From positions 248,001 through 312,000 of the forward strand of contig NZ_LJCP01000010.1 of the NCBI RefSeq assembly GCF_001399755.1: DNA of 64,000 bases, in the 5' to 3' direction. A model generated the notes under the pieces. It was not told the DNA's origin. It saw only the letters and a list, made by a program, of their open reading frames with translations, and searched no databases. The DNA is from Thiohalorhabdus denitrificans. Its GTDB lineage: Bacteria; Pseudomonadota; Gammaproteobacteria; Thiohalorhabdales; Thiohalorhabdaceae. A program made the translations under genes and the position numbers. Position 1 is the first letter of the stretch. The number at the start of each line of letters is the position of its first letter. Positions 1-64,000 of the stretch are shown here, one piece after another.

Positions 1-1175
<1,175 letters not shown>

Positions 1176-1315
1176 GCCTGGGTCGAATCCGGTGCCGGGT
1201 GTTGGGGGCGGCCCGTTATAGCCCAGGAGCCCGGAAACCTCAAGGACAGCGGTGGCCTGTCCGGGGGCGCCCACGCTTCCCAAAGCCCGGGTTCTCTGGC
1301 ATCTTTCCTACCTTC

Positions 1316-1350
1316 GGGGCTCCCTCACGGCGGGGAGCCCCCAGCTTTTT
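1316..1350 (+). terminator. intrinsic-terminator-like hairpin in the serS leader
   Basis: GGGGCTCCC (1316-1324) pairs perfectly with GGGAGCCCC (1333-1341) around an 8-nt loop, followed by five T at 1346-1350. It lies on the plus strand 38 bp before the serS start. The upstream neighbour recQ is transcribed away from it, so no upstream plus-strand gene needs terminating. It may act as an attenuator of serS. A smaller hairpin, GGACAG/CTGTCC (1244-1262), precedes it. Confidence 0.5.
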
Positions 1351-1387
1351 CCCGCCCGAAAACCCTGCCCACAGCCCGAGGGAGCCC

Positions 1388-2668
1388 ATGCTGGATCCGC
1401 ACCTGCTGAGAGAGGACCCCGAAGGGGTCGCCGAGGCCCTCGCCAAGCGCGGTTACACCCTGGATGTGGCCGCCTGGCGCGAGCTGGAATCCCGCCGCAA
1501 GGAGCAGCAGACCCGGGTGGAGGAGCTGCAGGCGGAGCGCAAGCAGGTCTCCAAGGCGGTGGGGGAGGCCAAGAAGGCCGGCGACGAGGCGACAGCCGCC
1601 GAGCGCAAGGAACGTGGGGAGGCCATCGGCCGCGAGCTGGAGGAGCTGGACAACGCCTTCCAGGCCACCAAGGCGGAGCTGGAGGCGTGGCTGCTGGAGA
1701 TGCCCAACCTGCCCGACCCGCAGGTGCCGGTGGGGGCTGACGAGAATGAGAACGCCGAGCTACGGCGCGTGGGTGAGCCGCCGGCCTTCGATTTCCCGGT
1801 GCAGGACCACGTGGACGTAGGAGCCGGCCTGGGCATCCTCGACGCCGAGGCGGGGGCCAACCTGGCCGGATCCCGCTTCACGGTGCTGCGCGGCGCCGGG
1901 GCGCGCCTGTCCCGGGCCCTGGGGCAGTTCATGATGGACCTGCAGACAGAGTTGCACGGCTACACGGAGATCGCCCCGCCGCTGCTCGCCCGGGACGACA
2001 CCCTGCAAGGCACCGGGCAGCTCCCCAAGTTCGGCGACGACCTGTTCCAGACGCGGGAGGACGGGTTCTACCTGATCCCCACCGCCGAGGTGCCGCTGAC
2101 CAACCTCCACCGGGAGTCCATCGTGGAGGAGGCCGACCTGCCGGGCCGCTACGTGGCCTGGACGCCGTGCTTCCGGCGCGAGGCGGGCTCCTACGGCAAG
2201 GATACCCGGGGCATGATCCGCCAGCACCAGTTCGACAAGGTGGAGCTGGTGCAGGTGGTCCACCCCGACCAGGGGCCGGCGGCGTGGGAGGCCATGTGCG
2301 GCCACGCCGAGGAGGTCCTGAGGCGCCTGGAGCTGCCCTACCGGGTGGTGGAGCTGTGTACCGGCGACCTGGGCTTCGCCGCGCGGCGCACCTACGACCT
2401 GGAGGTTTGGCTTCCGGCCCAGGAGACCTACCGGGAGATCAGCTCGGTGTCCTGGTGCCACGACTTCCAGGCGCGGCGCATGGGCGCGCGCTTCCGCCCC
2501 GATGGGGAGAAAAAGCCCCGGCTCGTGCACACCCTCAACGGATCCGGCGTGGCCATCGGCCGCGCCCTGGTGGCCCTGCTGGAGAACGGCCAGCAGGCCG
2601 ACGGCTCGGTGCGGGTCCCCGAGGCCCTGCGCCCCTACCTGGGGGGCCAGGCCCTCATCGGCGGCTGA
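1388..2668 (+). CDS. serS: seryl-tRNA synthetase
   Basis: Charges tRNA-Ser (and tRNA-Sec) with serine. 426 residues, the normal length. The N-terminal part (about 1-105) is the long antiparallel coiled-coil tRNA-binding arm, rich in Glu/Lys/Ala. The class II catalytic core follows, with motif 2 ([20 protein letters not shown]) and motif 3 ([18 protein letters not shown]). The start at 1388 gives the canonical [13 protein letters not shown]-terminus and has a GAGGG ribosome site 5 bp upstream. A longer reading frame reaches back to 1199 but runs through the leader hairpin and is not believed. Confidence 0.97.
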
Positions 2669-2739
2669 CCACCCAGGAGCCGGGTCTCTGCCGCGAAAGG
2701 GCGGTGGACCCGGCTTCGGCAGAAAGGGAAGGGGAGGCG

Positions 2740-3132
2740 ATGAACGAGGTGGGCAACCGCGGCCTGGCCTGGATCGCGGCATTGGCCGCCGCCGCCTTCG
2801 GCGCGGCCACCCTCCGGGCGGCCGGAACGGTGCTGTTCGGCCCGGAGACCGCCCGCGAGGCGGCGGGGGATTACGTCCCCTTCGTGGTCTGGTTCAATTT
2901 CCTGGCCGGGTTCCTCTACCTGGCCGGGGCAGCGGTCCTGGTCCTGCGCAGGAACTGGGCCCTGCCGCTGGCGGCAGGATTGGCCGCCGCCACCGCCCTG
3001 GTCCTTGTCGGCTTCGGGGTGCACGTGGCCCTGGGGGGCGCCTACGAAGTCCGCACGGCCGCGGCCCTGGGGGTCCGTACCCTGTTCTGGGCGGCGATGG
3101 CGCTGGTCGCCGCCAAGATCAGTAAGAGATGA
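2740..3132 (+). CDS. small four-helix membrane protein, unknown function
   Basis: 130 residues with four hydrophobic stretches (about 8-30, 45-64, 70-90 and 105-125) and a basic C-terminal tail ending KISKR, so an inner-membrane protein is predicted. Charged residues are confined to loops. No catalytic motif is recognised. The start at 2740 has a GGGGAGG ribosome site. It follows serS by 71 bp and its 3' end overlaps the convergent DsrE-like gene by 14 bp. The function is unknown; the family was not recognised. Confidence 0.75.
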   Translation: MNEVGNRGLAWIAALAAAAFGAATLRAAGTVLFGPETAREAAGDYVPFVVWFNFLAGFLYLAGAAVLVLRRNWALPLAAGLAAATALVLVGFGVHVALGGAYEVRTAAALGVRTLFWAAMALVAAKISKR

Positions 3133-3490
3133 CCAGGTCCGCCTCGCCGGCCTCCTCGATCATCCAGGTGCCGCCCACCACGCCCGTGCACTCGGGAATC
3201 AGCTCTTCCTCGGCGATCCCCTGCGCGGCCAGCGATCCGGAGCAGACGTAGAGCTCGGCCCCCGCCTCCGCGGCATCGCGGATGAAATCGATGATGGGAC
3301 GCCCGCCTTCCACGGCCGCCAGGTCGTCCGCCACCCCCGGCTTGAACAGGTTCACCGCCTCCATCTGCAGGGCCATCACCGTGCGGTACTCCAGGGTCGC
3401 GCCCACCGTGGCCATGTAGAAGGGGGTCGCGCAGCGCTCCGGGTTCTTCGCCGGGCTCGCCGTCATGAAGAAGAAAAGGGTCTCGTCCAT
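3119..3490 (-). CDS. DsrE/DsrF-like family protein
   Basis: 123-residue soluble protein with the DsrE/F-like (sulfur-relay/peroxiredoxin-type) Rossmann fold: an initial beta strand (ETLFFFMTAS), a central helix and strand, and the segment AGAELYVCSGSLAAQGI, where the Cys occupies the position of the reactive cysteine in this superfamily. Members of the family shuttle persulfide sulfur or act in redox steps. Which partner it serves here is unknown, because no dsr or tus genes adjoin it. It lies 18 bp downstream of a small membrane gene on the same strand and may be co-transcribed with it. Confidence 0.75.
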   Translation of the reverse strand: MDETLFFFMTASPAKNPERCATPFYMATVGATLEYRTVMALQMEAVNLFKPGVADDLAAVEGGRPIIDFIRDAAEAGAELYVCSGSLAAQGIAEEELIPECTGVVGGTWMIEEAGEADLVISY

Positions 3491-3508
3491 GGGGTCCTCC
3501 GCAGCACG

Positions 3509-3697
3509 CTAGTTTCGCAGGAACAGGATCATGAGCAGGATGAAGCCCACCACGGCTGCCATGATCTTGACGAAGGTCCACCAATCCTCCCGGCTTCCGG
3601 AAGGGCTTTCCTCGGCCATGCGCTTCACTCCGGGGCCGAGGAATAGGACCACCGCCACCGCCAGGCCGATCAAGGCCAGCTGCTGCCACATGCCCAT
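3509..3697 (-). CDS. two-helix small membrane protein
   Basis: 62 residues from the ATG at 3697 (MGMWQQLALIGLAVAVV). There are two predicted transmembrane segments, at about 5-22 and 43-60, with a short polar linker carrying SREDWW. A longer frame starts at 3757, but its first codons lie inside the BI-1 terminator hairpin; the ATG at 3697 has an AGG ribosome site about 7 bp upstream, so the short form is preferred. No function recognised. Confidence 0.65.
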   Translation of the reverse strand: MGMWQQLALIGLAVAVVLFLGPGVKRMAEESPSGSREDWWTFVKIMAAVVGFILLMILFLRN

Positions 3698-3744
3698 TGG
3701 ATGCCTCGTCTTGTCGGGGGGTCGGCCGGAAGGAACCGGCCATG

Positions 3745-3772
3745 AAAAAGGCCCCATCCGCTGGATGGGGCC
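3745..3772 (-). terminator. Rho-independent terminator of the BI-1 gene
   Basis: On the minus strand, GGCCCCATCC, a 3-nt loop and GGATGGGGCC form a perfect 10-bp stem (3750-3772), followed by TTTTT (3749-3745). It begins 22 bp past the BI-1 stop. This is a textbook intrinsic terminator separating BI-1 from the two small genes downstream. Confidence 0.9.
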
Positions 3773-3794
3773 CGATACGCGCTAGGTGCGCGGT

Positions 3795-4469
3795 CTAGCG
3801 CTCCTGGCCAGCCACGGCCGCCAGGATGTGCAGCAGGCTCAGGAACAGGTTGAAGATGGCCACGAACAGGGAGACGGTGGCCATGATGTAGTTGGTCTCG
3901 CCGCCGTGGATGATCTGGCTGGTCTCCCACAGGATCAGCCCGGACATCAGCAGGATGAAGGCCCCGGATACCACCAGGGAGAGCACGGGCATGCTGAAGA
4001 GGGCCGCGGCCAGGCCGGCGAGGAATGCGACCATGATGCCCACGAAGATGAAGCCCCCGAGGAAGCTGAAGTCCTTCTTGGTGGTGACCGCGTAGCCGGA
4101 CAGCCCGAGGAAGATGGCGCCGGTGCCGCCGAAGGCGGTCAGGACCAGCTGGGAGCCGTTGGCGAAGGCCTGGATGTACTGGCTGAGGATCGGCCCCAAG
4201 GTCAGCCCCATGAAGCCGGTCAGCGCGAACACGGCCGCCAGGCCCCAGATGCTGTTACGCAGGGCGTTGGTCAGGAACAGCAGGCCGAAGTAGCCCACCA
4301 GGGTCAGGATCATCCCGGGGTGGGGCAGGTTCATGGCCATGGACACACCGGCCGTGGCACCGCTGAACAGCAGCGTCATGGAGAGGAGCAGATAGGTGTT
4401 CCGGAGCACCTTGTTGGTCGCCAGGGCGCCGGCCGTCTGCTGCGCCACCGCGTACTGATTGCTTGCCAT
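3795..4469 (-). CDS. Bax inhibitor-1/YccA family membrane protein
   Basis: 224 residues with about seven transmembrane helices, matching the BI-1 family. Recognisable parts are the N-terminal TNKVLRNTYLLLSMTLLFSG and the C-terminal ILWETSQIIHGGETNYIMAT, where the family's conserved acidic pair lies, then LFVAIFNLFLSLLHIL. The E. coli homologue YccA modulates the membrane protease FtsH; other members act as pH-sensitive calcium leak channels. The gene stands alone, divergent from the ChaN gene, and ends at a strong terminator. Confidence 0.93.
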   Translation of the reverse strand: MASNQYAVAQQTAGALATNKVLRNTYLLLSMTLLFSGATAGVSMAMNLPHPGMILTLVGYFGLLFLTNALRNSIWGLAAVFALTGFMGLTLGPILSQYIQAFANGSQLVLTAFGGTGAIFLGLSGYAVTTKKDFSFLGGFIFVGIMVAFLAGLAAALFSMPVLSLVVSGAFILLMSGLILWETSQIIHGGETNYIMATVSLFVAIFNLFLSLLHILAAVAGQER

Positions 4470-4597
4470 TATTGCGTTCGCCTCCGCTTACGGGATCATG
4501 GGGTTAGAAATAGCGTATTCGGTGAATGTCCGGGCGCAGAACGGGATTCTGCCCGGCCCGGAGTCGCCCTTCAACCCGTTCAGGAATGGGGCGTTTC

Positions 4598-5773
4598 ATG
4601 CGCAGAATAACAGACCGAGGCCCCCTTTGGGCCGTCCTGTGGATCCTGGCCCTTCTCCACGCCGCGCCTTCTTTCGCCAGCGATCCGGAATGGAACGAAG
4701 GCCAGATTTTTCGACCGGCCAGCGGGGACCAGGTTCCCTTTGCCGACATGATCGACGACCTGTCCCGGGCGGATGTGGTGCTGGTGGGCGAGGAGCACGA
4801 CAGCCGGGCCCACCACCGCCTCCAGGAGGCCGTTATCGCCGCGCTGCTCGGCCGGGGGCCCGTGGTGGTGGGGATGGAATCCTTCCCCTCCACCCGACAG
4901 GACGTCCTGGACGCCTGGTGGCGGGGGAAGACGGCCTCCTTTACCGATTTCCTGCAGGAGGTGCGCTGGTTCCAGGGATGGAGCATCGATCCGGGCCTCT
5001 ATCGCGACATCCTGGAGATGGTCCGTATGCACCGGGCGCCCCTGCTCGGCATCAATGTCCCGCGGGAGTGGATTTCCCGGGTGGCTCGCGAGGGGCTGGA
5101 TGCGCTGGGGGAGGAGCAGCGCCGCCGCATTGGGGAGGTGGCGGACCCGGCCGAGGAATACCGGGATGCCCTGCGCGAAAGCCTGGGGGAGCACGAATCC
5201 GGACATGGGGCCCGGGAGTTCATTGAGGCACAGACCGCGTGGGACGCCGCCATGGCAGGTGGTCTCCTCGACGGCCAGCGGGATCACCCGGAGGCGGTGG
5301 TCGTGGGGATCGCCGGCAAGGGCCATCTCCAGGGGGGATACGGCATCCCCCATCAGCTGCAGGCCCGGGATGCGGATCTGGAGGTGCGCACGGTGGTGCC
5401 CTACGATCCCGGGAACGAGGACCCGCCGCTGCGCGGGGACGCGGACTACGCCTGGCCCATGGACCCGGACCGGGCCTCGGATCCGGTCCGCATCGGGGCG
5501 CTCCTGGACGCTGAGGAGGAAGGGGAGGGCGTTGCCGTCAAGGATGTGCAGGAGGACTCCCCCGCGGATACGGCCGGCCTCCGGGCCGGCGACCGCATCC
5601 TGGCCGTGAACGGCGGGGAGGTGGAGGACACCACCATGCTGATCTACGCCGTCCGGCAGCAGCAGTGGGGCGGCAGCTTGCGGCTGCGGATCCGCCGGGA
5701 GGACGCGGAGCAAACCCTGAGCGTTCCGCTGGACGAGCCGGAGGAGGGGAGCGCCGGCGGTCACAGCGGCTAG
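4598..5773 (+). CDS. ChaN-domain protein with a C-terminal PDZ domain
   Basis: 391 residues. A signal peptide (about 1-27, ending near APSFASDP) is followed by a ChaN/DUF399 domain (about 40-285) with the family motifs VVLVGEEHDSRAHH, VVVGMESFPST and VVGIAGKGHLQGGYGIP. A C-terminal PDZ domain (about 305-375) carries SPADTAGLRAGDRILAVNGG. ChaN proteins are haem-binding surface lipoproteins in Campylobacter; here no lipobox Cys is evident, so it is probably periplasmic. The PDZ domain could bind a partner C-terminus. The start at 4598 is chosen because it opens the signal peptide. Its stop overlaps the convergent glgA stop by 4 bp. Confidence 0.9.
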   Translation: MRRITDRGPLWAVLWILALLHAAPSFASDPEWNEGQIFRPASGDQVPFADMIDDLSRADVVLVGEEHDSRAHHRLQEAVIAALLGRGPVVVGMESFPSTRQDVLDAWWRGKTASFTDFLQEVRWFQGWSIDPGLYRDILEMVRMHRAPLLGINVPREWISRVAREGLDALGEEQRRRIGEVADPAEEYRDALRESLGEHESGHGAREFIEAQTAWDAAMAGGLLDGQRDHPEAVVVGIAGKGHLQGGYGIPHQLQARDADLEVRTVVPYDPGNEDPPLRGDADYAWPMDPDRASDPVRIGALLDAEEEGEGVAVKDVQEDSPADTAGLRAGDRILAVNGGEVEDTTMLIYAVRQQQWGGSLRLRIRREDAEQTLSVPLDEPEEGSAGGHSG

Positions 5774-7233
5774 GTGGGGACGGGCGCCTCCAGGGCCGTC
5801 CGGTACACCTCCACGTACTCGGCGGCGCTGCGTTCCCAGGTGAAGTCCTGCTCCATGCCCGCGGCCTGCATGCGTCGCCATCGGGGTCCGTCCCGGTAGA
5901 GCTTCAGGGCCCGGTCCACCGCGGCCGTCAGGGCGGCGGCCGTATCCCCGCTGAAGGCGATTCCCGTAGCCCGTCCGGCAGCCAGGGCGTCGGAGGTGGC
6001 GTCCACCACCGAATCGGCCAGCCCGCCCACCGCGCGCACCACGGGAACCGTCCCGTAGCGCAGGGCATAGAGCTGGTTGAGGCCGCAGGGCTCGAATCGG
6101 GAGGGCATGAGGAGCAGGTCGGCCCCCGCCTCCACGCGGTGGGCCAGGGCCTCGGAGAATCCCAGATGGATCCCCACCTTGCCGGGGTTGTACTCGGCGA
6201 GTCGCCGCAGGGCGGTCTCGTAGTAGCGGTCCCCGGTTCCCACTACGGCGAGCTGCGCCCCCCTGGCTAGAATGCCCCGCGCCGCCCCGAGGAGCAGGTC
6301 GATGCCCTTCTGATCCGCGAGGCGGGATACCACCCCGAGCAGGGGCGCCTCGGGGTCGGCCTCCAGGCCAAGCTCCCCCTGGAGCGCGGCCTTGACGTCC
6401 CGCTTGCCGGCGAGGTCCTCGCCGGAGAAGTGGGCGGGGAGGTAGGGGTCGGTGGTCGGATCCCAGGCGCGGTGATCGATGCCGTTAAGGATGCCGGTGA
6501 GGTCCGCGGCGCGTTGGCGGAACAGGCCCTGCAGCCCCCAGCCGTGCTCGGCGGTATGGATCTCCCGGGCGTAGGAGGGGGAGACGGTGGTCAGGCGATC
6601 GGCGAACACGGCCCCGCCCTTCATGAAGGACAGGTGGCCGTGGAACTCCAAAGCCTCCGGGTGCCAGAGCCAGGGGGGAAGGCCGAGCCCCTGGAAGGTG
6701 GCGTGGGGGAACAGGCCCTGGTAGGCGAGGTTGTGGATGGTGAAGACCGCGGCGGCGGGGATACGCTCCAGGAGCATGCGCACGGGGACCAGGCCGGTCT
6801 GCCAGTCGTTGCAGTGCACCACGTCGGGCCGCCAGTCCAGGCCCGCCCGATCCCCGGCGATCCCCGCCGCGGCCCGGGCAAGCCGGTGGAACCGGTCGGC
6901 GTTGTCGGGATGGGGCTCGCCGTCGGGGGCCAGGTAGGGGTTGCCGGGGCGATCGCTGAACCCCGGGGTGTCCAGCATCCAGACCGGCACGCCGCTGTCG
7001 GGCAGGCGGGCGGCCCGCAGACGGGCCTTCGGGCCCCCCGGCAGGCCGCGCCAGGCTTCCACCACCGGCAGGTTCCCGGCCCGGCGCAGGGCGTCGGCGT
7101 AGCCGGGCACCAGGACCCGGACGTCGTGGCCGAGCTCGTGCAAGGCGTGGGGCAGGCTGGCGGACACGTCCGCCAGGCCCCCAGTCTTGACGAAGGGGTG
7201 CACCTCGCTGGTTACGAAAAGGATCCTGAGCAT
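5770..7233 (-). CDS. glgA: glycogen synthase (ADP-glucose type, GT5)
   Basis: Adds glucosyl units from ADP-glucose to growing alpha-1,4-glucan. 487 residues, the usual length. The N-terminus MLRILFVTSEVHPFVKTGGLADV holds the KTGGL nucleotide-sugar motif. The C-terminal GT-B half has PSRFEPCGLNQLYALRYGT with the catalytic-region Glu and the VGGLADSV segment. It lies 24 bp downstream of glgB on the same strand, forming a glgB-glgA unit, while glgC is divergent. Confidence 0.97.
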   Translation of the reverse strand: MLRILFVTSEVHPFVKTGGLADVSASLPHALHELGHDVRVLVPGYADALRRAGNLPVVEAWRGLPGGPKARLRAARLPDSGVPVWMLDTPGFSDRPGNPYLAPDGEPHPDNADRFHRLARAAAGIAGDRAGLDWRPDVVHCNDWQTGLVPVRMLLERIPAAAVFTIHNLAYQGLFPHATFQGLGLPPWLWHPEALEFHGHLSFMKGGAVFADRLTTVSPSYAREIHTAEHGWGLQGLFRQRAADLTGILNGIDHRAWDPTTDPYLPAHFSGEDLAGKRDVKAALQGELGLEADPEAPLLGVVSRLADQKGIDLLLGAARGILARGAQLAVVGTGDRYYETALRRLAEYNPGKVGIHLGFSEALAHRVEAGADLLLMPSRFEPCGLNQLYALRYGTVPVVRAVGGLADSVVDATSDALAAGRATGIAFSGDTAAALTAAVDRALKLYRDGPRWRRMQAAGMEQDFTWERSAAEYVEVYRTALEAPVPT

Positions 7234-7257
7234 GGGAGTGGCTGACCCTCCGCCGAC

Positions 7258-9444
7258 CTAGTCCAGATCCGCGGGACGCAGGAGCACCGCCCCGAGAGGG
7301 GGGAGGGTCAGCGTGAGGGAGTACGGCCGGCCCATCCAGGGCTCCTCCACCGCGGTTACGCCCCCGCCGTTGCCCACGTCCGAGCCGCCGTAGAAGGCGG
7401 AATCGGAGCTCAGCAGTTCCCGGTAGGGTCCGCCGCGGGGCACCCCCAGCCGGAAGCCTTCCCGCGGTACCGGGGTGAAGTTGAAGGCCCCCACCACCAG
7501 GCGGTCGCCGTCCCGGCGCAGGAAGGACAGGGTCGACTGGTCGGCGTCGTGGCAGTCGATCCACTCGAAGCCCTGTTCCTGGAAGTCCTGGCCGTGCAGG
7601 GCCGGCTCCTCCCGGTGGAGGCGGTTGAGGTCCGCCACCAGGGACCGCAGCCCTTCGTGAGCACCGTACTGCAGCACCTCCCAGCTGAGCGCCCCCTCCT
7701 CGCTCCATTCCTCCCACTGCCCGAACTCGTTGCCCATAAACAGCAGCTTCTTGCCCGGATAGGCGTACATGTAGGCGTACAGGAGGCGCAGGTTGGCGAA
7801 CTTCTGCCACTCGTCGCCGGGCATCTTGGCGATCATGGCGCCCTTACCGTGCACGACCTCATCGTGGCTGAAGGGGAGCACGAAGTTCTCCGTGAAGGCG
7901 TAGACCAGGCCGAAGGTGAGGTGGTCGTGGTGGTAGTGGCGGAAGATGGGATCCAGCGCCATGTATTCCAGGGTGTCGTGCATCCACCCCATGTTCCACT
8001 TCATGGAGAAGCCCAGGCCGCCCACGTAGGGGGGGCGGGTCACCTGGGGCCAGGAGGTGGATTCCTCGGCGATCACCAGCGCCCCGGGATGGCGCTCGTG
8101 GAGGACCCGGTTGACCTCCCGCAGGAAATCGATGGCCTCCAGGTTCTCCCGCCCGCCGTAGATGTTGGGCACCCAATCCTCGGCCCCGCGGGAGTAGTCG
8201 AGGTAGAGCATGGAGGCCACCGCGTCCACCCGCAGGCCGTCCACGTGGTATTCCTCCAGCCAGAAGAGGGCGGAGGAAAGGAGAAAGTTGCGGACCTCGG
8301 GACGGCCGTAGTTGAAGATCAGGGTCCCCCAGTCGCGGTGCTCGCCCCGGCGAGGATCCTCGTGCTCGTACAGGGCCGTGCCGTCGAACCGGGCCAGGGC
8401 GTGGGCGTCCTTGGGGAAATGGCCCGGCACCCAGTCCAGGAGCACGCCGATGCCGTGGCGGTGGCAGTAGTCCACGAAGTAGCGGAAGCCGTCCGGATCG
8501 CCGAACCGGCTGGTAGGGGCGTAGAAGCCGGTGGACTGATAGCCCCAGGAGGCGTCCAGGGGGTGCTCGGCCACGGGCATCAACTCCACGTGGGTGAAGC
8601 CGGTTTGGAGGACGTAGTCCACCAGGCGGTGGGCCAGCTCCCGGTAGTCCAGGAAGGAACCGTCGGCGGCCCGCGCCCAGGAGCCCAGGTGCACCTCATA
8701 GGTGGCCAGGGGTACCTGCAGCCAGTCCCGCTCGGCCCGGTCCCGCATCCAGTCTTCGTCTCCCCAGGCGTGCTCCGAGGGGGGCTCGACGATCCCGGCG
8801 GTGCCGGGGCGCAGCTCGAAGCGGCGGCCATAGGGATCGGCCTTGAGCAAGACCTCCCCGGTGGGGCCGCTGCGGATTTCGAACTTGTACAACGCCCCCG
8901 GCTGCAGGCCGGGGAGGAACAGCTCCCATACGCCGCTGTCCCCGCGGGCCCGCATGGGATGGCGCCGACCGTCCCACTGGTTGAAATCGCCCACCACGCT
9001 CACCCGCTCCGCGTTGGGCGCCCAGACGGCGAAGAGCACGCCCTCCACGCCGTCGGCCTCATGGACATGCGCCCCAAGGAAACGTTGGGCGTGCCAGTGA
9101 CGGCCCTCGGCGAACAGGTGCAGGTCGAAGTCGGCGATCCGGGGCCCGAAGGTGTAGGGGTCCACCAGGCCGTGCTCCCCGCCTTCGGAATCGATCCAGC
9201 GCAACCGGTGGTGTGCGGGCAGGTGGGAGGCGGGGTTGCGGAGCTCGAAGAGGTCGGTCTCGGGGATCCGGTGCAGCTCCTCGCCGCTGTCCTCCAGAAG
9301 CACTTGGCGGGCCCCGGGGAGCAGGGCGCGGACCACCTCCTCCGGGCCTTCCCGGTGGCGGCCGAGCACGGCGAAGGGATCCGAATGGCGGGCCTCCATC
9401 AGCTCGCGGAAGGCGGGATCGAGGGCGGAGGAATCCTGGGGCAT
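7258..9444 (-). CDS. glgB: 1,4-alpha-glucan branching enzyme (GH13)
   Basis: Creates alpha-1,6 branches in glycogen. 728 residues, like E. coli GlgB. Two N-terminal beta-sandwich regions (about 1-220; [20 protein letters not shown] is the CBM48) precede the GH13 barrel. Catalytic signatures are [17 protein letters not shown] (nucleophile Asp), [13 protein letters not shown] (acid Glu) and [13 protein letters not shown] (transition-state His-Asp). The C-terminal beta domain ends [11 protein letters not shown]. First gene of the glgB-glgA pair; 140 bp separate it from the divergent glgC. Confidence 0.97.
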
Positions 9445-9584
9445 GGCCGACCTGTCATCGGGTTGCGGAAGTGTGGGCGCAAGGGGCCTTGGACGGCCGA
9501 AGCGGACAATGGTTAAGTGGGACTACAGGCCCACTGTAACGCACCTTTTGGCCGCCTGGGCCAGGGACCGCCCGCGGGAGCACC

Positions 9585-10886
9585 ATGAACGATCACCAGC
9601 GCGCCACCGATCCCCTCCGGGAACCGCCCGAAAACCCCCGGTTCGTCAGCCGGCTCACCAAGGAAACCCTGGCCCTCATCATGGCCGGGGGCCGCGGCTC
9701 CCGGCTGGGCCGCCTGACCCTGTGGCGGGCCAAGCCGGCCACGCCCTTCGGCGGGAAGTTCCGCATCATCGATTTCCCCCTGTCCAATTGCATGAACTCG
9801 GGAATCCGGCGCGTGGGCGTCCTCACCCAGTACAAGGCGCATTCGCTGATCCGCCACGTGCAGAAGGGCTGGAACTTCCTCCGGGGGGAGTTCAACGAGT
9901 TCGTCGAGCTGCTCCCCGCGCAGCAACGGATCACCACTTCTTGGTATCAGGGAACCGCGGACGCCGTCTATCAGAATCTGGACATTATCCGCGGACACAA
10001 TCCGCAATTCGTCCTGATCCTGGCCGGGGACCACATCTACAAGATGGACTACGGCGCCATGATCGCCCGGCACGTGGAAAGCGGGGCGGACATGACCGTG
10101 GCCTGCCTCGAGGTGCCGCGGGAGACGGCCAAGGCCTACGGGGTCATGGCCACCGACGAGTCGGGGCGGGTGGAGCGGTTCACCGAGAAGCCCGAGGAGC
10201 CGGATCCGGTCCCCGGCCGCGAGGACGTGGCGTTGGCCTCCATGGGGGTCTACGTCTTCAACACCCAGTTCCTGTACGAGCAGCTGATCCAGGACGCCGA
10301 CGACACCTACTCGGCCCACGATTTCGGCAAGGACATCATCCCGCGCGTTATCGAGACCCACCAGGTGATGGCCTATCCCTTCCGCGATACGGAGACGGGG
10401 GGGCAGGCGTACTGGCGGGACGTGGGCACCATCGACGCCTTCTGGTCCGCCAACCTGGAGCTCATCGGGGTCACCCCGGAGCTGAACCTGTACGACCAGG
10501 ACTGGCCCATCTGGACCTATCAGGAGCAGCTGCCGCCGGCCAAGTTCATATTCGACGACGAGGACCGCCGCGGCATGGCCGTGGACTCCATGGTCTCGGG
10601 GGGCTGCATCATCTCCGGGGGGGTGGTGCGCCATTCCCTGCTGTTCTCCAACGTGTACGTGCACGCCCGGGCCTACGTGAAGGATTCCGTGATCCTTCCG
10701 GACGTCGAGGTGGGAGCGGGGGCCGTGGTGAAGCGGGCGGTGGTGGACCGTGGCTGCCGTATCCCCGAGGGGATGGTTATCGGCGAGGACCCGGAGATCG
10801 ACGCCGAGCGCTTCGACGTGACCCCCGGGGGAGTGGTCCTGGTCACGCCGGAAATGCTGGGGATGGAACTGCATCATGTCCGATGA
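9585..10886 (+). CDS. glgC: glucose-1-phosphate adenylyltransferase (ADP-glucose pyrophosphorylase)
   Basis: Makes ADP-glucose from ATP and glucose 1-phosphate, the committed and allosteric step of glycogen synthesis. 433 residues. The N-terminus has [20 protein letters not shown] and [19 protein letters not shown]. Substrate-binding parts include [20 protein letters not shown] and [14 protein letters not shown]-terminal left-handed beta-helix domain follows ([17 protein letters not shown]). Ribosome site GGGAG lies 5 bp before the ATG. It overlaps the following GH57 gene by 11 bp, so the two are translationally linked. Confidence 0.97.
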
Positions 10887-12588
10887 ACGGCCCCTGAAGG
10901 TGGTCCTGTGCTGGCACATGCACCAGCCGCAATACCTGGACCCCGAGTCCGGGAGCTATCAGCTCCCCTGGACCTATCTGCACGCCATCAAGGACTACGT
11001 GGACATGGCCGCCCACCTCGAGGCGGTCCCCGGGGCCCGGGCGGTGGTCAATTTCGCCCCCATCCTCCTGGAACAGCTGGCGGGCTACGCCGAGCAGATC
11101 CGGGCCCACCTCCGGGAAGGGGCGCCCATCCACGATCCCCTGCTGGCGGCCCTGGACAGCCCGGTCCCGCCGGCGGGAAGCGAAGAGCGCCTCGGCCTGA
11201 TCCGGGACTGCACCCGGGCCAACCGGGAGAACCTGGTCGAGCGCTTTCCGGCCTTCCGGCGGCTCGTGGACATGGCCGAATGGCTGGAGGAGGACCCCGA
11301 GGCCCTGCTGTACATCGACGACCAGTTCATCGCCGATCTCCTGACCTGGTACCACCTGGCGTGGATGGGGGAGACGGTCCGCCGCGAGGATCCCCGCATC
11401 CGGGGTCTGCAGGAAAAGGCCGCGGGGTTCACCGTGGAGGACCGCCGGCACCTGCTGTCCATCATCGGGGAGCTGATCGAATCGGTCCCGGAGCGCTACC
11501 GGCGCCTGGCCAAGAACGGCCAGGTCGAGCTCTCGGTGACCCCCTACGCCCACCCCATCGTCCCTCTGCTTCTGGACTTTCAGTCCGCCCGGGAGGCCCT
11601 TCCCGACAGCCCCCTCCCCGAAAAGGACGGCTATCCCGGCGGCAGCGAGCGGGCCCGATGGCACCTCCGCGAAGGGATCGAAACCTTCCGCCGGCATTTC
11701 GGGCTCACCCCGGAAGGATGCTGGCCCTCGGAGGGGGCGGTTTCCGCCGGCACCCTCCGGCTGCTGGGCGAGCTTGGCTTCGCCTGGGCGGCCACGGGGG
11801 AGGGCGTGCTCGGCCACAGCCTGGGGGAGGCCTACGGGAAGTACGGCGCCGATCCCGCCACCAACCTCTGCTACCCCTATCGCATCCAGCAGTCCGAAAC
11901 GGCCTGCTTTTTCCGCGACGACGAGCTGTCCGACCTGATCGGCTTCCAGTATTCGGACTGGCACGCCGATGACGCCGTGGAGGACCTGATTTACCGCCTG
12001 GAGGGGATCGCGGAGGCCACGGCGGACCACCCCGAGCCCCTGGTACCCATCATCCTCGACGGGGAGAACGCCTGGGAGCACTACCCGGAGAACGGCTACT
12101 ATTTCCTCTCCGGCCTCTACAGCCGTCTGGCGGAGCACCCTGGGATCCAGCTGACCACCTTCCGGGGGGCCCTGGACGGGGGGGTGCGGGCGAACCGGCT
12201 GGACCGCCTGGTGGCGGGAAGCTGGGTCTACGGGACGCTGTCCACCTGGATCGGCGACAAGGACAAGAACCGGGGCTGGGAGATGCTGGTGGAGGCCAAG
12301 GAGGCCTACGACCGATGCGTGGCGGAGGGCCGGCTTGACGGCGACGCCGTGCGGGAGGCCACCCAGCAGCTCGCGACCTGCGAGGGATCCGACTGGTTCT
12401 GGTGGTTTGGGGACTACAACCCGGCGGAGGTGGTGCGGGACTTCGAGCGGCTCTTCCGGCTGCACCTGAGCCGCCTCTACCGCCGGTTGGGGGAGACGCC
12501 TCCCGAGTACCTGGCCCACTCCTTCGCCCACGGCAGCGGACAGCCCGCCCACGGCGGGGTCATGCGTCCCGGCCGCGCCGCCGATTAG
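10876..12588 (+). CDS. glycoside hydrolase family 57 protein (alpha-amylase/pullulanase type)
   Basis: 570 residues. The opening [16 protein letters not shown] is the family 57 signature strand. The nucleophile Glu is expected in [12 protein letters not shown] and the acid Asp in [18 protein letters not shown]. The C-terminal helical part ([17 protein letters not shown]) is typical of the amylopullulanase-like branch often found in glycogen gene clusters. It probably trims or debranches alpha-glucan in the cytoplasm; no signal peptide is present. The exact bond specificity cannot be told from sequence alone. It sits between glgC and malQ in an apparent operon. Confidence 0.92.
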
Positions 12589-12612
12589 CACCCGGAGTCG
12601 GAAGGATACCCC

Positions 12613-14091
12613 ATGGCAGCCCTGAGCGGCCCCGGAGCCCACCGGCGAAGCGGCGTGCTGCTGCACCCCACCTCCCTGCCCGGCGGGGCCGGTAACGGGG
12701 ACCTCGGCACCGAGGCCTACCGGTTCGCGGATTTCCTGGCCGAGGCGGGCTTTTCCCTCTGGCAGACCCTGCCGCTGGGCCCCACCCACGAGGACGGCTC
12801 CCCCTACCAGTGCCTGTCCGCCCACGCCGGCAACCCTCTGCTGGTGGCCCTGGAGCCGCTCCGCGAACGGGGTTGGATCGAGGCGCCCCCGGAGCTACCC
12901 GCCGGGGCCGATCCGTCCGCCTATCGCTGGGAGGCCCTGCAGCGGGCCCACGCCGGCTTCGAGGAGCGGGCCCACGCCGCGGAGCGGGAGGCCCTGGCGG
13001 CATTCTGCCGGGAGCAGGCTCACTGGCTGGAGGATTTCGCCCTGTTCATGGCCCTGCGCGCGGGCAGCCCGCGGCCCTGGTGGGAATGGCCCCGGCCGCT
13101 GCGTGACCGGGAGGAGGCGGCCCTCGCCGAGGCCCGGAGGGAGCGGGCCGGGGAGGTCGCGTTCCACCGGTTCGTGCAATGGCGCTTCTTCGAGCAGTGG
13201 CGGGACCTGAAAGGGTACGCCAACGAGCGGGGAATCGCCCTGTTCGGCGACCTGCCCATCTTCGTGGCCCACGACAGCGCCGAGGTGTGGGCGCACCGCG
13301 AGTACTTTGACCTGGACGCCGAGGGCCGGACGGCCACCGTGGCCGGAGTTCCCCCGGACTACTTCTCCGAGACGGGGCAGTACTGGGGGAACCCCCATTA
13401 CCGCTGGGAGCGTCTGGCGGCGGACGGTTACGGCTGGTGGATCGAGCGGATGCGCACCCAACTGGAGCTGTTCGACTGGGTGCGGATCGACCATTTTCGG
13501 GGGTTCGCGGCCTTCTGGGAGGTCCCGGAGGGACAGGCGGCTACGGAGGGCCGCTGGGTCCCCGGACCGGGGGAGGAGCTGTTCCGGGCTCTGCGAAAGG
13601 CCCTGGGAGACCTGCCGCTGGTGGCCGAGGACCTGGGGGTGATCACCGAGGACGTTGACGCGCTGCGCGAGGCCTTCGGTCTGCCCGGGATGAAGATCCT
13701 ACAGTTCGCCTTCGGCGGCGGGGCGGAGAACCCCTACCTGCCCCACCATCACCGGCCGGATTTCGTGGTCTATACCGGGACCCACGACAATAACACCACA
13801 CTCGGTTGGTGGGAGGAGGACATCCAAGAAGATGTCCGGGAAGAGGTTCGGGATTACCTGGGCCACCCCGGTGAATCCATGCCCTGGCCGCTGATCCGCG
13901 CCGCCCTGGCCTCGGTGGCCAGTACCGCCGTCCTGCCAATGCAGGACCTTTTGGCCCTGGATGGGCGGCACCGCATGAACCAGCCGGCCACGGTGGAGGG
14001 AAACTGGCAATGGCGGTTCCGGTGGGAATGGGCCCCAACGGGGCTCGCCGGCCGGTTACGCGAGCTCAATGCCCTGTACGACCGGTTGTAG
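12613..14091 (+). CDS. malQ: 4-alpha-glucanotransferase (amylomaltase, GH77)
   Basis: Transfers maltooligosaccharyl units between glucans, recycling short chains released by phosphorylase. 492 residues. The N-terminus has GVLLHPTSLPGGAGNGDLG and WQTLPLGPTHEDGSPYQ. Catalytic signatures are VRIDHFRGFAAFWEVP (nucleophile), LVAEDLGVITEDV (acid/base Glu) and YTGTHDNNTTLGWW (Asp). It ends with NQPATVEGNWQWR. It is 24 bp behind the GH57 gene and has a GGAAGGA ribosome site; last gene of the glgC-GH57-malQ unit. Confidence 0.96.
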   Translation: MAALSGPGAHRRSGVLLHPTSLPGGAGNGDLGTEAYRFADFLAEAGFSLWQTLPLGPTHEDGSPYQCLSAHAGNPLLVALEPLRERGWIEAPPELPAGADPSAYRWEALQRAHAGFEERAHAAEREALAAFCREQAHWLEDFALFMALRAGSPRPWWEWPRPLRDREEAALAEARRERAGEVAFHRFVQWRFFEQWRDLKGYANERGIALFGDLPIFVAHDSAEVWAHREYFDLDAEGRTATVAGVPPDYFSETGQYWGNPHYRWERLAADGYGWWIERMRTQLELFDWVRIDHFRGFAAFWEVPEGQAATEGRWVPGPGEELFRALRKALGDLPLVAEDLGVITEDVDALREAFGLPGMKILQFAFGGGAENPYLPHHHRPDFVVYTGTHDNNTTLGWWEEDIQEDVREEVRDYLGHPGESMPWPLIRAALASVASTAVLPMQDLLALDGRHRMNQPATVEGNWQWRFRWEWAPTGLAGRLRELNALYDRL

Positions 14092-14113
14092 GAGGCTGTC
14101 CCCGGAAAGGGTA

Positions 14114-14141
14114 TTGACAAATCGGGGATGTCGCTTAAAAG
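14114..14141 (+). promoter_or_regulatory. sigma70-like promoter in the malQ-glgP gap
   Basis: TTGACA (14114-14119, full consensus) is followed after 16 bp by TAAAAG (14136-14141, four of six). It points into the convergent gap between malQ and glgP, towards the large hairpin at 14157-14213. It may drive a short non-coding transcript starting near 14148, or a transcript antisense to glgP. A consensus -35 alone can arise by chance. Confidence 0.35.
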
Positions 14142-14156
14142 TGACAGCAACGGGCT

Positions 14157-14213
14157 GCGGCCTCCCCAACTTCCCCCAGCAGGGACGCATGCATAAAGGG
14201 GTGGGGAGGCCGC
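14157..14213. terminator. large inverted repeat between convergent malQ and glgP
   Basis: GCGGCCTCCCC (14157-14167) and GGGGAGGCCGC (14203-14213) form a perfect 11-bp stem with a 35-nt loop. The plus-strand continuation is CTTTGG, so the U-tract is short. Its place between converging genes suggests a two-way transcription end. It could also be the 3' stem of a small RNA started at the promoter just upstream. Confidence 0.5.
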
Positions 14214-14246
14214 CTTTGGTTGTCCCGGTCCGGCGCAGTTCCCTTC

Positions 14247-16811
14247 TTACAGCCAGCGCATGTGCCCGGTCTCATGGAGATGGGCCAGGGCGGGGTGGTA
14301 GGGGTACATGCGCAACTTGTAGTACTGGAGCCCCGGCAGGGTGGGCTCCAGGGCCAGATGGAACAGGGTGGCCCCGTCCGGTCCCGGCTCCTCCAGGGGC
14401 ACCAGCCCATGGCGCTCGCGGGCTTCGAAGTCGCCCAGGTCGTCGGCGCGGCCCACCAGGCATTCCACCCGGACGTCCTCCGGGGACAGCCCGTTCAGCT
14501 GCACCGCCACGGTGATGGGCAGACTGTCCCCACTCGTCAGCTCCTCCCGGACGTCGTCCAGACGTTCCACGCGCACCTGATCCCAGGCCTGATCGACGCG
14601 GCGTTTCCAGCGGGCCAGGTCTTGGGCCGGTTCGCCCCCGGCTCGCGCCAACCGTCGCTGCTGCCGGCTCGCCGGCCCGTAGAAGTCGCGCACGTAGTCC
14701 ATAAGCATGCGCTGGGCGTTGAAGCGGGGAATCTGGGACTTGATGGCGTTCTTGGACATCCGCACCCATTCCTCGCTGTACCCATGGCCGTTGCGCCGGT
14801 AGTACTTGGGGACCACCTGGTCCTCCAGGAGCTCCAGGAGCTCCTTGGCCTCCTCCCGGTTGCGGTAGTCGCTGCTCATCTCCGGGTCGTGGGGGGTGAT
14901 GGCCCAGCCGTTCTCGCCGTTGTAGCCCTCCCCCCACCAGCCGTCGAGCACCGACAGGTTCAGACCGCCGTTGATGCCCGCCTTCTGACCCGAGGTGCCG
15001 CTCGCTTCCTTGGGATACTCCGGGGTGTTGAGCCAGACGTCCACCCCGGTAACCAGCTTGCGCGCCAGGGCCATGTCGTAGCCCTCCAGGAGCACGATCT
15101 TGCCCTCGAACTCGGGCCGGCGGGAGAACTCGTGGATGACCCGGATGAGGTGCTGGCCGGGCTGATCGCTGGGGTGGGCCTTGCCGGCGAACAGGAAGAG
15201 CACGGGCCGGCGGGCGTCGTTGACCAGCCGGGCCAGGCGGTCGGGGTCGGTGAACAGCAGGGTGGCCCGCTTGTAGGTGGCGAAGCGCCGGGCGAAGCCG
15301 ATGGTGAGCACGTCGGTGCGGTCCGGGTGGAGCTGCTCGGTGAGCCGCTCGATCTGGGCCTGGGTGGCGCCGTTACGGCGGTGCTGGTGGATGAGCCGCT
15401 GGCGGGCCTCGGCGAACAGCTCGGCCTTCAGAGAGTGGCGCACGCTCCAGAAGCTGTGGTCCTGGATGCGGTCGATGCCCTCCCAGAAGCCCTCGTTGAG
15501 CAGCTCGCTGCGCCATTGGCCGCCGAAGTGGAGGTCGAAGAAGCTGACCCACTCGCGGGCCAGGAAGGTGGGTACGTGGACCCCGTTGGTGACGTACCCG
15601 ATGGGATTCTCCCCCCGGGGGATCTCCGGCCAGATGTAGCCCTCCATCTCGGAGGCCACCCGGCCGTGAATGCGGCTGACCCCGTTCTGGTACCGGGAGG
15701 TGCGCATGGCGAGGGCGGTCATGTTGAAGCCGCCGTCCTGGGAGGCATCCTGGCCCAGCGCCAGAAGCCACTCCATGCCCGTTCCCAGCTCCTCTTCGGC
15801 GTAGGGGCCGAAATAGGTGCCCATGAGGTCGGGCGAGAAGATGTCGTGGCCGGCGGAGACCGGGGTGTGGGTGGTGAACACTGTGGCGTTGGCCGTCCGC
15901 TCCAGGGCGGTGTCCAGGTCCTGGCCCTGGGCGACGTATTCGCGGCAGCGCTCCAGGGCCTGGAAGGCGGCGTGGCCCTCGTTGACATGCCACACGGTTG
16001 GGCGTAGGCCCAGGGCGCGCAGCGCGCGGACGCCCCCGATGCCCAGCACGATCTCCTGCTGGATCCGCACGGTGGCGTCGCCGCCGTACAGCTGGTAGGT
16101 GATGGCCCGGTCCTGCTCGGCGTTGTCAGGGAGGTCCGTGTCCAGGAGGTAGACCGCCACATGGCCAAGGCGGGCCCTCCAGATCCGCACCCACGCCTCC
16201 CGGCCGGGGAAGGGGAGCGGAACCCGGACCTCCTCGCCGTCCTCGTCCCGCACCGGCTCGATGGGCAGGTCATCGAAGTCGGTGGGGTTGTAGTGGGCCA
16301 CCTGGTTGCCTTCGGCATCCACCGTCTGCACGAAGTAGCCCTGGCGGTAGAGGATGCCCACCGCCACCATGGGCAGGTGCATGTCGCTGGCCGCCTTGAC
16401 CAGATCGCCGGCCAGGATGCCCAGGCCCCCGGAGTACAGGGGCATGCTCTCGTGGAAGCCGAACTCCGCGCAGAAGTAGGCCACCAGGTCCTTGTCCTGG
16501 TTCAGGTGTTCCTGGAGCTCGGGTCGCATGGGCTCCTTGTAGTAGCTGTCGAAGCTGGAGAGGACCCGGTTGTACTCCTCCAGGAAGACCCGGTCGCGGG
16601 CCGCCTGCTCCAGGCGGTTCTGGCTGACCCGGCGAAGGAAGACCTTGGGGTTGTGGCTGCACTCCTCCCAGAGCACGTGGTCGAGCTGGTAGAAGAGTCC
16701 CCGGATCCGGCGATCCCAGGTGTATTTCAGGTCATTGGCCAGCTCCCCGAGGCGGCAGAGGCTTTCGGGGAGGCGCGGCTGCACTTCGAGGCGATAGCGG
16801 GTTCCGGGCAT
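14247..16811 (-). CDS. glgP: alpha-glucan (glycogen/maltodextrin) phosphorylase
   Basis: Releases glucose 1-phosphate from the non-reducing ends of glycogen; PLP enzyme of the GT35 family. 854 residues. It belongs to the branch with an N-terminal DUF3417 region (about 1-110, ELANDLKYTWDRRIRGLFYQ), distinct from E. coli GlgP. The PLP-binding Lys lies in EASGTSGQKAGINGGLNLS. Other landmarks are GGLGILAGDLVKAASD and VWHVNEGHAAFQALE. It is convergent to malQ and about 100 bp downstream of an M1 peptidase gene. With malQ and the GH57 enzyme it forms the degradation arm of the island. Confidence 0.95.
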   Translation of the reverse strand: MPGTRYRLEVQPRLPESLCRLGELANDLKYTWDRRIRGLFYQLDHVLWEECSHNPKVFLRRVSQNRLEQAARDRVFLEEYNRVLSSFDSYYKEPMRPELQEHLNQDKDLVAYFCAEFGFHESMPLYSGGLGILAGDLVKAASDMHLPMVAVGILYRQGYFVQTVDAEGNQVAHYNPTDFDDLPIEPVRDEDGEEVRVPLPFPGREAWVRIWRARLGHVAVYLLDTDLPDNAEQDRAITYQLYGGDATVRIQQEIVLGIGGVRALRALGLRPTVWHVNEGHAAFQALERCREYVAQGQDLDTALERTANATVFTTHTPVSAGHDIFSPDLMGTYFGPYAEEELGTGMEWLLALGQDASQDGGFNMTALAMRTSRYQNGVSRIHGRVASEMEGYIWPEIPRGENPIGYVTNGVHVPTFLAREWVSFFDLHFGGQWRSELLNEGFWEGIDRIQDHSFWSVRHSLKAELFAEARQRLIHQHRRNGATQAQIERLTEQLHPDRTDVLTIGFARRFATYKRATLLFTDPDRLARLVNDARRPVLFLFAGKAHPSDQPGQHLIRVIHEFSRRPEFEGKIVLLEGYDMALARKLVTGVDVWLNTPEYPKEASGTSGQKAGINGGLNLSVLDGWWGEGYNGENGWAITPHDPEMSSDYRNREEAKELLELLEDQVVPKYYRRNGHGYSEEWVRMSKNAIKSQIPRFNAQRMLMDYVRDFYGPASRQQRRLARAGGEPAQDLARWKRRVDQAWDQVRVERLDDVREELTSGDSLPITVAVQLNGLSPEDVRVECLVGRADDLGDFEARERHGLVPLEEPGPDGATLFHLALEPTLPGLQYYKLRMYPYHPALAHLHETGHMRWL

Positions 16812-16915
16812 GTATCGGGGTACCTGACGGACGGGAAAAGGAGTACTTGGGACTTCCTGGGGAAGGAGTATATGGGTCCAAAGGTCGAGGCAAATACGGA
16901 CGGACCCCTAGGGGA

Positions 16916-18961
16916 TCAACCCGGATCCCCCGATGAGTCCTTGGCCCCATCCAGGGTGCGCGTCAGGGGTTTGTCGGGAACGGGCCAGCGGCCCTTGGCC
17001 ACGTTGCGGCCGTTCCGGAAGGCCAGCCACCCGTAGCTGCCGTAATGGGACAGCGCTCGGGCGAGGGCCTTCAGGTCCCCCGGAGAATCAGCGGCGATCA
17101 GCAGGGTGGGGGAGGCCTGCGGATCCTCGCGCCCCACCAGCACCATGGTGGTGGCCTCCGCCGGGAAATCGGGCAGGGGTCGGCGCCCGTCCACGGCCTC
17201 CCACGCGGCGGGCAGCTCCCCCGGGGGAACCACGCGGATGGAGGCTCCCCCCTTCTCCCCATCCTCCACCCGGGAGTCCTCCGGCCACAAGGCGCGGGCC
17301 AGGGCGCTTAGAGCAGCCTCCCATTCCTTGCCCCGAGATTGGGCCGGTAGGCGGAGCCCGCCGCCTTCGGAGGCCATGACGGCCGACAGCCGCGGGGGAA
17401 CCTCCGACGCGGACAGGGACCGGAAGACCCGGTAATCGGGGTCCACGGCCACCCGGGTGACGGCGGGTCCGGGAACGGTCCAACGGAAGCTCTGCTCCGC
17501 ACGGGTGAGGGACACCGTTTCCTTACGGACGGTGCCGTCCGCCCGGTGGATGTGCACGGGAAGACGCAGCGGGTAGGGCGGCTCCTCCTGGGCCAGGGTC
17601 AGCTCCAGCTCCCCGCCTTCGGAGCGAAGGCCCGCGATGCGGGGGCGCGGCGCCCCGGGACGGTCGAGCCAGGCCCGGAAGAAGGCGTCCAGATCCTGCT
17701 CGCCGGCCTGCTCGAAGGCGCGCTGGAGGTCCGCCCACGAGGCACGCTGGTATTTGTGCTGGCGGAGGAAGCGCCGCAGGGCCGCGTCGAAAGGGGCGTC
17801 GCCCAGCCGGTCCCGCAGCATGATCCAGAGGAAGGCGGCCTTGTTGTATCCCCGGGTGCGGGAGGCCTGGTCCACCCGCGCCTGGAAATCGCGCAGGGCC
17901 GGGGCGGGTTCGCCGCGATGGTAGCTGGCGTAGTCCTGCAGCCAGCGGAGCCGCAATTCCCGGGCCGCTTCCTTGGAGTCCCGGGCCCGGAGGCGGTAAT
18001 CGGCGCCATAGGTGGTCAGCCCTTCCGCCCAGTTGCCGCTGGCGGGGTCCACGTAGACGCCGTTGCCCCACCAGCTGTGCAGGATCTCATGGGGCAGGGA
18101 CTGCTCGCGGATGAAGCCCATGGGGAGGATCCGGCGCCCCAGGTAGGCGATGCCGGGGAAGCCGAAGCCGGCCGGCCATGGGCTGCTGACCACCGTGAAC
18201 CCGGTGTGGGGATACGGTCCGTAGCGCTCCTGGAAGCGTTGCAGGTGGCCGGCGGTGGCCGCCAGGAAGGGGTCGGCGAGCTCCTCCAGATCGGGCGGCA
18301 AGGAGGTGGCCACCGCGATCCCGTCTTCGGTGGTATCCCGCCGGAACCGGTGCGGACCCCCAACCAGCACCGCCCCCTCGGCGGGCTGTCCCATCCGGAA
18401 GCGGACGGTACGGGTATCCCCCTCTGTGGTCTCGTCCGTCCGGTGGCCGGGTGCGGTAAGCCGGAGCTCCCGCGGGGCGGTAACGGTAAGGCGGTAGGTG
18501 TGGAGGTCCTGCCCGGTGCGGGGATACCAGAAGCCTCCCCCGAGGTAGACTCCCTCCGGGGTGACGCGCGGGCCGAAGCCCGGGCCCTGGCCGCCGCCCC
18601 CGGGCCGAGCCTCCCCGGGCAGGGTCCCTGAATAGCGGACCTCCACCGCATGGCGGCCCGGCTCCAGGGCCCGGCTGCTTTGCCATCGGGCGGACTCCCC
18701 GCTCGTACGGGATCCCTCGTGCGGCGAGCCGTTCACCGTCACGGACTCCACTTCCAGATCGGGATGCAGCCGGAAGGCGAGGGGGCCACTCCCCGACCAC
18801 CGGAAGCGATCGACACCGCGGACCCGGTGGGTGTCCGGCTGGACTTCCAGCTGGATGCGATGGTCGTGCGTGGAATCGGTGTCCCCGAGCACCGGAGGAG
18901 AGCCGAGGGCGCAGACCAGTACGAGCCCGGTCCGCCATGCTCCCCGGCCGGCGGGCGTCAT
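16916..18961 (-). CDS. M1-family zinc metallopeptidase, exported
   Basis: 681 residues from the ATG at 18961. A signal peptide is visible (RTGLVLVCALGSPPVLGDTD). The gluzincin site is LPHEILHSWWGNGV (HEXXH), with the third zinc ligand Glu 18 residues on in NWAEGLTTYGADY. The N-terminal beta domain resembles the M1 saddle. The usual GxMEN exopeptidase motif is not evident, so aminopeptidase specificity is uncertain. The start is chosen for the signal peptide and because it overlaps the DUF3330 stop as ATGA, implying coupled translation; the frame itself extends 16 codons further upstream. Confidence 0.9.
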   Translation of the reverse strand: MTPAGRGAWRTGLVLVCALGSPPVLGDTDSTHDHRIQLEVQPDTHRVRGVDRFRWSGSGPLAFRLHPDLEVESVTVNGSPHEGSRTSGESARWQSSRALEPGRHAVEVRYSGTLPGEARPGGGGQGPGFGPRVTPEGVYLGGGFWYPRTGQDLHTYRLTVTAPRELRLTAPGHRTDETTEGDTRTVRFRMGQPAEGAVLVGGPHRFRRDTTEDGIAVATSLPPDLEELADPFLAATAGHLQRFQERYGPYPHTGFTVVSSPWPAGFGFPGIAYLGRRILPMGFIREQSLPHEILHSWWGNGVYVDPASGNWAEGLTTYGADYRLRARDSKEAARELRLRWLQDYASYHRGEPAPALRDFQARVDQASRTRGYNKAAFLWIMLRDRLGDAPFDAALRRFLRQHKYQRASWADLQRAFEQAGEQDLDAFFRAWLDRPGAPRPRIAGLRSEGGELELTLAQEEPPYPLRLPVHIHRADGTVRKETVSLTRAEQSFRWTVPGPAVTRVAVDPDYRVFRSLSASEVPPRLSAVMASEGGGLRLPAQSRGKEWEAALSALARALWPEDSRVEDGEKGGASIRVVPPGELPAAWEAVDGRRPLPDFPAEATTMVLVGREDPQASPTLLIAADSPGDLKALARALSHYGSYGWLAFRNGRNVAKGRWPVPDKPLTRTLDGAKDSSGDPG

Positions 18962-19137
18962 TCGCCGGATTCCTCCTCCTTGGCCTCGTCCGCCCAGCGG
19001 TCGTAGCAATCCAGCCCGCAGAAGTAGAGCACGTAGTCGCTGCCCTCCATGCTCTTGGCGTCGTCATGGGGAACCTCCGCCATGCACACTTCGCAGGATA
19101 CTTTGGCTGGTTCCATGGAATCGTTCCGCTCGCTCAT
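18958..19137 (-). CDS. DUF3330 domain small zinc-ribbon-like protein
   Basis: A 59-residue protein starting MSERNDSMEPAKVSCEVCMA. It has a CEVC knuckle (about residues 15-18), the segment EGSDYVLYFCGLDCYDRW with a second Cys pair, and an acidic tail ending EEESGE. The pattern (PAKVSCEVC...SDYV.YFCGLDCY) matches the DUF3330 family, which is of unknown function and probably binds a metal through its four Cys. It ends in a 4-bp overlap with the M1 peptidase start. Confidence 0.85.
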   Translation of the reverse strand: MSERNDSMEPAKVSCEVCMAEVPHDDAKSMEGSDYVLYFCGLDCYDRWADEAKEEESGE

Positions 19138-19212
19138 GGTGCGCTCCTCTCTCCGATTCCCGGGTTGAGCCCTTGGCCCTCTATATTAGGGCAGACAACG
19201 GGGACGGTCCGG

Positions 19213-20247
19213 TTATCCCTCCCGGGCCTCTTCCTGGAGCCGATGGGCCCGGTTGGCGATCTGTAGCACCCCCAGGGCGTAGTCCGACGAATAGTTGTAG
19301 CGCATGATCGCACGGACATAGGTTGCCACGTAATTGATATTGGGGATATCCGAGCGCACCTTGTCGAAGCGCCGCAGTCGCTGGCCGTCGGCATTGCTGG
19401 CGGCGGCGAAGCTGGCATTGCCCTCGTCGAAGTCCAGCCAAGCCTCGACGATCTCATCGAGATTCTCCAGGCGCTGGAAGTCCAGCATCCGGTCCGGCCA
19501 GCCGAATTTGTTCCGGAGCAGGTTGGCCGCGGAGAGGATAGCGTCGGGGAGCCGGGAGAGGTCCGGCGGGCCCTCCCCGGCACTTACGGCGTGGTCCAGG
19601 TTGGACGGCAGGAACTGGGGGATGCCCACCGCCCCGGCGTAGCTCGCCGGGACGGAGGTTTCGGCGAGGGAGATCCCCTGGCGCTGGGCGTAGAGGACCA
19701 GGGCCACCAGCTGCTCTTCGGCCATGTCCAGGAGGCGCGGGACGCGGCGCTGCAGCCGGCGTGGAGCGTCCGGGCCCACGGTCAGTCCGTCGAGAAGGCT
19801 GTTGAATACGGTGAAGGCGTCGTGATCGAAGGCGTCGTAGCGGCCCAGGGCGCTCTCCTTCAAGAGGATGGCCCCGATGATCTCCTTGCGGATGCCGTAT
19901 TCCTTTTCCATCCGCTCGTACACGGAGGCATGCTCCCGGAAGCTCTCCACCAGCAGGTTGGCCTCGTAGACGTAACGCTTGTTGGCCTGGCGCTCCCGCT
20001 CCTTGTGCTTAGGGATCTCGGAGATGTCCGTGCGCAGCCGGACGGCCTTTTCATCGCGACGGGCCGCCTTTTGCGAGCTGAACAGGGCCTGGATGCGTTC
20101 CGGGGAGACGCCGCGGTCGATGAGGCGGCTGAACAGCACCCGGTAGCGATCGGGATGCTCGAATTGACGGGCGGTGGCCTCCAGGTCGGCCGCCCCGGCC
20201 AGGGCGGGGGTCAGTCCGAAAAGCAGTAGGGTGACGATTCTGAGCAC
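19213..20247 (-). CDS. MltB-like lytic murein transglycosylase
   Basis: Cleaves peptidoglycan with formation of 1,6-anhydro-muropeptides. 344 residues from a GTG start at 20247, chosen because it directly opens a signal peptide (LRIVTLLLFGLTPALAGAAD) and has AGG about 8 bp upstream. The SLT domain has EIIGAILLKESALGRYD, where the Glu is the likely catalytic acid, and SYAGAVGIPQFLPSNLD, matching the MltB AxGxxQFxPS motif. No lipobox is seen, so it is predicted soluble and periplasmic. An upstream frame extension crosses the divergent susA promoter region and is rejected. Confidence 0.88.
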   Translation of the reverse strand: MLRIVTLLLFGLTPALAGAADLEATARQFEHPDRYRVLFSRLIDRGVSPERIQALFSSQKAARRDEKAVRLRTDISEIPKHKERERQANKRYVYEANLLVESFREHASVYERMEKEYGIRKEIIGAILLKESALGRYDAFDHDAFTVFNSLLDGLTVGPDAPRRLQRRVPRLLDMAEEQLVALVLYAQRQGISLAETSVPASYAGAVGIPQFLPSNLDHAVSAGEGPPDLSRLPDAILSAANLLRNKFGWPDRMLDFQRLENLDEIVEAWLDFDEGNASFAAASNADGQRLRRFDKVRSDIPNINYVATYVRAIMRYNYSSDYALGVLQIANRAHRLQEEAREG

Positions 20248-20400
20248 GGCGTAACCTCGGTAACCAGCAAAGAATTCCCTGTCCGGCCTGAAATGGTGCA
20301 GGCTGGAAAAAGGAAACGGGTTTGGAGCCAGTCCGGACGGGGTGGCAATCTGTCCATCTGGGCTGTCACGGCGCCACGTGGGCGCAAAGGTGGGTGAACG

Positions 20401-22830
20401 GTGAATTCCTGGCTCGGAAGAAAACCTGCGGTGGAGGCGCTTCCCCAATATCTGCACGAGCAGCGGGAGGACGTCTACCTGCTCCTGCGGCATTACCTGA
20501 GCCTGGACCGTTCCTTGCTGCTGCATTCGGACCTCTGGGACGAGCTGCTGCGGTTCTCCGAGGAAACGGTACCGGGTATGGAGAACACCCCCCTGGGCTG
20601 CCTAATCGCCGTCGCTCAGGAGGCGGTGCTGGAGGCCCCCTGGATCTGTTTCTCCATCCGTCCCTCCATCGCCACCTGGGAGTACCTGCGCTTCCACGTG
20701 GAGGAAGTAGAGTTCGAGCCCATCTCCGTGTCGGAGTTCCTCAAGTTCAAGGAGCGCCAGGTGACCCGGCGGGACCCCGAGGAGGACTGGACCCTGGAGG
20801 TGGACCTGGGACCCTTCTCCCGCGAGTTCCCCAAGCTGCAGGAAACGCGCTCCATCGGCCGCGGGGTAGAGTTCCTCAACCGGCGCCTCTCCAGCCAGCT
20901 CTTCCAGAGCCTGAACGGGGGGGACCAGAGCCTGCTGCGCTTCCTGCGCCTCCACCAGTACCGCGGCCAGCAGTTGATGCTGAACGGGGGTATCCAGAGC
21001 CTCGACGAGCTGCGCTCCGCGCTGCGCTACGCCGAGGTCTACCTGGCCCGGGCCGACCAGCGCGCCCCCTGGAGCGAGGTGGAGCCCCATCTCCGGGAGC
21101 TCGGCTTCGAGCCGGGTTGGGGCCGGGAGGTCGCCCGCATCCGCGATACCCTTCACCTGCTCTCCGACATCCTGGAGGCCCCGGAGCCCGCCACCCTGGA
21201 GCGGTTCCTGGGCCGCATCCCCATGATCTTCAGCCTGGCGGTAATCTCTCCCCACGGCTTCTTCGGCCAGTCCAACGTCCTCGGTAAGCCGGATACCGGG
21301 GGGCAAGTGGTCTACATTCTTGACCAGGTCCGGGCCCTGGAGTCGGAGATGCGGCAACGCATCTGGGAGCAGGGCCTGGACATCGAGCCCAAGATCCGCA
21401 TCCTCACCCGGCTTATTCCCGAGGCGGAGGGCACCACCTGCGACCAGCACCGCGAGCACGTGCTGGGGACCAAGTATACCCACATCCTGCGGGTGCCGTT
21501 CCGCACCGAACAGGGCGAGGTGGTGCCGCATTGGATCTCCCGCTTCGAGGTGTGGCCCTACCTGGAGCGCTTCACGGTGGAAGCGGAGAAGGAGCTCCTC
21601 GCCGACCTCGGCGGGCGCCCCGATCTGGTCATCGGTAACTATTCCGACGGCAACCTCGTGGCCACCCTGCTGGCGCAGCGTCTCCACGTGACCCAGTGCA
21701 ACATCGCCCACGCCCTGGAGAAGGCCAAGCACCTCTATTCGGACCTGTTCTGGGCCGACAACGAGGGGGAGTACCATTTCTCGGCCCAGTTCACGGCGGA
21801 CCTGATCGGCATGAACGCGGCGGATTTCATCATAACCTCCACCTACCAGGAGATCGCCGGGGATGCCGAGACCATGGGGCAGTACGAAAGTTATGAATCG
21901 TTTACCATGCCCGGTTTGTACCGCGTCCTGAACGGCATGGACATCTACGATCCAAAGTTCAACATCGTCTCGCCAGGCGCCGACCCGGAGGTGTACTTCC
22001 CGTATACGGAGGAGGGGCGGCGTCTCACGGGCCTCCACGAGGAGATCGCGGACCTGGTCTACGGCGGGGAGCGCTCCGATGCCCGCGGCCGCTTCCTGGA
22101 CCCCGACAAGCCGGTACTGTTTACCCTGGCCCGGCTTGATCGCATCAAGAACATCACCGGGCTGGTGGAATGGTTCGGGGCGAGCCCCCGGCTCCGCAAG
22201 GGGGCCAACCTTCTGGTGATCGCCGGCCACGTGGATGCGGGGAAGTCGGTGAACTGGGAGGAGCGGGCACAGATCGAGCGCATGCACGGGCTCATGGACA
22301 CCTACCGCCTGGACGGCGAGGTGCGCTGGCTGGGCACCCACCTGGACAAGAACCTGGCGGGGGAGTTGTACCGCTTCATCGCCGATCGCCGCGGGGCCTT
22401 CGTGCAGCCGGCCCTGTTCGAGGCCTTCGGCCTCACGGTGATCGAGGCCATGACCTCCGGTCTGCCCACCTTCGCCACCTCCTACGGGGGGCCGCTGGAG
22501 ATCATCGAGGACGGGGTGTCGGGCTTCCACATCAACCCCAACCACGGGGACCAATCGGCGGAGACCATGGCGGACTTCCTCGAGCGCTGCGCCGCCGATC
22601 CCGGGCACTGGGAGCGGGTCTCCCGGGCCGCGGTGGAGCGGGTGCGTGCCCGGTACACCTGGGAACTGTACGCCGAGCGGATGATGACCCTGTCCCGCAT
22701 CTACGGCTTCTGGAAGTACGTCACCAACCTGGAGCGTGATGAGACCCGGCGCTACCTGGAAATGTTCTATGGGCTGCAGTTCCGTCCCCTGGCGCGGAAG
22801 GTGGGGGAATCCGGTGGGCGCGAGGGATAG
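20401..22830 (+). CDS. susA: sucrose synthase (GT4)
   Basis: Reversibly converts sucrose plus NDP to fructose plus NDP-glucose. 809 residues, the size of plant and bacterial sucrose synthases. The N-terminal regulatory region (about 1-270) lacks the phospho-Ser segment of plant enzymes. The GT-B core begins [20 protein letters not shown], and the E-x7-E motif lies in [23 protein letters not shown] start with AGGTGGG upstream. Known bacterial enzymes often prefer ADP and so yield ADP-glucose, which would feed GlgA directly; the nucleotide preference here is not proven. It is divergent from the mltB gene. Confidence 0.95.
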
Positions 22831-22917
22831 CTGGGATCCGGTAAAAAGGGGGGATCCGATGGAGACATGGAGTGACGGCGGTGGAGGCGTGCGGGCCGTT
22901 CCCGGGGGAGGTCGTGC

Positions 22918-25341
22918 ATGGTGAGCCCCCGGGAAGGAACGGGGGTCCGCCGCTCGACCCTGTTCATCCTCTCCATCCTGGTCATCGAGGTGGTGGCCCT
23001 GTCCGCGCTGGTCTGGAACTCGGTGCGGATCCTCAACAGCAGCCACGACCAGCTGATCGAGTCGTCGGCCGATCAGGTCAACGACCTCCTGGGCCAATCC
23101 GTGGCCCCGGCCCTGGCGGCCTCCGATCCCCCCCGGGTACAGGCGGTCCTGGAGCGGCTTTCCGAGGGAGCCAACCTGGAATACGTCCGGGTCCTGGACC
23201 GCGAGGGCCGGGTGGTGGCCTCTCTGGGCAATCCCCCCGAGGAGCTCCGGGAGGATGCGCGGCCCAGCGAGGCCGGGCCGGAGGGTGTCTACGACGCATC
23301 CAGCGCGATTCGGGGCGAAGGCGAGCGCCTCGGCACGCTGCTTACCGGCCATTCCCTGGCCCCCGGCCGGGCCTTCACCAGCCAGGCCAAGCTGCAGAAC
23401 GCCCTGATCGGCGGCGTTGAGATCGTCCTGACCATCCTGGCGACCCTGATCCTGGGCCTCTCCTTCACGCGCAATCTCCGGCGCCTCGAGGCCGGGGCCC
23501 GGGCGCTCGCCCAGGGCGAATACTCCCACCGGATCCCGGTGAAGGGCCAGGACGACTTCGCCCCGGTGGCGCGCTCCTTCAACGACATGGCGGCCAGCCT
23601 GACCGGCGCCCGCCGGGAGCTGGAGGAGAAGAACCGGGCCCTGGAGCGTCAGGCGCGTCACTTCCGCACCCTCCTGGACGGGGTGGAGGCGGTGGTGGTG
23701 GAGGGCGACCCCAACACGCTCCAGCTCACCTACGTCAGCCAGGAGGCCGGGAACCTCCTCGGGTATCCCGTCACCCGCTGGTTCCAGCCCGGCTTCTGGG
23801 AGGAGCATGTCCACCCGGAGGACCGGGAGACCTTCTTGGCCGGGGTGTCCGGCCACCTGGACGCCCCGGGGTCCTTCAGCCTGGACTTCCGCATGCTTCA
23901 CCGGGACGGCCACGCGGTCTGGGTGCGGGCCATCAACGCCGTGGACCGGGACGAGGACGGCGGGTTGATCCTGCGCGGCCTCCTCCTTGACGTCACCAAG
24001 GAGAAGCACTCCGCCGAGCGCATAATCTACCTGGCCGACCACGATCCGCTCACGGGTCTGTTCAACCGGGGGCGCTTCCAGGAGGAGCTGGAGCGCAACG
24101 TGACCTACGCCCAGAGCTACGGCCATGACGGCGCGCTGCTGGTGCTCGGTATCGACCGCTTCAAGTACATCAACGACACGCTGGGCCACCGCACCGGGGA
24201 CCACTACCTGCACGCGGTGGCTTCCGCCCTACAGGACACCATCAGCGAGGTGGACGTGGTCGGGCGGCTGGGCGGCGACGAGTTCGGCATCATTCGCCCC
24301 AAGGCCACCCCCGAGGAGATGGAGGAGCTGGCCGGGGCCCTCCGTGCCCGCTTGGCGCAGCCCTTGTTGGAATCGGGGGAATACCTCTCGGCGGCCACCG
24401 CGAGCATGGGCATGGTGTTCTTCCCCCGTAACGGCGTCCGGGCCGACGACCTCTTGGCGCGGGCGGACGTGGCCCTCGGTACCGCCAAGGAGGAGGGCCG
24501 GGACCGCCTGCACCACTACCACGAGGGCGCCGAGGCCATCGGCCGCATGCGGGCCAAGATCAAATGGGAGGACCGCATCCGGCGGGCCCTGCGCGAGGAC
24601 CGGTTCCGCTTCCATTACCAGCCCATCATTCACCTGCGCAGCGGCGCGGTCAGCCACTACGAGGTGCTGTTGCGCATGGAGGGGGAGGATGGCGAGCTGG
24701 TCGGGCCCGGGGCCTTCCTCGATACGGCCGAACGGTTCGGGATGATCGGGGAGATCGACCGCTGGGTCCTGGAGAACGCCATCCGGGTCCAGGGGGAATC
24801 CCGCCAGGTGGGCCGGCCGGTGAAGCTGGCGGTCAACCTCTCCGGGCGCCATCTGGGCCGCTCGGACATCCTGGAGCTCATGAATTCCGCCATCGAGCGC
24901 CATGGTGCGGATCCCCAGGCGCTGACCTTCGAGGTGACCGAGACCGCCGCCGTGGAGAACCTCACCCGCGCCCGCCAGTTCATCCACAGCCTGCGGGAGC
25001 GGGGCTGCCGGGTGGCCCTGGACGACTTCGGGGTGGGCTTCTCCTCCTTCCACTACCTCAAGAACCTGCCCGTGGACATGGTCAAGATCGACGGCAGCTT
25101 CGTCCGGGCCCTGGACCGGGACGAGTTCGACCGGCGCTTCGTCCAGGCCATGAGCGACCTGACCGCGAGCCTGGGGATCGAGAGCGTGGGCGAGTTCGTG
25201 GAAAGCGGGCGGATCGCCGAGATCCTGGAGGAGCTGGGGGTGGGCATGGGCCAGGGCTTCCACCTGGGGCGGCCCGCCCCTTGGTTCCTGGAAGGAGGGG
25301 TTCCGGCGGGGGAGGGCTGGCGGAGCGCCGGCGGGGAATAG
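22918..25341 (+). CDS. membrane HAMP-PAS-GGDEF-EAL cyclic-di-GMP enzyme
   Basis: 807 residues. Order: TM1 (about 15-35), periplasmic sensor (36-155), TM2 (160-182), HAMP (183-235), coiled coil, PAS/PAC (245-365), GGDEF (370-525) and EAL (545-800). The GGDEF active site is intact (GRLGGDEFGIIR), but the preceding inhibitory-site position reads SEVD rather than RxxD. The EAL signature is EVL with Glu kept, and FEVTETAAV, DDFGVGFSSFHYL, VKIDGSFV and GQGFHLGRP are present, so phosphodiesterase activity is plausible. Start at 22918 with a GGGGGAGG ribosome site. It likely tunes c-di-GMP in response to a periplasmic cue. Confidence 0.95.
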   Translation: MVSPREGTGVRRSTLFILSILVIEVVALSALVWNSVRILNSSHDQLIESSADQVNDLLGQSVAPALAASDPPRVQAVLERLSEGANLEYVRVLDREGRVVASLGNPPEELREDARPSEAGPEGVYDASSAIRGEGERLGTLLTGHSLAPGRAFTSQAKLQNALIGGVEIVLTILATLILGLSFTRNLRRLEAGARALAQGEYSHRIPVKGQDDFAPVARSFNDMAASLTGARRELEEKNRALERQARHFRTLLDGVEAVVVEGDPNTLQLTYVSQEAGNLLGYPVTRWFQPGFWEEHVHPEDRETFLAGVSGHLDAPGSFSLDFRMLHRDGHAVWVRAINAVDRDEDGGLILRGLLLDVTKEKHSAERIIYLADHDPLTGLFNRGRFQEELERNVTYAQSYGHDGALLVLGIDRFKYINDTLGHRTGDHYLHAVASALQDTISEVDVVGRLGGDEFGIIRPKATPEEMEELAGALRARLAQPLLESGEYLSAATASMGMVFFPRNGVRADDLLARADVALGTAKEEGRDRLHHYHEGAEAIGRMRAKIKWEDRIRRALREDRFRFHYQPIIHLRSGAVSHYEVLLRMEGEDGELVGPGAFLDTAERFGMIGEIDRWVLENAIRVQGESRQVGRPVKLAVNLSGRHLGRSDILELMNSAIERHGADPQALTFEVTETAAVENLTRARQFIHSLRERGCRVALDDFGVGFSSFHYLKNLPVDMVKIDGSFVRALDRDEFDRRFVQAMSDLTASLGIESVGEFVESGRIAEILEELGVGMGQGFHLGRPAPWFLEGGVPAGEGWRSAGGE

Positions 25342-25373
25342 GGAGGCGCGGGGCCACGCCCCCGCGGCCGGCC

Positions 25374-25682
25374 TCAGTCGTCCCCGGAGGGGTCCGGATG
25401 CCAGCCGGCGGCGCGTGCCTGGCGAACCGCTTCGTCGTAGATGCGCTCGTGGCGTTGCCGGAGATCGTCGGGCAGGTTGCTCACCAGGTGGCCATAGGGC
25501 TCCCAGGCCTCAAGGACCTGGGCGTGGAGCTGTTCCAGCCGGCCGTAATCCCACCCCTCGCAGGTCTCCGTCTCGGGAAGGATCCCGAACACCCAGGCGT
25601 CCCGGATGATGCGCCCGGCGTCGGTCATGCCGCCGTACTGGTCCTGGTGGATCCCCGGATAGACGGGGCGTTGCTGAGCCAT
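25374..25682 (-). CDS. conserved hypothetical protein
   Basis: 102 residues, soluble and acidic, with no signal peptide. It is rich in aromatic residues and His, with segments VYPGIHQDQYGGMTDAGRII, RDAWVFGILPETETCEGWDY and a C-terminal helical part LRQRHERIYDEAVRQARAAG. The family was not recognised. Codon use matches the neighbours, supporting a real gene. It is convergent with the GGDEF-EAL gene, 32 bp away. Confidence 0.7.
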   Translation of the reverse strand: MAQQRPVYPGIHQDQYGGMTDAGRIIRDAWVFGILPETETCEGWDYGRLEQLHAQVLEAWEPYGHLVSNLPDDLRQRHERIYDEAVRQARAAGWHPDPSGDD

Positions 25683-25807
25683 GATCGCTACTCCCGTGGT
25701 CCGTTTGGCGGGTGGCCAGTATATCCTGCCGGAGCCGGTAGGCGCATCGGGAGCGGGGCCGCTCTTCCCGACCCTGTCCCTAGCGGGGAGGTGGGGGATC
25801 CGATGGG

Positions 25808-26467
25808 CTACCGGCCCTTCTTGCTGTCGAGCACGTCGCTGATCCGATTCGCCACCTTCTCGCGTACACCCTCAACCTCCTGGAGCTCTTCTTTGGAAGC
25901 CTGAAAGACCGCCCGGGCGGTGCCGAAATGGCGGAGCAGGGCCCGGGCCAGTTCCGGGTCAACGCCGGGGAGGCCCTCCACCAGAAAGCGGATGGCCTCG
26001 CGGCGGGTCTCCGGCTGGTTGGGGCGCAGCGGCCGATCGTCCTCGGGTACCTGGTGCTGGGTCTCCACCGCCAGCGCGTACAGGAGCATGGCGGAGTCCT
26101 TGGGGCTCGGGCTATAGAGCACCGGGATTTCGAGGGTGCCCGTAAGGTAGCCGATGGCCCAGTGGACATCGAAGGGGGTCTGGTGGAAGCGGGCCGTGAA
26201 AAAGTCCCCCTCCAGCAGGAACATGGGGCGGCGGTAGTGGGCCTTCATGCGGTTGGCCGTGTCGAAGACCGCCTTGTCCACCACCGCCAGGATGAAGTCG
26301 GTGCCCGACTTGTAGTCCACAACGGTCTCGCCGTCGAGGACGAAATCGCCCACGTCCAGCTCCTCGAAGTCGAGGTTCACCCCCTGGATCTCCTGGAGGT
26401 GCCCGGCGAGGCGGCTTTCCTGGCCGGGGTCGGCGGTTAGGGTGACGCTGGTTCCAAGCCGGGACAT
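25808..26467 (-). CDS. ERCC4/XPF-type nuclease domain protein with C-terminal HhH
   Basis: 219 residues. The N-terminal part (about 1-140) resembles an ERCC4 nuclease domain: GDFVLDGETVVDYKSGTDFI aligns with the XPF/Hef stretch that carries the metal-binding GDxnERKxxxD motif. Here the ERK triad reads DYK, while the preceding GD and following Asp are kept. The C-terminal part (about 160-215) has two helix-hairpin-helix motifs (EGLPGVDPELARALLRHFGT, LQEVEGVREKVANRI) expected to bind branched DNA. Probably a structure-specific nuclease; activity with the changed triad is unproven. A stand-alone gene of this kind is uncommon in bacteria. Confidence 0.8.
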   Translation of the reverse strand: MSRLGTSVTLTADPGQESRLAGHLQEIQGVNLDFEELDVGDFVLDGETVVDYKSGTDFILAVVDKAVFDTANRMKAHYRRPMFLLEGDFFTARFHQTPFDVHWAIGYLTGTLEIPVLYSPSPKDSAMLLYALAVETQHQVPEDDRPLRPNQPETRREAIRFLVEGLPGVDPELARALLRHFGTARAVFQASKEELQEVEGVREKVANRISDVLDSKKGR

Positions 26468-26569
26468 GGGACGGCCTCCATGGAGAAGGGGGGAGGGAGG
26501 CGGGGAACGCTACCATCCCCGTACCGGGGAAATCCAGACCTGAAGGGTCGGGAAAACCGTGCAGAGGGG

Positions 26570-28453
26570 TCAGCCGTCCGAGGCCTCCAGGCGCTCGCTC
26601 GCCTCCAGCCAGGCCTCCTCGGCTTCGGTCAGGGCCTTATCCACCTGGCCCTGCTCCTGGAGCAGCTCCTGCAGCCGGTCCTTCTCCCCGTCGCCGTAGA
26701 GGCCCGGATTGGCCAGGGCCTGGTCCAGCTCCTGCTTGCGTCGGTTGAGGCGGTCCACCTCCTTCTCCCAACGCAGGATCTCGTCGCGCAAGGGCTTCAG
26801 CTCCTTGCGGCGCTCGGCGGCGGCACGCCGGCGGTCCCGATCCTTGGCAGGCTGTCCCGGCCCGGCGGGCTCGGCCGGTCCCTCGCTGCGCTCCAGGAGC
26901 CACCGCCGATAATCCTCCAGGTCCCCGTCGAAGGCCTGCACGGTCCCGGAGTCCACTAGCCACAGCCGGTCGGTCACCGAGCGCAGGAGGTGGCGATCGT
27001 GGGAGACGGTCACCAGTGCGCCCGGAAATTCCTGCAGGGCCAGGGTGAGGGCGTGGCGCATCTCGAGGTCGAGATGGTTGGTGGGCTCGTCCATGAGCAG
27101 GAGGTTGGGGCGGCGGTACACCAGCAGGGCCAGGGCGAGCCGGGCCTTCTCCCCGCCGGACAGCGGCGCCGTCGGTTCGAGGGCGGAATCGCCCCGGAAC
27201 CCGAAGCCGCCCAGGAAGTCTCGCAGGTTTTGGGGCTGGGCCTCGGGGTCCAGGCGTTGCAGATGGAGCATGGGGCTCGCCTCCGGGTCCAGGTGATCCA
27301 CCTGGTGCTGGGCGAAATAACCCACCTGGAGCCCCTGGGCGGGGTCGCGCAGGCCGCCTTGCGGCTGGAGGCGCCCCGCCAGGACCTGGATGAGGGTGGA
27401 CTTGCCGGCGCCGTTGGGACCCAAGAGGCCGATGCGGTCCCCCGGATGGAGCTCCAGGCTGACCTTCCGGAGGACGGGCTCGCTGTCGTAACCGGCGCGC
27501 AGGTCCTTGAGGCCGAGAAGGGGGGTGGGCAGCCTGGCCGGCTCCGGGAAGCCGAACTGGAAGGGGTCCTCGGCGTGGGCGGCCGATACCTGCTGCATGC
27601 GCTCCAGGGCCTTGATGCGGCTCTGGGCCTGCCGCGCCTTGGAGGCCTGGGCGCGGAAACGGTCCACGAAGCGCTGGATGCGCGCCACTTCCTTCTGCTG
27701 CTTCTCGTAGGCGGCCTGCTGTTGGGCCTTCTCCTCCGCGTAGCGAACCTCGAAGTCCGAGTAGTTGCCGGGGTAAAGCTTGAGGGTGCCCCGCTGGAAG
27801 TGGACCACCCGGTCCACCACCGCGTCGAGGAAGTCCCGGTCGTGGGAGATGAGCAGCAGGGTCCCGGGATAGGCCGCCAGCCAATCCTGGAGGCGCAGGA
27901 CCGCATCCAGGTCCAGATGGTTGGTGGGCTCGTCCAGGAGCAGGAGCTCGGCCCGGGCCATCAGGGTCCGGGCTAGGTTCAGGCGCATGCGCCAGCCGCC
28001 GGAGAAGGCCGCCACAGGGGCGTTTTCCTCGGCGGAGGAGAATCCCAGGCCGTGGAGCAGCCGGGCGGCCCGGGAGCGGGCGGTGTAGCCGTCGATGGCG
28101 TGGAGGTGGGCATGCAGCTCCCCCAGGCGCACCCCGTCCCCGGCAACCTCCGCCTCGGCGAGGGCCGCCTCGGTGGCGCGCAGGTCCTCGTCGCCGTCCA
28201 GGACGTAGTCGATGGCGGCCTGGGAGAGGCCGGGAACCTCCTGAGCCATCCAGGCGATGCGCCAGTGGCGGGGGAGGCTCACCGAACCGGTGTCCGGCTC
28301 CAGTTCGCCGCGCACCAGGGAGAAGAGGCTGGTCTTTCCCGTGCCGTTGGCGCCGACCACCCCCACCTTCTGGCCGGGGTGGATGGAGAGGCTGACGTCC
28401 CGGAGCAGCTCCCGGGGGCCGCGTCGCAGGGTGATGTTGGCCAGTTCGAGCAT
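26570..28453 (-). CDS. ABC-F family ATPase (YheS/Uup-like)
   Basis: 627 residues with two ABC ATPase domains and no membrane segment, the ABC-F layout. Walker A: GANGTGKTSL and GPNGAGKSTL. Signature motifs: FSGGWRMRL and LSGGEKARL. Walker B: LLLLDEPTNHLDLDAV and LLLMDEPTNHLDLEMR. The interdomain linker (about 235-300) is charged and coiled. A C-terminal coiled coil (about 545-625) resembles the Uup/YheS tail. ABC-F proteins act on ribosomes to relieve translational stalling, or in antibiotic protection; the subfamily seems closest to YheS. Confidence 0.93.
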   Translation of the reverse strand: MLELANITLRRGPRELLRDVSLSIHPGQKVGVVGANGTGKTSLFSLVRGELEPDTGSVSLPRHWRIAWMAQEVPGLSQAAIDYVLDGDEDLRATEAALAEAEVAGDGVRLGELHAHLHAIDGYTARSRAARLLHGLGFSSAEENAPVAAFSGGWRMRLNLARTLMARAELLLLDEPTNHLDLDAVLRLQDWLAAYPGTLLLISHDRDFLDAVVDRVVHFQRGTLKLYPGNYSDFEVRYAEEKAQQQAAYEKQQKEVARIQRFVDRFRAQASKARQAQSRIKALERMQQVSAAHAEDPFQFGFPEPARLPTPLLGLKDLRAGYDSEPVLRKVSLELHPGDRIGLLGPNGAGKSTLIQVLAGRLQPQGGLRDPAQGLQVGYFAQHQVDHLDPEASPMLHLQRLDPEAQPQNLRDFLGGFGFRGDSALEPTAPLSGGEKARLALALLVYRRPNLLLMDEPTNHLDLEMRHALTLALQEFPGALVTVSHDRHLLRSVTDRLWLVDSGTVQAFDGDLEDYRRWLLERSEGPAEPAGPGQPAKDRDRRRAAAERRKELKPLRDEILRWEKEVDRLNRRKQELDQALANPGLYGDGEKDRLQELLQEQGQVDKALTEAEEAWLEASERLEASDG

Positions 28454-28498
28454 GGCGCCGATTCTAACAGTCAGGGCGAGGCGTTTCTCCCGGGCGCC

Positions 28499-29449
28499 TC
28501 AGTATCGCTCCCGCAGGTCCATGCCCTTGTATAGGTGGGCCACCTCCTCGGCGTAGCCGTTGAACATCTCGGTGTCCCGCCGGAGGAACTCGCCGATGCG
28601 GCGCTCGTGGGCCTGGCTCCAGCGGGGATGGGGGACGTTGGGGTTTACGTTGGCGTAGAAGCCGTATTCCGCGGGGGCCGCCTGGTGCCAGCTGGTCAGG
28701 GGCTCCTCCCGGGTGAGGCGGATGCGGACGATGGACTTGATGCTCTTGAAGCCGTACTTCCAGGGAACCACCAGGCGCAGGGGCGCGCCGTTCTGGTTGG
28801 GAAGGGCCCGCCCGTACATGCCCACCGCCAGGATGGTCAGGGGATGGAGGGCTTCATCCAGGCGCAGGCCTTCCACGTAGGGCCAATCCAGAACCTCCCG
28901 GCGCTGGCCCGGGAGGCGCTCCAGATCGTGGATGGCGGTGAATTCCACGTAACGGGCCGCGGAAGTGGGCTCGAAGCGCTTTAGGAGGTCGGCAAGGGGG
29001 AAGCCCACCCAGGGGATGACCATGGACCAGCCTTCCACGCAGCGCAGGCGGTAGATCCGCTCCTCCAGGGTATGGGGGCGCAACAGGTCTTCCAGGGCCA
29101 GCCGCCCGGGCCGGGCCACCTCGCCGGCGATCTCCACGGACCAGGGTTCGGTGGGGAGACGGTCGGCGAGGCGGGCCGGGTCGGATTTGGAAGTGCCGAG
29201 CTCGTAGAAATTGTTGTAGGTAGTGGCCTGCTCGCGGGGGGTGGGCTCCTCCGCCGTGCTGAAGGGTCCGGGCTCGGGATCCTCGATCCGGACGCCAGCG
29301 CGGGTGGAGGCCGCGGTCCAAAGGGCCGGGCCGGCCAGGATCCCCAGGGCGCCGGCCGCCCCCTGGCGCAGGAAACGGCGACGGCCCCGGTGGATCTCCT
29401 CCGGGGTAACCTCCCGATCGGGCGGGGAAGAGGGGCGTGGGCGGTGCAT
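28499..29449 (-). CDS. msrP: protein-methionine-sulfoxide reductase catalytic subunit MsrP (YedY-type)
   Basis: Periplasmic molybdopterin enzyme that repairs oxidised methionines in envelope proteins. 316 residues. The N-terminus carries a twin-arginine signal ([15 protein letters not shown]). The molybdenum ligand Cys lies in [18 protein letters not shown]. The C-terminal part has [20 protein letters not shown] and [11 protein letters not shown], typical of YedY. The haem-membrane partner MsrQ is not adjacent, unlike in E. coli, so electrons must come from a gene elsewhere. It is 13 bp upstream-adjacent to an Slp-like gene on the same strand. Confidence 0.94.
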
Positions 29450-29462
29450 AGACCCTCCGGTG

Positions 29463-29963
29463 TCAGCCCCCGAAGATCACGCCGATCCCGAAATGGAAGC
29501 GCGGACCGGCGGGGGAGCGGCGGTCCTCGGCCCAGAGCTCCTTGTCCTCCACCGCCACCACCGGGTAGGTGTACTCGGCCTCGCCGATGCGGCCCTTGCG
29601 GGTCCCCTTCAGGGTTCCGGAAACGGTAACCCGGCGTCCCGGCGTGTAGTCGGCAGTCTCCAGGTAGCCCTCCGCCTCGGCCAGGAACCGGCCCTGGGGA
29701 TCGGCTTCCACGTCGGGCTTTTGGCGGCCATCCAGGGGATAGGCCAGGATCTCCAGACGGGTCCGTTCCTCCAGGTTGGTAGCGTTGACAATGACCCCGC
29801 CCCAGAGCACCTGGGATCCTTCCAGAGAGGGCATGTCCCGTTTGGCCTCCCGGGGGGTCACCTCTACGACCCCCTCATCCACGGGGAAGCGCGGGGTGCT
29901 GGCGCAGGCTGCCAGCGCCAGGATCCAGAGGGTCGCAAAGAGGCCGCGGCGGAAGGTGCGCAT
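29463..29963 (-). CDS. Slp-family outer-membrane lipoprotein (second of a pair)
   Basis: 166 residues from the ATG at 29963. A lipoprotein signal ([16 protein letters not shown]) has Cys as the predicted lipid-bearing residue. The mature part matches the Slp starvation-lipoprotein domain: [42 protein letters not shown] and [20 protein letters not shown]. Slp proteins sit in the outer membrane and are induced by carbon starvation or acid in E. coli. It follows its paralogue by only 5 bp, so the two form an operon made by duplication. Confidence 0.9.
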
Positions 29964-29968
29964 GGTGG

Positions 29969-30520
29969 CTACCAGTACGGATAGTAGGGATGGGGGTAGG
30001 GGTACCAAGGGTCGTGGTATCGGTACCAGGGGTCGTACCACGGATCGTACCAGGGGTCCCGATAGGGGCGCGGGCGATCCTCCTCCCGGGCCCAGAGATA
30101 GCTCCCTTCTCCTTCCACCAGGGGCTGGCGGTACGCGTATTCCCCGATGTCCCGGGTCACCATCTCTTCGATGGTGCCGGTAACCGTGATCTGGCGACCG
30201 GGGGCATAGACCGCGGGGTCCAGGAAGCCCGGGAACCGGACCAGGAAGCGGCCTTCGCTGCGGTCATGGCCCGCGGGGCGGGCGTCGTATTCCAACGGCT
30301 TGGCCACCACCTGCATCTCGGTGTGCTCGGGGAGGTTCTCCACCTCGACGATCTGGCCGCCCCAGCGCACCGTCTTGCCCAGATGGGTTTCGGGGTCGGC
30401 CCGCACCGCCGCCAGGCTCGGACCGCCGTCCTCCGGATCGCGGATGGGCTCCGGGATGCTGGAAGCGCACCCGGCCAGAATCAGGCCGGCAAGCACGCAG
30501 GCGATGTACCGGACGGACAT
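29969..30520 (-). CDS. Slp-family outer-membrane lipoprotein with aromatic repeat tail
   Basis: 183 residues from the ATG at 30520. The lipobox is LAGLILAGCASS. The Slp domain (about 35-150) has GKTVRWGGQIVEVENLPEHT, GRFLVRFPGFLDPAVYAPGR and TVTGTIEEMVTRDIGEYAY. The last 30 residues or so are unusual: a repeat of DPWY units followed by a Pro/Tyr/Trp-rich end (HPYYPYW). Such tails may bind surface glycans or neighbouring proteins, but this is a guess. Its paralogue lies 5 bp downstream. Confidence 0.88.
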   Translation of the reverse strand: MSVRYIACVLAGLILAGCASSIPEPIRDPEDGGPSLAAVRADPETHLGKTVRWGGQIVEVENLPEHTEMQVVAKPLEYDARPAGHDRSEGRFLVRFPGFLDPAVYAPGRQITVTGTIEEMVTRDIGEYAYRQPLVEGEGSYLWAREEDRPRPYRDPWYDPWYDPWYRYHDPWYPYPHPYYPYW

Positions 30521-30692
30521 GACAGGCTCCTTGCGGCCCCTTGCCGCGGTTCGGGCCGGCCAGGGCCCATGGGCTGCCGTACCGGGTTCGGCCTCTGTGG
30601 ACCCTTCCGCTCCGGCAAGGCGCTGGGGCCGGCACGGTGTGCCTTCCACCGAATTGGACAACCGCCCGGGCCCCACGGCTCGCGGGCCGGGT

Positions 30693-31034
30693 CTACCCCT
30701 GGTGCCCCGCCGGGTCCTCAAATATGTTCCGGCCCGTCTGATCCTCCAGACGGACGGATTCGGTTCGGCCGGCGAGGAGGATAAGGTGGCCCCGCTCCCG
30801 GGTGCGGCCATCCCGGGTCAGCTCGAAGGCGTAATGGCGCCGCAAGCGGAGCCGGCCCCGCTCGTCGCGGCCCGTCCCCAGGCGGCGAAGCTCCACGGTG
30901 TCGTCGAGTAGCTTCGCCTCCTGCCGGCGGCAGGTGATCTCTGCGATGCGGACCGCCCGCTCCCGGGCGCGGAGGAAATCCGCCCACGTCAGGATGAGCA
31001 GGGCCGTTAGGCCCATGGCAAAAATTCCAGTCAT
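30693..31034 (-). CDS. DUF3301 domain protein
   Basis: 113 residues. One N-terminal transmembrane segment (about 3-20) is followed by a basic helix, RARERAVRIAEITCRRQEAK, then LLDDTVELRRLGTGRDERG and RLRLRRHYAFELTRDG, the pattern of the DUF3301 family of gamma- and betaproteobacteria. Function unknown; a membrane-tethered cytoplasmic protein is predicted. The 172 bp between it and the Slp pair show no clear gene or terminator. Confidence 0.82.
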   Translation of the reverse strand: MTGIFAMGLTALLILTWADFLRARERAVRIAEITCRRQEAKLLDDTVELRRLGTGRDERGRLRLRRHYAFELTRDGRTRERGHLILLAGRTESVRLEDQTGRNIFEDPAGHQG

Positions 31035-31140
31035 GGTCCCATGGTAGCCGAAACGGTGGGTTGGGTCCCGGGTGCGTCTTTGGAACCACCTTGCTACATT
31101 GCCGGGGAAATACCGCTCTTACCCGGAAAGGAAACCGATC

Positions 31141-31434
31141 ATGGCAAGCGAGGGATGGCACGAGGCCGAGGATCGCCTGACCACCGAGACCAAGGACCTC
31201 CATCGGGCCATCGTTTCCCTGATGGAGGAGCTGGAGGCGGTGGACTGGTACAACCAGCGGGTCGATGCCGCGGCGGATCCCGAGCTCAAGGAGATCCTGG
31301 CCCATAACCGGGACGAGGAAAAGGAGCACGCCGTGATGGTGCTCGAATGGATCCGCCGGCGGGACCCGCGCATGGACCAGGAGCTGCGGGGGCGCCTGTT
31401 CACCTCCGGCTCCATCCCCCACGAAGGAGAGTGA
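31141..31434 (+). CDS. encapsulated-ferritin-like protein without cargo-loading tail
   Basis: 97 residues. The core HRAIVSLMEELEAVDWYNQR and ILAHNRDEEKEHAVMVLEW match the EncFtn family of encapsulin-loaded ferroxidases. The residues that form the di-iron site across the dimer in the Rhodospirillum rubrum protein are kept here as Glu30, Glu60 and His63, with Trp36, Tyr37 and Glu32 nearby. The family's C-terminal targeting peptide is missing: the protein stops at SGSIPHEGE. No encapsulin shell gene lies in the window. The start at 31141 has a GGAAAGGA ribosome site; it should form an annular decamer that oxidises Fe(II). Confidence 0.9.
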   Translation: MASEGWHEAEDRLTTETKDLHRAIVSLMEELEAVDWYNQRVDAAADPELKEILAHNRDEEKEHAVMVLEWIRRRDPRMDQELRGRLFTSGSIPHEGE

Positions 31435-31484
31435 TGGAGCCCGGGGAACGGGCGGCCGGAGGCCGGCAACCGAGGAGGGCAGCC

Positions 31485-32045
31485 ATGCGATTCTGCCAGG
31501 GTGAACGCTGCGTGGAGATCGTGCGCGGCGATATTACCGACCAGGACACGGACGCCGTGGTGAACGCCGCCAACAAGGCCCTCGCCCCCGGCGGCGGAGT
31601 AGCCGGGGCGATCCATCGCGCGGCGGGACCGGAGCTGTGGGAGGAGAGCAGCCAGCTTGGCGGCTGCGCAACGGGCGAGGCAAAGATCACGGGGGGCTAC
31701 CAACTGCCGGCCCACCACGTGATCCATACCGTGGGTCCGGTGTACGGCGAGGATCCAGAGCCCGCCGCACTCCTGCGCCGGTCCTACGTCAACAGCCTGC
31801 GCCTGGCCGACGAGCACGGGCTGCGCTCCGTGGCCTTCCCGGCCCTGAGCACGGGCGCCTTCGGCTACCCCATGGAGGAGGCCGCGGATATCGCCCTGCA
31901 CTCCCTGATGGAGACGCTGCCGGATCTGGGATCGGTGCGCCTGGTACGCATGGTCCTGCGCGGGGAGCGGGACCAGCGGGTCCACGTGGGGGCGGCCCAA
32001 CACGCAGCCGAGGAACTGGGGTGGGAGGCGGAAAAGGAAGGCTGA
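31485..32045 (+). CDS. macrodomain protein (O-acetyl-ADP-ribose deacetylase type)
   Basis: 186 residues forming a single macrodomain. ADP-ribose-binding motifs are VEIVRGDITDQDTDAVVNAA, NKALAPGGGVAGAIHRAAG and the loop ALSTGAFGYPMEEAA. Relatives such as YmdB remove acetyl or ADP-ribosyl groups. The start at 31485 has a GAGGAGGG ribosome site; an in-frame ATG at 31434 exists but lacks one and would add a charged extension. It is 50 bp downstream of the ferritin-like gene and likely in the same transcript. The functional link is unknown. Confidence 0.92.
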   Translation: MRFCQGERCVEIVRGDITDQDTDAVVNAANKALAPGGGVAGAIHRAAGPELWEESSQLGGCATGEAKITGGYQLPAHHVIHTVGPVYGEDPEPAALLRRSYVNSLRLADEHGLRSVAFPALSTGAFGYPMEEAADIALHSLMETLPDLGSVRLVRMVLRGERDQRVHVGAAQHAAEELGWEAEKEG

Positions 32046-32091
32046 TCCCGGGGTGTGTGGTGCCGGCCCCGGGCCCGCCCCGGGGGCGTGC

Positions 32092-33462
<1,371 letters not shown>

Positions 33463-33486
33463 AGCTCGTTCCAGTGCTGCGGGGAA

Positions 33487-34041
33487 TCAGTCCCGTTGTC
33501 GAATGCTGCGCTCGATGTCCTTGAGGGCCTCGAGCTGCTCATGCAACTTCTGGAGGCGTTCCTCCAATTCCCCTTTTTGTCGGGTCAGCTCCTGGTGGGC
33601 TGCCCGGCTCTCGGCCACCTCGTTGGCCAGCTGGTCCACCCGTTGCTCCAGCTGCGCGGCGTGCTGGAACAGCTCGTTACGCTGCTGGAGCTGGTCCTTG
33701 AGCAGGAAGGCCATGTTCCGGAGGTGCGGCGCCAGCTGGTCCGAGCTCCCCGTGCAGGGACCGAGCACCTCCCCCGGGTCCGCCGACACCGGTGGGCCCG
33801 AATCGGCCACCAGGGTGATGATCGCCAATCGCAGGCGGTCGGCCGTGCACCGCTCCTCCGAGACCCAGTTGCGGAAGTTCCGATACTCGGCCGTCAGCGT
33901 GCGGCCGTCGAGGGTCGAAGCATACCGATAGAAGGCGGCCAAGTCATCCGCCGAGCCCGTCGGGACAGACCGGTCCAGCGTACCGCATCCGGCCAGAAGG
34001 GTCACCACCAGGGCCGCCGACGCCGGACGCCAGGCCCTCAT
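33487..34041 (-). CDS. QseG-like lipoprotein between GlrK and GlrR
   Basis: 184 residues. A lipoprotein signal (AALVVTLLAGCGTL) is followed by a periplasmic domain with a Cys pair (SEERCTADR and LGPCTGSS) and a long coiled coil (about 115-180) rich in Gln, Glu and Leu. It corresponds in position and shape to QseG (YfhG), the outer-membrane lipoprotein that activates QseE/GlrK in enteric bacteria. It overlaps the end of glrK by 4 bp (ATGA), indicating coupled translation. Confidence 0.85.
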   Translation of the reverse strand: MRAWRPASAALVVTLLAGCGTLDRSVPTGSADDLAAFYRYASTLDGRTLTAEYRNFRNWVSEERCTADRLRLAIITLVADSGPPVSADPGEVLGPCTGSSDQLAPHLRNMAFLLKDQLQQRNELFQHAAQLEQRVDQLANEVAESRAAHQELTRQKGELEERLQKLHEQLEALKDIERSIRQRD

Positions 34042-35486
34042 GCGGCCTCCTTCTTGCCATCCAGCGGCAGGGTGACCCGGAGGTGCCCCCCCGGCTGCTC
34101 GGCGTTCACCACCTGGATACTGCCTTGATGGGCGTTGACGAATTCGCGGGTGATGGACAGCCCCAGGCCGGATCCCTTGATGTAGCCCTGCGCCTGGACA
34201 CCGCCCTGGAAGAAGGCCTCGAAGACCCGCTGGGAGTCCTGGGCGCTGATGCCGGGACCGCTGTCCACCACATCCAGCGTGGCCGAGTCCTCGGACCGGG
34301 TGGCGGCGATGCGCAGCCGGCCCCCTTCGGGGGAGTACTTGACCGCGTTGGAAACCAGGTTGTCCACGATGGTGCGGAGCTTCTCGCGGTCCGCCGTCAA
34401 TTGGATGCTCTCCTCGAGGTGGATGTCCAGCTCCAGGTGCTTGGCCATGGTAGCGGGCTTGTGGGTTTCCACCACCTCCTCAATGAGCTCCCCCAGGTGG
34501 AACTTGGTAAGGTTGAGAGCGGGCGGGCCGATCTGGACGTTGCTGAAGTTCAGCAGGTCCTCGATGAGGCGCTGTAGCTGCCCGCTGCTGTTCCGGATGA
34601 TACGCATGATCTCCCGCTGTTCGTCGTTCAGCCGACCCACCGTCCCCTCGTCCATGAGCTCCGTACCTTCGCGGATGGCGGTGAGGGGGGTCTTCAGCTC
34701 GTGGGAGACGTGGCGCAGGAAGCGAGTCTTCTCCTGTTCCAACTCGCGCAGTCGCTCCCGGAGCCAGTCCAGCTGCTCGCCTATGTGCTTCAGGTCCTGG
34801 GGCCCGCCCACGTCGATGCCCTTGTCGAAGTCCCCGTCCCCGAGCTGGCGGATGGATTGGTCCACCTCCCGGATGGGGCGGGAGATCAGCACGGTAAACA
34901 GGGCGGCCGAGGCCAGGGTCAGGGGGATCAGGGAGGCGGCCAGCCAGAACAGCACCTCCTGGGCCTGGCTCGCGTCCTTGCGCAGAACGTCCACCTCCCG
35001 GTCGATGAGCTCGTTGCTTCGCGACAGCAGGTTCTCCGCCTTCCGGGTGAGGCCGATAAAGGCGTCGGCCACCTCCTTCTGGTTGCGGTCGGTGGGCTCC
35101 GCCTGCGCCACGTGCTCGAACAGGGCCGATTCCGCCAGGAGCAGCTCGCTGGCGAGCTGGTACTGCTTGCTGCTCAGGGGCAGGTCCTTGAGCCGGGTAA
35201 CGGTGCTCTGGAACTCCTCGTGGGTGTCCCGGTAGGCCTCGAACAGCGATTCGTCCTGCAGGACAAGGAACTGGCGGCCCGTGCGCTCCATGGAGGTGAC
35301 CTGCTCGATGACCCTGTCGCTGTGCTGGATGGCGCGTACGGCCTGATGGACGGCATCCTGGCTCTGCTCGGCCAGGCGCTCCACGTGGACGGCGCCGTAA
35401 GTCAGCGCCCCGATCAGGGGCAAGGAGACCACCCCGAACCCATACAGGATGAGCATGGGTAGGGATTTTGGATTCTTGATCGCCAT
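34038..35486 (-). CDS. glrK: sensor histidine kinase GlrK (QseE)
   Basis: 482 residues. TM1 (about 8-28), a helical periplasmic domain (about 30-175), TM2 (about 178-200), HAMP, then HisKA with the phospho-acceptor in FLRHVSHELKTPLTAIREG and HATPase_c with NLVSNAVKYSPEGG, DSGPGISAQD and GSGLGLSITREF. It should phosphorylate the adjacent GlrR. First gene of the operon; no sigma54-type or sigma70-type promoter was picked out in the 94 bp upstream. Confidence 0.94.
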   Translation of the reverse strand: MAIKNPKSLPMLILYGFGVVSLPLIGALTYGAVHVERLAEQSQDAVHQAVRAIQHSDRVIEQVTSMERTGRQFLVLQDESLFEAYRDTHEEFQSTVTRLKDLPLSSKQYQLASELLLAESALFEHVAQAEPTDRNQKEVADAFIGLTRKAENLLSRSNELIDREVDVLRKDASQAQEVLFWLAASLIPLTLASAALFTVLISRPIREVDQSIRQLGDGDFDKGIDVGGPQDLKHIGEQLDWLRERLRELEQEKTRFLRHVSHELKTPLTAIREGTELMDEGTVGRLNDEQREIMRIIRNSSGQLQRLIEDLLNFSNVQIGPPALNLTKFHLGELIEEVVETHKPATMAKHLELDIHLEESIQLTADREKLRTIVDNLVSNAVKYSPEGGRLRIAATRSEDSATLDVVDSGPGISAQDSQRVFEAFFQGGVQAQGYIKGSGLGLSITREFVNAHQGSIQVVNAEQPGGHLRVTLPLDGKKEAA

Positions 35487-35580
35487 CGGCCGGACCTGAC
35501 CTCACCCCCTTTGCGCCGCGCCGATTGCGGGCTGGCGAGCCCAGCTTACTGGGTCGCCCCCCAAAGCTCCACCCCCGGGC

Positions 35581-36558
35581 CTAGACCGCCTCAAGAAACT
35601 GCACACTGAAGTATTCGTCCGGATCGGTCCAAACCTCGGCCACCCGGAAGCCGGCCCGTTCCGCCAGGTCCCGAAAGCCCTTCAGGGTGTACTTATAGGA
35701 GCGCTCGGTACGGATGGTTTGGCCGGCGCGGAAGGGGATGGCGTTCCCGGCAATCCGGATCTCCTGATCCTTGAGGCTCTCCAGGTGCATCTCCACGCAG
35801 CCGAGGTCCTCGTTGTAGCGGGCCCGGTGACGAAACCCCTCCAGGTCCAGCTCGGCCCCGAGCTCGTCCCGGAGCCGGTGGAGGAGGTTGCGATTGAAGG
35901 CCGCCGTCACCCCTTCCGGATCGTCGTAGGCCCGCAGCAGGACATCCACGTCCTTCTGGAGGTCCAGCCCGACCACCATGGCCCCGCCCGGCCCGGCCAG
36001 CTCGGCCTGGCGAGCGAGAAAGGCCTCCGCTTCGGGCAGGTCGAAGTTGCCCAGGGTGGAGCCGGGGAAGTAGAGCAGGGCCCGTGCGGCGTCCGTTTGC
36101 GGGCTCGGCAATGAGAAGGGCCGGGTGTAGTCGGCGGCCACGGGGAGGACCTCCAGCCCCGGATAGGCGGCGTCCACGCGGGCGGCGGCCGCCTCCAGGT
36201 GCTCCCGGGAGATGTCCACGGGGACATAGGCGGCCGGCTTTTCCAGATGGTCGAGCAGGGCCCGGGTCTTGTTGCTGCTGCCGCTGCCCAGCTCCACCAC
36301 CAGCGCCCGGGGACCCACGGCCGAGGCAATCTCCTCGCCCCGGGCCGCCAGGATGGACAGCTCCGTGCGCGTGGGGTAATAGGCGTCGAGCTGACAGATC
36401 CGGTCGAAAAGCTCGGAGCCGCGCTGGTCGTACAGGTATTTGGGGGAGAGGGAATAGGGGGCTTCGCGTACGCCCTCGAGGAAATCGGCGAGGAGCTCCT
36501 CATCATCCGGACGCGTGGCCTCCAGGGGGGACGGCCGGTCCCCGGGGGAATTCGTCAT
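35581..36558 (-). CDS. egtD: L-histidine N-alpha-methyltransferase EgtD
   Basis: Trimethylates histidine to hercynine using SAM, the first step of ergothioneine synthesis. 325 residues, the usual length. Landmarks are YSLSPKYLYDQRGSELFDRI, the SAM site VVELGSGSSNKTRALLDHL, LYFPGSTLGNFDLPEAEAFL and RTERSYKYTLKGFRDLA. The start at 36558 gives MTNSPGDRPS; an earlier in-frame extension shadows the aminotransferase gene. EgtB, the oxygenase normally next to egtD, is not in the window, so ergothioneine capability is not shown. Confidence 0.95.
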   Translation of the reverse strand: MTNSPGDRPSPLEATRPDDEELLADFLEGVREAPYSLSPKYLYDQRGSELFDRICQLDAYYPTRTELSILAARGEEIASAVGPRALVVELGSGSSNKTRALLDHLEKPAAYVPVDISREHLEAAAARVDAAYPGLEVLPVAADYTRPFSLPSPQTDAARALLYFPGSTLGNFDLPEAEAFLARQAELAGPGGAMVVGLDLQKDVDVLLRAYDDPEGVTAAFNRNLLHRLRDELGAELDLEGFRHRARYNEDLGCVEMHLESLKDQEIRIAGNAIPFRAGQTIRTERSYKYTLKGFRDLAERAGFRVAEVWTDPDEYFSVQFLEAV

Positions 36559-36590
36559 AGCACTGCCCTTGACCTGGGGAGGGGATCTTC

Positions 36591-37802
36591 TCAGCCTGCC
36601 AGCACCTTGCCGATCCGGTCCATGGCCGCCTTGAGCGAGTCCAGGTCGGTGGCGAAGGACAGACGCAGGTAGCCGGGCGCCCCGAAGGCGCTCCCGGGAA
36701 CCAGGGCCACACCGGCCTGGTCCAGCAGATGGGTGGCCAGGGCCACGTCGTCCTCCAGGCCCAGGGCCTCGGTGGCGCTGTGGAAGGAAGGGAACAGGTA
36801 GAAGGCCCCCTCCGCCCGCCGGCAGGAGACGTAGGGCAGGGCGTTGAGGGCCTCCGAGACGAAGTTGTGCCGTTCCCGAAAGGCCTCGACCATGGGCTGA
36901 ATCAGCTCCGGATCGCTCTCCAGGGCCGCCAGGGCGGCGTGCTGGCTGATGGAGGCGGGGTTGGAAGTGCTCTGGGACTGCAGCTTCTTCATGGCCCCGA
37001 TGAGGTCCCGGGGGCCGGCGGCGTAGCCGATGCGCCAACCCGTCATGGCGAAGGCCTTGGAAACGCCGTTAAGAACCACGGTGCGATCCTTGAGGTCCGG
37101 GGCCACGTTGAGGATATTGCGGAAGGGCGTGGACCCGAGAAGGATCTTCTCGTAGATGTCGTCGGTGAGGATCACCACCTGCGGGTGCTTGCGCAGGACC
37201 TCGGCCAGGGCCTCCAGCTCCGCCTCCGAATACAGGGCCCCGGTGGGGTTGGAGGGGCTGTTGAGGATCAGCAGCCGGGTCCGCTCGTTCAGGGCGCTGT
37301 CGAGCTGATAGGCGCTGATCTTGAATCCGGCGGTGTCATCGGTTTCGATGGTGGCGGGCTCGGCCCCGGCCAGCTTGACGATGTCCGGGTAGGAGACCCA
37401 GTAGGGAGCGGGGATGACCGCCTCGTCGCCTTCCTGAAGAAGCGCCTGGGCCAGGTTGTACACCACCTGCTTGCCCCCGGTGGAGACGATCACCTCGTCG
37501 CTGCCGTACTCCAAGCCGTTGTCGGTGCGGAACTTCGCGGTGATGGCCCGTTTCAAAGAGGCCATGCCATCCACCGGGGTATATTTCGTGTGCCCGCCGT
37601 CGATGGCCGCCTTGGCCGCGGCGCGGATGGGCTCGGGGGTGGTGAAATCCGGTTCGCCGGCCCCGAGGCCGATCACGTCGCGGCCCTGGTCGCGCAGCTC
37701 CGCGGCGCGGGCGGTAACCGCCAGGGTCGGGGACGGCTGGATGCGCTGAACACGGTCGGAGAGGCGGAGTGCCAAGGGTTCCTTGCTCCCGTCGAAGGCC
37801 AT
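36591..37802 (-). CDS. class I/II PLP aminotransferase, aspartate-aminotransferase type
   Basis: 403 residues. Fold type I aminotransferase of the AAT-I-beta group, as in many non-enteric bacteria. Landmarks are VIGLGAGEPDFTTPEPIRAA, GHTKYTPVDGMASLKRA, LILNSPSNPTGALYSEAELE, the PLP Lys in VLNGVSKAFAMTGWRIGYAA, and the C-terminal Arg in GYLRLSFATDLDSL. It probably makes aspartate or glutamate from the keto acids; relatives can also use prephenate. It is 32 bp upstream of egtD on the same strand and divergent from uvrB. Confidence 0.93.
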   Translation of the reverse strand: MAFDGSKEPLALRLSDRVQRIQPSPTLAVTARAAELRDQGRDVIGLGAGEPDFTTPEPIRAAAKAAIDGGHTKYTPVDGMASLKRAITAKFRTDNGLEYGSDEVIVSTGGKQVVYNLAQALLQEGDEAVIPAPYWVSYPDIVKLAGAEPATIETDDTAGFKISAYQLDSALNERTRLLILNSPSNPTGALYSEAELEALAEVLRKHPQVVILTDDIYEKILLGSTPFRNILNVAPDLKDRTVVLNGVSKAFAMTGWRIGYAAGPRDLIGAMKKLQSQSTSNPASISQHAALAALESDPELIQPMVEAFRERHNFVSEALNALPYVSCRRAEGAFYLFPSFHSATEALGLEDDVALATHLLDQAGVALVPGSAFGAPGYLRLSFATDLDSLKAAMDRIGKVLAG

Positions 37803-37883
37803 GGAAAGGCTAGAAAACTAGCATAACTGCGCGCCCGCCGCCATTTGGGGAATACCGTCCGCCCCCGGGGCGCCCTCATCACT

Positions 37884-37892
37884 TGGTAGAAT
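37884..37892 (+). promoter_or_regulatory. extended -10 element directly upstream of uvrB
   Basis: TGGTAGAAT (37884-37892) matches an extended -10 (TGn plus TAGAAT, five of six). The uvrB ATG begins at 37899, 6 bp past the box, so initiation would fall on or next to the start codon. No ribosome site lies in the intervening bases. A matching -35 is not obvious, as expected for an extended -10. No LexA box was recognised nearby. Confidence 0.45.
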
Positions 37893-37898
37893 GGTCCC

Positions 37899-39911
<2,013 letters not shown>

Positions 39912-39960
39912 GCCCGGCTCCCCGAGCCGCCGCAATTGCCAGCACCAACCGGGATAGGGA

Positions 39961-40470
39961 ATGAACGAGCACGACGGCGAGATCCGCATCCTCGTGGTCT
40001 GTCTGGGCAACATCTGCCGGTCGCCCACCGCCCACGGCGTCCTGCAGCGCAAGCTGGAGGACGCCGGCCTCGACGGGCGTGTGCAGGTGGACAGCGCGGG
40101 CACCGGCGACTACCACATCGGCAAAATGCCCGATCCGCGCGCCTGCGAGGCGGCCGCCGGGCGCGGCTACGACCTCACGGGCCTGCGGGCCCGCCAGGTA
40201 GAGCCCGGCGACTTCAAGCGCTTCCACCTGATCCTGGCGGCGGACAGCGAGAACTACGCCGATCTGGTGGCCCTGGCCCCCAGCGCGGCGGACCGCGACA
40301 AGGTGCGGTTTCTGTTGGATTTCGCCGCCTCCCCGGACCAGGAGGTGCCGGACCCCTACGCCGAGGCGGACGAGGCCTTCGACCGGGTCCTGGACCTGGC
40401 GGAGGAGGCCGCCGACGGGCTGGTGGAAGCGGTGCAAACGGGGGAGTGGGTCACCTATGCCTCTGCCTGA
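39961..40470 (+). CDS. low-molecular-weight protein tyrosine phosphatase
   Basis: 169 residues. The phosphate-binding loop C(X)5R is near the N-terminus in VVCLGNICRSPTAHGVL, and the catalytic Asp is in VPDPYAEADEAF near the C-terminus, as expected for the LMW-PTP fold. Such enzymes act on low-molecular-weight phosphoesters or on tyrosine kinases of polysaccharide export, but no such kinase is present here. GGGATAGGGA ribosome site. It overlaps the next gene by 14 bp; the pair with a fructosamine-kinase-like gene is a recurrent gammaproteobacterial arrangement. Confidence 0.92.
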   Translation: MNEHDGEIRILVVCLGNICRSPTAHGVLQRKLEDAGLDGRVQVDSAGTGDYHIGKMPDPRACEAAAGRGYDLTGLRARQVEPGDFKRFHLILAADSENYADLVALAPSAADRDKVRFLLDFAASPDQEVPDPYAEADEAFDRVLDLAEEAADGLVEAVQTGEWVTYASA

Positions 40471-41317
40471 AGCCCTGCGCGAACGGACCCAGGAGATTAT
40501 CGGCGCGCCCCTGGAGGGTGCCGCCCCCCTGAGCGGCGGTTGCGTCGGCGAAGTGTACGGCGCACACGCCGGGGGACGGGAGTACGTGGTCAAGGTGGAG
40601 ACCCCGGCCACGGACCTGCTGGAGACGGAGGGCCGCATGCTGCGCCACCTGGCGGAGCGCAGCCCCCTACCGGCCCCCGATCCATTGCATTTCGAGCCCG
40701 GACTGCTGGTGATGCCGCGCATCGAGGGCGACCACCACTTCGGGCCCGCCGCCGAGGAGCACGCCGCGGACCTGTTCGCCGCCCTGCACACGGAACCCGC
40801 CCCGCATTTCGGTTTCGAGTACGACACCGTCATCGGCGGGCTGCCCCAGCCCAACCCTCGCTACGAGCGCTGGGCGGACTTCTTCGCTGAGGCCCGCCTG
40901 CTGGAGATGGCCGGTCAAGCCCGAACCGCCGGGCGCCTGGACGACGCCCTGTACGGCCGCATCGAGCGCTTCGCCACCGACGCGGCGGACTGGTTCCCCG
41001 AGCCCGAGCACCCGGCCCTGCTTCACGGCGACGCCTGGGACAACAACATCCTGGCGGCCGGCGACCGGATTACCGGCTTCATCGATCCGGCCCTGTACTG
41101 GGGTCACCCGGAGGTGGAGCTCGCCTTCACCACCATGTTCCGCACCTTCAGCGACCGTTTCTACGCCCGGTACGGCGAACAGCGTCCCATCGAGCCGGAG
41201 TTCTTCGAGGTGCGCCGGCCCCTGTACAACCTCTATCCGCTCCTGGTCCACGTCCGGCTGTTCGGAGGCCCCTACCGCTCCTCGGTGGAGAACACCCTGA
41301 AACGGTTCGGCTACTAG
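40457..41317 (+). CDS. fructosamine kinase family protein
   Basis: 286 residues with an aminoglycoside-phosphotransferase-like kinase fold. The N-lobe has PLSGGCVGEVYGAHAGGREY and VVKVETPATDLLETEG (ATP-binding Lys and Glu). The catalytic loop is ALLHGDAWDNNILAAGD and the Mg-binding Asp is in FIDPALYWGHPEVELAF. Homologues phosphorylate ketosamines or ribulosamines on glycated proteins so that they break down, or act on free ribulose/erythrulose amines. Together with the overlapping LMW phosphatase gene, a role in protein deglycation is plausible. Confidence 0.92.
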   Translation: MPLPEALRERTQEIIGAPLEGAAPLSGGCVGEVYGAHAGGREYVVKVETPATDLLETEGRMLRHLAERSPLPAPDPLHFEPGLLVMPRIEGDHHFGPAAEEHAADLFAALHTEPAPHFGFEYDTVIGGLPQPNPRYERWADFFAEARLLEMAGQARTAGRLDDALYGRIERFATDAADWFPEPEHPALLHGDAWDNNILAAGDRITGFIDPALYWGHPEVELAFTTMFRTFSDRFYARYGEQRPIEPEFFEVRRPLYNLYPLLVHVRLFGGPYRSSVENTLKRFGY

Positions 41318-41332
41318 GGGCGCCCCGGCCGG

Positions 41333-42301
41333 TCAGTCCGATTCGGACACCCGCATCTGTTTGTGGGGCCCGTCCTGCCGCTCCGCCTCCGCCTTTCGCC
41401 GGCGGGCCGCCAGTTCCTCCAGGTTGCGCTCCGCCCGCTGGTAGTAGGTGGGACTGGCGTCCAGCGCCTGGCGGAAAAGCCGTTCCGCGGCCTCGTAGTC
41501 GCCCTGGAGCATGGCCACGTAGCCCACGTTGTTGCTGGCCTCGTGCCGCTTCATGCCCCTTTTCAGGATCCGGAACGCCTCCCGGTACCGCCCCTGCCGG
41601 GCCAGAACCACCCCGAGGTTGTTGCGCAGGGGAGGGTATTCGCTCCCTCGCTCCAGCCCCCTCTGCAGGATCCGCTCCGCCGCCTCCAGGTTGCCGGCCA
41701 TGGTCTTGGAGAAGCCGTAGTTGCTTAGCACGCGGGGGTTTCCGGAGGAGACCTCCAGGGCGCGCCGGTAATCCTCATCGGCCCGGGCGAACTCCCCGTA
41801 CAAGTCGTGGATGAAGGCGAGGCCGTTCCAGGCCCGCCAACGGCCCGGCTCCTTCGCCACCAGCTGCTCCAGGGTCCCTCGCGCCGCGGCCAGCTTCCGC
41901 AGGCGCAACCGGGCCAGCCCGAGCCCCTCCAAGGCCTCGCCGTTCTCCGGCTCCAGCCGAGCCAGCCGCCCGAACACCTCCGCGGCCCGCCGGTGCTCGT
42001 CCTGCCGGGCGAAGGCCCGGCCGAGGCCCAGCAGGGCCTCGCCGTCCTCGGAGCGGTCCTTGACCACCTCGCGGAAGTGGCGCTCGGCTTCCCGCCAGTT
42101 CTCCTCCTCCAGGGCCGTTTGACCCCGCTCGAGGTGCTCCTCCGGACGGAGGTCCAGGTCCTCCGGGCTGGGGTCCCGTTGGGTGACGTCCCCCCGCTGG
42201 ACCGGCTGCATCTCGGAGGTCGGGGACTGCTGGGTCGCGCATGCCGTCATGCCGAAGAGGACGGCAACGAGGAGGCCAATTTTCCGTGGGAGTAATTGCA
42301 T
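41333..42301 (-). CDS. tadD: TadD-like tetratricopeptide lipoprotein
   Basis: 322 residues from the ATG at 42301. A lipoprotein signal (LVAVLFGMTACATQ) is followed by about six TPR units (residues 60-300), for example AERHFREVVKDRSEDGEALL and AERLFRQALDASPTYYQRAE. TadD is thought to act as a pilotin or assembly factor for the Tad secretin. It is the last gene of the Tad operon, 48 bp after tadC, and its 3' end lies 15 bp from the convergent fructosamine-kinase-like gene. Confidence 0.85.
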   Translation of the reverse strand: MQLLPRKIGLLVAVLFGMTACATQQSPTSEMQPVQRGDVTQRDPSPEDLDLRPEEHLERGQTALEEENWREAERHFREVVKDRSEDGEALLGLGRAFARQDEHRRAAEVFGRLARLEPENGEALEGLGLARLRLRKLAAARGTLEQLVAKEPGRWRAWNGLAFIHDLYGEFARADEDYRRALEVSSGNPRVLSNYGFSKTMAGNLEAAERILQRGLERGSEYPPLRNNLGVVLARQGRYREAFRILKRGMKRHEASNNVGYVAMLQGDYEAAERLFRQALDASPTYYQRAERNLEELAARRRKAEAERQDGPHKQMRVSESD

Positions 42302-42349
42302 GGGGCCCTCGCGGTTACGTTGGAAAGGGCGGCCGGATGCCACGGGCCG

Positions 42350-43333
42350 CTAGTCGCCCAGGGCGGGCCCTAGGCCCCGCATGATCTGGATCACCGCCGG
42401 TCCCAGTATGACCAGGAACAGCGCCGGGAAGATGAACAGGATCACCGGGAAGATCAGCTTCACCGGCAGCTTGGCGGCCTTCTCCTCGGCGATCTGGATG
42501 CGCAGGGTGCGCATCTCCTGGGCCTGCTCCCGCAGGGCCTTGCCGATCCCGGTGCCGAAACGCTCCGCCTGGATCAGCACACTTACGAGGGAGCGAACCT
42601 CCTCGATCTCGGTGCGCTCGGCCAGGTCCTTCAGGGCCTCCTCCCGGCTCTTCCCCGCGCGCAGCTCCCAGCCCACGATGGCCAGCTCCTCGGAGATCTC
42701 CGGGTGGCTGAGCTTCAGTTCGCGGCTTACCCGCTGGAGGGTGGCATCGAACCCCAGGCCCGCCTCCACGCACACCACCATCATGTCCATGGCATCGGCA
42801 AAGCCGTCCCGGAAGGCGGTAAGCCGCCGCTGGTGCCGGCGCTCCACCAGCCAGTCGGGTAGGTAATAGCCGATCATTCCCAGGAGGAGCACACCGGCCA
42901 GGACGGCGATGTTTCCCACGAACAGGGACCTGCCGAAGAAGAGTACCCCCAGGGTAAGGGACAGGATCAGCAGCCCCACCGCCAGCAGGGCCTTCAGGCC
43001 CATGAACACCTCCAGGGAGTGCGGTCCGCGAATCCCGGCCTGGACGAGCTTCTTCCGGATCCGGGATTTCTGCCAGTCCTCGGTAGGGATGGTGACCTGG
43101 GACAGCCGCTGGGAGAGGCGCAGGAGGAAGCCTTGCTGTCCTTCGGCCTGCTCTCCCGCCTCTTTCCGCTGGCGCGGGCGGAAGAAGGTCTCCATGCGCT
43201 TGCGCACTGGCCTTTGCCGGTTGAGCAACAGGGCGGCCACGCTCTGCACGGCGAGCACCACCGCGATGAAGACCAGACCGGAGGCCAGGGGCCAGACCTG
43301 CTCCTGCGAGAAATTGGTGAACAGTTCCTCCAC
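42350..43333 (-). CDS. tadC: Tad pilus inner-membrane platform protein TadC
   Basis: 327 residues from a GTG start. A TM segment (about 15-35), two more in the middle (about 110-155) and a C-terminal one (about 290-318) flank the T2SSF/GspF domain (about 170-300; MDMMVVCVEAGLGFDATLQR, ALKDLAERTEIEEVRSLVSV). The inner-membrane platform of the Flp pilus is built from TadB and TadC. It is 15 bp after tadB in the operon. Confidence 0.93.
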   Translation of the reverse strand: MEELFTNFSQEQVWPLASGLVFIAVVLAVQSVAALLLNRQRPVRKRMETFFRPRQRKEAGEQAEGQQGFLLRLSQRLSQVTIPTEDWQKSRIRKKLVQAGIRGPHSLEVFMGLKALLAVGLLILSLTLGVLFFGRSLFVGNIAVLAGVLLLGMIGYYLPDWLVERRHQRRLTAFRDGFADAMDMMVVCVEAGLGFDATLQRVSRELKLSHPEISEELAIVGWELRAGKSREEALKDLAERTEIEEVRSLVSVLIQAERFGTGIGKALREQAQEMRTLRIQIAEEKAAKLPVKLIFPVILFIFPALFLVILGPAVIQIMRGLGPALGD

Positions 43334-43348
43334 TTCCCGAACCCCCGG

Positions 43349-44338
43349 TCATATATGGAAATTGACCATCCGCCGGATGACGAAATAGCCCACGAGGAAG
43401 AGCAGAAGCTGGGCGCCGAGGATCATCCGGCCGAAGGGCTCGTTGACCAGGGGCGCCATATAGCCGGGGTTCATCACACTGATTGCCCCGCCAACCACGA
43501 AGGGCAGGGCGATGAGGACGTGGGCCGACATCTTCATCTCCGCCGCGTTGATCTGGACCTCCCGGTAGGTCTTCTGGCGGGCCCGGATAATGTCGGCGAG
43601 GCGGGTAAGCAGGTCGGCCAGGTTGCCGCCGGTGGAGCGCTGCAGGTTGACCGCCGTGGCGAAGTAGTGGACCTCGGGGATGCCCACCCGGGAGGCCAGG
43701 TTGTACAGGGCGGACTCCAGGTCCAGCCCGAAGTTGATTTCCTCGAAGGTCAGGCGGAACTGGCTGCCCACCGGCTCGGGGAGCTCCCCCGCGGCGGCCT
43801 TCAGCGAGGCGGGGAAGGGGTTCCCAGCGCGCAGGCTGCGGGCCAGGAAGTCGAGGGCGTCGGGCAGGATCTCCGCGAACCGGGCCTGGTTCTTGGCCAC
43901 CTGTCGGCGCAGCCAGAGCAGCGGGACCCCGAATCCCACCACGCCGCCCACCAACAGGGCGGGCAGGAGGCGCCACTGGGCCACCACCCCCAGGGCCAGG
44001 AAGAGCGCCAGGGCCGTCCCACCGCCCAGGGCCAGGAAGCGGGGCACGGTCAGGTTGACCCCGCTCCGGACCAGCATCCGGTCGAGGGTCTGGATCCGTG
44101 GGATGTAAGCAAGAAGGCGATCCAGCCAGGGCAGATCGCTGAACCGCTCGCGCTTGACCAGATCGGGGGCCTCCATGCCGTGCTCGCCGCCGGCGGACAG
44201 GGTCCGGATCTGGTTGAGGAAGCGTGAGCGGCCCTGGGACCGGAAGCTACGGAAGAGCTGGTACAGGCCTTCCACCAGCAGCACCACCGCCAGGAAAACC
44301 AGCGCCGAGATCGCGTAGAAGCCGAGGTTCTGGTCCAT
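43349..44338 (-). CDS. tadB: Tad pilus inner-membrane platform protein TadB
   Basis: 329 residues from the ATG at 44338 (MDQNLGFYAISALVFLAVVL). N-terminal TM, a basic cytoplasmic segment, a central TM pair (about 108-150) and the T2SSF domain (about 160-290; DALDFLARSLRAGNPFPASL, STGGNLADLLTRLADIIRAR), then C-terminal TMs. It is the paralogue and partner of TadC. The start is chosen because the open frame continuing upstream merely shadows tadA. Confidence 0.93.
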   Translation of the reverse strand: MDQNLGFYAISALVFLAVVLLVEGLYQLFRSFRSQGRSRFLNQIRTLSAGGEHGMEAPDLVKRERFSDLPWLDRLLAYIPRIQTLDRMLVRSGVNLTVPRFLALGGGTALALFLALGVVAQWRLLPALLVGGVVGFGVPLLWLRRQVAKNQARFAEILPDALDFLARSLRAGNPFPASLKAAAGELPEPVGSQFRLTFEEINFGLDLESALYNLASRVGIPEVHYFATAVNLQRSTGGNLADLLTRLADIIRARQKTYREVQINAAEMKMSAHVLIALPFVVGGAISVMNPGYMAPLVNEPFGRMILGAQLLLFLVGYFVIRRMVNFHI

Positions 44339-44346
44339 AGGGTGCC

Positions 44347-45684
44347 CTATTCGTAGGCCCGGTCCGGATCGAACAGGGCGTCGTCGAGCCGTATGCCCTG
44401 CTCCTGGAAGCGGCCGAGGATCTGGGGCCGGATTCCGGAGGCCTGGAACACTCCCTGCACCCGGCCCTCGGAGGAGACCGTCTGCTGCCGGAAGCGGAAG
44501 ATCTCCTGCATGCTGATCACCTCCTCCTCCATTCCCGTGATCTCCTGGATGCTGGACACCAGCCGGCGGCCGTCCATGAGCCGTTCCAGCTGCACCACCA
44601 GGTGCAGGGCCGAGGAGATCTGGTGCCGGATGACGTTGGGTGGGATGGAGATGCCCGTCATGCCCACCATGTGGTCCAGGCGGGTCATGGAGTCTCGCGG
44701 GGTGTTGGCGTGGATGGTGGTCAGGGAGCCTTCGTGGCCCGTGTTCATGGCCTGCAGCATGTCCAGCGCCTCCTCGCCGCGCACCTCGCCCAGGACCATG
44801 CGGTCGGGGCGCATGCGCAGGGCGTTGCGGACCAGGTCCCGCTGGGTAATCTCGCCCTCGCCCTCGATGTTGGGCGGGCGGGTCTCCATGCGGACCACGT
44901 GGGGCTGCTGCAGCTGCAGCTCGGCGGAATCCTCGATGGTCACCACCCGTTCCCATTCCGGAATGGACCCGGACATGGCGTTCAGCAGGGTGGTCTTGCC
45001 CGTGCCCGTGCCGCCGGAGATGAGCACATTGACCCGGGAGCGCACGGCGGAGCGGAGGAAATCGGCCATGCCCGCGGTGAGGCTCTTCCGCTCCACCAGG
45101 TTCTCCATGGTCAACGGATCTTCGCTGAACTTGCGGATGGACAGCATGGGCCCGTCCACCGCGATGGGCGGGATCACCGCGTTCACCCGGGACCCGTCCG
45201 CCAGGCGCGCATCCACCATGGGGGAGGACTCGTCGATCCGCCGCCCGATGCCGCTGACGATCTTGTCGATGATGCGCATCAGGTGGTCGTCGTTCTGGAA
45301 CCGGGCCGAGGCCTCCTCCAGACGCCCGGCGCGCTCCACGTAGACCGTCTGGGAGGTGTTCACCAGGATGTCGTTGACCGTGGGGTCGGCGAGCAGGGGC
45401 TCCAGGGGACCGAGGCCCAGGACCTCGTCCTGGATCTCCTGCACCAGGCGGTCCCGTTCCGCGGCGTTCAGCGGGATGTCCTCCTCGGCCAGCATTTCCC
45501 GCACCAGCTCGCCGATCTGCTCTCGGACCTCCCGGGGATCGAGGTGCTCGATGATGGCCAGGTTCATGCGGTCCAGGAGACGGCGATGGATCTGCCCCTT
45601 CATCTCCTGGAAATCGGGCAGGTTGTGGGCCCCCTGGGACCCACCCCCCTGGGATCGCAGAGCGTGCTCCCGGTCTTCGGCCAT
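44347..45684 (-). CDS. tadA: Tad/Flp pilus assembly ATPase TadA (CpaF)
   Basis: 445 residues. Secretion ATPase powering Flp pilus extension and probably retraction. Walker A is VLISGGTGTGKTTLLNAMSG, the Asp box is VVTIEDSAELQLQQPHVVRM, Walker B is MRPDRMVLGEVRGEEALDML and the His box is TGHEGSLTTIHANTPRDSM. The N-terminal domain (about 20-130) is typical of CpaF. It lies 8 bp upstream of tadB. Confidence 0.96.
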   Translation of the reverse strand: MAEDREHALRSQGGGSQGAHNLPDFQEMKGQIHRRLLDRMNLAIIEHLDPREVREQIGELVREMLAEEDIPLNAAERDRLVQEIQDEVLGLGPLEPLLADPTVNDILVNTSQTVYVERAGRLEEASARFQNDDHLMRIIDKIVSGIGRRIDESSPMVDARLADGSRVNAVIPPIAVDGPMLSIRKFSEDPLTMENLVERKSLTAGMADFLRSAVRSRVNVLISGGTGTGKTTLLNAMSGSIPEWERVVTIEDSAELQLQQPHVVRMETRPPNIEGEGEITQRDLVRNALRMRPDRMVLGEVRGEEALDMLQAMNTGHEGSLTTIHANTPRDSMTRLDHMVGMTGISIPPNVIRHQISSALHLVVQLERLMDGRRLVSSIQEITGMEEEVISMQEIFRFRQQTVSSEGRVQGVFQASGIRPQILGRFQEQGIRLDDALFDPDRAYE

Positions 45685-45698
45685 GGCTTCCTACTCCG

Positions 45699-46913
45699 TT
45701 ATCGCCGGAAAAGGTTCCACAAGGAGCCCCCCTTCCGCCGATCCCCGGCGCTGCCCGGGGTGGCTTGGGAGGGCTGGGCGAGACGGCTGGCGAGCGCCTG
45801 GAGGTCCCTGGCGAGCGGGGACTGGCTTTTGACCTCGGCCACAGGACGCCCCTCGGCCTGGGCCCGGTTGGCCGCCTCGAAATCGTTATGCACCCGGGCT
45901 CCGATCTCCCGGCCGAGGAGGGCGGGGATGTCCTCCTCCCGGATGTCGCCAAGCCGTTTGCCGGTGGCCCGGTTCAGGAGCAGCTCCAGCTTCTCCGCCC
46001 GAACCCCCAAGGTGGCAAGGCCATCCAGGGTGGTCCGGGCGTCGTGCAGGGTGGCGATGTCCTGCTGGATGACCAGGTGCACGGGGTCGGCGATGGCCAG
46101 GGTGGTTACCATCAGCGGGTTGAAAACGCGGGGCAGGTCCAGAATCACGTAGTCGTGGCTCTCGAGGGCGGCCCCGAGGATAGGCCTGGCAACCTCGCCC
46201 GGGATCTCGCCGCTGCCCTGGATCGACTCCGGAGCCGCAAGCACATGGAGGCCGCTGTCGTGCTCCGTCATGAGCGCCCCCAGGAACAGGGGATCCACCC
46301 GTTCGGGGGCATCCAGTGCGTCCTGGATGGTGCGCTCGGGGCGTAGGTTGAGGGACATGGCCACCGCGCCGAACTGGAGGTCCAAGTCCAGGATGGCCAC
46401 CTTGGCCTCCCCGCCTGCGGCCAGATGGTAGGCCACGTTGGTGGCGAGGGTGGTGGCCCCGGCCCCGCCCTTGGCGTTAAGGAAGGCGATGGCCTTGCCC
46501 CGGGGGGCTTGGTCGGCCCGCAGGCTGTCCCGCTCGGATACGAGGACCCCCTCCAGCTCCCGGGCGAGCTGGTCGGGGAGTTCCGGCTGGGGCAGGACAT
46601 CCCGCACCCCCGCCCGCATGAGGGTGCGCAGGGCCTTCAGGTCACCCTGGGCGTACGTAACGAAGACATTGGCCCGGTCGCCGACCGTCGCCACCAGCTC
46701 CCGGGTCCGCTGGAGGTCCCCCTCATCCTGGCTGTCGATCTCCAGCAGGACGAGGTGGGTAAGGCGGGCCGCCTCGATATGGCTCAGGGGCCCTTCCTCG
46801 CCGACCATCCGCAGGTCCAGGTCGATCCCTTCCACCCCCTGGGCGGCCTCGTTGATCTCCCGCGCAGTGGCCGGTTCGGTGAGGAGCGCCAGCACCTTGA
46901 GCCCGATAATCAT
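45699..46913 (-). CDS. tadZ: Tad pilus localisation protein TadZ (CpaE)
   Basis: 404 residues. The N-terminal atypical receiver-like domain (about 1-135) has no clear phospho-acceptor. It is followed by a MinD/ParA-type ATPase (about 140-380) with a deviant Walker A, FLNAKGGAGATTLATNVAYH, where the usual Lys of KGGxGKT is Ala, as in several TadZ proteins. Other motifs are VAILDLDLQFGAVAMSL and YVILDLPRVFNPLM. TadZ/CpaE places the Tad machine at a pole. It is 14 bp upstream of tadA. Confidence 0.9.
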   Translation of the reverse strand: MIIGLKVLALLTEPATAREINEAAQGVEGIDLDLRMVGEEGPLSHIEAARLTHLVLLEIDSQDEGDLQRTRELVATVGDRANVFVTYAQGDLKALRTLMRAGVRDVLPQPELPDQLARELEGVLVSERDSLRADQAPRGKAIAFLNAKGGAGATTLATNVAYHLAAGGEAKVAILDLDLQFGAVAMSLNLRPERTIQDALDAPERVDPLFLGALMTEHDSGLHVLAAPESIQGSGEIPGEVARPILGAALESHDYVILDLPRVFNPLMVTTLAIADPVHLVIQQDIATLHDARTTLDGLATLGVRAEKLELLLNRATGKRLGDIREEDIPALLGREIGARVHNDFEAANRAQAEGRPVAEVKSQSPLARDLQALASRLAQPSQATPGSAGDRRKGGSLWNLFRR

Positions 46914-46961
46914 TGGGGTGGAAAACCTCTCATTTGCCGAGAAATCCGTCCTTGAGGAGCC

Positions 46962-47483
46962 TCAGGAGACGGGCTGGGTCTCCAGATCCTCGGAGGTCCG
47001 GCTGGACGCGAACGCCGGCAGGGTCACCTCCGTCTCCAGTCCCAGGATGTGGGGGACCATCAGGCGGTGCTCCACGTCCTGAACCTCCACCGTGACCGTC
47101 AGCACCGGCGTCGGCCGGTCCGCATGGCCCGTTCCCGAACAGCGGTAGGTCACCACCACCTGCTCCTCCTCAAGCGGAGCGTAGAGCGTCTTCATGGATG
47201 CAAGCACCCGGTCGCTGGGGCCCGCCTGGACCTCTCCGGAGGTCCCCTCGGAGCACTCGGAGAGCAGCTCACCGAGGTCGGCCTGGGGGTCGTTGACGAT
47301 GGCGGTGCGGACGCCCGCGCGGGTGGCCTCGGCTACCCTCGACCAGTTGAACAGGGCGTAGCCGAATTCCAGTACACCCAGAACCAGCACGAGAAAGAGC
47401 ATCAGACCCACGGCCAGCTCCACCAGGGCCGCGCCGGCCTGATCCTGGAATTCCTCGGCCCGTGGTAAAGGCTCATTCCCCAA
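46962..47483 (-). CDS. TadE-like pseudopilin (minor pilin) 1
   Basis: 173 residues. A short leader (EFQDQAG) is followed by AALVELAVGLMLFLVLVLGV, the TadE-type hydrophobic helix with Glu at position 5 after the expected cleavage, consistent with processing by the TadV prepilin peptidase. The periplasmic part contains a Cys pair (LLSECSEGTSGE and VTYRCSGTGH). TadE-like proteins prime or cap the pilus. It overlaps the upstream tadE-like gene by 11 bp. Confidence 0.87.
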   Translation of the reverse strand: MGNEPLPRAEEFQDQAGAALVELAVGLMLFLVLVLGVLEFGYALFNWSRVAEATRAGVRTAIVNDPQADLGELLSECSEGTSGEVQAGPSDRVLASMKTLYAPLEEEQVVVTYRCSGTGHADRPTPVLTVTVEVQDVEHRLMVPHILGLETEVTLPAFASSRTSEDLETQPVS

Positions 47484-47979
47484 CGTAGCGTTCCTCCGCC
47501 ATGGCCCGGAGGACTAGGTCACCGAGGGGGAGGAATTCCCCCGTGGCGATCACCGGGTCGAAATCCGCGGCGGCCCGGACGCGGATCACGCAGGGAGAGC
47601 CCGCCATGCCTTCCCCCGAAATCGGCTCCGGGCCGAGCCCTTCGATGGTTACGTTCTCCGTTCCGAGGTTGGGAACCAGCGGGTCCGTGGTCCCGAAGGG
47701 GTCGCCGAAAACCACCAGGCGGGTGGCCCTCTCGACACCCTCGCCCCAGTTTTCCCCCTCCGCACAGCTTTCCCAGTCCAATGCCCCGGGCTCCCGGCTC
47801 AGATAGCGGGCCCCCGATTCCGCCGCCTTGGCGAGGATGTGGTTCTGGTAGAGGCCCCGCCCCAGCTCGACGACCCCCACCAGCAGGAGCATAAGCACGG
47901 GGAGCACAAGGGCCAGCTCCACCAGGGCAGCCCCTCGTTCCTCGCCACCGGCCCTTGCCCTATTCATAGAGCTGAACAT
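47473..47979 (-). CDS. TadE-like pseudopilin (minor pilin) 2
   Basis: 168 residues. N-terminal GGEERGAALVELALVLPVLM is the TadE-type processing site and helix with Glu at position 5. A globular periplasmic part follows with Cys residues (WESCAEGENW, AGSPCVIRVR). The start could also be the ATG at 47967 (MNRARAGG); neither has a good ribosome site, and translation is probably coupled to the tadG-like gene, whose stop lies at 47960. With gene 46962-47483 it probably corresponds to the tadE/tadF pair of other Tad loci. Confidence 0.85.
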   Translation of the reverse strand: MFSSMNRARAGGEERGAALVELALVLPVLMLLLVGVVELGRGLYQNHILAKAAESGARYLSREPGALDWESCAEGENWGEGVERATRLVVFGDPFGTTDPLVPNLGTENVTIEGLGPEPISGEGMAGSPCVIRVRAAADFDPVIATGEFLPLGDLVLRAMAEERYVGE

Positions 47980-49414
47980 CCACGTGGTATTCCTCGTCCT
48001 TGCCGCTCGCTAGGCCCATGTACTCCACTAGGAAGTCGATGTCGGTGTCCGAGGCCCCCTGCTTGGCCCGCTGGAGGACGAAGAACTTGGCGAAGGTCTC
48101 GGCGATCACGTCCATGTCCCCCTTCACCTCCTGCTCCTCACAGTTAACCGCGGCCACGAGCAGGGTGCGCCGCCCCGGAACCGAGGCCGGTTCCGAATCG
48201 AAATCCAGATGGTTCGGGTCGGCGAGGCCGTCGGGGACGGGATCGGGCCGCTCGGGAGTCGGGGCCGGATCGGTGTAGGTGTCGTGGTCCGGAACGGGGA
48301 TGGGCAGATCGGCATCCGCGGGACAACTAACCCCGTCGCCGGCGTCCGGGTCACAGGGCGGGTAGCCCTCGGTGAGCTCCCATAAGTGGGCCTCCCTGCG
48401 GGTCCAGGAGTCCCAGTCCAGCGGCTTGGGTTGGCCGTGGTAGGCGTGATAATCGGCCCAATAGTCGGCGGCCGGCCAATCCCCCTTGCCGAAGCGTTCG
48501 GACATCCCGCCGATGTCCCGGAAGCTCTGGTCCTGGGGGTAGCCCATGACGCCCGGGGACGGGGGGAAATCATCGGGGGTCATCCCCTTGTAGAGATCGA
48601 AGCGGGTGTTCCAACCGTGGTTGGGCCAGCTCTGCACGGTGCCTGTACGGGTGTGGAGGTCGGGGTAGGTACACCCCTGGCGGCTCGGGTCGGCGATGTA
48701 TTCGCCGAGGGCTTTGGCGCCATGCTCTGGATCCCCCGATTCGTCCGAGGGGCGAAGGAAGGCGAAGTTGCCGGGTTCCCAGTGGTCCGCTTGGTATTTG
48801 AGGTACATCGAGTCCCCCGGCTCCAGCAGGGGCCCCTCGGGCCGGTGGGGGTCCACCGCCTCCCGGAAGGTCTCCCCCTCCGCCTCGAAGGGGTTGCAGA
48901 ACATCACCGGCGGGAATTCGCACATATAGTAGTGCCGCCCGGCGAGTGCCCGGACATCCACCCGAAGCTCGTCCTGCATGGAAACCCCGGGCAGGACGTC
49001 CAGGACGGGCAGGAATAGGAGGTCCACTGGCCATTGCTCGATCCGGACCTCCGCGTAATGCGCCTCCCGGTAGGAGGTGGTCTCCACCTTTCCGGAGCCT
49101 TCGGGGTCCCGGCTGGAGCCAATGGTGGCGTAGAAGGTGAAGTTCTCGTCCGGCAGGACGTCCTCCAGCGGGATTCCTTGGGGCTCCAGCATCTCCCGGG
49201 CGGCCTGCCGGGCCCGCTCCAGGGCCCCGTATCGGGCGTTCAGCTCCGTGGCCGCCGCCAGGGCCGCCCCGTCCGCGGCGTTCTGCAGCCGGCTCTTCCA
49301 CAGCGCCAGGCGGCCGAAATCCAGGGCCAGGCCCGTCATTCCCAGCAAGACCGCGATCAGAATGGCCATCATGGGCAGGACCGCCCCGCCTTCCCGCTTT
49401 TGGATGCCCCGCAT
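47960..49414 (-). CDS. TadG-like pilus assembly protein
   Basis: 484 residues from the ATG at 49414, which has GGGAGGT upstream. The N-terminal region GGAVLPMMAILIAVLLGMTG followed by DFGRLALWKSRLQNAADGAA matches the TadG/TadE-like pilus N-domain. The rest is a large extracytoplasmic region rich in Asp, Pro and aromatic residues, with several Cys (MCEFPPVMFCNPF, CDPDAGDGVSC). A von Willebrand A MIDAS motif was not recognised. An upstream ATG at 49438 would add eight residues. Probably an envelope-spanning Tad component. Confidence 0.82.
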   Translation of the reverse strand: MRGIQKREGGAVLPMMAILIAVLLGMTGLALDFGRLALWKSRLQNAADGAALAAATELNARYGALERARQAAREMLEPQGIPLEDVLPDENFTFYATIGSSRDPEGSGKVETTSYREAHYAEVRIEQWPVDLLFLPVLDVLPGVSMQDELRVDVRALAGRHYYMCEFPPVMFCNPFEAEGETFREAVDPHRPEGPLLEPGDSMYLKYQADHWEPGNFAFLRPSDESGDPEHGAKALGEYIADPSRQGCTYPDLHTRTGTVQSWPNHGWNTRFDLYKGMTPDDFPPSPGVMGYPQDQSFRDIGGMSERFGKGDWPAADYWADYHAYHGQPKPLDWDSWTRREAHLWELTEGYPPCDPDAGDGVSCPADADLPIPVPDHDTYTDPAPTPERPDPVPDGLADPNHLDFDSEPASVPGRRTLLVAAVNCEEQEVKGDMDVIAETFAKFFVLQRAKQGASDTDIDFLVEYMGLASGKDEEYHVDVQLYE

Positions 49415-49434
49415 GGCACCTACCTCCCGGGGCC

Positions 49435-49707
49435 TCATTGTCCCTGCATGTTCTCGAGAAGCCGCTCCCCGTCCGCCTCGTTCTGTTCGGTTCGGTAGTT
49501 CTCCAGCACCCGCTCGGCCTTGGGCCCGTCGAGAGGGGTGGCCGTAGGGTCCTGGCGGGGCGCTTCGGGATTCAGAAGCTGGACCTTCATGTTGTTGCGG
49601 ACCGCGTCGCCGTGTCGGGCGTCCTCGCCGCCTGCCTTCCCGAGGGCCGGCGGGCCCGCCAGGAGCAGGGCGATTGCCAGAATCGCCGCGGGTGCGTTGT
49701 GGTTCAT
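49435..49707 (-). CDS. small exported protein inside the Tad operon
   Basis: 90 residues from the ATG at 49707, with GAGGGAA upstream. A clear signal peptide (AILAIALLLAGPPALGKAGG) is followed by a short charged mature part ending ERVLENYRTEQNEADGERL. No Cys, no lipobox and no known motif. It lies between the secretin and tadG-like genes, 11 bp after the secretin stop, so a periplasmic role in Tad assembly is likely. The family was not recognised. Confidence 0.7.
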   Translation of the reverse strand: MNHNAPAAILAIALLLAGPPALGKAGGEDARHGDAVRNNMKVQLLNPEAPRQDPTATPLDGPKAERVLENYRTEQNEADGERLLENMQGQ

Positions 49708-49718
49708 GGTCCGTTCCC

Positions 49719-51266
49719 TCACAGCTGATGTCCGTAGGCGCCTTCCATGCCCCCGTCCTCGGGCGGAGTCCCGGCCGGGGCCTCATCCGCCTCCCGGTGC
49801 CCGTCTCCCGGCTCCTCGGGGGCCAGTCCTTCCACCCGGCCCATGAGGTACTGGTCGAACCGGCTGGGGGGCAGGACGCCGTCGGTGGGCAGGGCCATCC
49901 GCTCCGCCCGGGCGGGCTTTACCAGATGGGGGGTGACGATGATCACCAGCTCGCTCTGGTTCTGCTGGAAATCGGTGCTGCGGAACAGCGCCCCCAGGAT
50001 CGGGATGTCCCCCAGGACGGGGAATTTGGTCACCGTGCTCTGGTCCTCGCTCTCGATCAGCCCGGCGAGGGCGAAGCTTTCCCCGTCCCCGAGCTCCACC
50101 GTGGACGACGCCCGCCGGGTGGCCAGGCCGGGGATATTGAACCCGCCCGGCGTCCGGAAGCTGGCGGTGGGGTCGATGTTGGAGACCTCGGTCTGCAGGT
50201 TGATATTGATCTTGCCGGGGGAAAGCACCGTGGGGGTGAACTCCAGCCCCACACCGAACTCCTTGAATTCCACGGTAATGGCGTTCATGCCCTCCGCCCC
50301 CGCCGAGGACTGGGCCGCCGGCACCGGGAACTCCCCGCCCACCAGGAAGCTGGCCTCCTGCCCGGACAGGGCGATGATGTTGGGCTCGGCGAGGGTGCTT
50401 GCCAGGCCCTTCTCCTCGAGGGCCTTGACCTGGAAGTTCACTCCCTCGAACAGCATGCCCAGGGTCCCGAAGGGGGTGGCCTGGAGGGTGCTTTCCTGCA
50501 GGAAGTCGAAGGCGAAATCGTCGCCCGCGGTCCCAGAGGCCCCCGCCTCGGGGGTTCCCGCCATGCCGGGCGCGGGGCTGCCGAAGTTGTTGCCGCCCTG
50601 TGGGGTATCGCCCAGGTTGTTGGTGGTATCCACTCCCAGGGAGCGCAGGGCATCCCGGTTCACCTCGGACACCTTCACCTCCAGGAGGACCTGCTGCCCC
50701 CCGCCCACCTGCAGGCGGTTGGTGACATTTTCGCCGGCGAAGCTGCGGGTGACGGCAAGGGCCGTGTCCATGGCCTCCTTGCTGGACACCTGGCCGGAGA
50801 GGAGGACCGAACCGCTGGAGGCCCGGACCTGGATGTCCTCCTCCTCGGGGAGAACCTCATGGAGCTTGCGCTTGATGGCGGTCAGGTCGTGGCCCACCAG
50901 GACGTCCAGCAGAGCGATGAGATCGCCTTGCTCGCTGCGCAGGGCCAGGTTGGTCAGGCCGGGCGACTTCCCGAGAATCAGCACCTGCCGGGAGGTCAGG
51001 AGCTTGACGTCGGCCACCTCCTGGCTGCCGAGGATTAACTGTTCAACGGGACGGGGGGAGCGGAGGATCTTGGATTTCCCCACCGCGAGCCGGAATTCCT
51101 CCTTCTCCTGATCGCCGAGCTCCAGCTCCACCTTTTTTCCCTGGTCTCCCTGGCCGATGGCGGTAATGGGGGCCGCCACTCCCAGAAGGGCGACAACCGC
51201 ACCCAGCCAATGGGCGACGTTGCCCCGTGCTCCGTTTGTCTTCCCCAGCAATCTTGCCGCCCTCAT
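49719..51266 (-). CDS. rcpA: Tad pilus outer-membrane secretin RcpA (CpaC)
   Basis: 515 residues from the ATG at 51266. Signal peptide (AVVALLGVAAPITAIGQG), pilus-assembly N-domain (about 45-115; LAVGKSKILRSPRPVEQLIL), a BON-type domain (about 118-185) and the type II/III secretin domain (about 200-460; VLLEVKVSEVNRDALRSLGV, GVGLEFTPTVLSPGKININL, FPVLGDIPILGALFRS). It forms the outer-membrane pore of the Flp pilus. The first codons overlap the cpaB stop as ATGA. Confidence 0.94.
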   Translation of the reverse strand: MRAARLLGKTNGARGNVAHWLGAVVALLGVAAPITAIGQGDQGKKVELELGDQEKEEFRLAVGKSKILRSPRPVEQLILGSQEVADVKLLTSRQVLILGKSPGLTNLALRSEQGDLIALLDVLVGHDLTAIKRKLHEVLPEEEDIQVRASSGSVLLSGQVSSKEAMDTALAVTRSFAGENVTNRLQVGGGQQVLLEVKVSEVNRDALRSLGVDTTNNLGDTPQGGNNFGSPAPGMAGTPEAGASGTAGDDFAFDFLQESTLQATPFGTLGMLFEGVNFQVKALEEKGLASTLAEPNIIALSGQEASFLVGGEFPVPAAQSSAGAEGMNAITVEFKEFGVGLEFTPTVLSPGKININLQTEVSNIDPTASFRTPGGFNIPGLATRRASSTVELGDGESFALAGLIESEDQSTVTKFPVLGDIPILGALFRSTDFQQNQSELVIIVTPHLVKPARAERMALPTDGVLPPSRFDQYLMGRVEGLAPEEPGDGHREADEAPAGTPPEDGGMEGAYGHQL

Positions 51267-52159
51267 TGGTCCGCCTTCGCCTGTTGCTCGGGGCCATCCG
51301 GCGAGGCCTCCTGGCCTTCCGGGACCCGCTTCTCCTCGACCACCAAACCCCGGATCAGCTCCACCTTGCGGTCCGAAGAGGCCTTCTTGGTCTTTTCCTT
51401 TGAGGAAGAGGAGGCCACGGGCCGGGGGTTGGCGGGTGGAGTGATCAGGTTGCCGGTGGCGATAACGTTCGGCCTGGGGGTTTGCCCGTCCCCCTCGTTG
51501 CGCAGGGCCAGGCTGAGCTCCCCGACGCTTTCGGCCAGGGTGATGCGCTGCGCCTGCTCGGGGGTCGTCCGCAGGGTGACCGTATTCACCACCTTGGGCT
51601 CCTCCTCCTCCTCGGAGGCCACCTGGTCGATCCCCAGGACCCGCAGGTTCTGCTCGAGGATGCGGGTGACCTTGTCCTCCCGGATCCGTCCCGCGGTGGT
51701 GGTGTGCAGGACGTCCACCCGGTCGCCGGGCAGGACAAAACCGCCCACGCCGCGGACCTCGTTGACGGGGATGGTTATGGCCCGCATCCCCTCGGGGATT
51801 TTTGCGGTCAGGCCCCGCAGCCGGCCTTTGCCGGCCACCTTGTAGTCCAGGACCGGCTCCCCCTTGCGGATCTCCTTGGTCAGGGTGGGTGGGGCGTCCC
51901 CCCCGAGCAGCCTGTCGGGGTCCGCATAGGCCCCCTCCGGAACGGCCTCCTTCGGCCAGTCCACCGTGGTCACCAGGAGGTCCCGGAGGTCGTCCCCGGC
52001 CGCCAGGTCCTCGGTGACCACCACCACGGGCCGGGTCTCCACCGCGGAAGTCTCCACCACCTCCGGCTCCGGGGGCTGCAGCTGGGTGTTGAGCAGCCAG
52101 ACGGCGATGCCACCGATGACGACGGCGACGGAAAGGGTGATCAGGGCCCGTCTCTCCAT
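51263..52159 (-). CDS. cpaB: Flp pilus assembly protein CpaB (RcpC)
   Basis: 298 residues from the ATG at 52159, with GGGAGG upstream. N-terminal TM anchor (ALITLSVAVVIGGIAVWLLN), then a SAF domain (about 45-115; VVVVTEDLAAGDDLRDLLVT, IRKGEPVLDYKV) and the RcpC-specific part (IPEGMRAITIPVNEVRGVGG, FVLPGDRVDVLHTT). The C-terminal tail is Lys/Glu/Ser-rich. It is a periplasmic, secretin-associated factor, possibly peptidoglycan binding. It overlaps the secretin gene by 4 bp. Confidence 0.93.
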   Translation of the reverse strand: MERRALITLSVAVVIGGIAVWLLNTQLQPPEPEVVETSAVETRPVVVVTEDLAAGDDLRDLLVTTVDWPKEAVPEGAYADPDRLLGGDAPPTLTKEIRKGEPVLDYKVAGKGRLRGLTAKIPEGMRAITIPVNEVRGVGGFVLPGDRVDVLHTTTAGRIREDKVTRILEQNLRVLGIDQVASEEEEEPKVVNTVTLRTTPEQAQRITLAESVGELSLALRNEGDGQTPRPNVIATGNLITPPANPRPVASSSSKEKTKKASSDRKVELIRGLVVEEKRVPEGQEASPDGPEQQAKADQ

Positions 52160-52192
52160 GGTGCCTCCCACCGAGGGGCGGCCGCGTCCGGC

Positions 52193-53572
52193 CTACCCTT
52201 GAACGAAATAAACCTGCCAGGCCCGCGCCAGGGCCTCCTCGGAGAGCCTGGGCTCCTCGCCCTCGAACAGCGCGAACTCGATGACCTTGTTGATCAGGTC
52301 CCGCGGGTGGCACGCGATCAAAGGCGTGCCGGTGGGCTCGTAGTGGGCCCGTAGCAGGTAGTCCACCGCCTCGTCACGGTATTCCAGCCCGTTGGCGCGG
52401 CAGTACTGGGCGAAGATGGCCCGGTAGTCCGCCTCGTCGAGGTGCCCCAGATAGACCTTGTAGCCCAGGCGACGCAGGAAGGCGTTGTCGGCGAGATCCT
52501 GCGGCCGGAGGTTGGTGGCGAAGATGGGGAACACGTCGAAGGGGACGGGGAACTTGGCGCCGCTCTGCAGGGCCAGGTAGTCGATCCCCGCCTCCAGGGG
52601 CACCACCCACCGGTTCAGGAGGGTGGTGACCTCCACCTGCTGCCGGCCCAGGTCGTCGATCATGAGCAGGCCCCCGGCGGCCTTCACCTGCAGCGGAGCC
52701 TCGTAGAAGTTGCCGGCGGCGTGGTAAGCGGGATCGAGCATGTCCGCCGTCAGCTCGCCGCCGGCAATCACCACCGGACGCCGGCACCGGACCCAGCGTC
52801 GATCCCAGTCCTCACCGGGCCGGTCCAGGGAAGGGTCCGGGGTCCGGGCGGCGGGGGCCTCCGCGGGCTTGTGGTAGACGGGGTCGAAGACCCGCACGAT
52901 CTGGCCGTCCACGGAGACGGCGTGGGGCACCGCCACATCGCCCTGGAGGAGATGGGCGAACTGCGTTGCCAGCAGGGTCTTGCCGGTGCCCGCCGGGCCG
53001 TAGATGAACAGGGAGCTGGCGCTGTTGAAGGCCGCTCCGAGCTGCTCGAGGACCCGCTCGGGGACCACCAAGCCGGCGAAGGCCTCGTCCATGGCGGTGC
53101 GGTCCACCACGGTCCAGCGCACGCTCTGGGCCTCGATCTGGCGCTGGAACTGCTCCAGAGGAACGGGCACCGGGCCGACGTAGCCGTCGTCCTCGAGGTG
53201 GGAGCGGGCCCGGTCCCGGCCCTGCTGGCTGAGGAAGTAGGTCTCGGTGCCGCTCGGGGCCCCCGGGCGGGCGCCTTGGACATCCACCAGGTGCTCGCGC
53301 CGCAGGAAGGTGATGGTTTCCTGCAGCAGGGACACGGGCACCCCCAGGTTCCGGCCCAGCTCGTCGAGACGCTGGGCACCGCCCGTGTGCAGGTGCTTCA
53401 GCAGGAGCCGGACCAGGGTCTCCGGGCCCACCCCCAAATCGGCCTGCTCGCGGGGTGCGCCGGGATAGGTGGGTCCATCCGCCCGGCGTTGGCCCTGGCG
53501 GGAAAGCTTCCGGTGGCGGAACCGCCCCAGGACCTCCGGGGTGGCCTCCGCGGCGGGGGAGGGCAGACTCAT
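52193..53572 (-). CDS. AAA+ ATPase with N-terminal winged-helix-like region, in Tad operon
   Basis: 459 residues. Residues about 45-130 resemble a winged helix (LVRLLLKHLHTGGAQRLDEL, VSLLQETITFLRREHLVDVQ). The AAA+ core follows with Walker A SLFIYGPAGTGKTLLATQF, Walker B GGLLMIDDLGRQQVEVTTLL, sensor-1-like FPIFATNLRPQDLADNAFLR and a lid with HPRDLINKVIEF. It is not a canonical Tad component of Actinobacillus or Caulobacter, yet it sits between tadV and cpaB with the same orientation and 33 bp spacing. It may be a MoxR-like remodeller or a regulator of pilus assembly; the function is unproven. Confidence 0.8.
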   Translation of the reverse strand: MSLPSPAAEATPEVLGRFRHRKLSRQGQRRADGPTYPGAPREQADLGVGPETLVRLLLKHLHTGGAQRLDELGRNLGVPVSLLQETITFLRREHLVDVQGARPGAPSGTETYFLSQQGRDRARSHLEDDGYVGPVPVPLEQFQRQIEAQSVRWTVVDRTAMDEAFAGLVVPERVLEQLGAAFNSASSLFIYGPAGTGKTLLATQFAHLLQGDVAVPHAVSVDGQIVRVFDPVYHKPAEAPAARTPDPSLDRPGEDWDRRWVRCRRPVVIAGGELTADMLDPAYHAAGNFYEAPLQVKAAGGLLMIDDLGRQQVEVTTLLNRWVVPLEAGIDYLALQSGAKFPVPFDVFPIFATNLRPQDLADNAFLRRLGYKVYLGHLDEADYRAIFAQYCRANGLEYRDEAVDYLLRAHYEPTGTPLIACHPRDLINKVIEFALFEGEEPRLSEEALARAWQVYFVQG

Positions 53573-53597
53573 GACCAGGTACCCCTTTTCGGAACCG

Positions 53598-54143
53598 TCA
53601 CAAGATCAAGGCCGGTAAGCTCGGGGCCAGGAAGAGGCCGGCGAGGGTCCCAACGGCAATGGCCACCGCGTAGGGCAGCTGCACCGGCCCGGAGCCGGCC
53701 TCGCTTCCGGTCAGAGGCTGCCTGGTTGCAGGCGAAAGGCCCAGCCGCTGCCAGGACGCCCGCAGCCCGGCCCGCCAGATCAGGGCAAATACGCCCAGGA
53801 GGCCCCCCGCCAGGACCACCCCCCCCAGGACGGCCAGGGCCAATTTCCAGGTGACGATGGCGCCCACGGCGGTCAGCAGCTTCACGTCCCCGGCCCCGAA
53901 CCAGCCCAGGGCGAACAGCGGAAAGGTGAGCCCGAGCAGGAGCAGGGCGCCCGCGAGGGCATAAAGAAGCCCCGCTAGGCCGCCTATCCAGGCGTTGACC
54001 GCCAGCCCCGCCCCCAGTCCGGCAAGCACCAGCCGGTTGGGGATGCGGTGCTCGCGCAGATCGAAAAAGCACCCAGCTATGAGTATGGGAATGAGCACCC
54101 CGATAACAGGCAAGGATGTCAGGCTGGATAAAACTGCGGGCAT
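53598..54143 (-). CDS. tadV: Flp prepilin peptidase TadV (CpaA), A24 family
   Basis: 181 residues with about six TM helices. The two catalytic Asp of A24 peptidases are seen in GCFFDLREHRIPNRLVL and in the GxGD motif GWFGAGDVKLLTAVGA. It lacks the N-methyltransferase domain, as expected for Tad-type peptidases. It cleaves Flp and the TadE-like pseudopilins at the G/A site. It lies 78 bp downstream of flp, behind a terminator-like hairpin. Confidence 0.94.
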   Translation of the reverse strand: MPAVLSSLTSLPVIGVLIPILIAGCFFDLREHRIPNRLVLAGLGAGLAVNAWIGGLAGLLYALAGALLLLGLTFPLFALGWFGAGDVKLLTAVGAIVTWKLALAVLGGVVLAGGLLGVFALIWRAGLRASWQRLGLSPATRQPLTGSEAGSGPVQLPYAVAIAVGTLAGLFLAPSLPALIL

Positions 54144-54181
54144 TTTGCGGGCTCACCAAATTCAGATAGATAACTAGGAAA

Positions 54182-54204
54182 CCGGCCGGGTTGTTCCCGA
54201 CCGG
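54182..54204 (-). terminator. hairpin between flp and tadV
   Basis: On the minus strand, CCGGTCGGG, loop AACAA, then CCCGGCCGG gives a 9-bp stem with one G-T wobble, followed by TTTCC. The U-tract is short, so partial termination is likely. Its position right after the pilin gene would let flp mRNA be more abundant than the downstream assembly genes. Confidence 0.6.
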
Positions 54205-54221
54205 AAAACCCGTAATAACTT

Positions 54222-54398
54222 TTACGCGTCTGGATTTTGGAGCGTTGTTACGATGTTATCGAAGGCTGCCTCAACTTCACCGCCCAAGGTGACTACAGTT
54301 GCAATCGCAACAACGGCGATTAACGCCACCATAATGGCGTATTCCACCATGGTGGCCCCGGATTCTTCGTGCACGAAACGGCGGATCAGCTCTTGCAT
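54222..54398 (-). CDS. flp: Flp-type major pilin
   Basis: 58 residues. A leader MQELIRRFVHEESG is followed by ATMVEYAIMVALIAVVAIAT; cleavage after Gly14 leaves Glu5-Tyr6 of the mature protein, the Flp signature. The mature pilin of about 44 residues ends in a short polar helix (EAAFDNIVTTLQNPDA). The ATG at 54398 has a very strong AGGAGGAG ribosome site. It is the first gene of the Tad operon and the only Flp pilin seen. A near-consensus sigma54 promoter lies about 80 bp upstream. Confidence 0.96.
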   Translation of the reverse strand: MQELIRRFVHEESGATMVEYAIMVALIAVVAIATVVTLGGEVEAAFDNIVTTLQNPDA

Positions 54399-54480
54399 GG
54401 GATCTCCTCCTGGCAAGAAGTTCTTAATGCTAGGAATGACCGTCCCTGGGTATGGCAAAGACAGCCTTCCCAATCTTCTT

Positions 54481-54496
54481 TGCATCCGCCGTGCCA
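54481..54496 (-). promoter_or_regulatory. sigma54 (-24/-12) promoter of the flp-tad operon
   Basis: On the minus strand the site reads TGGCACGGCGGATGCA, against the consensus TGGCACGnnnnTTGCW: the -24 GG and -12 GC are present with exactly 10 bp between, and only one base of the core differs (A for T before TGC). Transcription would start near 54470, giving a leader of about 70 nt ahead of the flp ribosome site. Confidence 0.8.
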
Positions 54497-54741
54497 ACAG
54501 GGTCCCCCCCCTTTGGAATCCGTCGGATGCGGGCGCGGAAGGCAACGCCTCTAAACGCTTTCCCTATGGCTATACGGTTTGTTTACAGGGCGCTCCACCC
54601 GGGAATGCTTCTCTATTCTTAGAAATTGCAAGGAAAACAGGGGATTTCGTTACCCTCCAGCCAGCTGGGAGCTGTAAAATCCCGCGTCGGCTTTCCCGGT
54701 TCACGCGAAGCGGGCCTGTGCGAAAACCCAAAAGCCGGGAG

Positions 54742-54819
54742 GCAGCCCGAGTCCGATGCACGGCACCTGCGGATCGGGCTGCGAAAGGCCTCGGGGCCTA
54801 CGCCAAGGAGCCCCGAGGC
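54742..54819. repeat. two tandem perfect hairpins
   Basis: First: GCAGCCCGA (54742-54750) with TCGGGCTGC (54774-54782), extended inside by TCCG (54752-54755) with CGGA (54770-54773) around a bulged G. Second: GCCTCGGGGC (54788-54797) with GCCCCGAGGC (54810-54819), 12-nt loop. They are 5 nt apart. Neither is followed by a T-run on either strand, so simple termination is unlikely. Confidence 0.7.
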
Positions 54820-54914
54820 GCCCGCTCCCGCCCATCGTGCCGGCAAGGGTCGGTCGATTCCGCGTGCCCCTACCATCCCTGTTTATCCCGGGTCCCGAGG
54901 ACAGGCTCCGTCGG

Positions 54915-55085
54915 TGTCCTTTACGGTCAGTAGGACGTAAGCGGGGAAAAAGGACAACATCGGGAGAACCCGTAACTTCCTGCGGCTTTCCCATATTCTC
55001 CAGTCCTGCCTTTTTGGCTGGAAAGTCTTTATTTTTCTGATGGTTGAAATCTTTTTTGTCGAAAGTGGTAGGGAAGTAAAGGACA
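54915..55085. repeat. 10-bp inverted repeats around an AT-rich segment
   Basis: TGTCCTTTAC (54915-54924) and GTAAAGGACA (55076-55085) are exact inverted repeats bounding a 171-bp segment whose right part is strikingly AT-rich for this genome. A third AAAGGACA occurs at 54949-54956, and a second exact pair, AATGTCCGG (55111-55119) and CCGGACATT (55186-55194), lies just outside. No obvious target-site duplication flanks the first pair. Candidate regulator sites or remnant of a small mobile element. Confidence 0.45.
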
Positions 55086-55393
55086 AAAGACCGAACTCTT
55101 TGTTCAGTTAATGTCCGGGAAGGAAGCACCGTTAGGTGAAACCAAGGGGGTAGCAGCGTAAGCGGGGCGCCCTAGGGAGGGAATCCGGACATTTCTCGGT
55201 TTGCCGGGGAAGCGGCTGGGGACGGATTTGCTTGCAGTCGGTGGGGTGGTAGCCTCGGGGCGTCCCTCGCGGACCTTCCTCCGGGTTTCCAGGCTAGCCC
55301 GGAGACTACGGGGCAGGGGACAACACCAGGCCCGTGGCCGGATCCCGGGAGGCAAGGCGGCCCGGGGCCATCTTTGCTAGGATACGGACCGTC

Positions 55394-55481
55394 GGAGGGG
55401 TGGCAGAGTGGACGAATGCGGCGGACTTGAAATCCGTTGGGCCTTCGGGCCCCGGGGGTTCGAATCCCTCCCCCTCCGCCA
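55394..55481 (+). tRNA. tRNA-Ser (anticodon TGA)
   Basis: 88 nt including an encoded CCA. Acceptor arms GGAGGGG (55394-55400) and CCCCTCC (55471-55477) pair fully; discriminator G, then CCA at 55479-55481. The anticodon loop CTTGAAA gives TGA (55428-55430), reading UCA. A long variable arm with GGGCC/GGCCC is typical of tRNA-Ser, and the T-loop is TTCGAAT. An extended -10 (TGC plus TAGGAT, 55375-55383) lies 10 bp upstream. Confidence 0.97.
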
Positions 55482-55502
55482 ACCAGCCCTTGGGGGTGAT
55501 GG

Positions 55503-55775
55503 ATGATCGAGGTGAAGCGGGTAGGCGACGGCGACCCCATGGAATTCGAGGTCACGGTAAGCGAGGGCGGTGGCCAGTCCAGCCACCGGGTGACCTTCGC
55601 CGCGGACCATCAGGCACGGATTTGCGGGCAGGCCTCCCCGGAGGCCTGCTTGGAGGCGGCCTTCCGCTTCCTCCTGGACCGCGAGCCCAAGGAGGCCATC
55701 CTGGGCACCTTCGACGTCTCCGTCATCGCCAAGTACTTTCCCGACTTCGAGCGGAAGGTCGGGGCCTACCTTTAG
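55503..55775 (+). CDS. conserved hypothetical protein, small
   Basis: 90 residues, soluble, no signal peptide. It begins MIEVKRVGDGDPMEFEVTVS, with a beta-rich first half and a helical second half (SPEACLEAAFRFLLDREPKE, VIAKYFPDFERKVGAYL). One Cys pair is 9 residues apart. The family was not recognised. It follows the tRNA by 21 bp and could be read from the same promoter. A small GCGGC/GCCGC hairpin lies just downstream. Confidence 0.75.
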   Translation: MIEVKRVGDGDPMEFEVTVSEGGGQSSHRVTFAADHQARICGQASPEACLEAAFRFLLDREPKEAILGTFDVSVIAKYFPDFERKVGAYL

Positions 55776-55918
55776 CGGAAAAGAACCGGAACGGCGGCAA
55801 AAGCCGCGCCCATTGCCCCCGCCCTGAAAGGACTGTCAGGGGAGGGCGCGTTCTCCCGGGACAGGCCGAAGTCCCACCCCCTTCCGGTGTGCATCCCCCG
55901 CTCCCTTCCTAGGGGGAC

Positions 55919-56254
55919 TTAAACCTCAATCTCGTGCTGCCAGAGGAAGTTGCGGATCTCCTTCTGCTCCATTTCCTCGAGGTAGCTGAAGGGCCACATG
56001 GTGCTGGTGTCCTCCACGCCATCCTCGTAGGCGTGGCGCAGGACCCACAGACCCTCTTGCTCATCCCAGAAGAATTCGATGAAGGGCTCGGGCGGGGCGT
56101 GCTCGTACTCCTTCGGCCAGTCGCAGGTGTACTCCAGCGGGGTCAGGCCGTACTCGTGGTAGCGCTCCCGGACCTCTTCCTCCGGGAAGGGGTTGTCGAA
56201 GGGCACGCGGTCGCGGATGTGGCGGCGGATTTCCTGGAACTCCGAATCGGCCAT
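55919..56254 (-). CDS. conserved hypothetical protein, acidic
   Basis: 111 residues, strongly acidic and aromatic, without a signal peptide or TM. Segments: FQEIRRHIRDRVPFDNPFPE, GLTPLEYTCDWPKEYEHAPP, FIEFFWDEQEGLWVLRHAYE and a C-terminal EQKEIRNFLWQHEIEV. The ATG at 56254 has a GGAGG ribosome site. No family recognised. Convergent with the small gene at 55503-55775. Confidence 0.75.
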   Translation of the reverse strand: MADSEFQEIRRHIRDRVPFDNPFPEEEVRERYHEYGLTPLEYTCDWPKEYEHAPPEPFIEFFWDEQEGLWVLRHAYEDGVEDTSTMWPFSYLEEMEQKEIRNFLWQHEIEV

Positions 56255-56366
56255 GGCGCATACCTCCTTGCTAACCCGGACGTGGCGGTGACGAGGCGAG
56301 GATCCAACCGGGGCTCCTGGTCCTTACTCGGCAAGATAAACCCGGCCCGGATGGGTGGCAAACCGG

Positions 56367-57230
56367 TCAGCTCCGGCGCCGCGCCGCTCCCCGCTCGCGG
56401 ATGGCCAGCCCTCCGGCCAGGATCACCAGCAGGGCCCCGAACACGGCCGGCGTCCCGGGCACCTCGCCCCAGACCACCCAGCCCACCACCGCGGAGAACA
56501 CCACCACGGTGTAGGTGAAGGGACCCACCTGCGCGGCCGGGGCATAGGCGTAGCCCCGGGTGAGCAGGAGCTGCCCGCCGGTGGCGCAGATCCCCATGGC
56601 CGCCAGCAGGGCCCACAGGGCGGGCTCGGGGGTCTGCCAGGTCCAGGGCAGGGGCAGGGCGGAGCCCAGGGTGGAGATGACCCCGAAATAGAACACAATC
56701 CGCGTGGTGGGCTCGCTGGCGTGGAGCCGGCGAACGGCCACGAAGGCCACCGCCGCCAGCACCCCAGCAATAACGCCCAGCAGGGCGGCCGGCTCCAGCA
56801 TGCCCTTCCCGGGCTGCAGGATGAGGGCGATCCCCACGAAACCGATGGGAATGGCCCACCGCAGGGCCCGGGGCACGGGCTCGCCCAGCCAGAGGGCGGC
56901 GATGAAGGGGATGAACAGGGGGGCGCTGTAATTGAGCAGCACCGCCGTGGCCAGCTCCAGGTGGCCGAGGGCGTAAAAGAAGCAGTACATGGCCGCCAGG
57001 CCGGTAAGCCCTCGGAACAGGTGCAGGCCGGGATGCTCGGTGCGTAGGCCCGCCATGCCACCGCGGATCAACCAGGGGGCCAGGGCCACCAGCCCCAGGA
57101 AGCTCCGGAAGAAAACCACCTCGGTGTAGGGGAGATGGGCGGAGGCCGCCTTGACGGTCGCCCCGGTGAGGGCAAACATGAATGCCGAGGCAACGATATA
57201 GCCTGCGGCCCGCCGAGGGTCGTGCTCCAT
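56367..57230 (-). CDS. EamA/DMT-superfamily transporter
   Basis: 287 residues with ten predicted TM helices in two EamA repeats (about 10-140 and 150-280). The first repeat has FRSFLGLVALAPWLIRGGMA and YCFFYALGHLELATAVLLNY; the second has TVVVFSAVVGWVVWGEVPGT, the typical end of an EamA repeat. A basic C-terminus (RERGAARRRS) follows. Probably a metabolite exporter or uptake system; the substrate cannot be inferred. Confidence 0.92.
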   Translation of the reverse strand: MEHDPRRAAGYIVASAFMFALTGATVKAASAHLPYTEVVFFRSFLGLVALAPWLIRGGMAGLRTEHPGLHLFRGLTGLAAMYCFFYALGHLELATAVLLNYSAPLFIPFIAALWLGEPVPRALRWAIPIGFVGIALILQPGKGMLEPAALLGVIAGVLAAVAFVAVRRLHASEPTTRIVFYFGVISTLGSALPLPWTWQTPEPALWALLAAMGICATGGQLLLTRGYAYAPAAQVGPFTYTVVVFSAVVGWVVWGEVPGTPAVFGALLVILAGGLAIRERGAARRRS

Positions 57231-57356
57231 GCCGGTAATGCCGATCCTGCAAAAGCTTGGGCCGGGTCGCAGCCAGCCTGCGGGTGGGGCCCACGATTGT
57301 ACAGCAACCGCTCCGGTCGGCCACGGGGCGGGCCTTCAACCTACGGGGAGCTTCCG

Positions 57357-57671
57357 ATGGCCTATACCGTGAATTACTCCGTGATCCCCCTGACCCACAG
57401 CGGCGGCCACGTCGGCGACCTGGTTGCCCAGGTGGTGGAGCGGGTGGAGAAGAGCGGCCTGGAGTACCGCCTGACGGCCATGGGCACGCAGATCGAGGGC
57501 GAGCTCGACGAGATCTTCGACCTCATCAAGGACTGCGAGCGGTTGGTGGAAAAGGACAGCGAACGCTTCTACACGGTCCTGACCATGGACTATCAGCGGG
57601 GTGAGAAGGGCGCCCTGACGGACAAGGTCCAGTCCGTGGAGACCCGGTTGGGCCACGAGGTGAAGCACTGA
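57357..57671 (+). CDS. MTH1187/YkoF-type thiamine-binding family protein (DUF77)
   Basis: 104 residues. MAYTVNYSVIPLTHSGGHVG and SGLEYRLTAMGTQIEGELDE match the thiamine-binding protein family PF01910, a ferredoxin-like fold that forms tetramers. Family members bind thiamine or a pyrimidine precursor in the cytoplasm. A longer frame to 57135 exists, but the family's N-terminus begins at this ATG, which has a GGGGAG site 7 bp upstream. Divergent from the DMT transporter. Confidence 0.9.
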   Translation: MAYTVNYSVIPLTHSGGHVGDLVAQVVERVEKSGLEYRLTAMGTQIEGELDEIFDLIKDCERLVEKDSERFYTVLTMDYQRGEKGALTDKVQSVETRLGHEVKH

Positions 57672-57814
57672 GCCTGTTCAGGGCCCCGGCCGCCGGCTCC
57701 ACGGCCCCGGAGCGGCCCACCCGTACCACGCCCCCGTCAGGCCCGCCACCGGGATCGGGACCTGGCGGGGGTGTCTTGTAGAATAGGGCTGCATCCGGTG
57801 AGGGGGAGTGCGCC

Positions 57815-58141
57815 ATGGCCCGGGAAAGCGACGAGGAAAAGGTCCGCCTTCTGGAAGCGGACGCACAGGAGGGCGAGCCCCGCGCCCAGCGGCACCTCGC
57901 CAACCGGTATCTGCGCGGCCGCGGGCTCCCCACCGATCCGGCCCAGGCGGCCTACTGGATGCGGCAGGCCGCCGAGCAGGGCCTCGCCCCCGCCCAGCGC
58001 AGCTACGGGGAGTTCCTGGAGCAGGGCATCGGCCTGGATCCGGACCCCGACGCCGCCCGAGGCTGGTACGCCGCCGCGGCCAAGCAGGGCGACCCGGTAG
58101 CCCGGCGCCACCTCCACCGCCTGGAGCATTCCGAGGACTGA
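57815..58141 (+). CDS. Sel1-repeat protein, short
   Basis: 108 residues. Two to three Sel1-like repeats (alpha/alpha) are visible: PRAQRHLANRYLRGRGLPTD with PAQAAYWMRQAAEQGLAPAQ, then RSYGEFLEQGIGLDPDPDAA and RGWYAAAAKQGDPVARRHLH. Sel1 repeats mediate protein contacts. No signal peptide, so cytoplasmic. A TAGAAT -10-like element lies at 57779-57784. It is 45 bp upstream of cysM. Confidence 0.88.
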   Translation: MARESDEEKVRLLEADAQEGEPRAQRHLANRYLRGRGLPTDPAQAAYWMRQAAEQGLAPAQRSYGEFLEQGIGLDPDPDAARGWYAAAAKQGDPVARRHLHRLEHSED

Positions 58142-58186
58142 GCCCACAGCCCTCCCGACCTTCCACCCACCCGGCAAGAGGACCCC

Positions 58187-59074
58187 ATGGCGAGACTGGA
58201 AGAGCTGGTCGGCAACACCCCGCTCTGCGAGCTGCGCCGCATAGGCCCCCGGGACAAGCCCGTCCGCCTGTTGATCAAGCTGGAGGGGAACAACCCGGCG
58301 GGCTCGGTGAAGGACCGTCCGGCCCTGTCCATGATCCTCGGCGCCGAGGAACGGGGGGAACTGGCCCCGGGCTCCCGCATCATCGAGCCCACCTCGGGCA
58401 ACACCGGGATCGCCCTGGCCATGGTGGCGGCGGTGCGGGGCTACGAGATCACCCTGGTGATGCCGGAGAGCGCCAGCGAGGAGCGCAAGATGCTCATGCG
58501 CGCCTACGGCGCCAGGCTGGAGCTTACCCCGGCCGACCAGGGCATGGAGGGCACCATCGACCGCGCCCGGGAGATGATCGAGGCCGATCCGGGCGCGGTC
58601 ATGCTCGACCAGTTCGCCAACCCCGACAATCCGCGCGCCCACTACGAGGCCACCGCCCCCGAGATCTGGCGGGACACGCAGGGGCGGGTCACCCATTTCG
58701 TCTCCTCCATGGGCACCACCGGCACCATCATGGGCTGTTCCCAGTATTTCCGGGAGCACGCGCCCCAGGTGGAGGTGGTCGGCGCCCAGCCCAGCGAGGG
58801 CTCCCGCATTCCCGGCATCCGGGCCTGGCCCGAGGCCTATCTGCCCCGAATCTACGACCGAAGCCAGGTGGACCGCATCGTGGGCGTGGACCAGTCGGCC
58901 GCCGAGGACATGGCCCGACGCCTCGCCCGCGAGGAGGGCCTGTTCCTGGGCCTGTCCGCCGGCGGCGCGGTGGTGGCCATGCTGGAGGTGGCCGAGGCCC
59001 TCGACGAGGGCGTGGTGGTGGGCATCGCCCCGGACCGCGGCGACCGCTACCTGAGCACCGGCCTGTACGCCTGA
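58187..59074 (+). CDS. cysM: cysteine synthase B (O-acetylserine sulfhydrylase B)
   Basis: Makes cysteine from O-acetylserine and sulfide or thiosulfate, PLP dependent. 295 residues. LEELVGNTPLCELRRIGPRD opens the protein; the PLP Lys is in NPAGSVKDRPALSMI; phosphate loop TSSMGTTGTIMGCSQYF region; substrate loop EPTSGNTGIALAMVAAVRG. The short length and the Arg-rich loop context favour CysM over CysK. GAGG ribosome site 6 bp upstream. Confidence 0.93.
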   Translation: MARLEELVGNTPLCELRRIGPRDKPVRLLIKLEGNNPAGSVKDRPALSMILGAEERGELAPGSRIIEPTSGNTGIALAMVAAVRGYEITLVMPESASEERKMLMRAYGARLELTPADQGMEGTIDRAREMIEADPGAVMLDQFANPDNPRAHYEATAPEIWRDTQGRVTHFVSSMGTTGTIMGCSQYFREHAPQVEVVGAQPSEGSRIPGIRAWPEAYLPRIYDRSQVDRIVGVDQSAAEDMARRLAREEGLFLGLSAGGAVVAMLEVAEALDEGVVVGIAPDRGDRYLSTGLYA

Positions 59075-59245
59075 GGCCGCCCCCTCCCAACCGCACCCCA
59101 CACCCGTCCCACGTAGGGATCCCGTTCCCCCAGCAACCCGCCCCCGAAGGGTCGGGACAGGGGGCAGGCCCCGTGCTACCCTGAGCCTGCGCGCCGGAAG
59201 CGCCAGCAGGCGCGTCGCGGCCCCCAAACGCGAGCCAACCGGGGA

Positions 59246-60049
59246 ATGCCTAGGGTGAACGTACTGGTTTTCGACATCGAAACCGTTCCCGATATCGAGG
59301 GCGGCCGCCGCCTGTTCGGCCTCGACGGCCTCTCCGACGAGGACACGGTCCGGGCCATGCTGGCCTTGCGCCGTCAGGAGAGCGGCGGCCGGGAGTTCCT
59401 GCGCCACCACCTGCACCGGGTGGTGGCCATCTCGGTGATCTTCCGGCATCCCCGCCTGGAGGAGGGGGTCAAGGTCTGGTCCCTGGGCGAGGCCGAGTCC
59501 ACCGAGGGCGAGCTCATCCAGCATTTCTTCGACGGCCTGGAGCGCTACACCCCTACGCTGGTGTCCTGGAACGGCTCCGGCTTCGACCTCCCCGTGCTCC
59601 ACTACCGCGGCCTGATCAACGAGGTGGTGGCCCCGCGCTACTGGGAGGAGGGGGACGGCGACCGGGAGTTCCGCTTCAACAACTACCTGAACCGTTTCCA
59701 CAAGCGCCACACCGATCTCATGGACGTCCTGGCCGGCTACCAGGGCAACGCCAACGCCCCCCTGGACCAGATCGCCACCCTGCTGGGGCTCCCGGGCAAG
59801 ATGGGCATGGACGGCAGCCAGGTGCTGGATTCCTGGCTGGAGGGCGATATCGCGGGCATCCGCCAATACTGCGAGACGGACGTGCTGAACACCTACGGGG
59901 TCTACCTGCACTGGCTGGTGAACACGGGGCAGCTCGCTCCCGGGGAGCGGGACGAGGAGTTCCGGCTCCTGGCGGGGCACCTGACCGGCTCCGGCGAGGA
60001 GCACCTCCAGGCCTTCCACGACGCATGGACGGGACGGCATGACGGCTAA
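59246..60049 (+). CDS. predicted 3'-5' exonuclease, PolB-like family
   Basis: 267 residues, DnaQ-like fold of the DNA_pol_B_exo2 family. ExoI motif VLVFDIETVPD, ExoII VSWNGSGFDLPVLHYRG, ExoIII RQYCETDVLNTYGVYL (YxxxD variant). Stand-alone, with no polymerase domain. A GTG at 59255, with GGGGA upstream at better spacing, would give the family-typical start NVLVFDIETVPD and may be the real start. It overlaps rlmD by 11 bp. Its substrate (DNA or RNA) is unknown. Confidence 0.9.
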   Translation: MPRVNVLVFDIETVPDIEGGRRLFGLDGLSDEDTVRAMLALRRQESGGREFLRHHLHRVVAISVIFRHPRLEEGVKVWSLGEAESTEGELIQHFFDGLERYTPTLVSWNGSGFDLPVLHYRGLINEVVAPRYWEEGDGDREFRFNNYLNRFHKRHTDLMDVLAGYQGNANAPLDQIATLLGLPGKMGMDGSQVLDSWLEGDIAGIRQYCETDVLNTYGVYLHWLVNTGQLAPGERDEEFRLLAGHLTGSGEEHLQAFHDAWTGRHDG

Positions 60050-61373
60050 GGCGTCCAGCCAGGAAATCGCGGGAGAGGTCCGCATCGACGACCTGGACCA
60101 CGACGGACGGGGCGTGGGCCGGGTGGAGGACAAGGTGGTATTCGTCGACGGCGCCCTGCCCGGGGAGCGGGTGACTTTCCGCTACACCAAGCGGGGCCGG
60201 CACTACGATCAGGCGCGGGTGGCCGAGATCCTGGAGGCCAGTCCGGACCGCGGGGATCCCCCCTGTCCGGTGTTCGGCCTGTGCGGCGGCTGCTCCCTCC
60301 AGCACCTGGACCCGGAGGCCCAGGTGGCGGCGAAAGACCGCATGCTCGCCGACAACCTGGAGCGCACCGGCGGGGTGTCCCCGGAGCGCCGGCTGGACCC
60401 GCTCGACGGTCCCCACTGGGCCTACCGGGCCAAGGCCCGCTTGAGCATCCGGTCGGTGCGCAACAAGGGGGTCCTGGTGGGCTTCCGGGAGCGGGCGAGC
60501 AGCTACGTGACGCAGATGGACGCCTGTCCGGTGCTGGCCCCGCGCCTGGAGCCCCTGATCCCCGCGCTCAAGGAGCTGGTGGCGAGCCTGAGCCGGCCGG
60601 ATCGCGTTCCCCAGGCGGAGGTGGCCGACACGGAAGGCGACGCGGTGGTGGTGCTCCGTCATCTCACCGAGCTCACCGATTCCGACCGGCAGCTTCTGCT
60701 GGATTTCCAGCGGCAGCAGGGTGTGGTGGTGGAGACCCAGTCCAAGGGCCCGGAGACCGCCATGCCCATCGACCCCGAGCGCCCCGCCGACCTCCGCTAC
60801 TCCCTCCCCGAGTTCGGCCTGACCCTGCGCTTCGGCAGCACGGACTTCATCCAGGTCAACGCTGAGGTAAACCGCCAGCTGGTGAGCCGGGCCCTGGCCC
60901 TTCTGGAGCCCGGGGAGGGCGACCGCCTCCTCGACCTTTTCTGCGGGATCGGCAACTTCTCCCTGCCCGCCGCGGTCCGCGGCGCCCAGGTAGTGGGCTT
61001 GGAAGGGGAGGAGGCCCTTGTCGCCCGGGCCGCCGACAACGCCGCCGCCAACGGGCTGCAGGAGCGGACCCGGTTTGCCACGGCGGATCTCACCGAGACG
61101 CGCTTGGCGGACATCCCCGGGGCCGCGGAATGCAACAAGGTTCTGCTCGACCCGCCGCGCAGCGGGGCCGTGGAGGCGGTGAAGCAGCTGGCCGGGGAGC
61201 TGCGGCCGCGGCGGGTGGTGTACGTCTCCTGCAACCCGGCCACTCTGGCGCGCGACGCCGCCATCCTGGCCCAGGCCGGCTATCGGCTGAAGGAGGCGGG
61301 GATCGCCAACATGTTTCCGCACACGGCCCATGTGGAGTCCATGGCCCGCTTCGAGCTGGAGGGTGGGGAATGA
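60039..61373 (+). CDS. rlmD: 23S rRNA (uracil-1939-C5)-methyltransferase RlmD
   Basis: 444 residues. TRAM domain (about 5-65; VRIDDLDHDGRGVGRVEDKV), a [4Fe-4S] site in CPVFGLCGGCSLQHL with a further Cys in MDACPVLAPRLE, the SAM site LLDLFCGIGNFSLPAAVRGA and the catalytic Cys in VVYVSCNPATLARDAAIL. Modifies U1939 of 23S rRNA. It overlaps both neighbours (11 bp upstream, 4 bp downstream), so it is in an operon with the exonuclease and PilZ genes. Confidence 0.95.
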   Translation: MTAKASSQEIAGEVRIDDLDHDGRGVGRVEDKVVFVDGALPGERVTFRYTKRGRHYDQARVAEILEASPDRGDPPCPVFGLCGGCSLQHLDPEAQVAAKDRMLADNLERTGGVSPERRLDPLDGPHWAYRAKARLSIRSVRNKGVLVGFRERASSYVTQMDACPVLAPRLEPLIPALKELVASLSRPDRVPQAEVADTEGDAVVVLRHLTELTDSDRQLLLDFQRQQGVVVETQSKGPETAMPIDPERPADLRYSLPEFGLTLRFGSTDFIQVNAEVNRQLVSRALALLEPGEGDRLLDLFCGIGNFSLPAAVRGAQVVGLEGEEALVARAADNAAANGLQERTRFATADLTETRLADIPGAAECNKVLLDPPRSGAVEAVKQLAGELRPRRVVYVSCNPATLARDAAILAQAGYRLKEAGIANMFPHTAHVESMARFELEGGE

Positions 61374-61795
61374 CGGAGGACCCGATCCGCAGCTTCGACG
61401 ACCTCCTGGCGCGCCTGGACCGCTTGGCCGACGCCGCGGAGCAGGGCCCCATCGACCCCGTGATCACCGATTACCTGCGCATGACCCGGGACCGGCTGGT
61501 GCGCCTGCGGGAACGGACCGGCGAGGAGCGGCGCCTCGCCCCCCGGGAGGAGGACGGCGGCAAGGGGCGTCTCGTGGTCCACGGCGTGGCCTACCCCGTT
61601 GAGATCGTCGACCGCTCCGCCACGGGCTTCGGCCTCCGGGCCTTCGAGGAGCTGACGCCGGAAACCTACGCCCGCCTGGACATCGACGGCGAGAGCGAGG
61701 AGGAGATCCATGAAGGCCTTATCACCAATTGCCGGGCGGAGGGGGACGGCTACCGGATCGGCTTGGACGTGGCCTCCTCGCTGCGCATCGGCTGA
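61370..61795 (+). CDS. PilZ-domain protein
   Basis: 141 residues. An N-terminal helical part (about 1-55) is followed by a PilZ domain with both c-di-GMP motifs: RxxxR in ERRLAPREEDGG and DxSxxG in VEIVDRSATGFGLRAF. It should therefore bind cyclic di-GMP. It starts in the ATGA overlap with rlmD and is 18 bp upstream of the PilB/GspE-like ATPase, in the same frame, so it may regulate that ATPase. Confidence 0.85.
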   Translation: MTEDPIRSFDDLLARLDRLADAAEQGPIDPVITDYLRMTRDRLVRLRERTGEERRLAPREEDGGKGRLVVHGVAYPVEIVDRSATGFGLRAFEELTPETYARLDIDGESEEEIHEGLITNCRAEGDGYRIGLDVASSLRIG

Positions 61796-61813
61796 GGGGG
61801 CGCGGAGCCAGCC

Positions 61814-64000
61814 TTGACCACCGCACGGCCATCGGACCTTCCCCAGGAGCTGATCGAAAGCGGCCTGGCGGACCCCGAAACCCTGGAGGAGGCGCGGGAG
61901 CACGCCCGGGCCGAGAACATCCCCCTGGACCAGGCCCTCATCGACACGGGCGCGGTGGCCGAAGGGGAGCTGGTCCAGTTCGTCGCCGACCGCTACCACG
62001 TGGCCACCGTGGACCTGGACGAAGCCCCGCTGGACGCCGACCTGCTGCCCCTGCTTCCCGTCAGCACCGCGCGCCGCTACCTGGCCATTCCCCTGCACAA
62101 GAAGGGCCACGCCATCGTGGTGGCCATGGCCGAGGCCTGGAACGTCGCCCGGGTGGACGAGGTGCGCTTTTCCATCGGGCGGCCCATCAAACCGGTCCTT
62201 GCCGCCCGGTCCGCCCTGCGGGAAAAACTGGATGAACTGTTCCCGCCCCCGGAGGAGCCTGAGGAGGAAGCCCCGGAAGAGGAGGAATACGACTTCCTCC
62301 AGGACGCCCTCAACGAGATGGAGGACGAGGGCCACGCCGACGACGAGGAGGAGGAGCAGAACGAAGCCGCCCAGCGGTTGCTGCAGGAAAGCACCGCCTC
62401 GCCCATCGTCAAGATCGTCAACGACATCCTGATCCGCGCCATCCACAAGGGGGCCTCGGACATCCACATCGAGCCCCAGGAGTCCATGGTCACGGTGCGC
62501 TTCCGGGTGGACGGGGCCCTCCGCGAGGTGATGAACCTCCCCGCCAAGGCCCGCAACGCCATCGTCTCGCGCATCAAGGTCCTCGGCGGCATGGACATCT
62601 CCGTGGCCCGGCGTCCCCAGGACGGCCGCATCAAGCTCCATTACCGCGACGAGCCCCTGGACCTGCGCGTGTCCACCCTCCCCACCTACTGGGGGGAGAA
62701 GGTGGTGATGCGCGTCCTGGACCAGTCGGGGGAGGGACTGGAGCTGGACAAGCTGGGCTTCCTGCCCGGGGAGCGGGAGCGGATCGAAGCCATCATGCAC
62801 CAGCCCCAGGGCATGCTGCTGGTTACCGGACCCACCGGATCGGGCAAGACCACCACCCTGTATTCCGTCCTCGGCGCCATCAACCAGGAGGACGTGAACA
62901 TCATCACGGTGGAGGATCCGGTGGAGTACCAGCTGGCCAAGATCAACCAGGTGCCGGTGAACCCCAAGGCCGGCATGACCTTCGCCGCCGGGCTGCGCTC
63001 CATCCTGCGCCAGGACCCCAACGTCATCATGGTGGGCGAGATCCGCGACCAGGAGACCGCCGAGATCGCGCTGGAATCCGCGGAGACCGGCCACATGGTC
63101 TTCTCCACGCTGCACACCAACTCCGCCGCCGGCGCGGTAACCCGCTTCCTCGACATGGGCGTGCCCGGCTACCTGCTGGCCTCCAGCGTTTCCGGGGTCC
63201 TCGCCCAGCGCCTCCTGCGCCGCAACTGCCCCGAATGCAGCGAGCCGGTGGAGGTGGGGGAGGGCCTCCGCACCAAGTACAACATCCCCGAGGAGGTGGT
63301 CTTTTACGAGGGCAAGGGCTGTTCCGCCTGCGACGGCCAGGGCACCAAGGGCCGGATCGGCGCCTACGAGCTTTTGCTTGCCGACGCCGAGGTGCGCGAG
63401 GGGATCCACAAGGGGGTCATGGAATCGGAGCTGGTGGACACGGCGCGGACCAGCGGCATGCACCTGATGTTCGAGGACGGCCTGATCAAGGCCATGCAGG
63501 GCAAGGTGTCCCTGACCGAGGTGCTGCGCGCACTGGAACTGCCCCCCGGGGTGGAGGTGGACGGCGGCCGCCTGTGGGAGGAGTCCGATAAGCCCTGGGC
63601 GGACCGCGGCCCGGCCGCCCACCGCGCCGCCACCTTCCGGGACCAGGGGGAGGACGGGGAGGGCGAGCGCCGAAGCCGTGCCCTGGTGATCGGCGTCGAG
63701 GCGGCCACGGTCAAGATGCTGGCCCTGCTGCTGGAGGACGAGGGCCTGGAGGTGGAGACCAGCGATTCCGGGCGGCAGGGCCTGGACCTCATCCGGCACC
63801 ATCGCCCCGAGCTGGTGGTGGCCGAGGCGGACGCCCCCGAGCTTGCCGGCGAGGCCCTGGCCGAGACCTTGCGGCGGGAGGAGAGCCTGCGGGATATTCC
63901 CCTCATTCTGATCGGCGAGGAAGAGGACGTGGGGCGGGAGGCCGCCGCCCTGGGAGCGGGGGCCGACGATTTCCTGGCCAAACCCCTCGACCCCCGCCGC
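61814..64000 (+). CDS. PilB/GspE-type ATPase with C-terminal receiver-like domain (3' end outside)
   Basis: 729 codons visible. Only a TTG at 61814 is available after the previous stop; GGAG lies 6 bp upstream. Order: T2SSE_N/MshEN domain (about 5-140), a very acidic linker (about 140-195), ATPase (about 200-560) with Walker A LVTGPTGSGKTTTLYSVLG, Asp box TVEDPVEYQLAKINQV, Walker B DPNVIMVGEIRDQETAEIAL and His box FSTLHTNSAAGAV. A zinc site has RRNCPECSEP and KGCSACDGQG. From about 622 there is a receiver-like fold (ALVIGVEAATVKMLALLLED, ALGAGADDFLAKPLDPRR) in which the acidic pair and the phospho-acceptor Asp are replaced. Powers type IV pilus or type II secretion. Confidence 0.92.
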   Translation, partial: MTTARPSDLPQELIESGLADPETLEEAREHARAENIPLDQALIDTGAVAEGELVQFVADRYHVATVDLDEAPLDADLLPLLPVSTARRYLAIPLHKKGHAIVVAMAEAWNVARVDEVRFSIGRPIKPVLAARSALREKLDELFPPPEEPEEEAPEEEEYDFLQDALNEMEDEGHADDEEEEQNEAAQRLLQESTASPIVKIVNDILIRAIHKGASDIHIEPQESMVTVRFRVDGALREVMNLPAKARNAIVSRIKVLGGMDISVARRPQDGRIKLHYRDEPLDLRVSTLPTYWGEKVVMRVLDQSGEGLELDKLGFLPGERERIEAIMHQPQGMLLVTGPTGSGKTTTLYSVLGAINQEDVNIITVEDPVEYQLAKINQVPVNPKAGMTFAAGLRSILRQDPNVIMVGEIRDQETAEIALESAETGHMVFSTLHTNSAAGAVTRFLDMGVPGYLLASSVSGVLAQRLLRRNCPECSEPVEVGEGLRTKYNIPEEVVFYEGKGCSACDGQGTKGRIGAYELLLADAEVREGIHKGVMESELVDTARTSGMHLMFEDGLIKAMQGKVSLTEVLRALELPPGVEVDGGRLWEESDKPWADRGPAAHRAATFRDQGEDGEGERRSRALVIGVEAATVKMLALLLEDEGLEVETSDSGRQGLDLIRHHRPELVVAEADAPELAGEALAETLRREESLRDIPLILIGEEEDVGREAAALGAGADDFLAKPLDPRR

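Follow-up and report, generated by a model that had tools for sequence, protein, structure and literature searches.

The minus strand of the window, by which we mean the whole 64-kb stretch of DNA analyzed here, carries a cluster of genes for a Flp/Tad pilus. At the head of this cluster lies flp (54222..54398), encoding a Flp/Fap pilin of 58 amino acids (PF04964, 2.9e-12, 46.6 bits as compared to a cut-off of 32.2), whose ATG at 54398 is preceded by a strong ribosome binding site (CCAGGAGGAGATCCC-ATG) and whose stop codon ends at 54222. It is followed on the same strand by genes for a prepilin peptidase of the TadV/CpaA type (53598..54143, PF01478, 3.2e-17) and for a Tad-linked P-loop ATPase of 459 amino acids (52193..53572), and then, within 41333..52171, for RcpC/CpaB, the secretin RcpA, TadG/E/F-like proteins, TadZ, the TadA ATPase, TadB/C-like proteins, and a TadD-like TPR protein. 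RcpC, the secretin, TadZ, and TadA are backed by Pfam matches, and the other tad proteins were assigned from ORF content and order. The families by which a Flp/Tad locus can be recognized, PF04964, PF01478, PF16976, PF00263, PF13614, and PF00437, are all found above their cut-offs.

A GC-rich stem-loop with a 9-bp stem (CCGGTCGGG/CCCGGCCGG) can be drawn on the minus strand in the gap that separates flp from the prepilin peptidase gene (54178..54204, ends approximate). Its fold has a z-score of -2.1, and 7 of 200 shuffled sequences fold as well. This element may possibly act as an attenuator or as an mRNA stabilizer that would favor the pilin over the machinery. The Tad-linked ATPase matches no Pfam family above cut-off; its homologues, which are 36-46% identical, adjoin flp in several other Tad loci. 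The protein has an N-terminal extension, and its relatives are spread over Proteobacteria, Myxococcota, Chloroflexota, Acidobacteria, Cyanobacteria-related bins, and others. An alignment-based profile search with this ATPase returned 80 loci.

The -24/-12 site upstream of flp

Sigma-54 promoters follow the consensus TGGCACN5TTGCW, with GG and GC 10 bp apart, and are expected on the same strand as the gene, shortly 5' of it. A site of this kind, TGGCACGGCGGATGCA, lies on the minus strand upstream of flp (54481..54496), with TGGCAC beginning at 54496 and TGCA extending as far as 54481, in the context ...CCCTGT-TGGCACGGCGGATGCA-AAGAAG.... It deviates from the consensus at a single base, an A in place of the first T of TTGC, and its GG and GC are separated by a gap of 10 bases, the canonical -24/-12 spacing. 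Position 7 is a G, a pyrimidine stands directly 5' of TGG, and the flp ATG follows 83 bp after the C of the -12 box. The first-pass annotation had described a near-perfect sigma-54 motif, matching in all but one core base and exactly spaced, about 80 bp ahead of the pilin start and its strong ribosome site, and the sequence agrees with this description; the interval 54398-54496 under which it was listed has the ATG and the -24 box as its exact limits. Within the 64-kb window, the flp site is the sole match to TGGCACN5TTGCW with no more than one mismatch, and the sole exact match to TGGCACN6TGCW. The other matches to the former pattern have 2 mismatches each, and the total of 15 does not exceed the shuffle mean of 20.

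With a start placed 12 nt past the GC of the -12 box, transcription of flp would begin near 54470, giving a predicted 5' leader of ~72 nt (54399..54470, minus strand) that ends in the Shine-Dalgarno sequence AGGAGG directly 5' of the ATG. The fold of this leader is without significance (z = -1.1). No sigma-70-like promoter was found in a scan of 54150-55600, and no IHF site with up to 2 mismatches was found.

Across the 2.87-Mb genome, exact TGGCACN6TGCW occurs 15 times, and so does a reversed control pattern. Thus, the number of matches alone carries no meaning, and enrichment of the motif count was dropped as evidence. The two patterns differ in location: 12 of the 15 exact sites were called non-coding, versus 2 of the 15 control sites (one-sided Fisher p = 3.4e-4), by a codon-usage score trained on the genes of the window. 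All 12 non-coding sites are located on the coding strand, 43-109 bp 5' of an ATG with a Shine-Dalgarno sequence. According to our own reading of the translations, the genes behind these sites include two glnA paralogues, type IVa pilA, a formate/nitrite-type transporter, secreted proteins, and a YeeE-like transporter, a company typical of sigma-54. The ATGCA -12 box of the flp site is also found at both glnA promoters, so that the mismatched base is an ordinary one in this genome. When scored with a matrix derived from the remaining 11 promoters, the flp site reaches 22.8 bits, as compared to leave-one-out scores of 13.8-23.2 for those 11 promoters and 13.1 for the runner-up position in the window; these scores are partly circular because the training sites were picked by the same core pattern, which does not apply to the flanking positions. 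Taken together, sequence analyses support the view that the flp site belongs with the other sigma-54 promoters of this genome. This membership, along with the -12 base common to both glnA promoters, lends in silico support to the earlier proposal that a sigma-54 promoter drives flp.

With 2 non-coding sites among the 15 of the control as well, chance may account for one or two of the 15 pattern matches. Were the flp site one of these, an unrecognized promoter in the ~900-bp intergenic region, used by sigma-70 or a different sigma factor, would serve flp. The equal frequency of the pattern and its reversed control is compatible with such a chance match, as is the near absence of the site from the upstream regions of flp genes elsewhere (see below). 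However, the flp site has the correct strand, distance, and flanking bases, shares its -12 variant with glnA, and has a strong matrix score in a region where no sigma-70-like match was found, and we consider a chance match unlikely.

Several other sigma-54 sites of the genome have features of their own. A strong site elsewhere in the genome (L023 1501-1516, G000:C11:89801-89816) has a perfect GlrR box, TGTCGTTGCCCAACGACA, at -170. All that follows it is an ORF of 22 codons and a terminator-like hairpin, and the locus is a candidate for a small RNA gene or a small peptide gene under GlrR control. Searched against Rfam, the candidate small RNA gave no match. Three further sites (L024, L025, and L026) lie within 7 kb (G000:C14:14366-21206), with an activator gene ~4 kb off and TTGCAA-like elements recurring upstream, and these probably form a small local regulon. 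Two sites (L012 and L015) precede genes for secreted proteins, possibly PEP-CTERM proteins, and the genome encodes the PEP-CTERM response regulator PrsR (723 bits).

RpoN and candidate activators

The genome contains one copy of rpoN (~487 aa, PF04552, 6.1e-69) with an intact RpoN box, ARRTVVKYR, and 13 full sigma-54 activator domains, a count which leaves out four weak matches of 24-27 bits. We consider it likely, with a probability of roughly 0.83, that the site upstream of flp is a true sigma-54 promoter that drives flp from a start near 54470 with one of the 13 proteins as activator. In this mechanism, RNA polymerase would be held at the promoter as a closed complex, and the switching on of an activator bound further upstream would allow flp mRNA to start at the predicted position. 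Synthesis of the major pilin would depend on RpoN and one of the 13 enhancer-binding activators, and transcription into the downstream tad genes, presumably in a single transcription unit with flp, would probably be RpoN-dependent as well.

The window itself encodes a GlrR-type sigma-54 activator with an intact GAFTGA motif (32092..33462, minus strand; PF00158, 1.5e-73), for which the best NCBIfam model is GlrR (666 bits, under its cut-off of 763), and, adjoining it, a GlrK-like sensor kinase (34038..35486, minus strand; HisKA, HATPase_c, and HAMP). The first-pass annotation had hinted at this protein as the partner of the flp promoter. The activator is indeed present with its GAFTGA loop intact, and it shares the window with flp and has its kinase partner nearby, but the hint that it activates flp is unsupported. 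The consensus of the GlrR/QseF box is TGTCN10GACA (PMC8745638). Such a box is absent upstream of flp even when one mismatch is allowed, and neither TGTC nor GACA occurs in the 250 bp upstream of flp, whereas the sigma-54 site of L023 has a perfect box. Furthermore, the regulator gene is 21 kb away from flp, and the regulator is kept with 96% identity, as part of a conserved block of genes, in the sister species that lacks the tad cluster. Given the absence of the box and the presence of 13 activators in the genome, the co-location of the GlrR-type gene and flp in the window means little. Thus, the GlrR-type protein is not favored as flp activator, and this special case of the main reading seems very improbable.

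Co-regulation of flp with type IVa pilA by a PilR-like activator would be another special case. Both genes encode pilins, and pilA has a strong sigma-54 site ~9 kb from the gene for a PilR-like activator. However, five TGTC elements lie within 110 bp upstream of pilA and none at flp, and we regard shared control as improbable. Likewise, NtrC-like dyads are present at the glnA promoters but not at the flp promoter. Overall, the region upstream of flp contains no clear activator-binding dyad and no GlrR-, PilR-, or NtrC-like element, and GlrR, PilR, and NtrC are all unsupported as flp activator because their elements are missing. The genes around six other activators (sox-like, porin-like, and others) revealed no link to the pilus.

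Comparison with other Tad loci and history of the cluster

The first-pass annotation had suggested scanning related genomes for the same site upstream of flp. In ~60 upstream regions of flp genes taken from other genomes (29 other gammaproteobacterial matches and ~30 from Tad loci sharing the ATPase, with slight overlap), only one further site with no more than one mismatch was found, TGGCAAGACGATTGCT upstream of an Acidobacteria pilin gene (L170). Since there is only one comparable site in ~60 regions and the close relatives have no flp (see below), conservation is not seen, and sigma-54 control is not general in these loci. A Tad locus of Geomonas paludis (L160) resembles the present one in having the same Tad-linked ATPase, and there a gene for an activator with an intact GAFTGA motif is located directly upstream of the Flp-type pilin genes; this locus has only a weaker -24/-12-like site, CGGCACGCATTGTGCT, with 2 mismatches. 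Repeated TTTACAC elements lie between the activator gene and the pilin genes of this locus (L160 3594-5000).

The earlier remark that Tad loci are rarely reported under sigma-54 is fair, but there is a precedent, since sigma-54-type regulation of a pilin of the Flp/Tad type has been described for DVU2114 of Desulfovibrio vulgaris (PMC3333781). Like the locus described here, the DORF39640-DVU2116 operon has cpa/tad genes downstream of a Flp/Tad-type pilin gene, in front of which a sigma-54-dependent regulator binds. Unlike here, the activator gene of D. vulgaris is near its target and binding was observed by DAP-chip (PMC3333781), and the two lineages differ. The flp site also resembles the -24/-12 promoters of the major pilin gene pilA under PilR/RpoN in Pseudomonas and Geobacter, and that of pilA in this genome. 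Flp, by contrast, is a pilin of the Tad type rather than of type IVa, and its gene lacks the upstream TGTC elements of this genome's pilA. As regulated Flp/Tad pilus loci of Gammaproteobacteria, the flp-tad locus of Pseudomonas aeruginosa and the flp/tad locus of Pectobacterium are comparable to this one. However, the former is controlled by PprB and SigX (PMC10418997), and the latter by an OmpR-type two-component system encoded beside the cluster (PMC3767616), and not by sigma-54. For flp/tad of Pseudomonas fluorescens PF07, the table of changed genes gives no rpoN-mutant value (PMC9207406), and a published overview of sigma-54 regulons names PilA but neither Flp nor Tad (PMC12316311). Thus, sigma-54 control would be unusual for a Tad pilus, although not unprecedented.

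In the genome of the sister species (G001), the ~14-kb tad cluster including the flp promoter (41331-55390) is missing at the same place. The flanks are collinear, and alignment at 83% DNA identity reaches window position 41330 and picks up again from 55391, at tRNA-Ser; ~210 bp between the kinase gene and tRNA-Ser stand in place of the cluster (L211 15280-15489). Neither of the two same-genus genomes, one of which is 82% complete (G002), contains a match to Flp or a close match to TadA. Hence, either the present lineage acquired the cluster or the sister lineage lost it. No difference in G+C content was found for the tad genes, no integrase-like gene was seen, and no flanking direct repeats of at least 10 bp were found. 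We tentatively propose, as a somewhat doubtful scenario, that the cluster was laterally gained or differentially kept and was wired into the host sigma-54 network in this lineage alone, such that the Tad pilus, an adhesion pilus, might answer to a nutrient or envelope activator rather than to the usual PprB- or OmpR-type regulators.

If the flp promoter is indeed under the control of sigma-54, the very short list of Tad pili known to be regulated in this way would grow by one, and pilin synthesis would be strictly activator-dependent. It would also mean that a pilus cluster absent from the sister species can join the existing regulatory network of its host.
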